DNA from: Microbacteriaceae bacterium | GTDB lineage: Bacteria > Actinomycetota > Actinomycetes > Actinomycetales > Microbacteriaceae | Assembly (NCBI GenBank): GCA_947443745.1 | Contig: CANEXL010000003.1 | Span: 1 to 61,777, forward strand | DNA: 61,777 nucleotides | Direction of reading: 5' to 3' | Shown: in pieces, positions 1-61,777 of the stretch | Position numbering within the stretch: the stretch's first letter is position 1 | Layout of the letters: every line of letters starts with the position of its first letter | Position numbers and translations under genes: made by a program | The notes under the pieces: model-generated | Seen by the model: only the letters and a program-made list of their open reading frames with translations | Databases searched by the model: none | Told to the model about the DNA's origin: nothing

Positions 1-767
1 CAACTGATGTAAGAATTCGGGGCCAGAGCGAGAACGTAGGCCTCAATGTCGAACCCGACGACGGGAGCCACCGGAGTTGGGGGAGGTGCGGGAGCGCTGG
101 GGGCCGTCGCTCCGCCACCGTCTGAGATCGTGCTGACGGGAGAAATTCTGCGGGGGGCCGCGAGGCGAGCAGCTTCGTCGGCGGCGGCTTTTTCCGCAGC
201 GGCTTGGGCTTCCGCCGCCGCCGCAGCCGCGACACGATCTTGCTCGGCTTGCCAGGCCGCCTGCGCGACCTGAACGGCCTTGATCTGCTTGCCGAGGGAC
301 TCCACCAATTGCACTAGGGCATCCGAGGATGACCGATCAATGAGGCTTTTTGCTACGGCGAGCTCGTCTGGTGGCCACAGGGAGGAATCCGCGGATGTCC
401 GCTCAGCGATTGCAAGATCGCCGGCAAATTTTTGGCTTTGTTTCTGTTGGTCCGCCTGCACCGCACGAACCCGGATAATTTCCGCCGCCAAAGCCTTGCG
501 GGCGACATCGTCAAGGGTTTTTCCCGCCGAATCCGTCGCTATCTTTTCCGCATTGGCCAGCGCTTGCTCAACCGCCGCTTGCTGTTCCGCAAAGGCGAAG
601 ACCTGCTCGTGACCTGTCGAAAGTGCCGTTTGCAGGGCGCTGCGAGCCTCATCCTGAACCTCGACGTACCGCTGATATCCCATGCCCGTCATCACTGACA
701 GCAGGAGGGCGCACACGACAACGGTCGCGATGACAATTCGTCTTGGGGAGGCCCACATGGAATCCAT
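1..767 (-). CDS. Membrane-anchored coiled-coil protein, truncated at the window edge (tandem paralog of the next gene)
   Basis: Minus-strand reading frame from ATG at 767 (or 758): MDSMWASPRRIVIATVVVCALLLSVMTGMGYQRYVEVQDEARSAL..., Ala-rich helix, then FDIEAYVLALAPNSYIS at the edge, matching FNVEAYIASIAPNAYVS in 795..1874. Not in the ORF track because no stop lies inside the window. Confidence 0.75.
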   Translation of the reverse strand, partial: MDSMWASPRRIVIATVVVCALLLSVMTGMGYQRYVEVQDEARSALQTALSTGHEQVFAFAEQQAAVEQALANAEKIATDSAGKTLDDVARKALAAEIIRVRAVQADQQKQSQKFAGDLAIAERTSADSSLWPPDELAVAKSLIDRSSSDALVQLVESLGKQIKAVQVAQAAWQAEQDRVAAAAAAEAQAAAEKAAADEAARLAAPRRISPVSTISDGGGATAPSAPAPPPTPVAPVVGFDIEAYVLALAPNSYIS

Positions 768-794
768 TTTATTTCAGTTTGCTGAGAAGAGGAT

Positions 795-1874
795 CTACCA
801 AATAAGCGACGCAGCGGCCAACTGGGCGGAGGTGCAGGAGGACGTGTAGGTTCCGGTCGAATAGCCCAAGATCACGATGGTCGCGCAATCGGCCATGTAT
901 TCGACCGCGGCGACACCACTGAGACCGGTGAGGGCTTCATTGTCGGCAATGATGCTGCCGTCGTAATACAACCACTGACGAGCGTGGGCGGATTCGTGAG
1001 TCAGAACGGACTTGCCAAGGCGGTTGGAATAGATTTCACGCAGATTCGGATCCAACCGAATCTCGACCGGGGTCGTCGGAATCCCGCCGACCTGGGCGCG
1101 ACCGCAAATATAGAAGCCGTCGCAGAGGCCCGGAATCCAACTGACGTAGGCGTTAGGAGCGATGGAGGCGATGTACGCTTCCACGTTGAAACCGGGATCG
1201 GTAGCCAGAGCCTCGGGGGGTGGTCCCGGACCGGTGGTAATCGTGCCGCCACCGGACGATCTCGATGCCGCCTCCCGAGCGGCTTCCTCTGCAGCCGCCG
1301 CTTCCGCCGCAGCCGCTTCTGCCGCAGCCTTTTCGGCAGCGATTCTGGCCTGCTCCACCTGCCACGCAATCTCGGCCGTCTGCACGGCAGTGATGGCGAC
1401 GATGAGCTCCGTTGCTGCCGCGATCAGACTGGCGTCACTCACGTCCGGGGTCCTGGCGAGGTCCTGGGCCACCCCTAAAGCCGTTGGTGGCCAGGGAAGT
1501 GAACTGATGAATTTCTGCGTCGCGTCATCCAGGGTCGCTTGCAGATTGTCGCGGCTCTGCTCGTGTTGCACCAGAGACGTTCCCGCCTGCGTCATGGAGG
1601 CGATGAGCGCTGTCCGCGTTGTTTCATCGAGGGTCTTGCCCCCCGAGTCGGTGTAGACGCGGTCGGCGCGGATCACAACGACTTTGAGTCCGGCCGCGTC
1701 ATGGGCGAGGGATGCTAAATTGCCGTCGATTTCAGAGGTGGCGGACTTCATGACGTCGCGCGCATCCTGCTGGGCCGCCCTATAACCCTGGTAACTGATT
1801 CCCGCGATGACCGAGAACACGAGGGAACACACCACAATCACGGGGAGAGCAATTCGACCCCGCGTGACCAACAT
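795..1874 (-). CDS. Membrane-anchored protein with Ala-rich coiled coil and C-terminal HExxH putative metallopeptidase-like domain
   Basis: N-terminal TM segment, coiled coil, Gly/Pro linker, C-terminal domain containing LTHESAHARQW (HESAH). Confidence 0.7.
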   Translation of the reverse strand: MLVTRGRIALPVIVVCSLVFSVIAGISYQGYRAAQQDARDVMKSATSEIDGNLASLAHDAAGLKVVVIRADRVYTDSGGKTLDETTRTALIASMTQAGTSLVQHEQSRDNLQATLDDATQKFISSLPWPPTALGVAQDLARTPDVSDASLIAAATELIVAITAVQTAEIAWQVEQARIAAEKAAAEAAAAEAAAAEEAAREAASRSSGGGTITTGPGPPPEALATDPGFNVEAYIASIAPNAYVSWIPGLCDGFYICGRAQVGGIPTTPVEIRLDPNLREIYSNRLGKSVLTHESAHARQWLYYDGSIIADNEALTGLSGVAAVEYMADCATIVILGYSTGTYTSSCTSAQLAAASLIW

Positions 1875-2058
1875 GCGCTCGATTGTAATTCAGAAACCCT
1901 CGTGAAAGATACCCTTCATGGTATGGGCATCAGAGGGTGGCGCCCCTAAAACCGCCGGTTCCCGCCTGCAGCTCCTTCTTATTGACACAGGTCGCCGCAC
2001 GCTTTTGCGGCAGGGATAGCCCATTGGCGGCGGCGCGCACGTCGGCTATCGTGGCACT

Positions 2059-2697
2059 ATGAGTGCACGTTTTCGCATTGACGCCCCCGGTGAAACCCTC
2101 GAATTTGGCGAGGCTGGTCGCCCCACGGTCATCGTCTCGCACGATTGGCTCGGTCGCCTGCCGTGGCTGACCGCATTTGCCGACGGGTTAGTGATGGAAG
2201 GTTTTCGGGTGCTCGTTCCCGATCACTATGACGGATGGGCGACAACCGACTCCGGTGAGGCCGCTGCCATGATGGCCGCCCTCGACACCGACGTCGCGCT
2301 CGACCGACTTGACGCGCTCCTCGCCTCGGCGGCACCCGCTCGCGTCGCGCTCATCGGGTTTTCTCTCGGCGGTCGGCTTTCCATCATGTCCGCCAGCCGC
2401 GGCGGAGCCGACGCCCTTGTCACCTACTACGGCAGCGCCTCCGCATCAGAGCACGGCGTCATCCCCTGCCCGGTTCTACTGCAGCTTGCTGAAATAGATG
2501 ACTGGGCTCCCGGCCGCGACCCCCTTGATCTGATGACGCGGTTGCGCGATCACGGAACATCCGTCACGGAATTCACGTACGCCGGTGGCCAACACGGATT
2601 CGCCAACGAACAAAACACGGCCGCGTTCGATCGCAACATTGCGGCGCTCGCGTTTGCCCGCACCGTCGCTTTCTTGAACCTCCACCTGGCCGAATAG
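2059..2697 (+). CDS. Dienelactone hydrolase family / alpha-beta hydrolase
   Basis: VIVSHDWLGRLPWL, GFSLGGRLS nucleophile elbow-like region, YAGGQHGFAN C-terminal His motif. Confidence 0.75.
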   Translation: MSARFRIDAPGETLEFGEAGRPTVIVSHDWLGRLPWLTAFADGLVMEGFRVLVPDHYDGWATTDSGEAAAMMAALDTDVALDRLDALLASAAPARVALIGFSLGGRLSIMSASRGGADALVTYYGSASASEHGVIPCPVLLQLAEIDDWAPGRDPLDLMTRLRDHGTSVTEFTYAGGQHGFANEQNTAAFDRNIAALAFARTVAFLNLHLAE

Positions 2698-2728
2698 AGC
2701 CGGCGCGCGGGCTCAACGGGGCGACATG

Positions 2729-3343
2729 TCAGGGAGCAAGAGCCCCGGCCAGCACGAGAAGCCGACGGGCATCCTCGTGGGCCAGAAGACCGCGCGGGCC
2801 GTAGGTCGCCTCGGCCACTCGGGAGTCGATTGCGCACACCTCTGCGCGACCCCAAATTCTGATGCGGCGGCGGGCAACGGCACGGTAGGCGGCATCCCGC
2901 CAGCTCCGGGGAACAACGCGGGCAACGGCGGCGAGCGCCCGGTATCCCCGGGGCAAGATTGTGGCCAATGCCAGAACCGCGCTGGATTCGGTGAGAACGA
3001 TGCCGCTCTGCACAACCAAGACCGAGTCAAAGTCGGTGACGGATGCGCGGCTCAACACCTCGCTCCCCAGCTCTGATTGCCCCGGAACGAAGACCACGGT
3101 TTGCGGATTGACTCCGACGTGGGGGGCGGCAGGATCTGCCGAGCCAGTCGGGGTTACTGGGCTTGCTGGGGTTACTGGGGTTCTCGTGCTTGCTGGGGTT
3201 GCTGGGGTTACCGGGCTTGCTGGGGTTCTCGGGGCTACTGCGATGCGGCGCCCCATCCACTCGACCAACCCGATGCACAGGGCGCAGTCACCATCAACAA
3301 CGACTACCAAGGGTCCGTCTTGAGGATTGCTGTTTCGCGACAT
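2729..3343 (-). CDS. DCC-family (DUF393) thiol-disulfide oxidoreductase-like protein with a low-complexity insertion
   Basis: VVVVDGDCALCIGLVEWMGRR (DGDCxLC motif) followed by a PASPVTPATPAS repeat insertion. Confidence 0.75.
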   Translation of the reverse strand: MSRNSNPQDGPLVVVVDGDCALCIGLVEWMGRRIAVAPRTPASPVTPATPASTRTPVTPASPVTPTGSADPAAPHVGVNPQTVVFVPGQSELGSEVLSRASVTDFDSVLVVQSGIVLTESSAVLALATILPRGYRALAAVARVVPRSWRDAAYRAVARRRIRIWGRAEVCAIDSRVAEATYGPRGLLAHEDARRLLVLAGALAP

Positions 3344-3394
3344 TTTCTACCTGGATGCTGATGAGGGAAGGTTTCAGGGGACGATGTGTGGGGG

Positions 3395-4786
3395 TTAGAA
3401 GGGCGGCACCACTCCGGGGTCGACGAAGGGATCGGAAGCGGGCGCAGCGCGTTTGGGAGCAGCGCGCTTGGAAGCCGGCGCTGCAGGTGCGGCAGCGGGA
3501 TCGGCGTGTGGGTCATCGATGGGTGCCATGAAGCGCTCCACATCCGGATCGACAATGATGTCGGATGGGCGCAGGCCGCGGGTGAGAAACAGCCCGTCGA
3601 GGGTCGTGATGCGGCTGAGTGCCACATATGTCTGCCCCGGGGCGAAGGCGCGCGCACCCATGTCGATGAGGGCGCGCTCATAGGTCTGCCCCTGTGACTT
3701 GTGGATGGTGACCGCCCACGCCAAACGGAGCGGGAACTGCGTGAACTCGGCGACGACATCACGCTTCAGTTCATCGGTGCCCGAAGAGAAGGTGTATTTG
3801 TAACGCTCCCACGTGGCGGGGTGCACCTCTACCTCGGTGCCGGCGATGTCGACGAAGACGGTGTCAGCGATGCGGGTGACGTGTCCGATGGTGCCGTTGA
3901 CCCAGCGCTGATCGGAGTCGTTTCGCAAGAACATGACCTGCGCGCCTACCTTGAGTGCGAGCGCTTCTTCGGCCGGGAACATGTTCGCCCCGAACTCGCC
4001 CGACACCTCTGCCTCGGCCGTCAACGTCTTGCCCTCGAGCTTCTCGAGCCGTGCCGTGTTGATGGCGTTCACCCGTGCGTTGGTCGTGGCCAACGTAATG
4101 ATGCCCTCTTCGGGCGCCGGGCGATTACCGGCCGCGTTCAGAGCCGCGCCAAGCTCGGGCGTCACCACCCCGTGACGCACAGCGTTGAGCATTGCCTTGA
4201 AGTCGTCGTCCCGCTGCCGGTGAATCTCGGTGAGCTCAATCGTGCGCAGCTCCGCGGTCTTCCAGACAGCCGCATCGAAGAACCAGTGCGAGGCATAGCG
4301 CTCGGCGAGGTAGGACTTCTCCTCTAACGACCGTGGGGGCACCGGCGCCAGCTGGTACGGGTCGCCAAACATGATGACCTGCACGCCGCCAAATGGCTCT
4401 TTCTTGCGCTGGCGTGACTCGCGCAACGCGCGGTCAATCGCATCCATCACATCGGCGTTGACCATCGAGATCTCGTCAATAACGAGGGTGTCAATAGCTT
4501 TCAATATCTTGCGCTGATCGGGGCCGTGATTCAGATCGGATGTTCCAATCAACCCGATCGGCAACCGAAAGAGGGAGTGGATGGTCTGGCCGCCAACGTT
4601 CAGGGCGGCAACCCCGGTCGGGGCGCACACGGCAATCTGCTTGGCCGTGACCTGGCTGAGGTGGCTCAGCAGGGTGGACTTACCCGTGCCCGCTCGCCCG
4701 GTAATAAAAACGTGCTCCCGGGTGCTCTCCACAAGGTCGTACACCTCTTGCTGCTGAGCAGACAGAGCCACCGTGGTCACACGCAC
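3395..4786 (-). CDS. AAA-family ATPase / Pif1-like DNA helicase
   Basis: Walker A GRAGTGKSTLL, LVIDEISMVNADVMD, FGDPYQLAPV, C-terminal LAWAVTIHKSQGQTYE. Confidence 0.9.
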   Translation of the reverse strand: MRVTTVALSAQQQEVYDLVESTREHVFITGRAGTGKSTLLSHLSQVTAKQIAVCAPTGVAALNVGGQTIHSLFRLPIGLIGTSDLNHGPDQRKILKAIDTLVIDEISMVNADVMDAIDRALRESRQRKKEPFGGVQVIMFGDPYQLAPVPPRSLEEKSYLAERYASHWFFDAAVWKTAELRTIELTEIHRQRDDDFKAMLNAVRHGVVTPELGAALNAAGNRPAPEEGIITLATTNARVNAINTARLEKLEGKTLTAEAEVSGEFGANMFPAEEALALKVGAQVMFLRNDSDQRWVNGTIGHVTRIADTVFVDIAGTEVEVHPATWERYKYTFSSGTDELKRDVVAEFTQFPLRLAWAVTIHKSQGQTYERALIDMGARAFAPGQTYVALSRITTLDGLFLTRGLRPSDIIVDPDVERFMAPIDDPHADPAAAPAAPASKRAAPKRAAPASDPFVDPGVVPPF

Positions 4787-4873
4787 ATCCTTACACGATC
4801 GAATCCCCCTAGTTTACTGGGAGAGTGCTTGTGGCACCGGGCCGACGCCCATCCGTCTTTGTAAGATGAGGAC

Positions 4874-5884
4874 GTGATGCTCTCCCGAAAAGACACCCTC
4901 GTTCTTGGTGTTATTGGGGTTCTCCTTGTGGTTGCGGCCGCGTGTGCCATTGGTTCGCTGAACCGCGAGGTCTTCGGTGCAAAGGCTTTTGTGTCGTCGT
5001 ACCTGCATTCTCTCGAGCGTCATGATGCGGCCTCGGCCTTGGCCATGCCGGGGGTCGTTCCGACTGCTGCCAACATTCCCGAAGATGTCAGTCTCGTTCT
5101 CCTGCGCAGCAGCGCCTTGGGCAGCATTTCCGACATTCGCATTCTGGATGAAGCGGGGCAACCCGACGGTAGCAATATCGTTACGGCGTCCTACGTTGTC
5201 AATAACCAGCCCGCCCAGGGAATGTTTCGCGTGAAACACGTCGACAACAGCTTTCTCGTCTTCGAGAATTGGGCTTTTGTTACCCCGCCGATGGGCACCA
5301 TCACCGTCTCCGTTCTGCACGACACGGTCTTCGATGTCGGTACCAGCGGCCTCATCGACCTGCGCACCACCCACCCCAAAACGGTGGCCACGGTCTTTGG
5401 CGATACCGGTACCTTTCTTGCGTTCGCCCCGGGGGCGTACACCTTTGGGCATACCTCCAGCCTGATGACCGCCAAAGCCGTCACAGCCACGATTGCCAAC
5501 CCGCGCGCTGCCGCGGAGGTCGTTGTCGATGTCGAAGCCAACGCAAAATTCACGGATGATGTGCAATCCGAAGTGAACGCATTTCTCGACACGTGCGTCA
5601 CACAGGTCGTGCTTCAACCCACCGGATGCCCCTTCGGCTACCAAACGGGAAACCGCCTCGTGGGCGAGCCCGCCTGGTCGGTTCTCGACTACCCCGTCGT
5701 CTCGGTCGTTCCCGGCGAGACCGGCTGGGTCGTGCGCAACGCCGTCGCCAAGGTCGAGCTGAAAGGCGAGCTGCAATCGCTCTATGACGGAAGCGTCACG
5801 CCGCTCGACGAGATTGTCGATGCTCCGTTCAACTTGAACATCACGATTCAGCCGGACCGCAGCCTGCTCATCACGATCATCTAG
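4874..5884 (+). CDS. Hypothetical secreted/membrane-anchored protein
   Basis: N-terminal TM (LVLGVIGVLLVVAAACAIG); no family recognised. Confidence 0.65.
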   Translation: MMLSRKDTLVLGVIGVLLVVAAACAIGSLNREVFGAKAFVSSYLHSLERHDAASALAMPGVVPTAANIPEDVSLVLLRSSALGSISDIRILDEAGQPDGSNIVTASYVVNNQPAQGMFRVKHVDNSFLVFENWAFVTPPMGTITVSVLHDTVFDVGTSGLIDLRTTHPKTVATVFGDTGTFLAFAPGAYTFGHTSSLMTAKAVTATIANPRAAAEVVVDVEANAKFTDDVQSEVNAFLDTCVTQVVLQPTGCPFGYQTGNRLVGEPAWSVLDYPVVSVVPGETGWVVRNAVAKVELKGELQSLYDGSVTPLDEIVDAPFNLNITIQPDRSLLITII

Positions 5885-8838
5885 GCCTTGGCGCGCGAGC
5901 GCCGACGGCGCAGGGCACTCAAAGCGACACCTGCTGCCAGCAGCAGCAGGGCCAGACTCGGCTCCGCGAAAGCGTTGGTGCCCGTGTTGGCCAGCATCAC
6001 TGCGGCTGGTTGAGTCGTTTCGCCCGTGTCTGTGCCGGAATCTGTGCCGGGATCGGTCGGCTCGGTGGGGGATACGCTCACCAGCTGACCGCTGGCGTTG
6101 ACGCTAAACCAGATGACAGATTCGACCGGAGAACCGTTTTCTTCATAGCCATTAAAGATCAATCGGTGCCAGCCAGATTCAAGGCCATCGGGGAGGGTTA
6201 CAGTGCCCGAGACCACCCCGAGAATTCCAACCATTCCGGCATCGAGAATTTGAGGAGTCGAATGCACGCTCAGCGACCATTCGGAATCAACTTGGAGTCC
6301 ATCGACACCAAACGTGACCGGAGCTCCGGCAGCGGCTTGGCCGGGGGAAAAGACCAGCCCGAGGGCGAACGTCGGGGTGGCGAAAGGAATCATCTCCGTG
6401 TCATAACCAGTCCACGTCGGAGACGTGAAACCCCCGGCGTACCCCGGAGAGAGAAACGCTTGTCGATAATGAACGGTCAACCCGACGGCCGATCCCAATG
6501 ATGCCCCCTCGCCGGCTTCGGTCAGGATCGTGGGAGGCGCTCCTCGAAAAGTGACGTTCGTGAGCAAAGGGCACTCGCTGAAGGCGCTGCTCGCAATCGA
6601 GGTTATCGACGCCGGTAGAACGACAGAGGCCAACGTTGGGATGTTCTCGAAGGCACCGAAACCAACGGCGGTCACGGTGTATTCCACGTCATCGATTGTG
6701 ACGGAGCCAGGAATCTCAAGAGCACTGGGTTCCACGAGCGTGTTTTCCACGGCGGCAACGGTGGACTCAGATGTAATTTCGTAGACGACATTATCGATGG
6801 TGGTGGGCGAGAGAGCCGCGTGGTATCCCTCCCACAACGGCGTCGTAAACCCGCCGACCAGACTGGGCGCCGCAAACTCGGAGCCGAAATACACCGCCAC
6901 GTTTGCGGTGTTTCCAAAGGAGGGTGTTCCCGTCTCGGCACCCCAGAATCCGGGATATTGGAGATAGTCACCGAAGGCCAGCGGAGGAGCTCCCTGGAAG
7001 GTCACACTGGTGAGGTTGTCGTTGTCGCCATAGGCTCCCTGGCCAATGAACGTCACCGTCGCCGGGATGACCACATGACGCAAAGCTGTTGCCCCGTCGA
7101 AGGCCCAGTGGCCGATGGTCCTGACCGAAGGCCCGAAGTTCACCGTCGTCAGGGACGTGGCGTTTTGGAATGCTGCGTTGCTAACGACGGTGACCCCAGA
7201 ACCGAGCGTCACAGAGTGAAGAGCCGCATCTTGGGCAAAGGCCCACTCCCCCAAGCTGGTCAGGGAGTCGGGGAGAACGACCTCCGTGAGGGCGGGATCG
7301 TCATAAAACGCCCCCTCTCCCATCGACGTGAGGCCCGCATTGAAGCTGACCGAAGCAAGATGGGGATTTTCAGAAAAGGCGTAATCTCCCAGGCTGGTGA
7401 CAGAACCGCCGAGGGTGATTGTGGTGAGAGCCGAACTGTAAAAGGCGAAGCCCCCGATGCTCGTCACTCCCGCACCCATCGTTACAGACGTCAGCGCTGG
7501 AGTCGACTGAAAGGCTTGCTCCCCAATGCTGGCAACAGTATCCGGAATCACGACGCTTTTCAGGTTGGAGTTGCCGGTGAAAGCCGCGCCCGCAATGGCC
7601 GTCACATCGTAGGTGTCACCTTCGATTTGTACGCTCTCAGGAATCACGAGGTCGATGGGGGCCGTGATGGTGTTGCCCGTCACCGACACAGTGGTGGACG
7701 TGGCCGTCGTCTGCGTGTAGATGAGGCCGTTGATTGTCGCGGTGACAGGAAGCGGAATGAGTTTCCACACGGCGTACAACGTGAGGCTGCCGTCCGGGGC
7801 GTAAGAGCCGTCAATGACGCTGGCACCGACGCCATTCGCATCACCAGCGGATGTTGACCAACCCTCGAACGAGTAGCCAGCCTTCTCCATCGTGCCCACC
7901 GTCGCAAGAGTCAACGGGGAATCCCCGAAGTACTGCTGGGTATCTACCGACGGGGACCCGGTCCCTGTGTTCACCTGATAGGTAATCGTGTAAGGAATCG
8001 CTTGGCTGTCATAGCCGTGCCACGTGGGAATCGTAAAGCCCCCCGCGTATCCGGGAGAAAGAAATGATTGGCTGAAATGGACGGTCAATCCCGCCGCGGT
8101 GCCGAGAGATCCAAATTCACCAGGCGCCGTAATAATGGCCGGCGGCGCCCCCAGAAATGTGACACTCGTGAGGGCGCTCGTACCCGGCGCCGTGACGCTG
8201 AAGGCAAGGTCGCCGATTTTTGTCACGGACGCAGGTATCGTTATGGCCGTCAGGGACGGACAATTTGAAAATGCTGCGTTATTGATGGTGAGCAGTCCCG
8301 TGCCAAAACCAATTCGGGCGAGGGCCGTGGAACCATCAAAAGCGCCAATTCCAATCGACGTGAGGGAATCGGGAAAATCTAGGGCGGTGAGGGCCGGGTC
8401 GTTTGCGAACGCATTCATACCAATGGTCTTCAGTGTGTTTCCAAAGGAGATTGCCGTCAACGCGGTGGCGCCAGAGAAACTGTTGCTGTTGATGGCAGTA
8501 ATTGTGTCTGGGAGGGAAACGGAAACGAGCGTCGATCGATTGAGAAAAGCGTTACTGGCAATGTTGGTGACGTTGCGCAGGCCTCCTGGGGAAAGGGTCA
8601 CTTGGCTCGGGATCGTGAGCGTTGTCGGTATGGCACCCGTACTGAACCCCATCACGGAAACCTCCGTGCCCGACGTCGCCTTGTAAATAACGTTGTCAAC
8701 TGTCGCTGTCGCTGTCGGAATGGCAACCGCCGGTCCAGCCACACCGAGACAGAGCCCCAGCCCCAGCCCCAATGAAATTGCCGTGACGGAAGCCACGAAG
8801 AGGCGCGCTGGAATTTCCTTGCGGGGGGAGGGACTCAT
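5881..8838 (-). CDS. BspA-type leucine-rich-repeat surface protein with LAxTG cell-wall anchor
   Basis: Signal peptide, many LRR_5 units (e.g. LTSVTMGAGVTSIGGFAFYSSALTTITLGGSVTSLGDYAF), InlB B-repeat-like AGYSFEGWST...LTLYAVWK, C-terminal LANTG + hydrophobic helix + RRRRSRAKA. Confidence 0.9.
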   Translation of the reverse strand: MSPSPRKEIPARLFVASVTAISLGLGLGLCLGVAGPAVAIPTATATVDNVIYKATSGTEVSVMGFSTGAIPTTLTIPSQVTLSPGGLRNVTNIASNAFLNRSTLVSVSLPDTITAINSNSFSGATALTAISFGNTLKTIGMNAFANDPALTALDFPDSLTSIGIGAFDGSTALARIGFGTGLLTINNAAFSNCPSLTAITIPASVTKIGDLAFSVTAPGTSALTSVTFLGAPPAIITAPGEFGSLGTAAGLTVHFSQSFLSPGYAGGFTIPTWHGYDSQAIPYTITYQVNTGTGSPSVDTQQYFGDSPLTLATVGTMEKAGYSFEGWSTSAGDANGVGASVIDGSYAPDGSLTLYAVWKLIPLPVTATINGLIYTQTTATSTTVSVTGNTITAPIDLVIPESVQIEGDTYDVTAIAGAAFTGNSNLKSVVIPDTVASIGEQAFQSTPALTSVTMGAGVTSIGGFAFYSSALTTITLGGSVTSLGDYAFSENPHLASVSFNAGLTSMGEGAFYDDPALTEVVLPDSLTSLGEWAFAQDAALHSVTLGSGVTVVSNAAFQNATSLTTVNFGPSVRTIGHWAFDGATALRHVVIPATVTFIGQGAYGDNDNLTSVTFQGAPPLAFGDYLQYPGFWGAETGTPSFGNTANVAVYFGSEFAAPSLVGGFTTPLWEGYHAALSPTTIDNVVYEITSESTVAAVENTLVEPSALEIPGSVTIDDVEYTVTAVGFGAFENIPTLASVVLPASITSIASSAFSECPLLTNVTFRGAPPTILTEAGEGASLGSAVGLTVHYRQAFLSPGYAGGFTSPTWTGYDTEMIPFATPTFALGLVFSPGQAAAGAPVTFGVDGLQVDSEWSLSVHSTPQILDAGMVGILGVVSGTVTLPDGLESGWHRLIFNGYEENGSPVESVIWFSVNASGQLVSVSPTEPTDPGTDSGTDTGETTQPAAVMLANTGTNAFAEPSLALLLLAAGVALSALRRRRSRAKA

Positions 8839-8965
8839 GAGAACTGGCCTTGTCTTCGAAAGGTAATGAGTCTGCAGGTTCCTCTGGAGGCGCAGGATCT
8901 CGTCGGTCTACCGACATACACCATAAACTATAGTCAAAATTTGGTATGACAAAACGAACTTCAGT

Positions 8966-10951
8966 TCAACGGTCGTCGCGCTTTGCGGTGAGCGCCAGCA
9001 TTTCGTTGTACGCCTTGAGTTCGGCGTCGCCCGTGCGATCCGCGTTGCGATCAACGCGCTTGGCAAGCTTCACGTCGTTGCGGTTCCACTGAATTGCGAT
9101 GAAAATCGCCATGATGGCATTGGGAATCTCGCCCACGCTCCAGGCGATGCCGCCGCCGTTTTGCTGATCCTGTAACGGACTCACGCCCCACGTGCGGCCC
9201 ATTGCGCCATACCAGTCGGCGAGGAGCAGAGCGTTACCGCTCATGATGGCGAGCCCAAAGAAGGCGTGCATCGTCATGGCAATCAGCAGTTGCAGCAGCC
9301 TAAACGGGTACGACAGCCGAACCGGTACCGGGTCGATGCCGATCAGGGACTGCACAAACAGGTACCCCGTGATCAAGAAGTGCACGATCATCCACTCGTG
9401 ACCAATGTGGTCAATCGCCGACCACCTAAACAGGGGCGAGTAGTAGAACAGCCACAGCGAACCCACGAAGTTGATGGTTGCGAAGGCGGGGTGAGAAATG
9501 AATCCGGCATATTTGGAGTGAACGGCCTTGAGGATCCATTCGCGGCCACCGCGAGAGCCATCGGTACGTTTGAGCACGGCGCGCATCGCCAAGGTCACCG
9601 GGGCGCCGGGCACCAACAGAATCGGGATCATCATGCCGATGGTCATGTGCGCCGCCATATGCGCGCTGAACAGGTAGGCCTCGTAGGAGTTGATGCCGCC
9701 GTTCGTCACATAGAACAGCAGCAGCATGCCGCCGATCCAGGAGACCGTGCGCATGATGGGCCATTTGTCGCCGCGGCGGTTGAGACGATACACACCAAAA
9801 ATGTAGAAGAAGATGGCGAAGGCGGTGATCAGCATCCAGATGAGGTCGAAATTCCACGCCGTGAAGTACTTCTCGAGGGTGAGCTCGGAGGGCAGAACGT
9901 CACCGGTCAGAATCTCTGCGGGGGTCGGCGACTGATTGAGACTCTGCACCACGGGCGTGGCCGTGCGGGAAAGTCCGGCCGCTACTCCGGAGGCAGCCCC
10001 CATGACAGTGAGTTCCAGGGTGGCGAAAATCCAGAAATAACGGGCTTTGGATGTCGCGACCAACCGGCCGATCAGAAAACCGCGTTGCCACAGCCCAAAG
10101 ACTCCGAGAAGGACGAAGAGCGCCACCTTGACCAGAACGAGGAGTCCATAGGGTGTCGTGTACAGGGCCTCCCACGTGCCAAGGCGAACGACGGCGTTGG
10201 CCACGCCCGACACGACCACGACAATGAAGGACACCAGGGCGATGGTGGAATAGCGCGCGACGACGGTCGCGAGGCGGCCGGGCTCGATGGTGCGCTTGAG
10301 AAGGACCAAGACCAGCAGTCCCCCCAGCCAGACCGAGACGAAGACGATGTGCAGGCCGAGTGAGGTAATCGCCATGGCGTGACCGGAGATGCCCGCGGAA
10401 TGCCCCTGCAGCGCCATGGGAACAAGCGTGCCGACCGCGGCAAGCCCCACAAAGAACAGGGCCGTCTGGTTTGTTACGGCGAAACAGAGCACGGCGACCA
10501 GTGCGGCCGTGAAAGTGGTGATGAGCCAGGCCTGGCCGAGGCTGATTTCGGTGAAGAAGAAACCGAGGGCCTTGCCGAAGGATTGGTCCGTAGAGAAGGG
10601 CGTCTGGCTCACGTTCAGAAACGTGAAAATTCCAGTGACCGCGGAGGCGACCGTGAGAACCATGGCCGAAGCGGCGGCCACATCGATGGCCTTGAAGTAC
10701 GCGACCTCGGTGGCGGTGAAGGCCCAGAGCGCCAGCATGACGGCGCCGATGGTCGTCGCAGCCGAGAGGTACACGACGACGGTGACCATTGGGAGGCCAA
10801 AGCGCACGGTAGCGCCGGGGTCACCGATGCTCAGCGGCGCTGCGCCGCCGCCGGAGAAGAGCGCCGCGATGAGCGCGCCACACGCGACCGCCAAGACGAG
10901 GGCGGGGGTGCTCAGGCGAAGGATTCGTGACACAAGTTCAAGCCTAGGCAA
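8966..10951 (-). CDS. Bifunctional CopD-like copper resistance / cytochrome c oxidase assembly (caa3 CtaG) membrane protein
   Basis: CopD-like TM half followed by CtaG-like half (SAHMAAHMTIGMMIPILLVPGAPVTLAMRA; DHIGHEWMIVHFLITGYLF). Confidence 0.85.
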   Translation of the reverse strand: MPRLELVSRILRLSTPALVLAVACGALIAALFSGGGAAPLSIGDPGATVRFGLPMVTVVVYLSAATTIGAVMLALWAFTATEVAYFKAIDVAAASAMVLTVASAVTGIFTFLNVSQTPFSTDQSFGKALGFFFTEISLGQAWLITTFTAALVAVLCFAVTNQTALFFVGLAAVGTLVPMALQGHSAGISGHAMAITSLGLHIVFVSVWLGGLLVLVLLKRTIEPGRLATVVARYSTIALVSFIVVVVSGVANAVVRLGTWEALYTTPYGLLVLVKVALFVLLGVFGLWQRGFLIGRLVATSKARYFWIFATLELTVMGAASGVAAGLSRTATPVVQSLNQSPTPAEILTGDVLPSELTLEKYFTAWNFDLIWMLITAFAIFFYIFGVYRLNRRGDKWPIMRTVSWIGGMLLLFYVTNGGINSYEAYLFSAHMAAHMTIGMMIPILLVPGAPVTLAMRAVLKRTDGSRGGREWILKAVHSKYAGFISHPAFATINFVGSLWLFYYSPLFRWSAIDHIGHEWMIVHFLITGYLFVQSLIGIDPVPVRLSYPFRLLQLLIAMTMHAFFGLAIMSGNALLLADWYGAMGRTWGVSPLQDQQNGGGIAWSVGEIPNAIMAIFIAIQWNRNDVKLAKRVDRNADRTGDAELKAYNEMLALTAKRDDR

Positions 10952-11065
10952 TATTGGGGGGCGTCACGACGAGCATCCGGTCATGAACCGTTATGAGGGC
11001 GCGCGTTAAACGAACAACGGGCACACACCCGAAGGCGTGCACCCGTTGAAACGTGTGAGCTAAAA

Positions 11066-11347
11066 CTAGGCCTTGACTGCTGCCTTGAGCTTGCTACCAG
11101 CGGAGATCTTGACCGAGTGACCGGCGGCGATCTGGATGGTGGCACCAGTCTGGGGGTTACGACCCGTGCGTGCTGCACGTGAGGTGCGCTCTACGGAAAG
11201 GAAACCAGGAATGGTGACCTTGCCGCCCTGAGCGATCTCAGCGGAGATGGTTGCGAACAATGCGTCAAGAACGCCGTTCACAGCTGCCTGCGAAAGGTTG
11301 GTGTGAGCGGCTACTGCTGCGACAACCTCAGACTTGTTGAGAGCCAT
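11066..11347 (-). CDS. hup: HU-family DNA-binding protein
   Basis: MALNKSEVVAAVA...VTIPGFLSVERTSRAARTGRNPQTGATIQIAAGHSVKISAGSKLKAAV. Confidence 0.95.
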   Translation of the reverse strand: MALNKSEVVAAVAAHTNLSQAAVNGVLDALFATISAEIAQGGKVTIPGFLSVERTSRAARTGRNPQTGATIQIAAGHSVKISAGSKLKAAVKA

Positions 11348-11404
11348 TTTTGTCCTCCTGGACGTAGTTGCTACCGGAGTAGCGTCGAATATACAAACGA
11401 AAAC

Positions 11405-11710
11405 TTACCAGCTGGACTTGGTAATACCCGGCAATTCGCCTCGGTGCGCCATATCGCGAAAACGAACACGCGAAATGCCAAACTTCGTGAGAACTCCTCG
11501 GGGACGACCGTCGATGGCGTCGCGGCTGCGAACACGAATCGGCGATGCGTTGCGGGGAAGCTTCTGCAGGGCTACGCGGGCAGCCTCACGGGTCTCGTCG
11601 GTACCGTTGATGTCAACGAGTGCCTTCTTGATTTCAAGGCGCTTGGCGGCATAACGCTCGACAATTACCTTGCGCTGCTCGTTACGGGCAATCTTGCTCT
11701 TCTTAGCCAT
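11405..11710 (-). CDS. rpsN: 30S ribosomal protein S14, zinc-independent (C-) type
   Basis: [20 protein letters not shown]...RCRDS-like region reads [43 protein letters not shown]; no CxxC pairs; long form. Confidence 0.95.
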
Positions 11711-11877
11711 TAGCGCTCCTCGCGGAATTCCACGTGCTTGCGCACTACGGGATCGTACTTCTTCAGTACGAGACGGTCTGGGTTGTTACGACGGTTCTTG
11801 CGCGTCACGTAGGTGTATCCCGTGCCAGCGGTCGACTTCATCTTGATAATCGGGCGTACGTCTTGTGCTTTAGCCAT
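11710..11877 (-). CDS. rpmG: 50S ribosomal protein L33, zinc-independent (C-) type
   Basis: Manual minus-strand translation: [55 protein letters not shown]. 55 aa, shorter than every ORF listed in the track. TAATG overlaps with both neighbours. Confidence 0.95.
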
Positions 11878-12113
11878 TAGATTTTCTCCCCACGTGCAAG
11901 GAGATCCTTGACGACGGACTCAATGCCACGTACGTCGATAACCTTGATGCCCTTAGCTGACAATTGCAGCGTGACGTTGCGGCGAAGCGAAGGTACGTAG
12001 TACTTCTTCTTCTGGATGTTGGGGTCGAAACGACGCTTCGTGCGTCGGTGCGAGTGTGAAATGTTGTGACCGAAGCCAGGAATGGCTCCGGTAACTTGAC
12101 AGGTCGCAGCCAT
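11877..12113 (-). CDS. rpmB: 50S ribosomal protein L28
   Basis: [63 protein letters not shown] track start is too long; AGGAGG upstream of ATG 12113. Confidence 0.95.
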
Positions 12114-12132
12114 GTCTATCCTCCTAATACCG

Positions 12133-12150
12133 TAAGGCGAATGCCTTACC
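12133..12150. promoter_or_regulatory. Perfect 7-bp inverted repeat (gtaaggc-gaat-gccttac) just upstream of rpmB
   Basis: gtaaggc 12133-12139 and gccttac 12144-12150, 4-nt loop. Confidence 0.5.
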
Positions 12151-12322
12151 CAAGATTTCTTGTCGACACGCAAAAAACCAGCAATCTTGCGACTGCGGCG
12201 TAAAGCGCGCTGCCGAACGAGGAATTCCGTCCAGCCAAGGATCAACTCTATGTCAGAGCAGCCATTTCCTGCAAACTCGTGTCGCTTTTAAGATGCCGGT
12301 GTGGCAGGTGTGGCCGGTGCGC

Positions 12323-12417
12323 TGCAGGGCAGCAGGGCAGCAGAGCAGCAGAGCAGCAGAGCAGCAGAGCAGCAGGGCAGCAGGGCAGCAGGACAGCAGA
12401 GCAGCAGAGCAGCAGGG
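12323..12417. repeat. 8-bp tandem array (agcagggc / agcagagc), about 12 copies
   Basis: Direct reading of agcagggcagcagggcagcagagcagcagagc...; period 8 is not a codon multiple. Confidence 0.9.
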
Positions 12418-12629
12418 TGTTTTGCGTCATATCGGCGTGATTCCCCTCCCGCCCATCGCCCCCTTCACCGGCTCCAATCGAGACGTCGCAATTTGTGGTC
12501 TCCGAAGCACCGACCCTCATCGACATGACGCATTTCGCGACCGACACGCCGACGGAGGTCGCGAAACGCGACCACTCGATGAGACCTTGGCTGATTCAGG
12601 CCGCGAAACGCGACCACTCGCTGCATCGT

Positions 12630-12677
12630 CAGGGGGTCCGCGGGTCAGGGGGTCCGCGGGTCAGGGGGTCCGCGGGT
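12630..12677. repeat. 16-bp tandem array cagggggtccgcgggt x3
   Basis: Identical copies at 12630, 12646, 12662. Confidence 0.9.
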
Positions 12678-12685
12678 CAGGGGAT

Positions 12686-12790
12686 CAGGGGTCGCAGGAT
12701 CAGGAGTCGCAGGATCAGGAGTCGCAGGATCAGGAGTCGCGGGATCAGGAGTCGCGGGATCAGGGGTCGCAGGATTAGGGGTCGCGGGAT
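12686..12790. repeat. 15-bp tandem array cagg(a/g)gtcgc(a/g)ggat x7, abutting the zur stop codon
   Basis: Copies start at 12686, 12701, 12716, 12731, 12746, 12761 and 12776; the stop codon of the Fur-family gene is at 12790-12792. Confidence 0.9.
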
Positions 12791-13197
12791 TAGTGGGGAG
12801 AGGGCGTGGAGCAGGCGGCGCACAGGCCAAAGACGTCAACCACGTGCTGCGCGCGGGTGAAACCGTGTTCGGCGGCAACTTCTTGGGCCCAAGCTTCGAC
12901 GGCGTGCGCCTCGATCTCGACGGTCAGCCCACACGAGCGGCAGATCAAGTGGTGGTGGTGGCCAGAGCTGGAGCAGGCGCGAAACAGGTTCTCGCCGTCG
13001 GGCGACTGCAAACTGTCGGCCTCGCCGGCAGTCGCAAGGTCGGCGAGCGCCCGATACACCGTGGCCAGCCCGATGGGCGACCCACCGTCACGCAGGACCG
13101 AGTGCAAGGCCTGCGCGCTCACAAAGCCGTCGTTGCGGCTGAGCGCGTCGCGCACGGCCTCGCGCTGCCACGTATTGCGCTTGGCGCCGGGTGTCAT
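12790..13197 (-). CDS. zur: Fur-family transcriptional regulator, probably Zur
   Basis: MTPGAKRNTWQREAVRDAL...GLATVYRALADLA...GHHHHLICRSCGLTVEI...CAAC; adjacent to zinc ABC genes. Start at 13197 preferred over the ORF-track start at 13317. Confidence 0.85.
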   Translation of the reverse strand: MTPGAKRNTWQREAVRDALSRNDGFVSAQALHSVLRDGGSPIGLATVYRALADLATAGEADSLQSPDGENLFRACSSSGHHHHLICRSCGLTVEIEAHAVEAWAQEVAAEHGFTRAQHVVDVFGLCAACSTPSPH

Positions 13198-13273
13198 GAC
13201 AGCGCCTTTCGGCCCCAGAGACCGTTCGGGCCAAGACCACGTTCCATCGAGAGAACGGTGAAGAGAATCTCGT

Positions 13274-14071
13274 TCATGCGCGTGCTCCCGACCGCACTCG
13301 GCTGATTCCGAGCGCAATAACGAAGATACCCGCTGCGACTAGTGCGACGCTTGCTCCGGCGCTCACCGCCCAGGTTCGCGAAATGAGGAGCCCAATGAGC
13401 CCGGCCGCAACACCGAGGGTCGGGGCGAGAAAGAGCATGGTCGTCGCCTTCGCGGTGAGCAGGCGCGCGGCGGCGGGCGGCGCTGCGATCAAGGAGATGG
13501 CCAAGATGGCGCCGACCGCGGGGAGCGCCGCAATGACCGTAAGGGTGGTGAGAAGGAGAAGGAGGGCGTCCATCGCTGTTTCATTGAAACCCGCTGCCCG
13601 ATACCCGCGAGGGTCGAAGACCGCGAAGATGAGCTGCTTGCCGGCAAAGATCAGCACGAGAACGGTAACCACAAGAGCAGCACCGGCGAAGAGGGCGTCG
13701 GTCCACGAGGAGGCCAGAACCGAACCGAACAGGAAGCTATCCACGTGAATGGGAATGTTGGGGTTCAGGGCCTGCAATACGACTCCAAAGGCAAACCCTG
13801 CGGTCAACATGACCCCAGAAGCGGCTTGAGCACCCTGCCTCCGCATCTTGCCAATCAGCGCCAGGCCGCCCACCAAAATGAGGCTGGCCACGGCCGCCCC
13901 AATCTGCACGTTGACCCCCGCAACGGCCGCGAGAACGGCCCCCGGGAATGTGGCGTGGGTAAGAGCCTGAGCGAATAGCACGCGGCGACGCAGCACCACG
14001 AACGTTCCGACGAGGCCACTCAGGGCGCCCACCAACGTAATGACGATAAGGGCGCGATCGAAATAACTCAT
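13274..14071 (-). CDS. Metal (zinc) ABC transporter permease, ZnuB family
   Basis: ABC-3 permease: [62 protein letters not shown]. Confidence 0.9.
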
Positions 14072-14973
14072 GCGGACTTCTCCGCCGGCTCGCGGGCGTC
14101 GCGTACGCGAAGCGAACCCGAACGAGAGGAGAACGCCCGCACAGCCCGCCAGCCGAGCATGACCACGTAGCCCAACACAAAGACGAGCACGACGGTAGCA
14201 CCACCGGGAATGGCAACGTCGGCGCTGACCGACAAGCCAAAGGCAACGGCCAAGCCAATCCAGGATGCCAGCATCGCGAATCCTGCGGAGACGACGAACA
14301 GAAGAGAGAGCCGGCCGGTGGCGAGGCGGGCGACGGCACCCGGAACAATCAGTACCGCCAGCACGAGCAAGTTACCGACCGCGCTTGAAGCGGCCACCAC
14401 CACGAGAGCAATGGCCACGTTAAGAGTCAGGTTGATCACGACGGGACGATACCCGGCAGCCCCCGCCGCCGACCGATCGAAGGCCAAAAACAGTTGACCG
14501 CGAAAGGTCACGATCATCAGAAGGAGCGCAATGACGGCAACGACCGAGGTAATGACGACCTCGGTGGGGGTCACCGTGAGCAGGTGCCCGAACAACAGCG
14601 ACTCGAGTTGGCCGGAGAAGTCGCTGGAGCGCGACACAAAAATCACACCGAGGCTGAACATTGCCGTCAACACGATAGCAATGGTCGCGTCCGAGCTAAC
14701 TTTTCGATTGGCGAGCAGCGTGAGCACGATTGCCGCCGCAATCGCCGCAATCAGTGCCCCGACATACAGGCCCTCGCGACCGCCCACGACGAATCCCGCC
14801 GCGATGCCAGGGAACACCGCATGAGTGAGGCCATCCGATAAGAATTCAAGTCCGCGCAGGTTAATGAAAACCCCAATGACCCCGGCGGCGACGCTCAAAA
14901 CGAGCAACACCAGTAACGCCCGCCCCATAAAGGGCAAGGCGAAAGCCGTGGTCAGGGAGTCGAGGACGGTCAT
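14068..14973 (-). CDS. Metal (zinc) ABC transporter permease, ZnuB family (second copy)
   Basis: [29 protein letters not shown]...[23 protein letters not shown] overlap with 13274..14071. Confidence 0.9.
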
Positions 14974-14975
14974 TC

Positions 14976-15755
14976 TTAGTGGCCGTCGTGACCGGGAAGA
15001 ACCACGGTGTGCTCGTCGACCTCGACCTGAACACCGCTGAACGCAGCCTGCAGGTTTTCGAGGGTGAGCACATCCGCCAATGTTCCGAAGGCAATTTGTG
15101 TACCGTTGACCAACAAAACGGTGTCACAGACCTCGCGCGCCAACACCAGATCGTGGGTCGTAATCAACACGGCAACACCATTACTTTTCAATTCCCGGAT
15201 GGTCTCCACCAGAGCATCACGGTTGGGTTGATCTAGTCCGTTAAAAGGTTCGTCGAGAAGCAACATGCGGGGGTTCGCGGCAAGCGCTCGCGCAAGAAGC
15301 CCGCGCTGTTGCTGGCCGCCCGAGAGCATGCCAAACCGTATCTTCGCCAAAGCAGTGAGCCCCGTTACGCGCAAGGCTTCCGCAACGGCGGCGCGATCGG
15401 CGCGAGCTGGCAAACGCCACCACCCCAGTCGGCGATAGCGCCCCATCATGACGACCTGTTCGAGCGAGACGGGAAACTCGTGGTCGACCTCGTCGCTTTG
15501 TGGCAGGTATCCCAGTGAGCGTGAGGTGTCGGCACTGCGATCGGCGCCAAAAATGTGCAGGGTTCCCGCCGCGAGCGGAAGCATGCCCAGCACGCCTTTC
15601 AAGAACGTTGACTTGCCGGATCCGTTGGGACCAATCAGTGCCAGCGCCTCACCCGCGTGCACAGTAAGGGTCACCCCATCGAGCGCCACGTCATGGCCGT
15701 AGGCGAAGGCTGCCCCCGACAATTCGAGAACCGCGGGAGCGGCAGAAAAGGTCAT
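14976..15755 (-). CDS. znuC: Metal (zinc) ABC transporter ATP-binding protein
   Basis: [45 protein letters not shown]; start at 15755 overlaps the upstream stop. Confidence 0.9.
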
Positions 15756-16699
15756 AGGGAAAGTGTGGCAGGTAGCGGCAGGACTGCGTAGCCCCACGAA
15801 TCCATCAAGACCGTGACGTTATGGATGGTGGAGGAAAGGTATGTTTCCCCCGCCGAACCGGGTGCTCCCAGCGAGTCGGAATAGAGAGCATTTGCGCCAG
15901 AGAAAACCTTCACGCCAGCTTCCTCCGCGATGGTGGTAGCCAGTTTCGGCGACAGTGACGCTTCGGAGAAGACAGCCTTGGCACCGGTTGTTTTGATGGC
16001 CGCAATCAACGTGTCGAGTTCGGCGGCGCTGGGCTCGGCATTGTCATCGAGGCTTGGAATGATCGATCCCACAAACGTGATGTCGTAGGCGTCATAGAAG
16101 TAGGTGAACGCGTCATGGTTGGTCACCAGTAAGCGTTCGGCCACGGGAACCTGCTCGACGTTGTCGCTCACCCAGGTGTTCAGTGCTGTCAGCTGCGCCT
16201 CGTAGGTCGCGGCGTTGGTCGCGAAGGCATCCGCCTGTTCCGGCTCTGCGGCGGCGAATCCCGCAGCAATGTTTTGCACCATCATGACGGCGTTGGCGGG
16301 GTTGGTCCAGATGTGCGGGTCGTTGCCGATGAGGGTCACTCCCGTGGAGGCGTCGATGACGGTGCCATCGAATCCGGATGCGTCAATGGCGTCCTTGAGC
16401 CACGCCTCCAAGTCGACCCCGCTGGTGACGAGGACCTTGGCGGCACCGAGGTCGAGCAGATTCTTTGCCGACGGGTCAAACCCGTGCACGCTTTGGTTCG
16501 CCTGAACGAGGCCGGTGACGGTGGCCGCTGAGCCGGCAATCTGGCGCGAGAAGTCAGCGACCTGCGTGGTGGTGGCGACGACGGCAAGTTTGGTGGGCGC
16601 TGCGGGGGTGGGCGAGGCGCATCCGCTCAGGGCAAGCACGGTACCGACAACGGCAACGACGGCCGTCGTGATGCCGATGGCCTTCTTTCGTAAATTCAT
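15752..16699 (-). CDS. znuA: Zinc ABC transporter substrate-binding lipoprotein (cluster A-I)
   Basis: Lipobox VLALSGCASP; VHGFDPSAKNLLDL, NDPHIWTNP, LLVTNHDAFTYF, ALYSDSLG. Confidence 0.9.
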   Translation of the reverse strand: MNLRKKAIGITTAVVAVVGTVLALSGCASPTPAAPTKLAVVATTTQVADFSRQIAGSAATVTGLVQANQSVHGFDPSAKNLLDLGAAKVLVTSGVDLEAWLKDAIDASGFDGTVIDASTGVTLIGNDPHIWTNPANAVMMVQNIAAGFAAAEPEQADAFATNAATYEAQLTALNTWVSDNVEQVPVAERLLVTNHDAFTYFYDAYDITFVGSIIPSLDDNAEPSAAELDTLIAAIKTTGAKAVFSEASLSPKLATTIAEEAGVKVFSGANALYSDSLGAPGSAGETYLSSTIHNVTVLMDSWGYAVLPLPATLSL

Positions 16700-16717
16700 G
16701 GTTTAACCGTAGGCTTA

Positions 16718-16734
16718 TTGATAATGATTGTCAA
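16718..16734. promoter_or_regulatory. Candidate Zur box ttgataatgattgtcaa
   Basis: 17-bp imperfect palindrome (reverse complement ttgacaatcattatcaa) 18 bp upstream of znuA ATG; resembles known actinobacterial Zur/Fur-type boxes. Confidence 0.75.
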
Positions 16735-16775
16735 TATGAGTAGTGAGCCTCAGGGTGCGGGCGTAAAATTGGCGC

Positions 16776-17690
16776 ATGGCCGTTCCAAAGATCCTTCTCT
16801 ACTACGCGTTCACGCCGTTGGCCGACCCCGAGGCCATTCGACTCTGGCAGCGCGACCTCTGTGAATCACTGAACCTGCGCGGGCGCATCCTGATTTCACG
16901 CCACGGTATTAACGGCACCGTGGGCGGCGACCTCCCCAACATGAAGAGGTACCTGCGCAAGACGCGCGAGTTCGCTGGCTTCAAAGAAATGGATGCCAAG
17001 TGGAGCGAGGGCACCTCCATTGACGCCGAGGGCTTCAGCGCCGACTTTCCACGCCTAAGCGTCAAGGTGCGCGACGAGATCGTGAGTTTCGGGGTTCCCG
17101 ATGAGATCACGGTCGATAGCAACGGTGTCGTCGGCGGCGGAACCATGCTGAACGCCGACAGTCTCGATGCGCTGGTGGCCGAGCGCGGTGACGACGTCGT
17201 GTTCTTCGACGGGCGTAACGCCTTCGAGGCCGAGATTGGGCGCTTTCGTGGCGCTGTGATTCCGGATGTTCGCACGACCCACGACTTCATCGCCGAACTC
17301 GAGAGTGGCAAATACGACCACCTCAAAGACAAGCCCATCGTGACCTATTGCACCGGGGGCATTCGCTGCGAGGTTCTCACGCCCCTCATGACGGCGCGCG
17401 GTTTCTCGGAGGTCTACCAGCTCGATGGCGGCATCGTGCGGTACGGCGAGGCCCGCGGCAACGATGGTCTCTGGGATGGATCGCTGTATGTCTTCGATCA
17501 GCGGATGTCGATTGACTTCGCCCCCGGGGCTGCCGTTCTCGGGACCTGTGTCGCCTGCGGGGTATCAACCAAGCACATGATGAACTGCGTCGAGTCCGCG
17601 TGCCGCGAACAACTCGTGGTGTGCGAGAGCTGCTCGGGCACGCAGGTTACGTGCGTCGAGCACGCGGGGTTCGCCGCCATCACGTCTTAG
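16776..17690 (+). CDS. trhO: Rhodanese-related sulfurtransferase (TrhO/YceA, UPF0176)
   Basis: [23 protein letters not shown] rhodanese loop, Cys-rich C-terminus [29 protein letters not shown]. Confidence 0.9.
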
Positions 17691-17751
17691 CGTCTGGCGT
17701 CCTAGCGTCCTAGCGGCCTGGCGTTGCAAACCGCCGCGCCACCAGAACGTC

Positions 17752-17786
17752 AGAAAGGCCGCCGTGATCATCACGGCGGCCTTTCT
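17752..17786. terminator. Bidirectional hairpin terminator
   Basis: Perfect palindrome agaaaggccgccgtga-tca-tcacggcggcctttct between convergent genes. Confidence 0.85.
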
Positions 17787-17804
17787 GTTGCTGCGATCTA
17801 CGAA

Positions 17805-18080
17805 CTAATCGTTGTCGTTGCGCTTGGCTGCATTGCGACGACGAATGCCCAGAATGATGAGCGCTGCGGCACCGAGAACGATGACGATAACGCTCACAAT
17901 CAGGAGCGTGTTGTTTTGCTCGCCGTTGACCCCCGCGTGAACAAGAGTCCCAGCTAATGCTGCATTTTGGCTCGAGAGGAGAGCCGCGAGTGCAAGGAAG
18001 GCTCCAAGGACGACGAAGCGGGTACGTTTTTTCACGAAGAACCTCCGGGGGCTAGCGTGTTTCTGCCAAGCGGGAGGCAT
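17805..18080 (-). CDS. Small secreted/membrane protein
   Basis: N-terminal signal-like helix, C-terminal TM (LLIVSVIVIVLGAAALIILGI) and basic tail; start uncertain. Confidence 0.5.
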   Translation of the reverse strand: MPPAWQKHASPRRFFVKKRTRFVVLGAFLALAALLSSQNAALAGTLVHAGVNGEQNNTLLIVSVIVIVLGAAALIILGIRRRNAAKRNDND

Positions 18081-18158
18081 CTCTGAAACAGTACTAGGCA
18101 GTCGGCCTGCCGCTCAAGTACTTCTTTGAGGCTGGCGTTGATGGCCAGGACGATGAGT

Positions 18159-18983
18159 CTAGGAAGACGTCGCCAACGCGTTCGCGACGAGGAGGCGAAT
18201 CAGCGAATCCACGTCTTGTTCGGCAGCGATGGCATCCACTCGCAGGCCATAGGCGCGAGCATCTTTTGCGGTGCGGGGGCCAATCGCCGCGATCAATGTG
18301 TCCGCGGGGATATCCCCCATTTGCAGCGCAATCTGCTCGCCCGCGCTCCCCGAGGTCACCAGAACGGCGTTGAAACCACCCTCGCGAACCTCGCGAATGA
18401 TCGCGTCATCAACAGGAATACCGACGGTGCGATACGCCACGACGGAGCGAACGTTGTGGCCGATGCGCTTCAAGCCCTCGGTCAGAACGGGAACGGCTAT
18501 CTGTGACCGCAGAGTCAGGATGCGCAAGGGGACCACACCATCAGTGGCGTTAGACCACGTCTCGAGCATGCCGTGAGCGGTATTTTCTTCACTGGGAACG
18601 AGGTCTGCTCGGTACCCGGCGGCGCGCAGTGCCGATGCGGTGGTTTCTCCGACAGCGGCAACACGGGTGCTGGCCGGAATGACGGCGCCGTAGGCCGCCA
18701 TCACATCAACAGTGGTCGCGCTGGTCATCGTGACCCAGTCAAACTTGCCGGCGGCGAGGTCGGCAAATGCCTCTTGGAGTGCCGCGACGTCATCCGTGGT
18801 TTCAAAGTTGACCATCGGGGCGATTATCGGGGTTGCGCCTTTAGACCGCAGCGCAGACGCAACGGAATCTCCCCAGGGGCCGCCCCGGGGTACGAGAACT
18901 TTGCGACCGTACAACGGGCGCGTCTCAATTGGTGAAGTTAAAGACATCTCTCCCATTGTGAGACGGTCTGGCTCAGCATCCAA
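18159..18983 (-). CDS. hemD: Uroporphyrinogen-III synthase
   Basis: RKVLVPRGGPWGDSVASALRSKGATP, VTMTSATTVDVM, VAAVGETTASALRAAGYRADLVP, AIGPRTAKDARAYGLRVD. Confidence 0.85.
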   Translation of the reverse strand: MDAEPDRLTMGEMSLTSPIETRPLYGRKVLVPRGGPWGDSVASALRSKGATPIIAPMVNFETTDDVAALQEAFADLAAGKFDWVTMTSATTVDVMAAYGAVIPASTRVAAVGETTASALRAAGYRADLVPSEENTAHGMLETWSNATDGVVPLRILTLRSQIAVPVLTEGLKRIGHNVRSVVAYRTVGIPVDDAIIREVREGGFNAVLVTSGSAGEQIALQMGDIPADTLIAAIGPRTAKDARAYGLRVDAIAAEQDVDSLIRLLVANALATSS

Positions 18984-19038
18984 ATTGAGAACGCCCCGCT
19001 AGGTCACGAAACGGTGACAACTTTTGAGCAAAATATTG

Positions 19039-19362
19039 CTAGCGGCGGGTGAGGGAACGGTATCCCACGTAAAAAACGAGGGCACCAACGGCGACCACTC
19101 CCGCCGCAATGGCGGCCAAGGCAGCAGGATTCTCCTGCCGCATCACCCGCAATTTTGCCTTGGTGCGAGCCGCTGCCTTGTCGAGACGCTTGGGGATGTT
19201 GACCTTTTCTTCGACCGCATCCAGCGTGGCGGCAAGGTCATTTCGCGTTCGAGCGAGATGCGCCTTCAGCTCGTCGCGCGAAAGCGTGGAGACCGACGAT
19301 GTCGACGAAACTGACGACACCGACGAACCTCGGGAAACGACGATGGGCTTAGCGCTTGTCAT
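19039..19362 (-). CDS. DUF3618-like protein
   Basis: LSRDELKAHLARTRNDLAATLDAVEEKVNIP followed by a C-terminal TM helix. Confidence 0.7.
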   Translation of the reverse strand: MTSAKPIVVSRGSSVSSVSSTSSVSTLSRDELKAHLARTRNDLAATLDAVEEKVNIPKRLDKAAARTKAKLRVMRQENPAALAAIAAGVVAVGALVFYVGYRSLTRR

Positions 19363-19789
19363 AGCGACCCTCCCCCTTCAGTGCATTGGCGTCGTCCACG
19401 ATGCTGTCGAAGGTTTCGGTGGGCAGCGGAGGCGACCCCTTTTTGAAACGTGAAACCGCAAGGCCAAGGAGAACGATGATGAGAATGAGAATGATGCCGG
19501 CAACGGTGAGGGCCGCGGCCCACGTTGGCATGATTTCGGCGAAGCCGAAGACCGCCGCGGCAATCAGGGTGCCAAAGAAGAAGGTGGTCAGTGAGAGAGC
19601 GACGACGACAAGGGCGGCACCGACACCGATGTTCTTGAGCTTGCGAGCCATCTCGCGTTTGAACTGCTCGAACTCCACTCGAAGCAGCTCAAGGAGAAGC
19701 CCGGGAAGGTCGCGAAGAAGAGAAAAGAGTGAACGATCGTCGGGAGTCTTTGACTCCGTCTTGGTCTTGGCCTGTGGTGCGGTCGCCAT
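19349..19789 (-). CDS. Phage-holin-superfamily-like (DUF1469) membrane protein
   Basis: SLFSLLRDLPGLLLELLRVEFEQFKREMARKLKNIGVGAALVVVAL plus two TM helices; typical neighbour of DUF3618. Confidence 0.75.
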   Translation of the reverse strand: MATAPQAKTKTESKTPDDRSLFSLLRDLPGLLLELLRVEFEQFKREMARKLKNIGVGAALVVVALSLTTFFFGTLIAAAVFGFAEIMPTWAAALTVAGIILILIIVLLGLAVSRFKKGSPPLPTETFDSIVDDANALKGEGRYDKR

Positions 19790-20158
19790 CTAGGCCTCCG
19801 GTGTTGACTTTGCGACAGGCTTGCGAGCCGCGGGCTCCGCAGTGGGAGTGCGCGGTGCCTGGGTGGCGGGCTTCGCGGCAGGCTTGGCCGCCGTTTTTGC
19901 CGAGGCAGTGCGAGCGGTGCGCTTCGGCGCTGGCTTGTCTCCGGTGACCTGGTGAATCACGCGCTTGGCGGCGGTGAGCACGTCATCGGCAACGTCACCA
20001 ACAGCTTCTTGCGCTTGGTGCACCGACCACTGAATGGGCTCGGACTCCCAGATGTTCTGCGCTGCAGCCTTAATTTGCTCGTATCGGCGGCGACCAGCAC
20101 GGGTACCAAGAACGTACCCAAGGCCGAGACCGAGAAAGAACAGGAACTTGCCCCTCAT
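19790..20158 (-). CDS. YtxH-like hypothetical protein
   Basis: MRGKFLFFLGLGLGYVLGTRAGRRRYEQIKAAAQ, Ala/Lys/Pro-rich C-terminus; start at 20158 preferred. Confidence 0.65.
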   Translation of the reverse strand: MRGKFLFFLGLGLGYVLGTRAGRRRYEQIKAAAQNIWESEPIQWSVHQAQEAVGDVADDVLTAAKRVIHQVTGDKPAPKRTARTASAKTAAKPAAKPATQAPRTPTAEPAARKPVAKSTPEA

Positions 20159-20239
20159 CGTTACTCCGTTCTGTTTCTTAGCGAAACGGTTCATTCTCCA
20201 AAAGAATATGTCGCGAATCGCATATGCGACAGCTCTAGC

Positions 20240-21283
20240 CTATCCCTCGAGGCTGAGTGGTCCCAGGGGAAGTCGGTTGGGGTCACTCAGAAGGACACGA
20301 CGAATGGCAACGGATGCTGCGCGTGACGCGGGAACAGCGGACTCGAGCCCGGGCTGTCGAGACGTTATGCCGACCTCCCCGATCCGTTCGTCAGCGGCAT
20401 CCGCGACATGTGAAACATGTGAAACATCCGCGACATCTGCTGCATAAACGGGACGTGTCGAAACGTCGGGGTTCAAGAGCAGCGCCTGCGCGATAACAGC
20501 AATGGGCTCGGCATCCGCATCTGTCTCCGCATCCGCCCCTTTAGCCGCGCGCGCCCCTGCAGTCGCCACGAAGGTTGCATCGTCGCGGAGGGTGAGCTCA
20601 ACCTGCGTCACATTAATGATGTCGGCCGCAAAGAACGCAAGCTTCTCGCGTACGAGAGCCTCGATACGATCGATGCCGCCCTCAACGTCCACCGTTTGCG
20701 CCGCACGAGGATCGGCCAGAATCAACTCGATGACCCCTGTCGTGAGGGAGCCAGCGCGGGTCATGGCCTGGCTGAGTCCGGGAACGATGGCGGCGACCCG
20801 AAGCTCGTCGGCGGTCCGGCCATACAGTTCAGCGAGCACGGGATTGACAAGAGCGTCGAGGGCACGAGCGCCCATCCGACGGCGAATCAACGTGCCCAGG
20901 TTGTCTTCGGTTCCAATGGTCAGCAGCGGGGTGACACGATCGACATACACCCGCCAGGCACCGCGCCAGCCCAGCGCCGCTCGTACGTCAGGGGCGAAGG
21001 GGTTCGCTGGAATGCCGACGATGCTCCCCTGTGCCGATGGCGACTCGCGAATCTGAAAGTCGATATCGAGCTCGGTGAGCAGGCTGGCCACAACCCCGTC
21101 ACGGTGGCGAAAGAGGGTCGGGCGATGAGCGGATGCCGGAGTCGCCAACACGACAACTCGCAAACCGATGCGCGCGCAGTCCAGTGCCGCCATCAGCGAC
21201 GCCACATCACCGCCCACAACGAGCACATCATAAGGTTTTGGCGCGCCAGGTTTGGCGGATGAGTGCTCGGAGGAGTCCGTCAT
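20240..21283 (-). CDS. Protoporphyrinogen oxidase-like / FAD-dependent oxidoreductase-like protein with degenerate dinucleotide-binding motif
   Basis: VLVVGGDVASLMAALDCARIGLRVVVL; later regions resemble HemG/HemY (RRRMGARALDALVNPVLAELYG). Confidence 0.6.
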   Translation of the reverse strand: MTDSSEHSSAKPGAPKPYDVLVVGGDVASLMAALDCARIGLRVVVLATPASAHRPTLFRHRDGVVASLLTELDIDFQIRESPSAQGSIVGIPANPFAPDVRAALGWRGAWRVYVDRVTPLLTIGTEDNLGTLIRRRMGARALDALVNPVLAELYGRTADELRVAAIVPGLSQAMTRAGSLTTGVIELILADPRAAQTVDVEGGIDRIEALVREKLAFFAADIINVTQVELTLRDDATFVATAGARAAKGADAETDADAEPIAVIAQALLLNPDVSTRPVYAADVADVSHVSHVADAADERIGEVGITSRQPGLESAVPASRAASVAIRRVLLSDPNRLPLGPLSLEG

Positions 21284-21325
21284 GGTTGGTTTTTATGTGT
21301 GCGGAGCCGCTTGGACCGAACGCGG

Positions 21326-22711
21326 TTAGGCGCCCTTGAGCGCCAATGCGAGGAAGGCGTGCAGGTCGGAAATGGGAACGCGCTGCTGCAACATGGTGTC
21401 GCGATCGCGAACGGTGACGGCCTTATCTTCGAGGCTGTCAAAGTCAACCGTGACGCAGAAGGGCGTACCGATCTCGTCTTGGCGACGGTAACGACGGCCA
21501 ATGGCTCCGGCATCGTCGAAGTCGATGTTCCACGATTCGCGAAGCTCGGCGGCAAGTTCGCGTGCCATGGGCGACAGCTGTTCATTGCGCGACAGCGGCA
21601 AAATCGCGGCCTTCACGGGTGCCAAACGAGGATCAAGCTTCAGCACCGTGCGCGTATCGGTGCCACCCTTAGCGTTGGGGATTTCTTCTTCGACGTAAGC
21701 ATCCACCAGGAATGCCATCAACGAACGAGTGAGTCCGGCTGCGGGCTCAATGACGTACGGGAACCAGCGCTCGTTCTTCGTCTGGTCGAAGTACGAGAGA
21801 TCCTTGCCGCTGGCCTCGGAGTGGGTCTTGAGGTCGTAGTCGGTGCGGTTTGCGATGCCCTCGAGCTCGCCGAATTCGCCACCGGTGAAACCGAAGCGGT
21901 ACTCAATGTCGACGGTGCGCTTGGAGTAGTGCGAGAGCTTCTCGGCCGCGTGCTCAAACAGGCGCAGGTTGTCGGGGTTGATGCCGAGGCCCGTGTACCA
22001 CGCCATGCGCTGGTCAATCCAGTACTGGTGCCAGTCCTCGTCGGTGCCTGGCTCGACGAAGAATTCCATCTCCATTTGCTCAAACTCGCGCGTGCGAAAG
22101 ATGAAGTTTCCCGGCGTGATTTCATTGCGGAAACTCTTGCCGATCTGGCCGATGCCAAAGGGAGGCTTCATGCGCGACGCCTGCAAAACGTTCGCGAAGT
22201 TGACGAAGATGCCCTGAGCAGTTTCGGGGCGCAGGTAGTGCATGCCCGAATCGTCGTCGACGGGGCCGAGGTTGGTCTTCAGTAGACCGGAAAAAGCCTT
22301 GGGCTCGGTCCACGCGCCGCGCGTTCCACAGTTGGGGCAAGGGAGACCGGCCATGCCACCCTCCGGGGCGCGACCCTTGCGTTCTTCAAATTCTTCGAGC
22401 AAATGATCTTCGCGAAAACGTTTGTGGCAGCTGGTGCATTCGATCAGGGGATCGCTGAAAACCTCAACGTGACCGGATGCCTCCCACACCTTGCGGGGCA
22501 AGATAACAGAGGAGTCGAGACCGACGACATCGTCGCGGCGCTGAACCATGAAGTTCCACCACTGCTTCTTGATGTTCTCCTTGAGGGCAACGCCCAAGGG
22601 TCCATAGTCCCAGGCCGAACGCGATCCGCCATAGATTTCACCGGCTTGAAAGACGAAGCCGCGGTGTTGCGCGAGGGCAATAACAGAATCAAGACGCGAG
22701 GTCGGGGCCAC
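21326..22711 (-). CDS. glyS: Glycyl-tRNA synthetase
   Basis: [36 protein letters not shown]...[15 protein letters not shown]...[20 protein letters not shown] start at 22711 likely. Confidence 0.95.
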
Positions 22712-22953
22712 AGGATGCTCCTTGTGTGTGGGGCAGAAAAAACGTACGGATGCGCAAAAACCGTGGTGATTGCGCCAAGTGTCAATCCTACCGGCGGGCC
22801 CCCGGGCGCCCACATTCCCACCCATAGGTTGCAGATAGCAAACACTCAGGAAACTCCCAAAATGGCCTGTTTCACTCAAGTGTTCTACGAGCGGCTTTTG
22901 CTGAGGTACGTAGCCGAAGATTCACTCATTCTGTAGGCCCTCGGAGGCTCCTC

Positions 22954-24285
22954 GTGCTCGACCTCAACATCGCTTTCGGCGCCTTTCCGGTTGCCATCTA
23001 CACCGTGAGTCTCGCAATCATGGGACTCCTCCTGATGCACGCGATCATGCGCGGCCGCACCGACGTTGCGTGGCTGCTGGCGTCTGCTGTTGTCGGCCTT
23101 GGCGCCGCCTGGCTGACCATGTGGATTGTCGTTGACCTGCAGAACACGTTCGGCGGCCCCCTCGATCCCGGCTCGTACGGGTGGATCTATGCCGGATTCG
23201 CTGGCTTGGGTGTCAGCCTGCGGGCGCTTTTCACCTTCCGAGCCTGGAGCAAAATCGTTCCGGCCCTCGGTGCCATTCTCTTTCTCGTCTCGGCCACCCT
23301 CGGTGTCAACGCGGCGTACGGCCTCACCCCGACCCTCGCATCCTTTCTGCATATCTCCACGAGCAAAATCGTGGTGTTGCCGGCACTCAACGGCGCTGCG
23401 AATGCGACATCTGGCGCGACATCCAGCGCGTCATCCCCGCTATATGTCACGTGGAACCCGCCTGCCGACATGCCCGCCCACGGGGTCACCGGCGTCATTG
23501 CCGGCGGGATCCCCAACGAGGTGTCGCACTTCCCCGCTCGCCCCGCGGAGATCTATCTCCCGCCCGCCGCCTTGGTTGCGAACCCTCCCACGCTCCCCGT
23601 CGTGGTTCTCATGATGGGCGAACCGGGTGACCCGAACCCCACCATCATCGCTCAGACCCTCGAGGTTTTCGCTCAGAAGAATAAGGGCCTCGCGCCCATC
23701 GTTGTGGTGGTCGACCAACTGACGATGCCCACGTTTGACCCGCTGTGCCTCGACGGTCCTCGCGGGAACGCCGACACCTACGTGAGCAAAGACGTCGTGC
23801 CGTGGATTGCGGCCAACCTGAATGTGTCGAAGGATCGCCGAGACTGGACCTTCGCCGGATTTTCCAATGGGGGTGGCTGCGCCGCATACTTCGGGGCGAA
23901 ATACCCCGAAACGTGGGGCAATATTCTGGATGTGTCTGGCATCGAATTCGCTGGCTTCACCGAACAGAAGGCCGTTTTGACAGAAGAGTTCGGCGGCGAC
24001 CAGAGGGCGTTCGACGCAATCAAACCCATCAACATTATGGCGACCCAGACCTACCCCGACACTGTCGCCATCTTCACCACGGGTGAACTCGACTCGAAGT
24101 ATGGGCCGGGACAAGAGGCGGTCTCGAAGGCCGCCGCCGCGGCCGGCATGAACGTCACCTTTAAGCGTCTGCCAGGCGTTGCGCACAACAACACGTCTCT
24201 TATGTTGGGGCTCCCCATCGGTTTTGACGTGCTCTTTCCCCGCATGGGGCTCTCCTCACCAACAGCAGCCCCGGTGACCAAATGA
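22954..24285 (+). CDS. Membrane-anchored esterase, antigen-85/esterase-D-like
   Basis: Four N-terminal TM helices then WTFAGFSNGGGCAAYFGAKYPETWGN nucleophile motif and GVAHNNTS. Confidence 0.8.
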   Translation: MLDLNIAFGAFPVAIYTVSLAIMGLLLMHAIMRGRTDVAWLLASAVVGLGAAWLTMWIVVDLQNTFGGPLDPGSYGWIYAGFAGLGVSLRALFTFRAWSKIVPALGAILFLVSATLGVNAAYGLTPTLASFLHISTSKIVVLPALNGAANATSGATSSASSPLYVTWNPPADMPAHGVTGVIAGGIPNEVSHFPARPAEIYLPPAALVANPPTLPVVVLMMGEPGDPNPTIIAQTLEVFAQKNKGLAPIVVVVDQLTMPTFDPLCLDGPRGNADTYVSKDVVPWIAANLNVSKDRRDWTFAGFSNGGGCAAYFGAKYPETWGNILDVSGIEFAGFTEQKAVLTEEFGGDQRAFDAIKPINIMATQTYPDTVAIFTTGELDSKYGPGQEAVSKAAAAAGMNVTFKRLPGVAHNNTSLMLGLPIGFDVLFPRMGLSSPTAAPVTK

Positions 24286-26912
24286 GGTTCGTGAGGCGTG
24301 CGTGGGGAGTTCTGCGGAGCTACCCGGTCACCGCATCCGTCACCGTCATGTTGGTGGTCATGGCCATCATCACTGGCAACCTCACGCAAGGAGCGGCGCA
24401 CCTTTCCTCCGCTGATCTCGGTGCGGGAATCGTCACAACGCTGGAGGACCGTCGGTGGTGGACCATTCTCACAGACCTCTTCATTACCCGGGACCTAACC
24501 CAATTCATCCTTGATCTGCTGGCAGCCATTGTGTTGCTCGGCGTGGCCGAAAGACTTCTCAAGCCGCTGAAAACGGCGGTGGCTTTTATCGTTACCGGGC
24601 TTCTGGGCGTCGGTATTGGGATTGCGTTGCAGGTTGTGGGAACGGCGGCCGGAGAATGGTGGGCGACCGGAACCCGCTCCTCCGAAACCCTCGACCCTCT
24701 CACCCCCGTGGTCGGCGCGCTGATTACCGCGAGCGCCTTCATGTCGACGCTGTGGCGCCGGCGAGTGCGGGTCGTCACCTTGGCCGTCTTGCTCGTTTTC
24801 GTCTTGTACAGCGGCGCTCCCTCCGACATTTATCGCCTGATTGCCGCCGGCATTGGTATCCCTCTGGGGTGGCTGTTGGCACGCGGTAAGACCCGGCGCA
24901 GCGTAGAACACTCCCCGCGGCTGAAGCGTCGTCGCGTGTTGGCCATCATCACGGCTGTCACCGCTGTCGGCCCGGTTATCGCGCTCACACAACCCAGCGG
25001 CCTCGCTCCCTTCTCTTTGGTGTCGGGCATCATTTCGGGCAACGTCGTGAGCGCCTCCGCGGTTTTGGAACAATGTGGGCACCTGGTTCACTCGACGTGC
25101 ACCAAGGGTCTCTTGCTCGCCAGTGGCCACGGCACCGGCGGCGTCGCCATGGCCTTCGTGCCCATCATGTTGCTGCTCGTTGCGGCCTGGGGCCTCAGCC
25201 GCGGGCGACGGTTCGGGCTGATTCTGGCCATGATCGTGAACCTCGCTTTGGCAGTGCTGTCCCTGATTGCCTTCAACGTTCTTTCGCTCTTCTCCGACCT
25301 CCCCGAACCCGGCTGGTCAACGCTCAGTTTGGTCGAACTCATTGGCAGCACCCTCGCTGCCGTGGCTCTCCCCCTTGCCGTCGCCGTCATGCTATTCGTG
25401 AATCGAAAGTATTTTCCGATACGCAGCTCCGGGCATCAAATTCGTCGCTTCGGCATCGTTATCGCGATCAGTTTTGCGGCACTCTTTCTCATCACACTCA
25501 TCACCCTCGTGACCGGGGCGGCCGCTACCAACCATGGAGAATCGGCCTGGGTTCTCGCGTGGACCAGCCTGAAGCCCTTCGTTCCGCTGCACCTTTTTGG
25601 GTGGGTTCATGTCGCCCATGTTCCCGGATTTACGTTTGGCCTGCTCGTCTTTCACTGGGCTGGTCCGCTGTTCTGGATCATCTTTGTCTTGGGGTGCATC
25701 TACGTTCTGGCGAACGCGAAGTCGGAGACGCTCGTGCGCGACCAGCGACGAGTGCGAGAGCTTTTGCGTGAGGGTGGTGGTTCCCTCGGGTTTATGGTCA
25801 CGTGGCCAGGCAATAACTACTGGTTTAGTCCGGATGGAAAAGCGGCCATCGCCTATCGCGTCATCAACGGTGTCGCGCTCACCGTCTCGGATCCCATTGG
25901 AGCCCCCGGCAACGACCTGCAACGCATCCAAGAATTTTCGTCATTTTGTGATCGCCGGCACTGGAGTCCCGTTTTCTACAGCGTGCACGAACACCTTCTT
26001 CCCACCTTTGAAACCCTTGGCTGGCAGAGTGTGGCCGTGGGCGAAGAGACCCTGATCGACCTCACAGAGCTCGATATGGCGAGCAAAGCATGGCAGAAGG
26101 TGCGTCACGCCCTGAACCGGGCGGCGCGCGAAAACGTGACGACGCTGTGGACCAGCTGGCCTGACCTTGCGCCCGAACAGGTGTCGCAGATTCGAAAGAT
26201 TTCAGAAGGATGGGTGTCGGCCCGCGACATTCCCGAGATGGGCTTCACTCTCGGTACCGCTGCTGAACTTGAGGACCCAGATGTGCGCCTCATGCTGGCC
26301 ATCGATGGGGACGGCCGCGTGCACGGCATCACCAGCTGGCTTCCCAACTATCGCGATGGTGAGGTCATCGGCTGGACCCTGGACTTCATGCGCCGGGGCG
26401 AGAACAGTGTGAACGGTGTGATGGAGTTCTTGATTGGCTCCGCCGCGCTACACATGAAGGAAGCCGGAAACTCGGTCATGAGCCTGTCGGGCGTGCCGTT
26501 GGCGCGCAAGCCGAAGGGTGCTGTTGCTGAAGGCGCCGCTCCAGAGGGTGACGGGGCTTCGGCACCGGGAGCTTCGGCGCCAACACCGGCCGCAACACCG
26601 GTCGCGATGCCCGAAGCAACACCGGCCGCAACACCGGCCGCAACACCGGCCGCAACACCAACCGCAACACCGGCCGCAACATCGGCGCTAAATCGTCTGC
26701 TTGACTTTCTCGCCAAACGGCTGGAGCCGGCCTACGGTTTCTCGTCGCTGATGTTCTTCAAGGCGAAGTTCAACCCGCGGTACGAGACGCTGTACATGGC
26801 CTACCCCGATCCCGTGGCACTGCCCGCGATTGCGGTTGCCGTGGGTCGCGCGTATCTGCCGGATGTTTCGGCACGCAAGGTGCTCTCGATGCTGCGCAAC
26901 CTCGCCGGCTGA
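24282..26912 (+). CDS. MprF-like aminoacyl-phosphatidylglycerol synthase with N-terminal rhomboid-like membrane domain
   Basis: Multi-TM region, then DUF2156-type domain (WFSPDGKAAIAYRVINGVALTVSDPIGAPGN, GVMEFLIGSAALHMKEAGNSVMSLSGVPLA, FNPRYETLYMAYPDP); ATGA overlap with upstream esterase. Confidence 0.85.
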   Translation: MRFVRRAWGVLRSYPVTASVTVMLVVMAIITGNLTQGAAHLSSADLGAGIVTTLEDRRWWTILTDLFITRDLTQFILDLLAAIVLLGVAERLLKPLKTAVAFIVTGLLGVGIGIALQVVGTAAGEWWATGTRSSETLDPLTPVVGALITASAFMSTLWRRRVRVVTLAVLLVFVLYSGAPSDIYRLIAAGIGIPLGWLLARGKTRRSVEHSPRLKRRRVLAIITAVTAVGPVIALTQPSGLAPFSLVSGIISGNVVSASAVLEQCGHLVHSTCTKGLLLASGHGTGGVAMAFVPIMLLLVAAWGLSRGRRFGLILAMIVNLALAVLSLIAFNVLSLFSDLPEPGWSTLSLVELIGSTLAAVALPLAVAVMLFVNRKYFPIRSSGHQIRRFGIVIAISFAALFLITLITLVTGAAATNHGESAWVLAWTSLKPFVPLHLFGWVHVAHVPGFTFGLLVFHWAGPLFWIIFVLGCIYVLANAKSETLVRDQRRVRELLREGGGSLGFMVTWPGNNYWFSPDGKAAIAYRVINGVALTVSDPIGAPGNDLQRIQEFSSFCDRRHWSPVFYSVHEHLLPTFETLGWQSVAVGEETLIDLTELDMASKAWQKVRHALNRAARENVTTLWTSWPDLAPEQVSQIRKISEGWVSARDIPEMGFTLGTAAELEDPDVRLMLAIDGDGRVHGITSWLPNYRDGEVIGWTLDFMRRGENSVNGVMEFLIGSAALHMKEAGNSVMSLSGVPLARKPKGAVAEGAAPEGDGASAPGASAPTPAATPVAMPEATPAATPAATPAATPTATPAATSALNRLLDFLAKRLEPAYGFSSLMFFKAKFNPRYETLYMAYPDPVALPAIAVAVGRAYLPDVSARKVLSMLRNLAG
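26581..26686. repeat. In-frame 12-bp tandem repeat (gcaacaccggcc) within the MprF-like gene
   Basis: Encodes ATPAATPAATPAATPTATPAATS. Confidence 0.9.
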
Positions 26913-27054
26913 CCTCGCGGGGAAGGTTCGCGTCGCCTCACGGGGGTACGCCTTCGTGCATCTGTCTTTCCGACGTCGAGGTACCGCCAAATCCGACCTG
27001 CACGAACTCTCCCGGCATCCAGACACCGCCAAATCCGACCCCGCGGCTCAGAAG

Positions 27055-27154
27055 GTCGGATTTCGGGGAGTCTCGACGGGAGTCAGGCGGAGAGACGTCG
27101 GATTTCATGGAGTCTCGACGGGAGTCAGGCGGAGAGAGGTCGGATTTCGGGGAG
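27055..27154. repeat. 42-bp tandem repeat (gtcggatttcggggagtctcgacgggagtcaggcggagagac)
   Basis: Copies begin at 27055, 27097 and 27139 (the last partial). Confidence 0.9.
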
Positions 27155-27199
27155 TCTCGGGAGTCTCGGCGGTCTCGGGGGTCTCGGGGAATCTGGATA

Positions 27200-27253
27200 G
27201 GACTTGAGAGAGTTACCGGATGGTGACGCGCTTGGCGGGCTCCAGCCAGGCGG
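27200..27253 (-). pseudogene. Duplicated remnant of the 3' end of the downstream M13 peptidase gene
   Basis: 54 bp closely matching 27706-27759; minus-strand translation ends AWLEPAKRVTIR* versus AWLDHAERVTIW* in the intact gene. Confidence 0.75.
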
Positions 27254-27284
27254 ATGACCTCTTCAAATCCGAACTGAACGCACG

Positions 27285-27324
27285 AATGCCCCGAACCGAT
27301 CCCTAAGGCTCGGTTCGGGGCATT
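27285..27324 (-). terminator. Hairpin terminator downstream of the ABM gene
   Basis: aatgccccgaaccga ... tcggttcggggcatt, 15-bp stem, 10-nt loop. Confidence 0.8.
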
Positions 27325-27334
27325 TGAGCCAGCG

Positions 27335-27628
27335 CTAGATCTCTCTGGCGGCCTCGAACTGCGAGAGCTGGGGCACGCCTTCGAGCAGTGACCCAAGGTC
27401 GGTCGCTCCCGCTCCGGCACGCCAGGCACGATAGGCCGCGTCGGCTTCTGCCGAGGCCCACCGCTCGAACAGAATCATGTGGGCGGGGTCTTTGCTGTCG
27501 ATCAGAACGTCGACACCCAGGCACCCTTCGAACGCCCGGGTCTCGGTGAGAATCTCCCGCAGCATTGCGGGTGCCGCCTCGACGGCCTCGGCTTTTAGGC
27601 GAAGGTCAAAAAGAACGATGAGTGTCAT
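27335..27628 (-). CDS. Antibiotic biosynthesis monooxygenase (ABM)-domain / putative quinol monooxygenase
   Basis: MTLIVLFDLRLKAEAVEAAPAMLREILTETRAFEGCLGVDVLIDSKDPAHMILFERWASAEADAAYRAW. Confidence 0.85.
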   Translation of the reverse strand: MTLIVLFDLRLKAEAVEAAPAMLREILTETRAFEGCLGVDVLIDSKDPAHMILFERWASAEADAAYRAWRAGAGATDLGSLLEGVPQLSQFEAAREI

Positions 27629-27718
27629 TGGTGCTCCATTCGGGGATTTTCACCGGAATTCGATCGGTGAGAGGTCGGATTTCGGGGAGTCTCGGGGTCG
27701 CTATAGGGCTTGAGAGAG

Positions 27719-29782
27719 TTACCAGATGGTGACGCGCTCGGCGTGATCCAGCCAGGCGGCATCCTTCTCGGTGACATCGAACGCGGCGTAGAACGCGTCG
27801 ATGTTGCGCACGATCTGGTTGCACCGAAACTCGTTGGGCGAGTGCGGGTCAATAGCCAGCAGGCGAATGACTTCTTCGTCGCGGCCCTTCTGCTGCCAGG
27901 ACTGCGCCCAGCTGAGGAAGAAGCGCTGTGCGCCGGTGAGGCCGTCAATCACGGGAGGCTCGGCACCCTTCAGCGAGATAGCGTACGCCTTCCACGCGAT
28001 GGCAAGGCCACCGAGATCACCAATGTTCTCGCCGATCGTGAGCTCACCATTGACGAAGTGGCCGGGAACCTGCTTGGGGGCGAGAGCGTTGAACTGCGAG
28101 ATGAGCGAGGCAGTGCGTTGTTCGAACGCCTCGCGGTCTGCTTCGGTCCACCAGTCGGTGAGCTTGCCATCGCCGTCGAAACGTGAGCCCTGATCGTCGA
28201 AGCCGTGACCAATTTCGTGGCCGATAACCGCGCCGATGGAACCGTAGTTGGCGGCGTCATCCCACGCGGGGTCAAAGAACGGTGGCTGCAGGATGGCGGC
28301 CGGAAAGACGATCTCGTTGAAGCCCGGGTTGTAATAGGCGTTCACGGTCTGCGGGGTCATGAACCACTCGTCGCGGTCGATGGGCTTGCCGATCTTGCCA
28401 AACTCGCGAGCGGATTCGAACTCCGCGATGCGACGCACGTTACCCATCAGGTCGGTCGGGCTGATCACCAGTGCCGAGTAGTCACGCCACTTGACGGGGT
28501 AGCCCACCTTGGGAGTGAACTTGTCGAGCTTCTCGAGAGCTCGCCCGCGGGTTTCCGGGCTCATCCAATCCAGCGCCGTGATGGATTCGCGGTAGGCCTC
28601 AATGAGGTTGTCGACCAGAACGTCCATGTCGGCTTTGGCGGCCTCGGGAAAGTGGCGGCTGACATAAATCTTGCCCACGGACTCGCCCATGGCACCCTCG
28701 ACGAGGGAGACGCCGCGCTTCCACCGGGCACGCTGCTCGGGGGTTCCGGTGAGGGTGCGACCGTAGAAGTCGAAGTTTTCGGTGACGAAGGCGGCGGGCA
28801 GGAAGGCGGCGGCCGAGTGGATGATGTTCCACGCCAACCAGTCCTTCCACGATTCGAGGTGGGCGGGGGTGAGCAGTTCGCCGAGGCCCGTGAGGAAGCT
28901 GGGCTCGCGAACAACGACGGTGTCGAGGGCGCCGGCCGGGGCATCCATGGCGGTGACCCAAATGTCGAGGTCGGCAAGGTGATCGCTGACGTTCAAACCT
29001 GCAGCCACGTCATCTTCGCGGGCGGCCTGCGCCCCCTCGGCTACGAGCTCGTGCACGGCGGCCCACTCCAGCGGGTTGTACGTGGCAACACTGTCTCGCG
29101 TGCGCACGTTATCCCAGTGGATCGCGGCGAGCGCCGTCTCCAACTCGAACACGCGACCGGCGCGAGCCGCGGCATCGTCCAGGCCCTCCGTGGTGGGCAG
29201 TTCGGCTTCGGTGAGTTCGAACATCCGTTGAATGTGATTGACGTAGGCCTCGCGTGCAGAGGCAAACTTCTCGTCGCGGTAGTAGCTCTCATCCGGCAGG
29301 CCCAGTCCGCCTTGCTCGGCGAACACGAGGTAGCGCTCGGGGTTACCGGGGTCGTTATCGACGAAGAGCCCGAGGAACCCGCCGACGCCGTGACGCTCGA
29401 GGCGCCCGACCGCATCTAAAAGAGAGGAGATGGTGGTGACGTTTCCGGCGAAGGCCAACTGGCTCTCGATGGGCGCAACACCGAGGGTGTCGATGAGGTC
29501 GGTGTCCATGAAGGAGGCGTAGAGGTCGCCGACGGTGCGCTGCTCGGAGCCGAGTTCGGCATCCTGACCCTCAATAATGATGTCGCGCACAGCCTCTTCG
29601 GCATGCTCGGCCAAAATGTGGAACGACCCGTACCGCGCCTTGTCGGAGGGAATCGGCGTGCGATTCTCCCACTTGCCATTCACATGACGGTACAAATCGT
29701 CTTGCGGGGGCACCGTGGCGTCCAGCTCGGTGACATCAATTCCGGATGCGGCGCTCATGGCGCCAGCTGCACTCTCGCTCAT
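27719..29782 (-). CDS. pepO: M13 family metallopeptidase (neprilysin/PepO-like)
   Basis: DDLYRHVNGKWENRTPIPSDKARYGSF, IGAVIGHEIGHGFDDQGSRFDGDG, GENIGDLGGL. Confidence 0.95.
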   Translation of the reverse strand: MSESAAGAMSAASGIDVTELDATVPPQDDLYRHVNGKWENRTPIPSDKARYGSFHILAEHAEEAVRDIIIEGQDAELGSEQRTVGDLYASFMDTDLIDTLGVAPIESQLAFAGNVTTISSLLDAVGRLERHGVGGFLGLFVDNDPGNPERYLVFAEQGGLGLPDESYYRDEKFASAREAYVNHIQRMFELTEAELPTTEGLDDAAARAGRVFELETALAAIHWDNVRTRDSVATYNPLEWAAVHELVAEGAQAAREDDVAAGLNVSDHLADLDIWVTAMDAPAGALDTVVVREPSFLTGLGELLTPAHLESWKDWLAWNIIHSAAAFLPAAFVTENFDFYGRTLTGTPEQRARWKRGVSLVEGAMGESVGKIYVSRHFPEAAKADMDVLVDNLIEAYRESITALDWMSPETRGRALEKLDKFTPKVGYPVKWRDYSALVISPTDLMGNVRRIAEFESAREFGKIGKPIDRDEWFMTPQTVNAYYNPGFNEIVFPAAILQPPFFDPAWDDAANYGSIGAVIGHEIGHGFDDQGSRFDGDGKLTDWWTEADREAFEQRTASLISQFNALAPKQVPGHFVNGELTIGENIGDLGGLAIAWKAYAISLKGAEPPVIDGLTGAQRFFLSWAQSWQQKGRDEEVIRLLAIDPHSPNEFRCNQIVRNIDAFYAAFDVTEKDAAWLDHAERVTIW

Positions 29783-29856
29783 CCTCCCAGCCTAGAAGGT
29801 GTGCGCTGGGAGCGAGAACTTCTGAGCCCCGTGCCGCACTGGTTTAAGCTGAAGGC

Positions 29857-30681
29857 ATGTCTTCCCCTCGCCTGTCGCAGCCGGATGCCGTCGCCATTCC
29901 TTCTCGCTTTGATCTGCGGGGCACAACGGCCCTCATCACCGGCGCGGGAAGTGCGACCGGTATTGGGTTCGCCAGCGCCGTCGCCCTGGGCGAGATGGGT
30001 GCCCGGGTCATTGTCACCGGAACGACCGCGCGCATTCACGATCGTGTCGCCGAACTCGAGGCTTCTGGCATCGACGCGACTGGGCTCGTCCTGCGGCTCG
30101 ATACTGAAGCCGGCTCTGAGGCGCTTGCCCGGGGCTTAGAGAATCTCGCGGCTCAGCCCACCATCCTGGTCAACAACGCCGGCATGGTTACGGTCGACGA
30201 CACCGAGATTGCGCAGGGTGGCATCGAGATGTCGACCACCGAATGGGACCGTGCGCTGGCCATCAACCTGACGACAGCTTTTCACGCGACGCGCGCCGTG
30301 ATTCCTTTCATGCGCTCGGCCAGCTGGGGCCGCGTCATCAACATCACCAGTGTCACCGGGCCCGTCATGGGGGTGCGCGGCGACCTCGGGTATGCGGCGG
30401 CGAAAGCGGGGATGGCTGGGCTGACTCGAGCACTGGCCGTAGACGAAGCCGTATTGGGGATCACCGTCAACGCCGTAGCACCGGGCTGGATTGCCACCGG
30501 GTCACAACTGCCGTATGAAGCAGCCGAAGGTCACCTCGTGCCTGTTGGCCGCAGCGGGACCCCCTCCGAAATCGCCTCCACTGTCGCGTGGCTCGCCAGC
30601 CCCGGTGCCTCCTACATCACGGGACAGATCATCGTCGTCGACGGCGGTAACAGCGTCGGCGAAGAACGGATTACACGCTAA
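29857..30681 (+). CDS. SDR family oxidoreductase
   Basis: ALITGAGSATGIGFASA, ILVNNAGMV, GYAAAKAGMAGLTRALA, ASYITGQIIVVDGG. Confidence 0.9.
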   Translation: MSSPRLSQPDAVAIPSRFDLRGTTALITGAGSATGIGFASAVALGEMGARVIVTGTTARIHDRVAELEASGIDATGLVLRLDTEAGSEALARGLENLAAQPTILVNNAGMVTVDDTEIAQGGIEMSTTEWDRALAINLTTAFHATRAVIPFMRSASWGRVINITSVTGPVMGVRGDLGYAAAKAGMAGLTRALAVDEAVLGITVNAVAPGWIATGSQLPYEAAEGHLVPVGRSGTPSEIASTVAWLASPGASYITGQIIVVDGGNSVGEERITR

Positions 30682-31319
30682 TGGAACCCTGGACCCCCAT
30701 CCTTTTTGACATGGATGGCACACTGGTCGACTCTGCTCCCGCCATTTCTGGCCGCCTGCGCGAGACACTCGAACACTTTGGGGTGACGCCGCCGGATGAG
30801 GCGGGCATCCGGCTGCTGATTGGCCCGCCCACCGGGTCATCGCTGCTGAAGTTCGTGGGCCCCGAGCGCGTCGACGAGGCGAATGCCTTCTACAAGGCGC
30901 TGTCCAAGCGCGACGGTTTGGCCCACCAGGAGCTCTTTCCCGAGGTAGATCGCCTCCTCGCCACCCTGGTGGAAGCCGGTATTCCGCTGGGGGTCTCCAC
31001 GAGCAAACCACAGCGCGAGGCCGTGCACACCGCCGAACACTTTGGCATCGCGCAGTATTTCACCGCGCTTGTGGGCAGTAGCTCGGCTCGTCCCACCAAG
31101 TCCGCCGTCGTCGGGGAAACCCTGGCGCAGCTTCGGGCCATCGCCCACTCTCCCACGCCCATCATGGTGGGTGACCGCAGCTTCGACATCGAGGGTGCGG
31201 CCGAACACGATGTGCCCACGGTTCTCGTTCGCTGGGGCTATGCCGCGCCCGAAGAGGAGCTCGCTGCCCTCGCCGGCGTCGACACCATCGACGAGCTGCT
31301 CACGTTCTTGGTGGGCTAG
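30681..31319 (+). CDS. HAD hydrolase, phosphoglycolate phosphatase-like
   Basis: [38 protein letters not shown]. Confidence 0.9.
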
Positions 31320-31323
31320 ACCC

Positions 31324-32019
31324 ATGCGCCTGGTCATCGCCAAATGCTCCGTTGATTACGCGGGGCGCCTCAGCGCGCACCTTCCACTGGCGACGCGACT
31401 GCTCCTCCTGAAGCAAGACGGAAGTCTGCTGGTGCACTCCGACGGCGGATCTTACAAGCCGTTGAACTGGATGAGCCCGCCCTGCATCCTCACGGTGCAT
31501 GAGCCCGAAGCCGAGCAAGCCGAATTCGGCGTGACCGAGGTCTGGCGTGTCACCCACTCGAAAACTGCCGACATTTTGGTGGTGAGCATCCATGAGGTAT
31601 TCAGTGAGGTCGAACACGAGCTGGGCGAAGACCCCGGCCTGATCAAGAACGGTGTCGAGGCCGATTTGCAGAAGCTGCTGGCCGAACAAATCGAGTTGTT
31701 GGGCGAGGGCTTCACGCTCGTGCGCCGCGAGCACATGACGGCCATTGGGCCGGTCGATATCTTGGCGCGGGATGCCAACGGGGCCGCCGTCGCCATTGAA
31801 ATCAAAAGGCGCGGTGACATCGACGGAGTCGAGCAGCTCACCCGTTATCTGACGCTCATGAATCGCGATCCGCACCTCGCTCCCGTGACGGGGGTCTTCG
31901 CTGCCCAAGAAATCAAGCCCCAGGCACGCACTCTGGCTGAGGACCGGGGCATCACCTGTCTGGTTCTGGACTATGAGGCGATGCGCGGTGTGGATGACGC
32001 TCACCTGAGATTGTTCTAG
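31324..32019 (+). CDS. nucS: Mismatch-specific endonuclease NucS/EndoMS
   Basis: [53 protein letters not shown]...[32 protein letters not shown]; true start at 31324, not 31042. Confidence 0.95.
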
Positions 32020-32031
32020 GCTTACGAGGTT

Positions 32032-32703
32032 ATGAATACGACGCTCACACGCAATTGGACGAGCGTACTGTTTGATCTCGATGGCACCATTCTTGATTCT
32101 GCCCCCGGAATTATCCAGTCCCTCGTCGACACCTTCGCTCACCTCGGCTTGCCGGTTCCCCCTCAGGAGGAACTGATGCACTACGTGGGCCCGCCGCTGT
32201 TGGACTCGCTGCGCAACCGCGCGGGTCTCGATGAAGATGCGGCTCAGGCAGCACTCCAGATCTACCGCAAAGACTTTCGCAAGGATGGCGCGTTTGACTC
32301 CGCCGTCTTTCCCGGAATCATCGGCCTCTTGGAGTCGCTGACGGAGGCCGGTATCCCCCTCGCCGTTGCCACCAGCAAGCCCGAAGCTCAGGCCCACCGC
32401 ATTCTTGAGCACTTCAACTTGAGCCGCTTCTTCGCCGTCGTTGCCGGTGCGACCGAGGATGAGACCCGGGCCACGAAGACCGACATCGTCGGTCACGCCC
32501 TCGCCGAACTGAAAGAAGCCGGGCACGACACCTCGTTGACCGTCATGGTCGGCGACCGCATCTACGACGTGGAAGGCGCCGCCGCGTTCGACGTTCCCTC
32601 CATCATCGTGGAGTGGGGCTATGGCTCCCCCGCCGAAGCCAAGGGTGCCATGGCCACCGTGTACTCCACGGATCGCCTGCGCGAACTGCTGCTCGGCGGC
32701 TAA
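32032..32703 (+). CDS. HAD hydrolase, phosphoglycolate phosphatase-like (paralog of 30681..31319)
   Basis: VLFDLDGTILDSAPGI, VATSKPEAQAHRI, MVGDRIYDVEGA. Confidence 0.9.
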   Translation: MNTTLTRNWTSVLFDLDGTILDSAPGIIQSLVDTFAHLGLPVPPQEELMHYVGPPLLDSLRNRAGLDEDAAQAALQIYRKDFRKDGAFDSAVFPGIIGLLESLTEAGIPLAVATSKPEAQAHRILEHFNLSRFFAVVAGATEDETRATKTDIVGHALAELKEAGHDTSLTVMVGDRIYDVEGAAAFDVPSIIVEWGYGSPAEAKGAMATVYSTDRLRELLLGG

Positions 32704-32704
32704 T

Positions 32705-33259
32705 TTACGGGCTTGAAAGCTGGTTCGTTCCCCCGCGGTGAAGGCGTGACGCGACATCCTGAGCTATCTGCTCAAGGTCGACGGCAGGAACGGAATCCTC
32801 ACCGTAATATCTCGCTACGACAGCCACGGCATCCTGAGCGTGTGTGATGGCATTGGCCTTCAGCAACGCATCGATATCGCCGAGGTCTTTCGCCCGCCAG
32901 GCCGTGAGTTTCTGAGCGAGAAGAAGTTCGACCGATGCCACCCGCACCGTTAGTGGACCGAACTGCTGCTCCGGTGCCGTGACATCACTATCGGGGCTGG
33001 GGATAAAGCCCGTGCCGGATTCGCTGATCCAATGTTCGCCGAGACCGAAGTCAGCGGTCATCTGCTTGGCTATCTCCTTGACAGCAAGATTCCTCCGGAA
33101 TGACACATCGATGTCTTCTGTGGCAAAGGTGCGCAAACCGTGAAGCAACATGGCCGCTCCCCCGAAGACGTAAATCGTTGCCGTGAGACCTTGAGCGCTC
33201 AGTCGGTTTCCGAGTTCTGTGAAAAGCTCGATGACGGCATCGCGGTCAAGGGCATTCAT
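32705..33259 (-). CDS. Nucleotidyltransferase-fold protein (DUF6036-like), putative toxin
   Basis: IYVFGGAAMLLHGLRTFATEDIDVSFRRN (GG...x(n)...T-x-DID NTase signature), ELLLAQKLTAWRAKDLGDIDALL. Confidence 0.7.
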   Translation of the reverse strand: MNALDRDAVIELFTELGNRLSAQGLTATIYVFGGAAMLLHGLRTFATEDIDVSFRRNLAVKEIAKQMTADFGLGEHWISESGTGFIPSPDSDVTAPEQQFGPLTVRVASVELLLAQKLTAWRAKDLGDIDALLKANAITHAQDAVAVVARYYGEDSVPAVDLEQIAQDVASRLHRGGTNQLSSP

Positions 33260-34092
33260 GCCGCGCCCACGTCTCGTGCCTCAAAATAGATGTTTGCGTC
33301 GAGAAACTGAGGCAGCGCCTTCTCGAGAATGACCGATCGCCCCGTGGGATTCCAGAACTCGGGCAGGTGGATCGGCCGATACCAAGCGGGAAGAGGAACG
33401 CCATGGGTAAACGCGACCCAGGCAATGCCGGCGTGAAGGAGTGCGTCGAGCGCGGCGTCCCCGGTGCCCGTAGGTCGGGTCATCAATGCCGGGAGTTGTT
33501 CTGACTCTTGTCCCGCCAACACAGCAAGGTGGTCAATGATGAGACGGAAGGCAAGGTCTCGATTATCGTCACGAATCGCAACGCGAGCGGCTGCCGCAGC
33601 GGATGAGGTCGTAGCGATGTCGGTCAGCGCAAGCGGACGCGGCTGTCGCCCACGGGGAAAGCGTGTCACTGCCCACGCCGCATACAAATCTCGAAGAACC
33701 TTTTGGGCCCGTTTTTGCGCCAGATAGGTGGGCGCCGAAAGCGCTTGAGTGGCAAGAGCAGAAAGCGCGAGGTCGCTGGAGTTCCGGAGTTGTTCGGCCA
33801 GCTCACTCTGCGTGAAACGGCTGAGCTCCTGACGAAGTCGCGCAAGGGTGCGGGGCGAAATTGCGGGATTCGGCTCGCCCAACAGTTCTCGCGCCAGTGC
33901 GTCGCGAGTTGTTATCTTTCGAGGACGGCCAGGAGCCTGGCGCGTCTGTTCGAACGCGTCAATAGATTCCGGGTCAAGAGCAATGGGAGGGCGGCTCGAC
34001 GATGCGAGCGAGAGCCTCTTGTGTTCCACGAGTCTTCTCACGTAGCGCGCCGATGTTCCCAGCCGCGCGGCCGTCTCGTCTAGTGTGCTCAC
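33256..34092 (-). CDS. HTH-containing protein co-transcribed with the nucleotidyltransferase, putative antitoxin
   Basis: DETAARLGTSARYVRRLVEHKRL N-terminal HTH-like segment; ATGA overlap with the NTase gene; GTG start. Confidence 0.6.
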   Translation of the reverse strand: MSTLDETAARLGTSARYVRRLVEHKRLSLASSSRPPIALDPESIDAFEQTRQAPGRPRKITTRDALARELLGEPNPAISPRTLARLRQELSRFTQSELAEQLRNSSDLALSALATQALSAPTYLAQKRAQKVLRDLYAAWAVTRFPRGRQPRPLALTDIATTSSAAAAARVAIRDDNRDLAFRLIIDHLAVLAGQESEQLPALMTRPTGTGDAALDALLHAGIAWVAFTHGVPLPAWYRPIHLPEFWNPTGRSVILEKALPQFLDANIYFEARDVGAA

Positions 34093-34157
34093 GGTGCCCT
34101 CCGTCCCAATTGAACAATTATGGCACGAAAGCCTTCTCGGCGGCTAGGTTTACCAAC

Positions 34158-34209
34158 AGAAAAGGGACGCGCCTCGCATCCATTGGGATGCAGGGCACGA
34201 CCCTTTCTT
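34158..34209 (-). terminator. Imperfect hairpin downstream of the OsmC gene
   Basis: gaaaaggg...cgcatcc-att-gggatgc...ccctttc. Confidence 0.5.
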
Positions 34210-34229
34210 AGGCTGTGACGTGGCGACGC

Positions 34230-34784
34230 TCAGTTAGCGACGAGCTCCACGGCCACGGGGGTGGCGTTGGAGAACAGGTCGAGCACGGGGCAGTGCGCGT
34301 CAACGAAGGCGTGCAGTTCGTCATAACGTGCCTGCGTTTCGGGGCCGGTCACGTGAATAATGAGACGGATGGCAGAGAAGCCTGGGCGCACGGTCTCATC
34401 CATGCCGAACAGTCCCTGCACGTCGAGGTCGCCCTCGGCCTTGGCATCGATCGTGTCGATCGTGATGCCCAAGTTCTGGGCGAACAACCGGTAGACCACA
34501 ATCTGGCAGGCGATGAGGGCGCCAAGAGCGATCTCAACGGGGCTGGCCGCGATGTCGTCACCGGCAAGACCGGCGGGCTCATCGATGTAGAACTCGTGCT
34601 TGCCGGCGGTGATGCGGCTGGCAACGGAGCCCTCACCGAATCCCTTGACCAAGTAGGTCAGCTTGGCGTTGTCAACATTCTTGGCGATGTGTCCGCCCCA
34701 GAAAGCCCCGGCTTCCGTGAGCCGTGTCGCGCGGTCCTCGTCGGTAATGGCGGGAACGATGGTGGTCTCGAGTGTGGCGCTCAT
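34230..34784 (-). CDS. OsmC family protein
   Basis: EFYIDEPAGLAGDDIAASPVEIALGALIACQIVVYRLFAQNLGITIDTIDAKAEGDLDVQGLFG. Confidence 0.9.
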   Translation of the reverse strand: MSATLETTIVPAITDEDRATRLTEAGAFWGGHIAKNVDNAKLTYLVKGFGEGSVASRITAGKHEFYIDEPAGLAGDDIAASPVEIALGALIACQIVVYRLFAQNLGITIDTIDAKAEGDLDVQGLFGMDETVRPGFSAIRLIIHVTGPETQARYDELHAFVDAHCPVLDLFSNATPVAVELVAN

Positions 34785-34947
34785 GCTGACTCCTAGGAAG
34801 GTGATGGGCCGGCTCGATACTGATTCACGCGACCCGGTATCCCCACGTTAGGGAGCCCGCCAACTAAAAGCGAGATTGCTCGTCACACGGCGTCATAATG
34901 TCTCGGTTGTTGGCCCTGTCAGCCAGAAAGAACCCGGCGCCGGCCGG

Positions 34948-35838
34948 CTAGCGCTCGGGCTGAATGTCCAGATTCGAGTCGCGGGCTACGAGTAACAGCG
35001 TTGCGGCGATGTCAAGACCCGAACCGACTCCCGTATCGACGAGGCGCCGAAATTGCTTCTCGGTCTCGGCTACGGCTGGCATCACGGCTCCTGCTCCAAC
35101 CGCAAGGGAATGAATAAGGTCAAGATCTTTGAGCTGGGCTTCCGTAGCGAAAGTTGGGCTGAAATCAAGATTAACCAACGCCGGCGTCTTGTAGGTACTA
35201 AAGGGTGAACCCACCGCACTGTCGTTGATGAACTCCATCAGGGCGCCGCGCTTCACCCCGGATTTTTCCCCCAGCACAGCAACCTCAGAAAGCGTTTGCA
35301 TCACAACGGCGAGAAAGGCGTTCGTGCAGAGTTTCACGACGACAGCCTGCTGAGCATCTCCCACGACGTGATGACCGCGACCGATGGCGGCAAAGAACGG
35401 GCTGGCCTCATCGATTGCTTCGGCAGGACCCGACACGGCAAAAATGAGATTACCCGCGCGAACCACACCGGGATTCCCGCTCACGGGGGCGGAAATCATG
35501 GTCACTCCACGGTCGCGAGCAGCCTGTGCTGCCTCCGCCGCAGCCTCGGGGGAAACCGTCGAGCAGTCAATCCAGATGCGGGCATTTCCCTCGAGAACTC
35601 CATCCGCGGCCGACCAGAGGTCCTTCAGTGCCGTGTCGTCCAAGACCATGCTAAAAACAACACGTTCGGATGCCGCATCCGCGGGGCTTGCTGCGTGACG
35701 GGCACCCTTTTCTACGAGAGGGGCGCACTTAGCTGGCGTACGGTTCCAGACGGCGACGCCAATATCGGCTGCCAAGAGTCTTTCGACCATGGCCTCGCCC
35801 ATGCGACCGACACCGATCCAGCCAACTGTTTCCGTCAT
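34948..35838 (-). CDS. NAD(P)-dependent oxidoreductase, beta-hydroxyacid dehydrogenase / 3-hydroxyisobutyrate dehydrogenase family
   Basis: VGWIGVGRMGEAMVERLL, MISAPVSGNPGVVRAGNLIFAVSG, VKLCTNAFLAVVMQTLSEVAVLGEKSGV. Confidence 0.9.
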   Translation of the reverse strand: MTETVGWIGVGRMGEAMVERLLAADIGVAVWNRTPAKCAPLVEKGARHAASPADAASERVVFSMVLDDTALKDLWSAADGVLEGNARIWIDCSTVSPEAAAEAAQAARDRGVTMISAPVSGNPGVVRAGNLIFAVSGPAEAIDEASPFFAAIGRGHHVVGDAQQAVVVKLCTNAFLAVVMQTLSEVAVLGEKSGVKRGALMEFINDSAVGSPFSTYKTPALVNLDFSPTFATEAQLKDLDLIHSLAVGAGAVMPAVAETEKQFRRLVDTGVGSGLDIAATLLLVARDSNLDIQPER

Positions 35839-35886
35839 GATGTGCTCCTAGAATGTGATTCGAAATTGCGCGGTGAGGGGAATGGT

Positions 35887-37254
35887 TTAGAGCAACAGCC
35901 CAATCGGGCTCTCAATGTGACGCACAAACGCGGCAAGCCAGGTTGCCGCAAGGGCCCCATCGACGGCACGGTGATCCGCAGAAAGCGTGACCTTCATGAC
36001 CTGAGCAATCGCCAGGGCACCGTCATTAACGACGGGCTGAGCGGATGCCGCCCCCACCGCCAAGATTCCGGACTGTGGCGGGTTCAAGATGGCCGAGAAT
36101 TCCTGCGTGCCAAACATGCCCAAGTTCGAGATGGCAAAGGAGCCACCTTCGAGCTCGTCCTGACGCAGTCGCTTCTCGCGTGCCTTGGCCACAAGTTCTT
36201 TAATCTCTGTGGTCACCTGGGTGATGCTGAGGTTGGCCACATCACGCAGAACGGGGGTCAGCAACCCACCATCTGTGGAGACAGCTACCGAAATATCGAT
36301 GGAGGAGTGCTGAAGCATTCCAGCGTCGGTCCAGGTCACGTTTGCTTCGGGCACCTCGACAAACGCGCGGGCGATGGCCTTGACGACGAGGTCGTTGACC
36401 GAAACCCGGATGGGGGACGCGTCATTAATCTGCGAGCGCAGGGCCAGCAGGGCATCCACTTTGCAATCCGCGGTGAGATAGAAGTGCGGAACCGTCGACT
36501 TGCTCTCGGTCAGGCGGCGAGCGATTGCCTTGCGCATCCCCGTGTGAGGAATAAGCGTTGGAGCATCAGGAACACCGGCAGCTCGAGTTGCCGCGGGAAC
36601 TGCGGTAGCGGCTGCGGCGACAGGCGCAACAGTAACCCCATCAAGGTCACGACGAACAATGCGTCCGCCAGGACCCGTTCCCTGAACGGCCGAGAGGTCG
36701 AGACCCTTGTCTTTGGCCAGCTTGCGCGCAAGAGGCGTCGCAAAACGGCGCTCACCGTTCGCCACAGCTGGAGCCGAAGCCGAAGTCGAAGCGACAGCAA
36801 CAGCAACAGCAGCAGGGGCAGGAACAACAGGTACCGCAACGGGAGCCGCAGCAGGAGACGCGACAGGGGCGACGGCCGTCACTGGGGTCACGACCGGCAC
36901 GGCAACCGGCACCACAGCAGGAGCTGCGGCGGGGGCAGTTTCAGCAACGGCAGCAACCGCAGCAGGTGCGGGACCGTCGTTGCCGAGGGCCGCATCCATC
37001 TCTGCGTCACCTTCGCCGGCCGCAATCACGACGGCGATGGGAGAACCGATTTCGCTGGAGTCACCTTCCTTGACGAGAATTCGGCCCAAAATTCCACTGA
37101 CCTCGGCGCTGTACTCGACAATCGCCTTCTCGGTTTCGAGTTCGGCTAGAGGCTCGCCAATGACGACGGCGCTCCCAATCTCCACGAGCCACTTCGAAAT
37201 TGCGGCCTCATCAGCACCGGCAAGGATGCTGGGCATGCGAACGACTACAGCCAT
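35887..37254 (-). CDS. 2-oxo acid dehydrogenase E2 (dihydrolipoamide acyltransferase)
   Basis: Lipoyl domain ELETEKAIVEYSAEVSG, Ala/Pro/Val linker, PSBD-like RRFATPLARKLAKDKGLDLSAVQGTGPGGRIVRRDL, catalytic KVTLSADHRAVDGALAATWL; start at 37254. Confidence 0.95.
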   Translation of the reverse strand: MAVVVRMPSILAGADEAAISKWLVEIGSAVVIGEPLAELETEKAIVEYSAEVSGILGRILVKEGDSSEIGSPIAVVIAAGEGDAEMDAALGNDGPAPAAVAAVAETAPAAAPAVVPVAVPVVTPVTAVAPVASPAAAPVAVPVVPAPAAVAVAVASTSASAPAVANGERRFATPLARKLAKDKGLDLSAVQGTGPGGRIVRRDLDGVTVAPVAAAATAVPAATRAAGVPDAPTLIPHTGMRKAIARRLTESKSTVPHFYLTADCKVDALLALRSQINDASPIRVSVNDLVVKAIARAFVEVPEANVTWTDAGMLQHSSIDISVAVSTDGGLLTPVLRDVANLSITQVTTEIKELVAKAREKRLRQDELEGGSFAISNLGMFGTQEFSAILNPPQSGILAVGAASAQPVVNDGALAIAQVMKVTLSADHRAVDGALAATWLAAFVRHIESPIGLLL

Positions 37255-37255
37255 C

Positions 37256-39448
37256 TCACTTACCCCCACCGAAGGCGGCGGCAACGCGCTGAAGTCCGAG
37301 AACGACTTCTTCGGTCTTCGCAATGGCAGCGCGCTCAAGAACTTTGGAAATGCTCGGTGCGGCTTCGCCACCGGTGACACGTTCAATGGGCTGATCGAGC
37401 CAGTCGAAGAAGCGGCGCTGAATCTCATCCGCAAGCCACGCACCGTAGGAGGTCCCGCGGGCACCTTGCTCAACAATCAAAACGGCATTTGTCTTCTTGA
37501 TGCTGGCGCCGATGGTGTCCCAGTCGAGGCTGGCGCGGTCGAGCCAGCGAAGGTCGATGACCTCGGCGTCGAGGCCGGTTTGCGCGACGGCTTCCAGGCT
37601 GTGCTTGACCATCGAGAGGTAGGTGAGAACGGTGACGTCCTTGCCCTCTCGACGAATCGCGGCCTTGCCGAGTTCAATCTGGTAGTCCAAATCATCGGTA
37701 GGAATCTCGCCTGACTCACCGTAGAGGTCGATGTGCTCGATCACGATGACGGGGTCCTTCAGCTCGAGCGCTGCGTTCATCAGCCCGATGTAGTCGAAGG
37801 GGGTTGACGCGGCAACAATGCGCCATCCGGGGTTCGTGGCCATGATGCCGGCGGGGTCCATGAGGTGCTGCGATCCGTAACCGGATCCCATCGCGACCTT
37901 GGTGCGCAGAACGAGCGGAACGGCTCCCGTGCCACCGAACATATGGCGGGCCTTACCGATTTGGTTGAAGACCTGGTCGGCGGCTACCCACATGAAGTCC
38001 GGGTACATGAACTCAATAACGGGGCGGAATCGACCGTCGAGGGCCACTCCACAGCCGAGGCCCGCGAAGGCGTTTTCGCTGATGGGGGTTCCCAAAATTC
38101 GACCGGGGAACTTGTCACTGAGGCCCTTTGTGGCGCCGTTTGTTCCGCCCTTGAGGCGGTGAATGTCTTCGCCCATGACAATGATGTTGTCGGATTGCTC
38201 CATGCGACGTTCCATGACGGCAGCGACGGCATCAATAAATTTGACGGTCGTCTTCGCGCCGGTGAACGTAGCCTCTTCTGCCGTGTGAGCACCCGCCAGT
38301 TCGGAGGCGTCCCCGCGAATACCAACATCAACGAAGCTGGGGTCTGGCCACAGGGCGGGCTTGATGCGGCGAACGCCGGGCTTTCCATCGGGATCCTGCT
38401 CGACGAGCTCGGTCAGCGCTAACGTCATGGCAGCTTGGGCTTGGGCCCGAACGGAATCAATGCCGGCATCATCGATGAGGCCGAGTTTCTTCATTTCGGC
38501 GGCTACTCGCTTGAGCGGGTCGCGCGCCAGCCATGCTTTTTCTTCTTCTTTGGAGCGGTATCCGAACGCACTGCCGGGGTAGGGGCCGTTCTGGTGGAAG
38601 AAGCGATAGACCTCGGCTTCGATGAGGGCGGGGCCCTTGCCGGAGCGCATGTACTCGCTGGCCTGCTCCATGGCGAGGTGAACGGCGAGGGGGTCCATGC
38701 CGTCGACGCGCCACGAGGGGAAGTTGAAGCCGAGGGCGCGGGCTGAGAGACGGGCCTCCTTGGTTGCTTCGGAGACGTGGGTCGAGACGGCGTATAAGTT
38801 GTTTTCGATGAAGAAGCACAGCGGGAGATCCCAAGCGGCAGCGAGGTTCATTGTTTCGAGAACCGAGCCGATGTTGGTGGCGCCGTCTCCAAAGTAGGAG
38901 ATCGAAAGGTCAGTGGTTCCCGCGTGCTTCTGAGCCCAGGCATTTCCGGCGGCCAGAGGCACGCCTCCGCCGACGATGGCGTTGGTGCCCAGGGCGCCCG
39001 CTTCGAGCCACTGAAGGTGCATGGATCCACCGCGGCCTTGGGAAAAGCCCTGGGACAAGCCGAGGATTTCAGCGAGAGTGCGCTGCAGGAGTGCCTGAAC
39101 GGTGTCGTTGACGAGCGCTGCCGGGTCAAAGCCCTCGGGAGCGACGTGTGTCAGTGCCTTGGCAAGAAATTGGTGGTGGCCGCGGTGAGAACCGTTGACG
39201 CCATCTTCGGTGCGCAATCCGACGCAGGAACCAACAGCCCCGCCCTCTTGGCCGATGCTGGAGTGGGCTGGGCCGTGCACGAGGCCTTCGCCAGCGAGTT
39301 CCAGAACGGATTCCTCGAAGGCGCGAATGAGGTGGAGTTGCCCGAGCATCGTCTTGAGCAGAGCAGGATCGGCGCTCTTCCAGTCAGCAGGGGTCGTCGT
39401 GAGTTCAACCCAGGGGGATCCGGGTTCGAGCTGCTTCGTACGGGGCAT
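37256..39448 (-). CDS. Fused alpha-beta E1 component of a 2-oxo acid dehydrogenase complex
   Basis: TPP-domain half (YFGDGATNIGSVLETMNLAAAWDLPLCFFIENN) followed by beta half (IIVMGEDIHRLKGGTNGATKGLSDKFPGRILGTPISENAFAGLGCGVALDGRFRPVIEFMYPDFM). Confidence 0.95.
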   Translation of the reverse strand: MPRTKQLEPGSPWVELTTTPADWKSADPALLKTMLGQLHLIRAFEESVLELAGEGLVHGPAHSSIGQEGGAVGSCVGLRTEDGVNGSHRGHHQFLAKALTHVAPEGFDPAALVNDTVQALLQRTLAEILGLSQGFSQGRGGSMHLQWLEAGALGTNAIVGGGVPLAAGNAWAQKHAGTTDLSISYFGDGATNIGSVLETMNLAAAWDLPLCFFIENNLYAVSTHVSEATKEARLSARALGFNFPSWRVDGMDPLAVHLAMEQASEYMRSGKGPALIEAEVYRFFHQNGPYPGSAFGYRSKEEEKAWLARDPLKRVAAEMKKLGLIDDAGIDSVRAQAQAAMTLALTELVEQDPDGKPGVRRIKPALWPDPSFVDVGIRGDASELAGAHTAEEATFTGAKTTVKFIDAVAAVMERRMEQSDNIIVMGEDIHRLKGGTNGATKGLSDKFPGRILGTPISENAFAGLGCGVALDGRFRPVIEFMYPDFMWVAADQVFNQIGKARHMFGGTGAVPLVLRTKVAMGSGYGSQHLMDPAGIMATNPGWRIVAASTPFDYIGLMNAALELKDPVIVIEHIDLYGESGEIPTDDLDYQIELGKAAIRREGKDVTVLTYLSMVKHSLEAVAQTGLDAEVIDLRWLDRASLDWDTIGASIKKTNAVLIVEQGARGTSYGAWLADEIQRRFFDWLDQPIERVTGGEAAPSISKVLERAAIAKTEEVVLGLQRVAAAFGGGK

Positions 39449-39505
39449 AACCACTTGCTCCTTTGTAAGGGGTCGCGATCTTTCGCTCCTTGACTGTAAC
39501 GTCAA

Positions 39506-39578
39506 ATGTATCCATTTGCAAGGGAGAATTCGGGGTTTACCTTTCTTTCATGACCGATTCGCGGAATAATGGATACAT
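39506..39578. promoter_or_regulatory. Inverted repeat pair atgtatccatt / aatggatacat in the divergent E1-VOC promoter region; candidate operator
   Basis: Exact 11-bp reverse complements at 39506-39516 and 39568-39578, 51 bp apart. Confidence 0.6.
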
Positions 39579-40128
39579 GAATGATGAATCCGCACCCGCA
39601 CCGGTGGGTATCCCCGGCCTTCGAGGCGCCGAACATATCGGCTTTACCGTTCCGTCGATTGAGCAGGCTCACGACTTTTTTGTGAACATCATCGGATGCG
39701 AGTTCGTCTACAAGCTCGGTCCGTGGGTTCGCGAGGATGACTGGTTCAGTGAACACCTCAACATTGACGCTCGAAGCGTCCTCAAAGAACTCCGGTTTTA
39801 CCGCTGCCACTTTGGCCCCAACTTTGAGGTCTTTGAATTTGAGGCACCAGACCAAGACCGCGAGCAGCCGCGCAACAGCGACGTCGGTGGCCATCACATT
39901 GCGTTCTACGTCGATGACATAGATGCGGCCGTCGCGTACCTGCTCTCGAATGGCCTCACAGTTCTCGGTGAACCTACGGCAAGCGGCGCCGCCTCCGAAG
40001 GGCAACGATGGGTCTACTTCCTCAGTCCCTGGGGAATGCAGTTCGAACTCGTCAGCTATCCGAACGGCAAGGCGTACGAGGCGACTTCTCCCGTAAAGTT
40101 GTGGCATCCCGCTCATCCTGCTGAATGA
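39577..40128 (+). CDS. VOC family (glyoxalase/dioxygenase-like) protein
   Basis: GAEHIGFTVPSIEQAHDFFVNIIGCEFVYKLGPW, GGHHIAFYVDDIDAAVAYL, RWVYFLSPWGMQFELVSYP. Confidence 0.9.
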   Translation: MNDESAPAPVGIPGLRGAEHIGFTVPSIEQAHDFFVNIIGCEFVYKLGPWVREDDWFSEHLNIDARSVLKELRFYRCHFGPNFEVFEFEAPDQDREQPRNSDVGGHHIAFYVDDIDAAVAYLLSNGLTVLGEPTASGAASEGQRWVYFLSPWGMQFELVSYPNGKAYEATSPVKLWHPAHPAE

Positions 40129-40161
40129 CATCACGTTCCGACGCATCCGCTACGACTGAAA

Positions 40162-40845
40162 ATGACACCCGTGACAACCTCAACGGATACTCCCAACGCG
40201 GTACTGAGCATTCGCATTGCGGATGCTCTTCGGGTCGCCATCTTGTCTGGGGAATTGTCCCCCGGTGAGCGTATCCGCCAGGAAGAGATCGCCGAACAGT
40301 ATGGCGCGAGTCGCATTCCGGTTCGTGAGGCTTTACGCATTTTGGTGACGGATGGCCTCGTCAACATGGTGTCAAACTCCGGTGCGTGGGTCTCCAGCTT
40401 GACCCAAGAGGAGTGCTCCGAGCACTACCAAATTCGTGAGCGTCTCGAACCGCTTCTGCTGCGCTACAGCCTTCCCCACCTGGCTCCGGCAAGCCGAGAA
40501 CGGCTGAGGGCCCTGGCGGAGGAAATGAAAGCAACAAAGGACATTGAGGTCTTCATGCGCCTCGACCGCGAATTCCATTGGTTGTCCTACTCGGGCGCGT
40601 CAACAAATACCCTGTCCGACATCATCGAGCGCCTGTGGAACACGACTCAGCCCTATCGTCGCGTCTTCACGCGAATGGTCCGGGTGGGCGGAATTGATGC
40701 CACCCACCTCGAACACGAACTTCTTGTCGATGCCATTTCGCGGGGAGACAGTGAGGATGCCGAACGAATTCTCTTGGGGCACATCCGCCGCACCCGCATT
40801 GAGCTCGACCGTCACCCCGAGGTATTTACGCACGATTTCGACTAG
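40162..40845 (+). CDS. GntR family regulator, FCD/FadR type
   Basis: LRVAILSGELSPGERIRQEEIAEQYGASRIPVREALRIL. Confidence 0.9.
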   Translation: MTPVTTSTDTPNAVLSIRIADALRVAILSGELSPGERIRQEEIAEQYGASRIPVREALRILVTDGLVNMVSNSGAWVSSLTQEECSEHYQIRERLEPLLLRYSLPHLAPASRERLRALAEEMKATKDIEVFMRLDREFHWLSYSGASTNTLSDIIERLWNTTQPYRRVFTRMVRVGGIDATHLEHELLVDAISRGDSEDAERILLGHIRRTRIELDRHPEVFTHDFD

Positions 40846-41828
40846 ACCGCGGTAGGCATTTCATGGTTCGCCTTATGCCGGCGCGGAATCGCCGCGATTC
40901 CTGCTGCCGCCAACGTCAGCACGGTCCCGACAATCGTCGCGACGCCGAGCTGGTGCTGTGAGGGGAAGGTAACGTCCAAGATGACGGCCATGACGAGCTG
41001 GCCGGCAACCGACCCCAGGCTCATCAGGAGCACCCCGATGCTGCGCACCACGATGGCGAAGATTGCAATGAAGATGACGCCCGAGGCTCCCCCGACGTAG
41101 AGCCACGGTTCCGACGGGAACGATGTCGGCAGAGCCGGGGATGGGCTGACCACAAAGGCACGAATGGCGACGGCCACGACGAGGACCCCGGTTCCGACCA
41201 TGAAGTTCAAAAAAGTTGCGGTCCACGGAGTTTGCGCCACAACGGCAACGCGTCCATTGGCTGCTTGTTGCCACGCCACGAAGAGGCCGAGCCCGGCAGG
41301 AAGAACCAGGGGCAGGTAAGAAACGGTGGTCGTCGGCTGTCCGACGAGTGCGACACACCCGGCCACGAGGGCAAGAGCTGCTCCGCCCAATCGCGTGAGC
41401 GTGATGGGCCGTCGACCGGCTGGCCCAATTCCCCAGAGATCCAGCAGCAGTCCGCCAACCGCGAGACCAGAAATGAAGGCGATGGCAAAAAGTGCGACGC
41501 CCGTGATGCCGATAACCAAACCCTGAGACAGCACATAAGCGGCACCCACAGCCCCGGCAAGGGTGAAGGTCCACGGAAAGGCGCCGGTCTTGATGTGGTC
41601 GGTGAGCAAACGGAGTCCCGTGCGCGTGCGGCGTGATGCCAGCATGATGATGCACAGAATGAGGAGGCCGCTGCCGAAGGAAATCGTGGCGGCCACGTAA
41701 CTGTTGTCGATCCGGATGGATAGTGCGCTGTTCACACGCCCCTGAACCGTCATCAACGCGCCAGCTAGGGCGGCCAGAATAAGGGCGAGCCAGGCGGGGG
41801 TGGGCGAAGTGTGGCGGTGAGGAGACAT
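40842..41828 (-). CDS. DMT-superfamily transporter (YdcZ/DUF606-like, two repeats)
   Basis: LALILAALAGALMTVQGRVNSALSIRIDNSYVAATISFGSGLLIL; ~10 TM helices. Confidence 0.8.
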   Translation of the reverse strand: MSPHRHTSPTPAWLALILAALAGALMTVQGRVNSALSIRIDNSYVAATISFGSGLLILCIIMLASRRTRTGLRLLTDHIKTGAFPWTFTLAGAVGAAYVLSQGLVIGITGVALFAIAFISGLAVGGLLLDLWGIGPAGRRPITLTRLGGAALALVAGCVALVGQPTTTVSYLPLVLPAGLGLFVAWQQAANGRVAVVAQTPWTATFLNFMVGTGVLVVAVAIRAFVVSPSPALPTSFPSEPWLYVGGASGVIFIAIFAIVVRSIGVLLMSLGSVAGQLVMAVILDVTFPSQHQLGVATIVGTVLTLAAAGIAAIPRRHKANHEMPTAV

Positions 41829-41841
41829 CCTTACAACACTA

Positions 41842-41871
41842 ATGGCCGCACACCATGTGGAGTGCGGCCAT
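41842..41871. terminator. Short hairpin downstream of the small lipoprotein gene
   Basis: atggccgcac ... gtgcggccat, 10-bp stem and 10-nt loop. Confidence 0.5.
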
Positions 41872-41898
41872 GAGTACTGCCCGAAAAGAGGCGAAAAG

Positions 41899-42309
41899 CT
41901 AGTTGACGGTTACCGTGAAGTTGTAGACCTTGCCGGTGGCGGAGTCCGTCAGGGTTACCTTCGTCATTCCCGAGGCGACACCCGTGATGCCGGGGTTGAA
42001 CGTTGCCGAACCGTTCTTGCCACCAGCCGTAAACGTGGCAACCTTGGCGTCGGCGATGGTGGCCGCAAACGAGGCTGGGTCGAGATCACCCGTGGTGATG
42101 TCAATCATCTGGCCGGCATTGACGGTGACGTCTGTTCCGTCGAGGGTGGCAACGTCAACGACGACGGGGCCGACAAGTTGCGTGGTGCTCGAGTTATCGA
42201 CGTCAGAATCCTTGTTGGCGTCTGCGCCCGAAGAACAGGCGGCCAAGCCAAAGACTGCGGCGGCAGAAATAGCGGTGATGGCGGTGAGCTTGCTGAATGT
42301 GCTGTTCAT
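41899..42309 (-). CDS. Small lipoprotein with Ig-like C-terminal domain
   Basis: Lipobox AVFGLAACSSG; MTKVTLTDSATGKVYNFTVTVN. Confidence 0.7.
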   Translation of the reverse strand: MNSTFSKLTAITAISAAAVFGLAACSSGADANKDSDVDNSSTTQLVGPVVVDVATLDGTDVTVNAGQMIDITTGDLDPASFAATIADAKVATFTAGGKNGSATFNPGITGVASGMTKVTLTDSATGKVYNFTVTVN

Positions 42310-42459
42310 GTATTACTCCTTGGTGACGGGCCTCAAAGACACTCTTGGCTTTAGAGGCGATCAAACACTAGAGAAGAATTCCCCCGCCACTGAAACTAGT
42401 ACGCATTCGTTCGGCCACCTAGGCTTTTAGCTGGGTGTCTGCTGACGGTTTGCTGAACA

Positions 42460-43662
42460 CTAGGAGGCGATGAGCCACAGCGCCAATGTCGCCAGAGGAA
42501 CAGTGATTGCCACGACGAGGATTCCCGCGAGCGCAAACTTCACCCACGAAACCTGAACGCCTAGCGCCGAGACCTTCTGGTACCAAAGCAGCGTGGCCAA
42601 GGATGCCCACGGTGTTATGAGGGGCCCGAGGTTCACCCCAATCAGTAGTGCCGCCAAGCGAACGGATGACGTGCCAACGGGCTCCAAGACCAGATAGGCC
42701 GGCAGATTGTTGATGCCATTGGCCGCCACGGTTCCAAGCGTTGACAACTGCAACAGGCTCAAAAAGTCCTGGCCACTACCGGCGACTGCGCCAACAAGAG
42801 TGGCCAATCCATTGACCTGAGCGGAATCAACCAACACGAACAATCCGAACGCGATAGCCACGGGACGCCACGGGACGAGCCCCAGAATGGCCGCCCCCGC
42901 TAGTGATCGTGGTCGGCGCACCGCACACACCACCAGGAGAACGACGGCGGCGCCCGTCGCAGGAATCCAGACCGGCCATCCGCTCACCAACAGGGGAAGC
43001 AAGATCACGACCACGACGGCACTGATCACAAGGAGCGGGCGATCGGTCACGGGGGCGACCTTCGGAAGAACATACCTGCCGCGAAGCGAGCGCCGAAACA
43101 TCAGGCTCAAGATGACAATTGGAACGAGGATGCCCACCAGAGCCGGGGCCCACAGGAGAGCCGCGAAGCCAGCGGGCCCATCCGTCGCCATCTTCGTTTC
43201 GGCCAGCAGGTTCGTGAGGTTGGATACTGGCAACAAGAGGGATGCCGTGTTCGCGAGCCAGATGGTGGCCAACGCAAAGGGCATCGGCGGCATGCCTACG
43301 TGCATGGCAAGCAACACCACGACGGGAGTAACGAGCACCGCGGTCGTGTCCAGCGATAAAAAGATGGTGCTGAGCGATGCCAAGGCGAGTACGAACAGCC
43401 ACAGAATCCAGCGTTGGGCGAGACCCCACTGGGCCAAGCGCTGCACAAGAGCGGCAAAAACTCCTGCCGCCGCCGCAAGCTCGGTAACCACCGTGATCGC
43501 GATGACAAAACCGAGCACCGGAACAACACGGTCGGTCAGCTCGACGAACGCCGACCAGGGCAAGACACCGGTGGCTACGACGACCGCAGCCGCAGAAACT
43601 AACGCCGCCGCCGCAATCAATCCGCGGCGTGTGTTGGGGGGCATCGAGACAGTGGGGGCCAT
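42460..43662 (-). CDS. SLC13/ArsB-like ion transporter
   Basis: ~10 TM; FLSLDTTAVLVTPVVVLLAMH, LLPVSNLTNLLA, AANGINNLPAYLVL. Confidence 0.8.
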   Translation of the reverse strand: MAPTVSMPPNTRRGLIAAAALVSAAAVVVATGVLPWSAFVELTDRVVPVLGFVIAITVVTELAAAAGVFAALVQRLAQWGLAQRWILWLFVLALASLSTIFLSLDTTAVLVTPVVVLLAMHVGMPPMPFALATIWLANTASLLLPVSNLTNLLAETKMATDGPAGFAALLWAPALVGILVPIVILSLMFRRSLRGRYVLPKVAPVTDRPLLVISAVVVVILLPLLVSGWPVWIPATGAAVVLLVVCAVRRPRSLAGAAILGLVPWRPVAIAFGLFVLVDSAQVNGLATLVGAVAGSGQDFLSLLQLSTLGTVAANGINNLPAYLVLEPVGTSSVRLAALLIGVNLGPLITPWASLATLLWYQKVSALGVQVSWVKFALAGILVVAITVPLATLALWLIAS

Positions 43663-43777
43663 GTTAGCTATGGCCCGATTCTATGGCCGTTTGTGTGGCC
43701 TTGGGGGATGCCCGGCGCGCGAGTGAGACCGCCACCCCCAGGGGGAGGGAATGGCGGTCTCGCTCGCGCGTCGGGAG

Positions 43778-45172
43778 TTAGGAGACGGGACGGTTCCCGA
43801 TGTTGTTGAACGTTGTCGTGTTCAGGTGCGACTGAGGGTCGCGAAGGGTCGGCAACTCGGCACCAACGGCAAAGTACCGCTGGCCTGCTACGAGGAGTTT
43901 TTCAGCCGGGAACTTGGTGATGACCTCGCACCCGGTGGCGGTCACGACGACCTCCTCCTCGATGCGCGCGGCGCCCCAGCCATCCTTCGATGGCCAGTAG
44001 GTTTCCAGCGCAAAGACCATTCCCTCTTCGAGAACTTCGGGGTGATCAAGTGAAATCATGCGGCTGAAGATGGGGCGCTCCCAAATGGAGAGACCGACGC
44101 CGTGGCCATACTGAAGGGCAAACGCTGCTTCTTCGTTTTCGAAACCGAACTCCTGGGCCTTGGGCCACACCTTGACAATGTCGGCCGTGGTGGCGCCGGG
44201 GCGAACCAGCGCAATTGCGCGGTCCATGTATTCACGGCAGATTCGGTAGGCCTCGTTCTGACCGGGCGAAGCACTTCCAATGGCAAAGGTGCGGTAGTAG
44301 CAGGTGCGGTAGCCCTGGTAGCTGTGCAGGATGTCGAAGAACGCGGGGTCGCCCGGGCGCAGCATGCGGTCGCTGAAAACGTGAGGGTGCGGCGAGCAGC
44401 GCTCGCCGGAGATGGCGTTAACGCCCTCCACGTGCTCGGAGCCGAGGTCGTAGAGCGTCTTGGCAACGAGTCCAACGGTTTCGTTCTCGCGAACTCCGGG
44501 GCGCAGAAACTCGTAGAGCCGGTCATACGCGGCATCCACCATCGAGGCAGCTGTGGTGAGGAGCGTGATTTCATCCACGGTCTTGATGCGGCGCGCTTCG
44601 AGGAAGACCTGCTGCCCGTCAACCACATTGAGGCCCTTGGCCTGAAGAGCGAAGAGCACGGGAGGTTCGATGATGTCCACACCGAGGGGCTCGTTCTCAA
44701 GGCCGTACTGCTTCAAGACATCGTAAATTTTGTCGGCAACAGCCTCAGCCTGACCCGCCTTCGGGCTGATGGCACCGCGCAGTGTTGAAATGCCGGCGCG
44801 GGCGCCAACACCAATTTTGTGGGCGCCGTGATGGGGCTCGTGACCGTTCAGTCCTGAGTCGACATGAGAGTGGGCTGCGTCGAGCCACGGGGTGTGCAGC
44901 TGGTGGTGTTTCGCTGCCGAGCCAAAGTCCCACAGCACAGGCTCGCCACCCTGGGGAAGAAGGGAGAAGCGAATCATCTTGTCCATGGCCCACGTGCCGA
45001 TGTGGGTCGAGGTCATGTACCGGATGTTGTGAAAATCGAACGTCAACAAGGACCCGAGGTCAGACTTGACGAGCTCAGCCTTGAGCCGCCCGAGACGCTC
45101 TTCACGCAGTCGATTGTTGTCGAGTCGATTTTCCCAATCGACGTTGTTCAATCCAAAGGTAGGGATCACCAT
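43778..45172 (-). CDS. M24-fold (creatinase/DddP-like) hydrolase or lyase
   Basis: N-terminal DFHNIRYMTSTHIGTWAM; C-terminal pita-bread motifs GDPAFFDILHSYQGYRTCYYRTFAIG, YGHGVGLSIWERP, FALETYWP, ARIEEEVVVT. Confidence 0.85.
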   Translation of the reverse strand: MVIPTFGLNNVDWENRLDNNRLREERLGRLKAELVKSDLGSLLTFDFHNIRYMTSTHIGTWAMDKMIRFSLLPQGGEPVLWDFGSAAKHHQLHTPWLDAAHSHVDSGLNGHEPHHGAHKIGVGARAGISTLRGAISPKAGQAEAVADKIYDVLKQYGLENEPLGVDIIEPPVLFALQAKGLNVVDGQQVFLEARRIKTVDEITLLTTAASMVDAAYDRLYEFLRPGVRENETVGLVAKTLYDLGSEHVEGVNAISGERCSPHPHVFSDRMLRPGDPAFFDILHSYQGYRTCYYRTFAIGSASPGQNEAYRICREYMDRAIALVRPGATTADIVKVWPKAQEFGFENEEAAFALQYGHGVGLSIWERPIFSRMISLDHPEVLEEGMVFALETYWPSKDGWGAARIEEEVVVTATGCEVITKFPAEKLLVAGQRYFAVGAELPTLRDPQSHLNTTTFNNIGNRPVS

Positions 45173-45270
45173 TGTTCGCTCCTAGAATCCGTAACAGTAA
45201 ACACTCTGTTCGGTACTAGTTAACACCCTTGAGTGGGGCCTGTCAACATGCCCAGGGGCGGTGGAGGGGT

Positions 45271-45924
45271 CTATTTACGAGAGCAAACTCCGTGAACAAA
45301 CCAGATTCCCGTGGAAACGACGTCCCCTCGATTCGCAAAGATGTGGGGAATAGACGAATCGAATCCGAGGGACTGCCCCGCTTGCAGACTGAACACCTCG
45401 CCACCGACGGTGACCTCGAGTTCTCCCTCCAGGACGTAACCGTACTCGTACCCCTCGTGCGTCAACATTTCACCGCTGGCTGTCGACGTGGATCCTGGGG
45501 CGTAGGAGATTTTCATGAAGTTAACGCCTGCTTCTGGCGTCGCCGCCAGACGTTGCCATTTGACGCCCTCGGCCATATCAAGGGCGGCACGATGGTCCGG
45601 ATGAATCAGTGAAATTCGGTTTGTGTACTCGGACGTATTCCACACCTGTGAGGGATTAGTGAAGTCGCTTCGTTCCGTAATCTCATGAGCCTGAGCCCCG
45701 GTTTCGGGCACAATATCGTCGTCTTCTGAGGGTCCGAACAGATCATCGATTTGAACACCGAGCAACTTAGAAAAGGAATATAGAGTCGCTACCGAGGGCT
45801 GAGATTTGCCGTTCTCTATTTGGGAGAGGAACGAAGGCGAGACGCTCGCCATCCGGGCGAGCTCACGAAGAGACAGGCCTCGTTCGGTGCGTACTTCTTT
45901 GAGGCGGTGGCCGATGTTATTCAT
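45271..45924 (-). CDS. XRE-family regulator with C-terminal cupin domain
   Basis: IGHRLKEVRTERGLSLRELARMASVSPSFLSQIENGKSQPSVATLYSFSKLL; cupin EMLTHEGYEYGYVLEGELEVTVGGEVFSLQAGQSLGFDSSIPH. Confidence 0.95.
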   Translation of the reverse strand: MNNIGHRLKEVRTERGLSLRELARMASVSPSFLSQIENGKSQPSVATLYSFSKLLGVQIDDLFGPSEDDDIVPETGAQAHEITERSDFTNPSQVWNTSEYTNRISLIHPDHRAALDMAEGVKWQRLAATPEAGVNFMKISYAPGSTSTASGEMLTHEGYEYGYVLEGELEVTVGGEVFSLQAGQSLGFDSSIPHIFANRGDVVSTGIWFVHGVCSRK

Positions 45925-46064
45925 GCGTCATTTCCTAGACGTAAAAGCGAGTGTGTGCTCTCCCACGTCGAAGAGAACACCACTGTTCAGTTATATAGAA
46001 CGTTATCGTATGCTGGATGGGACGGTCGAGAAAATTAGACCGCGACTCTCAACGAGGAGAAGAA

Positions 46065-46589
46065 GTGTCATACAAGGGTCTGCATCACACTGGGATTATC
46101 GTCAAGAATCTCGATAGATCTATCTATTTTTACCATGACGTCTTGGGCTTGAAGTTCTCAAATGAACCCAGCCCCTGGTTTGAAGGCGAAGGGTTAGCGA
46201 GCGCGGTTGGCGTTCCAGAGGCCCGCCTTCGTCAAGTCTGTCTGCTGGCGAGTGAGGATTCAATCCTTGAGCTCTTGGAATATTCGAACAGGCCTGCCGA
46301 CAACGACACCGCGATTCAGCAAAACTACCTCGGAGCAATGCACGTTGCGCTGCAGGTGGATGACATTTATGCAAAGAAGGCCGAGCTCGAAGCCAAGGGC
46401 GTCGTGTTTCTTTCCGACGTGAATGTGGTCGACGAAGGAGTTCTCAACGGATGGCGCTGGGTGTACTTCAATGACCCCGACGGAATTCCCTTAGAACTCG
46501 TGCAAATCGCGCACTACCGTGAAGAGGAACGCCGGGCCAACATTGCCACGTACCTTGCGACGCGTCCGCCACTCGAAGACCTTCTCTAG
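46065..46589 (+). CDS. VOC family protein
   Basis: YKGLHHTGIIVKNLDRSIYFYHDVLGLKFSNEP, GWRWVYFNDPDGIPLELVQ; GTG start with RBS at 46065 preferred. Confidence 0.9.
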   Translation: MSYKGLHHTGIIVKNLDRSIYFYHDVLGLKFSNEPSPWFEGEGLASAVGVPEARLRQVCLLASEDSILELLEYSNRPADNDTAIQQNYLGAMHVALQVDDIYAKKAELEAKGVVFLSDVNVVDEGVLNGWRWVYFNDPDGIPLELVQIAHYREEERRANIATYLATRPPLEDLL

Positions 46590-46602
46590 CCTCGAGAACA
46601 CG

Positions 46603-46653
46603 AAAAAGTAGCCGCAACCGCGACCCCCCTGGGCGCGGTTGCGGCTACTTTTT
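46603..46653. terminator. Bidirectional terminator hairpin
   Basis: aaaaagtagccgcaaccgcg ... cgcggttgcggctacttttt, 20-bp stem between convergent genes. Confidence 0.9.
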
Positions 46654-46665
46654 TTGTCAGTGCCG

Positions 46666-47727
46666 TTAGGAAACTTTCGCGAGAACCTTCATCTGGTTGC
46701 CGTTGGGGTCAATCAAGACATCGAATGCCTGAGTGACCACGTCTTCAAGTGACACAATCGAGCTCACAACCTTTTCGATCGGGTACTTGCCTGAAGCCAC
46801 GAGACGGATGATGCGGGGCCAGTCAGTGATTTTGTAGCACCAGTTGCCCACAATGGACAGGTCCTTCTCCGAGAGCATCATGGCGTCAAACTCCGCAGGC
46901 TTGGTGTGCAGACCCGTCTGAGCGATACGACCACTGCGGCGCGTGTACTTAATACCCGCAGCGAGGCCCTGAGACGTTCCCGAGCACTCGACCGTGAGAT
47001 CGAAACCTCGACCTCGGGTCAGCTCCATGATGACGTCGTCGAAGTTCTCATCGCGTGGGTTCACGACCGGGCCAATGCCCAGCTTGCGGGCAAACTCGGC
47101 ACGTTCAGGGTTGGGCTCAGAGATGATGACCTGAGCTGCTCCGAGGGCGTTCGCATAGAGAGCCGAGAGGCCACCGATGGGGCCTGCGCCCGTGACAAGA
47201 ACAAAGTCACCACCCGAGACACCGACCCGGTCGACACCGTACGCGGCAACGGCAGCGGGCTCAATGACAGCACCGGCAATATCCGACACCTCATCGGGCA
47301 GCACGGCGACTTGGTACTCCTTGAGAACGGCGAATTCACCGAGGCCACCCGTCTCCGCGCTCAAGCCCGTGCAGGCAAAGAGGCGACAGAGGTGACCGCG
47401 GCCGGTGCGACATTCATCACACCGACCACAGACTATGGCGGGCATAATCGATACCCGGTCGCCGACCTTGACGTCCTGAACAGCCTTGCCGATCTCGACG
47501 ACGCGGGCCGAGAACTCGTGACCGAACGTCTGAGGAAGAGTGGCTCCCGTCAGTGGGTGTGGGTGGACGCACGTGACAATTGGGCCAACGGTGTACTCGT
47601 GGAGGTCGGTTCCACAGACTCCGCAATACATGACCTGAACGAGAACTTCGTCATCGAACCCAATCTGGGGAACAGCAATGTCCTCAACGCGGATATCTAG
47701 TTTTCCGTAATAGCGAGCAGCCCTCAT
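46666..47727 (-). CDS. Zinc-dependent MDR alcohol dehydrogenase, 2,3-butanediol/sorbitol dehydrogenase-like
   Basis: MYCGVCGTDLHEYTVGPI, TFGHEFSARVVEIG, CGRCDECRTGRGHLC. Confidence 0.9.
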   Translation of the reverse strand: MRAARYYGKLDIRVEDIAVPQIGFDDEVLVQVMYCGVCGTDLHEYTVGPIVTCVHPHPLTGATLPQTFGHEFSARVVEIGKAVQDVKVGDRVSIMPAIVCGRCDECRTGRGHLCRLFACTGLSAETGGLGEFAVLKEYQVAVLPDEVSDIAGAVIEPAAVAAYGVDRVGVSGGDFVLVTGAGPIGGLSALYANALGAAQVIISEPNPERAEFARKLGIGPVVNPRDENFDDVIMELTRGRGFDLTVECSGTSQGLAAGIKYTRRSGRIAQTGLHTKPAEFDAMMLSEKDLSIVGNWCYKITDWPRIIRLVASGKYPIEKVVSSIVSLEDVVTQAFDVLIDPNGNQMKVLAKVS

Positions 47728-50228
47728 GCGGACACAGCACCTTTCTTGCGCGTTCGTGCAACTGAATAGAGAATGGCGGCCACAAGAATGAGGAGGCCTT
47801 GGAATCCGTACTGCCAGACCTCATCGAGGCCGAGGAACACGATGGCGTTGAGAGCTTGAATCAACAGAACAGCACCAAGAAGCGTGCCGACAAAGTTTCC
47901 GCGGCCACCCAGAAGGCTCGTGCCACCAAGAACGACGGCCGTGATGCTCGTCAGCGTGTAACCCACTCCTTGAGCGGCGTCGCCAACCCCAAGCTGGGCG
48001 ACCAGCATGATGGCACCGAGGAAGGCAAAGAACGACGTCGTCATGTAGGCCAACACAACTGTTCGGTTCACGTTGACACCGACGCGGCGGGCGGATTCTT
48101 CGTCGGAACCCGTTGCCCTCAGTTGCCATCCCCAACGCGTCTTGCGCAGAGCAAATTCCAGGCCTATTGCAAGTGCGGCGAGAACGATAAAGGCCACAGG
48201 AATAGGGCCGACCTTGGCCTTAAGCGCTCCCGTGATGACCGCGTTCATGTAGCCGCCGGGCTCCCCGCGCAAGAGAAAGCTGAACCCCTGCAAACCAATG
48301 TAGAGCGTTAGTGTTGCGGCGATAGCCGTGAACTTAGCAAAGCGAATCAATGATCCGTTGACGAGACCCACGACGACGCCCACGACGAGCATCAGAACAA
48401 ACCCAATGAGAATCGTGAGACCGGAGCTGTCATCGTTGATAAAGAAGGAAGCGATGACGACCAGCAGCCCAGCGAGCGGACCAACGGAAAGGTCGATGCC
48501 GCCAATAAGGAGTGCCACTGTCTGACCGAGGGCAATGAAGCCCAGGGACGTTGCCAGCATCAGCATGGAGTTGATGTTGAAGTCCGCAAGATAGCGGCCA
48601 TTTTGGCTCAAAATGAAAGCGCCGAGAAGGACAATGACACCGATGAGGAGCGAGGAAGGGGCGTAGTCACCTTGGAGGAATCGACCGAAACCCGTTTGGC
48701 GAGGTGCGCGAGTCCGCCCGACAACCTTCACTGATTCGGTGGTGGAACTCACGGCAGCCCGAATCATATTTGTTTCGGTGAGGTTTGCGTCTTGCAGAAC
48801 CTCAACGACGTGTCCACGTGACATCACGATGACGCGATCGCAGAGTCCCTCAAGTTCCATAGCGTCGGAAGAGTTGACGACGACAGGGATCCCCGATGCG
48901 GAGACCTCGCGCAAGATCCTATAAATCTCCGCTCGAGCACCAACGTCAACACCCTGCGTGGGTTCATCCGCAATCAGGATGCGGGGCTCAGAAAGCAGCG
49001 CTCGGGCCATCACCACTTTCTGCTGGTTTCCACCGGAGAGTGAGGACACAAGGCTCTCAGGGGAAGCCGTTTTGACATCGAGTTCGGCGAGGGAGTGAGC
49101 CACGGCGTCGCGTTCGCGCTTGTCGCTGACGAAGAACAATCGCTTAAACTTCGTGAGGGCTGAGACGGCCGCATTTTCGCGAACGCTGAGGGTCATCATG
49201 AGGCCGTCGTGGTGACGATCGGCGGGCAGGTACCCCGAGTCCTTCAACAGGTCCTTGGGCGTCATCGTCTTCCCGCCGATGTCGACCGTTCCAGTGAAGG
49301 ATTCGAGACCAGCGAGAGCCTTCATGAATTCGGACTGGCCGTTACCGGCGACGCCGGCGACACCAAGAATTTCGCCACGCTTGACGGTGACGGTGATGTC
49401 CTTAAAGCCCGGTCCGGTGAAGTTTGTCAGCGAGAGGTTCACTTCTCCGGTGGTGGCCGCTGTCGCCTTGGGCGGGAAGGTGGACTCGAGCTTGCGGCCG
49501 ATGATGAGCGCCAGGAGGTCCTCATCCGTCACCTTATCGACATCGAGAACGCCACGTAGTTTTCCATCGCGAAGAACCGTGACTCGATCCGCGAGTTCGC
49601 GCACTTCGGCGAGGCGATGGGTGATGTACACCACCGAGGTTCCCTGGGCGACGGCGTCACGCACGCGGGAGAAGAGAAGGTCCACAGACTCGCGACCGAG
49701 GGGTGCCGTCGGTTCGTCGAGAATGAGAAGTTTGGGGTTGAGAGCAAAAGCCTTCGCAATTTCGAGAAGGTGCTTCTCGGACATCGTGAGGTCTTCGACG
49801 CGATCGGCAAGCGACACCGTCAGGCCAACGCCATCGAGCAGTCGAGTGGCAATCTTCTTGGCGTCGGCACGAGGCATAAAGATGGATGCGGGCAGGGCCA
49901 CGCGAAGGTTTTCTTCGACCGTCAGGTCGGGAAGGACTGCGGGGTGCTGGTAGACGATGGCGATACCGAGACGAGTCGCGATGGCGGGCGTCAAGACGGG
50001 AATTGATTCACCGGCAAAGACGATAGTGCCGCCATCGGGCTGAACTGTGCCTGAGGCCACGTTCATCAACGTTGATTTTCCGGCCCCGTTCTCTCCAAGC
50101 AGGGCATGGATCTCCCCGGGAAGCACGGTCAAGTCCACGTTAGAGAGCGCAGGAACGCTGGCATACAGCTTTGAAATGTTTTCGAGGCTGAGGGTGGGGG
50201 TTCCCTGCTGGGTATCGGTCTGGCTCAT
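47724..50228 (-). CDS. Ribose-type ABC transporter, fused tandem ATPase (RbsA-like) and permease (RbsC-like)
   Basis: LLGENGAGKSTLMNVASG, second ABC half with LSGGNQQKVVMARALLSEPRILIADEPTQGVD, then ~320-aa permease LIGGIDLSVGPLAGL...VLGGTSLLGGRGNFVGT; no stop between the domains. Confidence 0.9.
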   Translation of the reverse strand: MSQTDTQQGTPTLSLENISKLYASVPALSNVDLTVLPGEIHALLGENGAGKSTLMNVASGTVQPDGGTIVFAGESIPVLTPAIATRLGIAIVYQHPAVLPDLTVEENLRVALPASIFMPRADAKKIATRLLDGVGLTVSLADRVEDLTMSEKHLLEIAKAFALNPKLLILDEPTAPLGRESVDLLFSRVRDAVAQGTSVVYITHRLAEVRELADRVTVLRDGKLRGVLDVDKVTDEDLLALIIGRKLESTFPPKATAATTGEVNLSLTNFTGPGFKDITVTVKRGEILGVAGVAGNGQSEFMKALAGLESFTGTVDIGGKTMTPKDLLKDSGYLPADRHHDGLMMTLSVRENAAVSALTKFKRLFFVSDKRERDAVAHSLAELDVKTASPESLVSSLSGGNQQKVVMARALLSEPRILIADEPTQGVDVGARAEIYRILREVSASGIPVVVNSSDAMELEGLCDRVIVMSRGHVVEVLQDANLTETNMIRAAVSSTTESVKVVGRTRAPRQTGFGRFLQGDYAPSSLLIGVIVLLGAFILSQNGRYLADFNINSMLMLATSLGFIALGQTVALLIGGIDLSVGPLAGLLVVIASFFINDDSSGLTILIGFVLMLVVGVVVGLVNGSLIRFAKFTAIAATLTLYIGLQGFSFLLRGEPGGYMNAVITGALKAKVGPIPVAFIVLAALAIGLEFALRKTRWGWQLRATGSDEESARRVGVNVNRTVVLAYMTTSFFAFLGAIMLVAQLGVGDAAQGVGYTLTSITAVVLGGTSLLGGRGNFVGTLLGAVLLIQALNAIVFLGLDEVWQYGFQGLLILVAAILYSVARTRKKGAVSA

Positions 50229-50275
50229 GGTCGCGTTGTACTCCGCACTTCGTCTAAAGACAGTGTCTGAAAAGA

Positions 50276-50317
50276 GAACGCCGGGTTGGACCGTTTAGTG
50301 AGTCCAGCCCGGCGTTC
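50276..50317 (-). terminator. Intra-operon hairpin between substrate-binding protein and fused ABC gene
   Basis: gaacgccgggttggac ... gtccagcccggcgttc. Confidence 0.65.
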
Positions 50318-50333
50318 TGCATTGTGTTAGGTG

Positions 50334-51434
50334 TTACTTCTTGAGCAGTGCTGCCTGGTCAGCAGCAGGCATCTGTGCTGACAGGTAGATGTCGCCAGGA
50401 AGGCTCTTCTCGCACTGAACATCGTTGGGCTGCTGCGTACGCGAGTTCTCGAATACAGGAGCCTTGAAGATGCTTTCGGTAGGAATCGTTCCGCCCGAAG
50501 CCTTGGCAATTGCGTACTGAACGGCGAGACGAACGTTGTCGTTACCCGTTGCTACCGTGAAGAGGTTCATGGCAGGGTTAGCTGCCTTGTTGTCCTTGTA
50601 GAAGCAACCGAGGACGTTTCCGTCGGAGGTGACGAGCGAAGGAATCTGACGGCCAGCCTTGGTGAACTCAGGAAGCGCACCAACGAGCGAGGGCCCAAAG
50701 TCAGAAACGATGACGTCGATCTTGGGGTACTTTGCGATGTCGGCGGTCAGAACCTGCTGGGTCTTTGCAGGGTCCCAGTTGGTTACTTCGTAGGGCTGTT
50801 CGCCGATGAAGTTGTACTTTGCGTCGGTGAGGACCTTCTTCATGGCCGTTCCCTCGTCGTTGCCCTGGCTGTTTCCAGCAGGACCCGAAAGGAAGAGGAT
50901 GTTGCCGCCATCAGGGAACTGTGCCTTGATCTCGTTGGCCCAGTTGGTTCCGTCAGTGGTGAAGTCGGCGCCAATGAAAGCGTCGTAGTCGGTGCCAGGA
51001 GTTCCACCTGGGTTTACACGGTAAGGAACCGTGACAACGCCAGCAGTGTGAGCGCTCTGCAGTGCGGGAAGGATTGCCTTGCCAGCGTCTGCGAAGACGA
51101 TGAGAGCGTTAACACCCTTGGCAACCATGCCGTTGATGTCAGAGATTGCCTTCTGCGTGTCGCCCTGGCCGTCTGCGTACAGGTAGCTCGTAACGTTTGC
51201 GCACTTCTTGACTTCGTCAGCACCGGCAGCGGTGGTGACCAAGCGCCAGCTGTTTCCGCCGTAGCCGTCAACGAGGCCAACGGTGACCTTGTTGGGACCA
51301 CACCAGGCAGGAGCGCCTGCGACGGCTGCGCCTGTGGATGTGCTTGTCGATGCTGTAGTTGCACAGCCGGTCAACGCCAGGGCGCTGGCCGCTACGGCAA
51401 CCGCGAGCATCATGCTCTTCTTTGCGATTTTCAT
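50334..51434 (-). CDS. Ribose-type ABC transporter substrate-binding lipoprotein
   Basis: Lipobox ALALTGCATTAS; periplasmic-binding fold with KVTVGLVDGYGGNSWR; start at 51434 preferred. Confidence 0.9.
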   Translation of the reverse strand: MKIAKKSMMLAVAVAASALALTGCATTASTSTSTGAAVAGAPAWCGPNKVTVGLVDGYGGNSWRLVTTAAGADEVKKCANVTSYLYADGQGDTQKAISDINGMVAKGVNALIVFADAGKAILPALQSAHTAGVVTVPYRVNPGGTPGTDYDAFIGADFTTDGTNWANEIKAQFPDGGNILFLSGPAGNSQGNDEGTAMKKVLTDAKYNFIGEQPYEVTNWDPAKTQQVLTADIAKYPKIDVIVSDFGPSLVGALPEFTKAGRQIPSLVTSDGNVLGCFYKDNKAANPAMNLFTVATGNDNVRLAVQYAIAKASGGTIPTESIFKAPVFENSRTQQPNDVQCEKSLPGDIYLSAQMPAADQAALLKK

Positions 51435-51454
51435 GCGATTTTCCTCTCGGGTAA

Positions 51455-51474
51455 GTGTGACTACTTCGTCACAC
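51455..51474 (-). promoter_or_regulatory. Perfect 7-bp hairpin gtgtgac-tacttc-gtcacac upstream of the substrate-binding protein gene
   Basis: Direct reading, between permease stop (51510) and SBP start (51434). Confidence 0.45.
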
Positions 51475-51509
51475 AGTTCTCTGTCCAAGGACAGAAGTTT
51501 TTTGGGGGG

Positions 51510-52535
51510 CTAGCTCTGCACCGCCGCAGACGCGGCGTCTGTTCGAGCGGCGAAACGTGCCCGGACTTTCGCCCAGTTCACGGTGTAGATGGCGACGCCA
51601 ATGGCGAGGGCGGCAGCTTGCACAAGAGTTCTGACGGCGAAAGGGACACCCAGAGCCAGAACGAACTGATCGAGTTGGCCAAGAAAGATTGCGGCGACAA
51701 CGGTGGCTACGGGGAATCCGCGACCGCCAAGTAGGGAGGTCCCACCAAGCACAACGACAGCGACAGACGGCAGCAAGTAGGCATTACCCATGTAAGCCGT
51801 GGGTTGTGCGGTGATTCCGGCAAGGGTGATTCCAGCCGTGCAATAGAGCAGTTGAGCCCAGACGTAGGCCAATCCCTGGTGGGTGCGAACCCGCAATCCC
51901 ATTGCTTTGCCGGCAAAACTGTTGGCTCCCACAACCTCAAAGCGTCGACCTGCGACAGTTCTCTTGGTGATCAGTGACACCAGAATAAGAGCGGCGATGG
52001 CGAAGTACAGGGAGTTGGGCAAACCAAAGGTCGCCCCTCCACCAATACCGCGGAGCAGGTCAACAGTGGTTCTGGGGGTTCCCCCAGAAATACCGAGGAC
52101 GGCACCAAACAGCAACGCATTCATTCCGAGGGTGGCGATAATGGGGTTCAAGCCCAGCCGGCCCACCATCAGGCCATTGAGGATTCCGGCGCCCAGTGCA
52201 TAGGCAAACGCCAGGAGGACAGCGGCAAAGAGCTTGTTATTGTCGCCGTCTGGTTCATGGCTGACAATGACGATGGCCAGCGACACGGCACCCGGAATCG
52301 AGAGGTCGACACCACCCTGCTGCACGACCAACATCTGACCAAGACCGACTATTGCCAGCACGGCACCGAACTGAAGCATTCCAGAGACGGCACCGCCGGA
52401 AACGCTCGAAGGAGCCAAGGCCCAAGAGAAGGCCAGGAGAATCACCAGCGAAATCGCCATGGTGATGAGGCCCTTGGACGTACGCCGGGTGAGCTTCTTG
52501 GCAGATTGCCGCTCTACCACCATTGATTTCTCCAT
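51510..52535 (-). CDS. Ribose-type ABC transporter permease
   Basis: VQQGGVDLSIPGAVSLAI, NGLMVGRLGLNPIIATLGMNALLFG, VVVLGGTSLLGGRGFPVATVV. Confidence 0.9.
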   Translation of the reverse strand: MEKSMVVERQSAKKLTRRTSKGLITMAISLVILLAFSWALAPSSVSGGAVSGMLQFGAVLAIVGLGQMLVVQQGGVDLSIPGAVSLAIVIVSHEPDGDNNKLFAAVLLAFAYALGAGILNGLMVGRLGLNPIIATLGMNALLFGAVLGISGGTPRTTVDLLRGIGGGATFGLPNSLYFAIAALILVSLITKRTVAGRRFEVVGANSFAGKAMGLRVRTHQGLAYVWAQLLYCTAGITLAGITAQPTAYMGNAYLLPSVAVVVLGGTSLLGGRGFPVATVVAAIFLGQLDQFVLALGVPFAVRTLVQAAALAIGVAIYTVNWAKVRARFAARTDAASAAVQS

Positions 52536-52692
52536 GCCATCTCCGTTGAAGGTCTAACTTTTCGGTGCTGTTCACTTCATTAACCTGAAGTGTTGAGTAT
52601 TACTCTACAAAATCTCATCCGTGTTCACAACTGGCGAAGATAACGTTTTAGTACTTTTTACGAGGGACCTCGCCAGCCCTGAGACGACAACA

Positions 52693-53757
52693 TTAGGCGC
52701 GGCGAGGATCCACCAGAATTTTGCCCGTGGCTTGGCCCGTTGCGAGTCGTTCCAATCCGCCCTCCACGACGTCATCTAGGGAAACAACGCGATCGAGGAG
52801 GATGTCGGCCAGGGGATGCTTCGTCAGAAGTTCGAGGGCTTCCGGAAGGTCAGTGGCGCACACGTGAGCCACCGTGGTGATCGTGTTTATTTCGCGCAGG
52901 ACAACACCTGCAAGAACCAAGGACTGAGGGTTCTTGTTGAGGCCAACCAGAACAACAGTGCCGCCGAGTGCGGTCAGGGCATAGGCCCGTTCCGCGCCGC
53001 CATCAACACCCGACGTTTCGAAGACGACATCGAATCCGTCAGAAAATTTCTCGGTCAAGGTCGCTGATGTGTCACTGCGACTCAAGAGATGCGTGTTCTG
53101 AGCTCCCAACCGCGTCGCGACGTCGAGACGTGATTCATCGATATCCATGGCCGTCACAACGGCCCCGCGCCCAATCAGGGAGGCACAAATGAAGGAGCCG
53201 ATGGCCCCCATCCCCAGGAGCGCGACTCGTTGGCCCGGCTGAACATTTGCACGGCGAACGCTGTGAATGCCCACGGCCAAAGGCTGTGCCAACGCGGCGT
53301 TCTCATCGGAACACTCGGCCGGAATCTCAACGCAGATCGCCGCGGGGGCGGCAACGTACTCCGCTAGACCGCCATGAATGCTGAGGCCCAGTGTGTAATA
53401 GCGCTCACAGAGGTTCGTGCGACCCTGACGGCAGCGAGGGCAGGTGCCGCAGGAGACTCCCGCGCCGCAGGCAAGCCTCTTGCCCATCATGGCCTGCGCA
53501 TTAACGCCGGCCTCAACAACCTCGCCAATGAATTCATGGCCCAGTGTCGTCGGGCCGACGTGGCCGCTTCCGGGGTGGGCAACATTCAAGGGAACCATCA
53601 TTGGCCCCTTGGTGTACTCCGTGGAGTCAGTGCCGCACAGGCCGTTGAATCTGACCCGAATGAGAACATCATCCGGCCCGACCGTCGGAATGGAAACCTC
53701 CTCGACCCTGAGATCGTGCGGCTGATGCAAGACTCCCGCGCGCATGAGACCTTCCAC
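52693..53757 (-). CDS. Zinc-dependent MDR alcohol/polyol dehydrogenase
   Basis: FNGLCGTDSTEYTKGPM, TLGHEFIGEVVEAG, CGTCPRCRQGRTNLC, VALLGMGAIGSFICASL. Confidence 0.9.
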   Translation of the reverse strand: MEGLMRAGVLHQPHDLRVEEVSIPTVGPDDVLIRVRFNGLCGTDSTEYTKGPMMVPLNVAHPGSGHVGPTTLGHEFIGEVVEAGVNAQAMMGKRLACGAGVSCGTCPRCRQGRTNLCERYYTLGLSIHGGLAEYVAAPAAICVEIPAECSDENAALAQPLAVGIHSVRRANVQPGQRVALLGMGAIGSFICASLIGRGAVVTAMDIDESRLDVATRLGAQNTHLLSRSDTSATLTEKFSDGFDVVFETSGVDGGAERAYALTALGGTVVLVGLNKNPQSLVLAGVVLREINTITTVAHVCATDLPEALELLTKHPLADILLDRVVSLDDVVEGGLERLATGQATGKILVDPRRA

Positions 53758-53759
53758 GG

Positions 53760-54737
53760 CTATCGAGCCTCGGAGGTGACGTGAACCTTGATTTGAGACT
53801 TGTCGTTCATGACGGCGTCGAACGCATCCGCTGCCTGAGAGATATCAAAGGTGGATGTCACCAGTGGCGTCAGGTCTAGACCGGTGCGGGAGAGGAAACG
53901 AATCGTTTCGGGCCACACTCCGGGGGAGCCGATGATGCCCCGAATCTGTAGTTCCTTGGATTGGATCAGCCCCAGTCGTGCCGACGCAGACTTTCCCACA
54001 TCAATTCCGATGTTGACCAGCCGGGCCTGGAATCCGGCAACCTCAAGGGTCATGGCCATGGCTTCGGGGCGACCACTCGCCTCGAACACCACAGTGGCGC
54101 CAGCACCCCCGGTCGCGGCCATCACCTGATCGACAAAGTCGGGAGCCGTCGGATCAAGGATCAGGTCGGCACCAAGGCTCAGGGCAATGTCGCCACGCGC
54201 CGCCGAGGGTTCCGCCACAATCACGCGAACGCCTTTGGCAGATGCGGCGGCAATAACACCCAGGCCGATCGGGCCGGCTCCAAACACGACGGCGGTGTCG
54301 GAGGCGTCGAGGTTGTCGGCGCGAACAGTGGCGTAGTAGCCGCAGCTAAAGGGCTCGACGAGAGCGCCCTGCGTCCACGACACATTTTCGGGAAGGTGAT
54401 GAAGCCAAGAGTCCTTCGCGACAAAAAATTCGGCCATTGCTCCACTGATGCTGAAGCCGAAATGCTCCTGGCCAATGACGCATTCGCCCACAACGCGGTC
54501 ACCCTTGCGGAACTTTGTGACCCGTGAGCCAACGTCGATCACTTCGGCTGACCACTCGTGGCCCGGGATGACGGGGTACTCAAAGGGAATGATGTAGCGG
54601 CCGGCGAGCAAATCGATATCCGAGTGACAGATCCCCACGGAGCGTGCCGCCAGGAGGACTTCATCTTCACCAATGGTGGGAGCGTCGATGTCGTTCAACC
54701 GCATGACGTTCGGTGACATGAACTGTAGGGCTTTCAT
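53760..54737 (-). CDS. MDR family zinc-binding dehydrogenase
   Basis: SVGICHSDIDLLAGRYIIPFEYPVIPGHEWSAEVIDVG, VVFGAGPIGLGVIAAA. Confidence 0.9.
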   Translation of the reverse strand: MKALQFMSPNVMRLNDIDAPTIGEDEVLLAARSVGICHSDIDLLAGRYIIPFEYPVIPGHEWSAEVIDVGSRVTKFRKGDRVVGECVIGQEHFGFSISGAMAEFFVAKDSWLHHLPENVSWTQGALVEPFSCGYYATVRADNLDASDTAVVFGAGPIGLGVIAAASAKGVRVIVAEPSAARGDIALSLGADLILDPTAPDFVDQVMAATGGAGATVVFEASGRPEAMAMTLEVAGFQARLVNIGIDVGKSASARLGLIQSKELQIRGIIGSPGVWPETIRFLSRTGLDLTPLVTSTFDISQAADAFDAVMNDKSQIKVHVTSEAR

Positions 54738-54781
54738 TGTGGATTCCTTAGCGTGGTGAGGGGGACGAACAGAAAAAGGTT

Positions 54782-55564
54782 TTAGACAAGCACCTTGCCG
54801 CCATCAATCATGATGGTTTGGCCGGTCATGTAGTCGGAGTCGTGGGAGGCCAAAAAGATGGCCGTACCCACAAGATCTTTGGGCTCGGCGGGCCGGCCCA
54901 TGAGGATGTCAGCCGAGAAATTTTCGATGGCTTCATCCGGCTTCGAGGATGACCCCATGGCGAGCAGATCTCGATCCAACGTGTCCCACAGGGGTGTTGC
55001 CACCACGCCGGGAGAAAACGAGTTGCACGTTATCCCGTGTTCGGCCATTGCCCGAGCCGTCGCTTGTGTGAGGGCATTGACCGCGAACTTGCTGGCGGAA
55101 TAGGGGGTGAAATCCGGGTAGCCCTGGCGCCCCGCAACGGAGGAAGTGTTGATGATTTTGCCGGATCTCTGACGAATCATGAACTTTGCAGCCTCCTGGG
55201 TGCAGATGAGAACACCGAGCGCATTGACATTCATGATGGCGTGCCAGTTGTCTTCCGTGATCTCCATGAACGGCATCGGCTTGTTGAACCCAGCGTTATT
55301 GAAAATGACATTCAGGCTGCCGGCCCAGGAGACAAATTCCGTCAGTGCCGCAGTGACATCTGCCCGCTGAGAAACATCAGCCTGCACGGCGAGAGCCTCG
55401 CCGCCAGCAGCATGAACTTCGGCGGTTACTTTTTGCGCCGCACCGATATCACGATCGAGGACACCGACGCGCGCGCCTTCGGTCGCGAAGGCGAGAGCAA
55501 ATGCTCGACCGATTCCGCTACCGGCCCCCGTCACAACGATGGACGATCCCACAAGTCGATCCAT
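54782..55564 (-). CDS. SDR family oxidoreductase
   Basis: IVVTGAGSGIGRAFALAFA, NVIFNNAGFN, TPYSASKFAVNALTQATARA, SDYMTGQTIMIDGG. Confidence 0.95.
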   Translation of the reverse strand: MDRLVGSSIVVTGAGSGIGRAFALAFATEGARVGVLDRDIGAAQKVTAEVHAAGGEALAVQADVSQRADVTAALTEFVSWAGSLNVIFNNAGFNKPMPFMEITEDNWHAIMNVNALGVLICTQEAAKFMIRQRSGKIINTSSVAGRQGYPDFTPYSASKFAVNALTQATARAMAEHGITCNSFSPGVVATPLWDTLDRDLLAMGSSSKPDEAIENFSADILMGRPAEPKDLVGTAIFLASHDSDYMTGQTIMIDGGKVLV

Positions 55565-55838
55565 AACGCCTGCACCTTTGCATTTGCACGTGAATTGTCA
55601 AAAAGTCTTTACCGGCGTCCACGATAGAAGAATCTGTGAACGCCTGTCAAGTAAGAGCAAACACAAGGCTTCCCCCTTAGGAGTTTACCACTAGGCCGTT
55701 TATTTACAGAGAATACTTTTTGCCGACAAACGACTCGGACTACCGCCCTGCTGAGGAAGCGTGTAAAGTCACACCGAACACTTTGACGCTGTCAGCAGCG
55801 AGAATTTTTGTCACCCACCGTCCCGAAGGAGAATCACT

Positions 55839-56906
55839 ATGACACGGCACGCCCTGATCATTGGTGTCACTGGCATCACCGGCAACAACATCGCAAACCA
55901 GCTCGTCGCCGACGGCTGGAAGGTCTCGGGCGTCTCGCGCAAGGCAGGTGTGGAGCTCACGGGCGTCAACCACATTTACGCCGACGTTCTCGATGCTGTC
56001 GACCTCGAAGCCAAAATCTCTGGCATCGGCGCCACGCACCTCTTCTTCTGCAGCTGGTCGCGCCAGGACACCGAAGTTCAGAACGTCGAGGTGAACGGCG
56101 CCATGTTGCGCAACACGCTCGCCGCCGTGAACGCCACCAAGAAGCTCGAGCACGCCATGCTCATCACCGGGCTCAAGCACTACCTCGGGCCGTTCGAGGA
56201 CTACGCCAAGAACCCCGCCGAGACGCCCTTCCGTGAATCACAGGGTCGCCTGCCCGGCCTGAACTTCTACTACGAGCAGGAAGACATCCTGTTTGACTCT
56301 GCCGCTAAGCACGGCCACACCTGGTCGGTTCACCGCCCCCACACCATGATTGGCTACGCCCTCGGCAACGCCATGAACATGGGTGTGACCCTCGCCGTCT
56401 ATGCCAGCATCTGCAAGCACACGGGTCGACCCTTTACCTTCCCCGGTTCGGTCGAACAGTACAATGGCGTCACCGATGTCACCGATGCGCGCCTCATGGC
56501 CAAGCACGCCATCTGGTCGAGCACCGAGCCCAAGGCTGCCAACCAGGCCTTCAACACGGTCAACGGTGATGTCTTCCGCTGGCGCCAGCTCTGGACCGCC
56601 ATCGGTCTGGAATTCGGACTCGAGAACCCTGGCTACCCCGCCGAGCTTTCTCCTTTGGAACCCAAAATGAGCGATGCGGATGCCGTCTGGGCTGAGATTG
56701 TTGCGGCACACGGACTTCAGCCATTCAAGGCCAGCGACCTCGTGTCGTGGTGGCACACGGATGCCGACCTCGGCCGCACCTCCGAGACCTTTGCCGACAT
56801 GGGCAAGAGCCGCGAGTCTGGCTACCTCGACTATCAGGTCACGCACCACTCGTTCAGCGACCTCTTCGCGCGTCTGCGTGCCGAGAAGATCATCCCCGCA
56901 ATCTAA
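55839..56906 (+). CDS. PRISE-like SDR (progesterone 5-beta-reductase/iridoid synthase family)
   Basis: ALIIGVTGITGNNIANQLVADGWKVSGVSRK, ITGLKHYLGPFEDY, PETPFRE-like AETPFRESQGRLPGLNFYYEQEDILFD, WSVHRPHTMIGYA. Confidence 0.85.
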   Translation: MTRHALIIGVTGITGNNIANQLVADGWKVSGVSRKAGVELTGVNHIYADVLDAVDLEAKISGIGATHLFFCSWSRQDTEVQNVEVNGAMLRNTLAAVNATKKLEHAMLITGLKHYLGPFEDYAKNPAETPFRESQGRLPGLNFYYEQEDILFDSAAKHGHTWSVHRPHTMIGYALGNAMNMGVTLAVYASICKHTGRPFTFPGSVEQYNGVTDVTDARLMAKHAIWSSTEPKAANQAFNTVNGDVFRWRQLWTAIGLEFGLENPGYPAELSPLEPKMSDADAVWAEIVAAHGLQPFKASDLVSWWHTDADLGRTSETFADMGKSRESGYLDYQVTHHSFSDLFARLRAEKIIPAI

Positions 56907-56964
56907 GGAACGCCTCGGCGCCATTCTTGCCCCCAACGGGCGACACAACTTTTAGGGAACCCTC

Positions 56965-58179
56965 ATGGATCTTGGAAAAACTCTGGGCCGTAACCTTGGC
57001 CACCTTTCGTACTCGACCCTCGTGCACCCCGGTGACACGTGGGCCGAGATGAAAGACAGCATGCAGACATTTCTGCCGGCTGTGAAGAAGAATGTGTCGC
57101 CCGATGCTTCGTTTGGAATTTCGCTGCGCATCTCGGCGGCTTCCGCGAAGACCCTGACGAGCGAGCCCGCAGAAATTGCGTGGCTCAAGGACTTCTTGGC
57201 GGAGAACGACATGTATGTCTTCACCGTGAATGCTTTTCCCTACGGCCCCTTCAAGGGCGAGATTGTCATGGAACGCGTGTACGAACCGGACTGGAGCACC
57301 GCGGACCGCGTCAATTACACCAATTCCGTGGCAGATATCTTGGCCCAGGTAACCTCCGGCGCCAACAGCCCCAGCATCCAAACCGCACCGCTGGCGTTTG
57401 CCCCCAACGTGCGCGATGAGAACTACATCGCTGCGTTCACCACCAACGTCTTTCGCGTCGTCGCCCACCTGATTGATCTGGAGAAGCGAACGGGCCGCCG
57501 CGTCAAGCTAGCCCTGGAGCCCGAGCCCGCCTGCTTCCTCGAGACCACCGACGAAGCGGTCGACTTCTTTGAGGCACGGATTTTCTCCCGCGCCGGCATA
57601 ACGGAGCTGGCCTCCATTGCCGACATCCCAATGTCCGAGGCTGAAGGCCTCATCCGTCGTTTTCTGGGCGTCGTCTTCGACATTGGTCACCAGGCCGTGG
57701 GCTTCGAAGATATCCCTGCGTCGCTGAACAAGCTGGTGGATGCTGGCATCCCCATTTTCAAGCTGCAGGAAGCCGCTGCGCTCTGGGTGGAGAAGTTGTC
57801 GACCGAGATCATCCCCGAACTGCGCGTCTTCACCGACACGATCTACCTGAGCCAGTCCACGCTGCGAACCGCCGCGGGAATCACCAAATACCTGAACCTG
57901 GGCGAAGCTCTGGATGCCTTCGAGGCGAACCCCAGCATCGAAACCGAAATGCGCACCCACTTTCACGTGCCCGTTTTTCTTGAAGAAATTGGGCCCTTTA
58001 AGACGACGCGTTTCGCCGTTGAGCAGGCACTCGCAATGCATAAAGCAACGCCGCTGTCGGATCACCTCGAGATCGAGACCTACACCTGGGACGTGCTGCC
58101 GGCTCATCTGAAGACCGGCGACATTACCGAGTACGTCTCGCGCGAACTCGAGTTCGTGCGCGGTGAACTGCTGGGCTAA
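56965..58179 (+). CDS. EboE-like TIM-barrel protein (sugar phosphate isomerase/epimerase-type)
   Basis: LGHLSYSTLVHPGDTWAEM, SLRISAASAKTL, YVFTVNAFPYGPFKGEIVMERVYEPDW, VKLALEPEPACFLETTDEAVDFF. Confidence 0.8.
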   Translation: MDLGKTLGRNLGHLSYSTLVHPGDTWAEMKDSMQTFLPAVKKNVSPDASFGISLRISAASAKTLTSEPAEIAWLKDFLAENDMYVFTVNAFPYGPFKGEIVMERVYEPDWSTADRVNYTNSVADILAQVTSGANSPSIQTAPLAFAPNVRDENYIAAFTTNVFRVVAHLIDLEKRTGRRVKLALEPEPACFLETTDEAVDFFEARIFSRAGITELASIADIPMSEAEGLIRRFLGVVFDIGHQAVGFEDIPASLNKLVDAGIPIFKLQEAAALWVEKLSTEIIPELRVFTDTIYLSQSTLRTAAGITKYLNLGEALDAFEANPSIETEMRTHFHVPVFLEEIGPFKTTRFAVEQALAMHKATPLSDHLEIETYTWDVLPAHLKTGDITEYVSRELEFVRGELLG

Positions 58180-58185
58180 CCGGCG

Positions 58186-58926
58186 CTACAGCCTCAGCCC
58201 GCTCGTCACGAGTGCGGCGTCGAAGGCCTGAGCCAACGCGACTTGGCCGGCTTCGTTGGGGTGCACGCCATCCGACTGCATGAGATCTGCCGTGTCCGAA
58301 AGTGGCTGCCCGATATCGAGGTAAGCGCCGCCCGCTCGCGCCGACGCCAGCTCAACGGCCGCATCCATCTCCGACAATTGGCCGGGAACGTCCGTGTCCC
58401 CCCAAATTGCGTCTACGGTCAGAATTTTCGTGTCGGGCAGAACAAGGTGAATGCGCTCAATGAGCGCCTTCGTGGCGTTGGCCAGAATGGCGCTACTCAC
58501 TCCGAGGTCGTTGCTGCTGCCGCTGAGAATGATGACATCCGGATGCAGGCTCAGCGCCACAATCGTTTGGTCCGAGAAGGTGTCGCCATCATCGCCGACG
58601 GTGACAAAACCGGATCCGTTACTGGCCAAGTTGGTCAGCTTCCACCCGTGGCTTTCGGCGACAATCGCAAGCCAGGCCTGATCGGCATCGAGTCCGTTGC
58701 CGGCCATGATCGAATCCCCGATGGCAACCACGTTGAGCGCCGAAGCGTTTGTCGGATCAACGAGGGGGGCCGGATCGTCGAGGGGGGTCGTGTCGACAGC
58801 CGCAACCGGATTCATCCACGGAAGGCGGCCATCAGCCCAAGCTGCACCGCCAGTCGCTGCCACCACGAGGGCGAGCAGAATAGCGCCGCCGAATACCAGG
58901 CGGGTGCGATTCTGACGAGTGAGCAT
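58186..58926 (-). CDS. SGNH/GDSL hydrolase, membrane-anchored
   Basis: NVVAIGDSIMAGNGLD, VIILSGSSNDLG, DGVHPNEAGQVALAQ. Confidence 0.9.
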   Translation of the reverse strand: MLTRQNRTRLVFGGAILLALVVAATGGAAWADGRLPWMNPVAAVDTTPLDDPAPLVDPTNASALNVVAIGDSIMAGNGLDADQAWLAIVAESHGWKLTNLASNGSGFVTVGDDGDTFSDQTIVALSLHPDVIILSGSSNDLGVSSAILANATKALIERIHLVLPDTKILTVDAIWGDTDVPGQLSEMDAAVELASARAGGAYLDIGQPLSDTADLMQSDGVHPNEAGQVALAQAFDAALVTSGLRL

Positions 58927-59085
58927 CCTCCAACGATAAGGCCTTCAGCTATGCGCCAGCCTTGAACCAGCCAACCTGACCGGCCGCCCAGCTTGCTCGG
59001 CAGGCACGGTCGTAGGCTGAGGGGTGCGGCGTTGCGGTTCGCATTCTCGAACCACGTGACGGGCCGCGACTAAGGAGCATCCCCC

Positions 59086-60135
59086 ATGCACGGTGAATAT
59101 AAGGTTCCCGGCGGCAAGCTCGTGGTTGTCGATCTCGACACCACCGATGGCCGCATCACAGACTTCCGCCTCGCCGGAGACTTCTTCTTGGAGCCCGACG
59201 AAGCTCTACCGATGATCAACGCGGCGGTCAATGGCCTGCCCCAAGAGAGCGACGCGACCACCATCGCTGCCGCCGTTCGTGCCGCACTTCCCGAAGGCGC
59301 AACGCTGCTCGGTTTCACCCCTGAGGCCGTAGCAATTGCCGTGCGACGTTCACTGGCCAAGGCGACGGCCTGGCGGGATTACGACTGGAAAATCATCCAT
59401 TCGAAGGCAGTTTCGCCTGTCATGCACATGGCGCTGGATGAAGTGCTCGCCAACGAGGTCGGCGAAGGCCGTCGCCAGCCCACCCTGCGCATCTGGGAAT
59501 GGGATCAGCCCGCCGTTGTCATTGGTAGCTTTCAGAGCCTGAAGAACGAGGTCGATCCCGAGCAGGCAAAGGCTCACGGTTTTGAGGTGGTTCGGCGCGT
59601 ATCCGGTGGCGGGGCCATGTTCATGGAGGCCGGCTCGGTGGTCACCTATTCCATCTACGTTCCCGGCGATCTGGTGCAGGGCATGAGCTTTGCCGATTCC
59701 TACGCCTTCCTAGATGAGTGGCTGATTACGGCGCTGAAGTCCCTCGGCATCGACGCGACCTACATGCCGCTGAATGACATCACGAGCCCCACCGGCAAGA
59801 TTGGCGGGGCCGCCCAAAAGCGTCTCGGCAACGGTGCGGTTCTTCACCACGTGACCATGAGTTATGACATGGATGGCGAGAAGATGGTGCAGGTCTTGCG
59901 CATCGGCCGCGAAAAGATGAGCGACAAGGGCACCAAGAGTGCCGCCAAGCGTGTCGACCCCCTGCGTAGCCAGACCGGTCTCTCGCGTGCCGACATCATT
60001 GAACGGATGAAGGCCACCTTCGCCGGCCTTTATGGAGCCGTGCCCGGGGACATTACCGACGACGAATACGCGCAGGCCGAGGTCTTGGTGGCTGAGAAAT
60101 TCGGCACCGAGGAGTGGCTCACCCGCGTTCCCTAG
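59086..60135 (+). CDS. lplA: Lipoate-protein ligase with N-terminal LplB/accessory-type domain
   Basis: N-terminal MHGEYKVPGGKLVVVDLDTTDGRITDFRLAGDFFLEPDEAL, then catalytic LRIWEWDQPAVVIGSFQSLKNEVD...VVRRVSGGGAMFMEAG...KIGGAAQKR. Confidence 0.85.
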   Translation: MHGEYKVPGGKLVVVDLDTTDGRITDFRLAGDFFLEPDEALPMINAAVNGLPQESDATTIAAAVRAALPEGATLLGFTPEAVAIAVRRSLAKATAWRDYDWKIIHSKAVSPVMHMALDEVLANEVGEGRRQPTLRIWEWDQPAVVIGSFQSLKNEVDPEQAKAHGFEVVRRVSGGGAMFMEAGSVVTYSIYVPGDLVQGMSFADSYAFLDEWLITALKSLGIDATYMPLNDITSPTGKIGGAAQKRLGNGAVLHHVTMSYDMDGEKMVQVLRIGREKMSDKGTKSAAKRVDPLRSQTGLSRADIIERMKATFAGLYGAVPGDITDDEYAQAEVLVAEKFGTEEWLTRVP

Positions 60136-60333
60136 GGAGGTTCGCGCTGGACCATTTGCGCCCAGACACCACCAAATCCGACCTGCTGCAGGGTTTTTTC
60201 ATCGAGATCGCATGTTGTCCGGCCTTTTTTGTTTATTGCCCAGATTTCAGGGGGTTTCGGCGTGCGATTACAGGTTGAGGGCTGTTTTCGGGGTGTCTCA
60301 ACGTCGCACAAGACGCGAACGGAGCGAACCTCG

Positions 60334-60669
60334 CTAATGCTGAACCGGTATCCCTTTTTTGCGGAAGCGCTGAGGTGTTTTCGCCGCTCGCCGGGCGATG
60401 GCCAACGCCTGCATCGGAGAAGGTTGCGTGGACAGCATGATTGCCTCGAATAGGTCGCTTCGCCCGAGCGCCCGCAAGACAGCGAGGAGCGTGCGGAGAC
60501 GCGTTCCTTTTCCTCCTTCGAGTGCTTGCACCGAGGATCGGGACACATTGGCGCGGTCGGCGAGCGCTTCCTGGTCGAGACCTGCTTCGATTCTGAGCTG
60601 CCGAATGGCCGCCCCAACTGATTGCTCCCACTCTCCGAGCGTCTGTGGTGTGCTTGGAAAATCACTCAT
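60334..60669 (-). CDS. HipB-like XRE antitoxin/regulator
   Basis: GAAIRQLRIEAGLDQEALADRANVSRSSVQALEGGKGTRLRTLLAVLRALGRSDLFEAI. Confidence 0.8.
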   Translation of the reverse strand: MSDFPSTPQTLGEWEQSVGAAIRQLRIEAGLDQEALADRANVSRSSVQALEGGKGTRLRTLLAVLRALGRSDLFEAIMLSTQPSPMQALAIARRAAKTPQRFRKKGIPVQH

Positions 60670-60721
60670 TACAGCAGAATAGCAAAGTAAAGCATGGAAT
60701 TCAATGCTTTATGAACTTGCG

Positions 60722-61336
60722 TCAACCCGACTTTGTGAACGGCGCGCAGCGTGACGTCTTGATCAGCCCATCGCTTGGTTGCACGGTAAGAACTGCCGGA
60801 CCGGAGCCGATGTAGTTGTCGATCGTGTCGTCGCCGGCAGCATTCATGCGCGACCAGTAGCAGCTGCTGCCACCCTCAGAGTGATACTGCCCAGGCTGAA
60901 CATCGATGCCAACACGGAAGGTGCCGCTGCCAGGAATCGTGTTCGCCGCCGCGACATCCTCTGCGCCCTGAACGGCCGTTTCCCGCGCATCCAGTTTCGC
61001 CGAGCGCAGATTCTGGTCAGCTTCGGTGGCGGCAACCTTTGCTTCACGGCCCTCCGCCGCCCGAAGGTCACCCGTCACGGTCGCAAGCTCAACCGTGCGT
61101 GAATCCAGTGTTGCGATAGCTCGATCAAACTTCCCCGTCTCAGCAACGAGCTGGCCTGTTAGAGAATTCGCGTGCACCAGAGTCGAAATGAGGCCGACAA
61201 CGAGAATCACCCCGACCCCAGCCGCAATCAACATCCCGGGCTTCTTGGCCCAGCCGCGGGTGACCGCAAGTGCGGCCACCCCTCCGTTTTTCACTCGAAC
61301 AGCAAGGCCCGCGAGAGCCCCCTTGAATTCATTCAT
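60722..61336 (-). CDS. Membrane-anchored coiled-coil protein with C-terminal beta domain
   Basis: TM helix PGMLIAAGVGVILVVGLISTLV, coiled coil, GTFRVGIDVQPGQYHSEGGSSCYWSRMN; start at 61336 preferred. Confidence 0.65.
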   Translation of the reverse strand: MNEFKGALAGLAVRVKNGGVAALAVTRGWAKKPGMLIAAGVGVILVVGLISTLVHANSLTGQLVAETGKFDRAIATLDSRTVELATVTGDLRAAEGREAKVAATEADQNLRSAKLDARETAVQGAEDVAAANTIPGSGTFRVGIDVQPGQYHSEGGSSCYWSRMNAAGDDTIDNYIGSGPAVLTVQPSDGLIKTSRCAPFTKSG

Positions 61337-61398
61337 AATGTTCCCCCTACTTGTAAATGACACATGATTTTTCACGGACCTTGCTGGCTTTGTGGCAC

Positions 61399-61777
61399 CT
61401 AACCCACGGTGAGAGTCCAGTTGCCATCGGCGGATACCGAGATGACGGATGGCCCAGAGCTCAGAGCCACCGTTCCCGAGTAGGGCCCAATTTCGTTGAC
61501 AAGAAGCCCCATGGAAAAGGCCTTACCGGTTTCCTCAACAATGGCAAAGTTGCTGGTGCCATCGTGGATGGCCGTCAGCCTGCTGGCTCCGCCGTTGTAC
61601 AAGAACACGCTGTCACCGGCTCCAGAAGTAGCCAACTCAGGTGCCGCCGAGATGGGTGAAATCGTGACGCTCCACTCACCATCGGCCGACAGCTCTAAAG
61701 CGACGCCATCACCAAACGCGTTGAAGCCATATTCCGTTGTACCGCTGTACGCACCGATTTCATTCACCAAGAGTTCC
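61399..61777 (-). CDS. Truncated protein with tandem beta-sandwich repeats
   Basis: VNEIGAYSGTTEYGF...LELSADGEWSVTI and VNEIGPYSGTVALS...ISVSADGNWTLTV; open at the window edge. Confidence 0.6.
   Translation of the reverse strand, partial: ELLVNEIGAYSGTTEYGFNAFGDGVALELSADGEWSVTISPISAAPELATSGAGDSVFLYNGGASRLTAIHDGTSNFAIVEETGKAFSMGLLVNEIGPYSGTVALSSGPSVISVSADGNWTLTVG

Follow-up and report, generated by a model that had tools for sequence, protein, structure and literature searches.

A candidate M24 subfamily with cysteine in the bridging metal-ligand position, encoded in recurrent catabolic gene neighbourhoods

Enzymes of the M24 superfamily are taken to need five fixed carboxylate/histidine ligands, which in the dinuclear metallopeptidases form the set D, D, H, E, E; in creatinase, several of the canonical ligands are gone. 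In Escherichia coli aminopeptidase P (AMPP), Asp271 is a ligand to both metals and His361 is a proton-relay residue (PMC5774706), and mutation of Asp271 inactivates the enzyme (PMC10377022). The metal ligands of the M24B protein DddP, Asp307 included, are invariant within DddP (PMC4108388). We analyzed an M24-fold protein with cysteine in place of the second Asp, encoded in a 61,777-nucleotide stretch of a Microbacteriaceae contig (the window). A natural and deeply conserved Cys at the bridging position would mean that the M24 fold can host another metal chemistry or a covalent one, and that the ‘Xaa-Pro peptidase’ labels now on these genes need correction. No published description of the Cys-type M24 or its operon was found in the open-access literature searched. 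We propose, at about even odds, an undescribed M24 subfamily of Actinomycetota, Rhodobacteraceae plasmids and haloarchaea, in whose pita-bread site a Cys thiolate, either binding the metal or acting as nucleophile, would serve a non-peptidase bond cleavage supplying a thiamine/lipoate dehydrogenase complex.

The ORF encodes 464 amino acids, starts with ATG downstream of AGGAG (a good ribosome-binding site), and is conserved along its whole length in many genomes. Its product matches Peptidase_M24 (PF00557) with E=4.9e-40 and 138 bits against a gathering cut-off of 23, and is by predicted fold an M24 (M24B) pita-bread protein. The best PDB matches by sequence were solved prolidases and DddP, the latter being top by profile. 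When a predicted model was used for a fold search, DddP was again the best PDB match, and creatinase and ectoine hydrolase were also among the structural matches; thus, the kinship with DddP suggested in the initial annotation was recovered by both profile and fold. The AlphaFold2 model was weak (mean pLDDT 65; below 50 at residues 253–265 and 355–358) and, being of low confidence at the active site, served fold-level matching only.

HMMER alignments showed that the GYxxD(I/V)(T/S)RT of solved prolidases reads GYRTC291YYRT in the window protein, and since no gap separates the conserved GY from the conserved RT in these alignments, Cys291 takes the place of the bridging metal Asp. Misalignment was rejected, as this stretch aligns without gaps to PepQ-type enzymes and the profile alignment with DddP agrees on the column, with Cys291 opposite Asp307 of DddP. 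The five-ligand set is thus broken at its second Asp, with D280, H357, E390, and E405 retained in the other four positions. The second His of HGxGxxxHE, the shuttle residue corresponding to AMPP His361, is Trp364 in the window protein and His in a sister subgroup. The initial annotation had assigned the Cys, the Trp, and the retained ligands in the same way. It had also named another Asp at the second metal position as the finding that would overturn its reading; none fills the slot, and in the 118-row alignment described below no substitute Asp near it is invariant, a DxD like that of DddP being present only in some of the 35% groups.

To assess conservation, 80 loci from named genomes were fetched with peptide patterns containing neither the Cys291 nor the Trp364 column. 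In the close-relative set, most of which came from these pattern-fetched loci and a few from whole-genome searches, 87 of 87 ORFs read D-C-H-W-E-E, an agreement far beyond chance. A local mutation or sequencing error was rejected, the change being common to all of these close orthologues. The broader homologue set covered 398 actinobacterial genomes, Rhodobacteraceae plasmids, haloarchaea, and DddP-like and PepQ-like outgroups, and removal of near-copies left 118 non-redundant rows. Cys was present in 90/90 non-redundant rows with at least 36% identity; Cys and Asp types both occurred at 30–36%, and below 30% Asp was found in six of seven rows. In the Cys family of 101 rows, no variation occurs at C291, Y293, R294, H357, E390, or E405, and 99 rows keep D280, the 101/101 for column 291 being partly a matter of definition because the family is delimited by its Cys. 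The 16 Asp-type rows all have Asp at column 291, and none has Tyr at column 293. The independent facts are the zero exceptions at 36% identity and above, and the co-invariant Tyr293. As the Cys and the Tyr two residues on are both invariant in 101 members, they provide a signature, C-x-Y-R. The Tyr had been missed in the initial annotation.

Position 364 is occupied by Trp in 56 of the 101 members, by His in 35, and by Tyr in 10, so Trp marks only the actinobacterial subgroup of the window. Cys291 and Trp364 as a coupled pair were rejected for this reason: the Cys is family-wide and the Trp is limited to a subgroup. The initial annotation had also named orthologues mostly retaining Asp/His as a finding against it; orthologues keep Cys rather than Asp, and the Cys and Trp that it treated as a pair are not one. 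In the region of AMPP His243, the first active-site His, H262 and H264 are present in Trp-type and most His-type members and absent from most Tyr-type members. In a tree built with the trait columns left out, the Cys rows fell on one side of a branch whose support (45/71) was not strong, and the Trp-type rows formed a supported clade with the window protein. Cys-type M24 proteins were found in Actinomycetota, on Rhodobacteraceae plasmids, and in haloarchaea; a scan of a viral collection gave no relatives. Since the Cys is unchanged in 101 distinct members from actinobacteria to haloarchaea and the gene frequently lies in a nutrient-breakdown operon, the family looks like an unstudied enzyme group and not a random mutation.

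In the family members at loci L125 (2360–3739, minus strand) and L126 (203–1339, minus strand) the first Asp ligand is replaced by Trp and the HGxG region has an insertion, the six positions reading W-C-H-Y-E-E. L134 (7681–9075, minus strand) encodes a DddP-like protein with Cys in the same column, without Tyr293, and with Gly for the last Glu ligand, a separate route to Cys and a separate loss of the metal site. In L019 (8001–9353 and 12893–14107), L045, L088, and genome G010, Trp-type and His-type M24 copies lie close together on opposite strands, which suggests two non-redundant paralogues in one pathway.

Because four ligands are kept and a thiolate is added, a Cys-containing metal site is our first choice, at about even odds. 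The thiolate of Cys291 would join a site in which Cys/His/Glu/Glu/Asp bind either one soft metal or two (Zn or Fe), and which would polarise a small substrate, taken up from outside, at its carbonyl or hydroxyketone. The main rival, possible if on the unlikely side, is a metal-free creatinase-like enzyme in which Cys291 would be the nucleophile or act as acid/base with H357, the Glu residues, and Tyr293. Creatinase and ectoine hydrolase belong to the M24 superfamily and were structural matches here, loss of the bridging ligand weakens a dinuclear site, and the invariant Tyr293 is only two residues past Cys291; however, H357, E390, and E405 (101/101) and D280 (99/101; lost in L125 and L126) are retained as expected for metal binding, whereas creatinase has lost several of these ligands. 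The possibility of a non-catalytic pseudoenzyme serving as sensor or scaffold has a precedent in PID-5, whose aminopeptidase P-like domain is predicted to be inactive after ligand loss (PMC10377022). PID-5, however, lost several ligands at once, whereas the ligands kept here are at or near 100% across deep divergence and catabolic operons repeatedly include the gene as a full component, which makes such a role improbable. The retained ligands, together with the invariant C291 and Y293, argue for a working site.

DddP (PDB 4rzy, 4s00, 4s01, and 4b28; NF043017) shares with the window protein the M24B pita-bread fold, an alignment that runs the full length and takes in the N-domain with its NIRY motif, and the first Asp, the His, and both Glu ligands. 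On the other hand, the DddP ligands Asp307 and Asp297 (PMC4108388) are replaced by Cys291 and Leu282, the position of the catalytic Asp377 is Trp, His or Tyr in the Cys family, and the Cys-family operon is linked to E1/E2. No Asp was found at 363–364 and no Tyr aligned with DddP Tyr366, the exact column being uncertain owing to a one-residue gap, and the score against NF043017 was 121.1 bits with a cut-off of 600. Among characterised proteins DddP is the closest relative in both profile and fold, yet every defining DddP feature that was tested fails. As the hosts are also freshwater and soil actinobacteria and no acrylate genes were recognised, it is very unlikely that the protein is a DddP variant acting as a DMSP lyase, even with DddP as its closest solved homologue.

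Creatinase and ectoine hydrolase DoeA/EutD (1chm and 6twk) have in common with the window protein the M24 fold, an association with catabolic clusters, and probably non-peptidase chemistry. The window protein keeps more canonical metal ligands than creatinase, and its score against ectoine hydrolase DoeA (TIGR02993) was 61 bits (55.9 bits on the genome) with a cut-off of 613. At most, the protein would resemble DddP or creatinase in being an M24 enzyme that is not a peptidase. The prolidase/Xaa-Pro dipeptidase and aminopeptidase P enzymes (3q6d, 1pv9, and 1a16) share the fold and four of five metal ligands, prolidases are strong sequence matches, and public annotation names members ‘Xaa-Pro peptidase family protein’. 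A peptidase or dipeptidase of this type tolerating Cys as bridging ligand is nevertheless improbable: the score against archaeal Xaa-Pro dipeptidase PepQ (NF040821) was 80 bits with a cut-off of 630, mutation of Asp271 in the same column inactivates AMPP (PMC10377022), the second shuttle His is Trp in the window subgroup, and peptide-uptake genes were absent from the recurrent neighbour clusters identified.

Most catabolic genes of the window, listed below, recur with M24 in other genomes, in agreement with the catabolic, non-peptidase setting described in the initial annotation. E1 genes were present in 25/32 His-type, 30/91 Trp-type, and 0/13 Asp-type loci (Fisher test, p 1e-6 for His-type and 0.018 for Trp-type, values that overstate independence because the loci share ancestry), and in 21 of the 32 His-type loci E1 was directly beside M24 on the same strand. 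The order M24–E1alpha–E1beta–aldehyde dehydrogenase is common to actinobacteria and to plasmids of Phaeobacter and Tritonibacter (Rhodobacteraceae), the plasmid version having a lipoyl-domain gene in between. In the haloarchaeon Natrialba some 5 kb separate the E1 genes from the M24 copy, and in the window E1 is about 4 kb from M24, with other genes intervening; in most freshwater actinobacterial M24 loci E1 was not found within the flanks examined. Of the clues to what the M24 protein does, this link with E1 is the strongest.

Features of the window (coordinates refer to the full 61,777-nucleotide stretch)
Feature	Coordinates	Strand	Basis
Beta-hydroxyacid dehydrogenase, HIBADH/GlxR-like	34948..35838	-	Profile match
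E2 lipoyl acyltransferase, true start probably near 37254	35887..37476	-	Biotin_lipoyl, E3_binding, 2-oxoacid_dh
Fused E1 alpha/beta, thiamine-dependent 2-oxoacid/acetoin-type dehydrogenase	37256..39505	-	E1_dh, Transket_pyr, Transketolase_C; PDH E1 in PDB
VOC-family protein beside E1	39490..40128	+	Homologue in 19 loci
ArsB/CitMHS-type transporter	42460..43662	-	
M24B-fold protein, Cys family	43778..45172	-	D280, C291, Y293, H357, W364, E390, E405; ORF/translation, PF00557, 87/87 close relatives D-C-H-W-E-E
Trp364 codon TGG, second shuttle His slot (AMPP His361; near DddP Asp377)	44081..44083	-	Alignments; Trp only in actinobacterial subgroup
Tyr293 codon, invariant together with Cys291 (signature C-x-Y-R-[TSC])	44294..44296	-	101/101 Cys family vs 0/16 Asp-type
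Cys291 codon TGC, bridging-Asp slot (AMPP Asp271, DddP Asp307)	44300..44302	-	Alignments; invariant 101/101
XRE HTH + cupin regulator, directly upstream of M24	45271..45924	-	HTH_3, Cupin_2; homologue in 51/128 Cys-family loci
VOC-family protein	46017..46589	+	PF00903; homologue in 38 Cys-family loci, all Trp-type
Zn-dependent medium-chain dehydrogenase	46666..47727	-	Closest relative of known structure: (R,R)-butanediol dehydrogenase
Sugar-type ABC importer, ATPase fused to permease	47724..50228	-	ABC_tran x2 + BPD_transp_2
Periplasmic sugar-binding protein, ribose type	50334..51488	-	PF13407; ribose/monosaccharide binding proteins in PDB
ABC permease (BPD_transp_2)	51510..52535	-	Domain match
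Zn-dependent medium-chain dehydrogenase 2	52693..53757	-	Profile match
Zn-dependent medium-chain dehydrogenase 3	53760..54737	-	Profile match
SDR, acetoin-reductase-like, below curated cut-off	54782..55564	-	Profile match
PRISE-like SDR	55839..56906	+	
EboE TIM-barrel protein, stand-alone	56965..58179	+	390 bits, cut-off 250
Lipoate-protein ligase LplAB, would lipoylate an E2	59086..60135	+	NF053751 607 bits, cut-off 550

Like the acetoin/butanediol catabolic clusters, the M24 loci combine butanediol-dehydrogenase-like and acetoin-reductase-like enzymes with a thiamine/lipoate E1–E2 and an aldehyde dehydrogenase, an assembly whose logic appears by analogy to be that of acyloin catabolism. For the dehydrogenases, the best-matching named families score below their curated cut-offs. 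Unlike those clusters, the M24 loci add a sugar-type ABC importer and the M24 enzyme, and the window E1/E2 match pyruvate-type models best, again below curated cut-offs. The importer suggests a polyol- or sugar-like substrate; searches with the sugar-binding, VOC, and EboE proteins did not reveal its identity. The neighbourhood as a whole points to a polyol- or acyloin-type compound, with DMSP, creatine, ectoine, and dipeptides not favoured, and a new substrate for the M24 protein is plausible.

Our main reading, to which we assign a probability of about 0.5, is that the protein stands for an M24B subfamily, ancient and uncharacterised, whose closest kin is DddP. It would be an enzyme other than a peptidase, with Cys in its metal site, and would help to break down a polyol- or sugar-like compound that is imported and feeds a thiamine/lipoate dehydrogenase. 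The medium- and short-chain dehydrogenases would oxidise this polyol-like compound, and M24 would hydrolyse, eliminate or otherwise cleave the resulting keto or acyloin form, yielding an alpha-hydroxyketone or a 2-oxo acid. This product would be consumed by the thiamine/lipoate E1/E2 complex and converted to an acyl-CoA, and the aldehyde dehydrogenase would take the remaining aldehyde. Both the substrate and the sequence of the steps are guesswork. Through the recurrent operon, an unknown catabolic pathway of marine Rhodobacteraceae and of actinobacteria from freshwater and soil becomes directly accessible.

Some further features of the window were observed. The importer carries both ATPase domains and the permease in one 834-aa chain, and its homologues recur beside M24. 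The ArsB/CitMHS-type transporter gene lies directly downstream of M24, and no arsenic genes were noticed in the surrounding ORFs examined. Homologues of EboE were found in 28/128 Cys-M24 loci, nearly all of them Trp-type, and the PRISE-like SDR, of the progesterone 5-beta-reductase/iridoid synthase type, recurs in 18 Cys-M24 loci.
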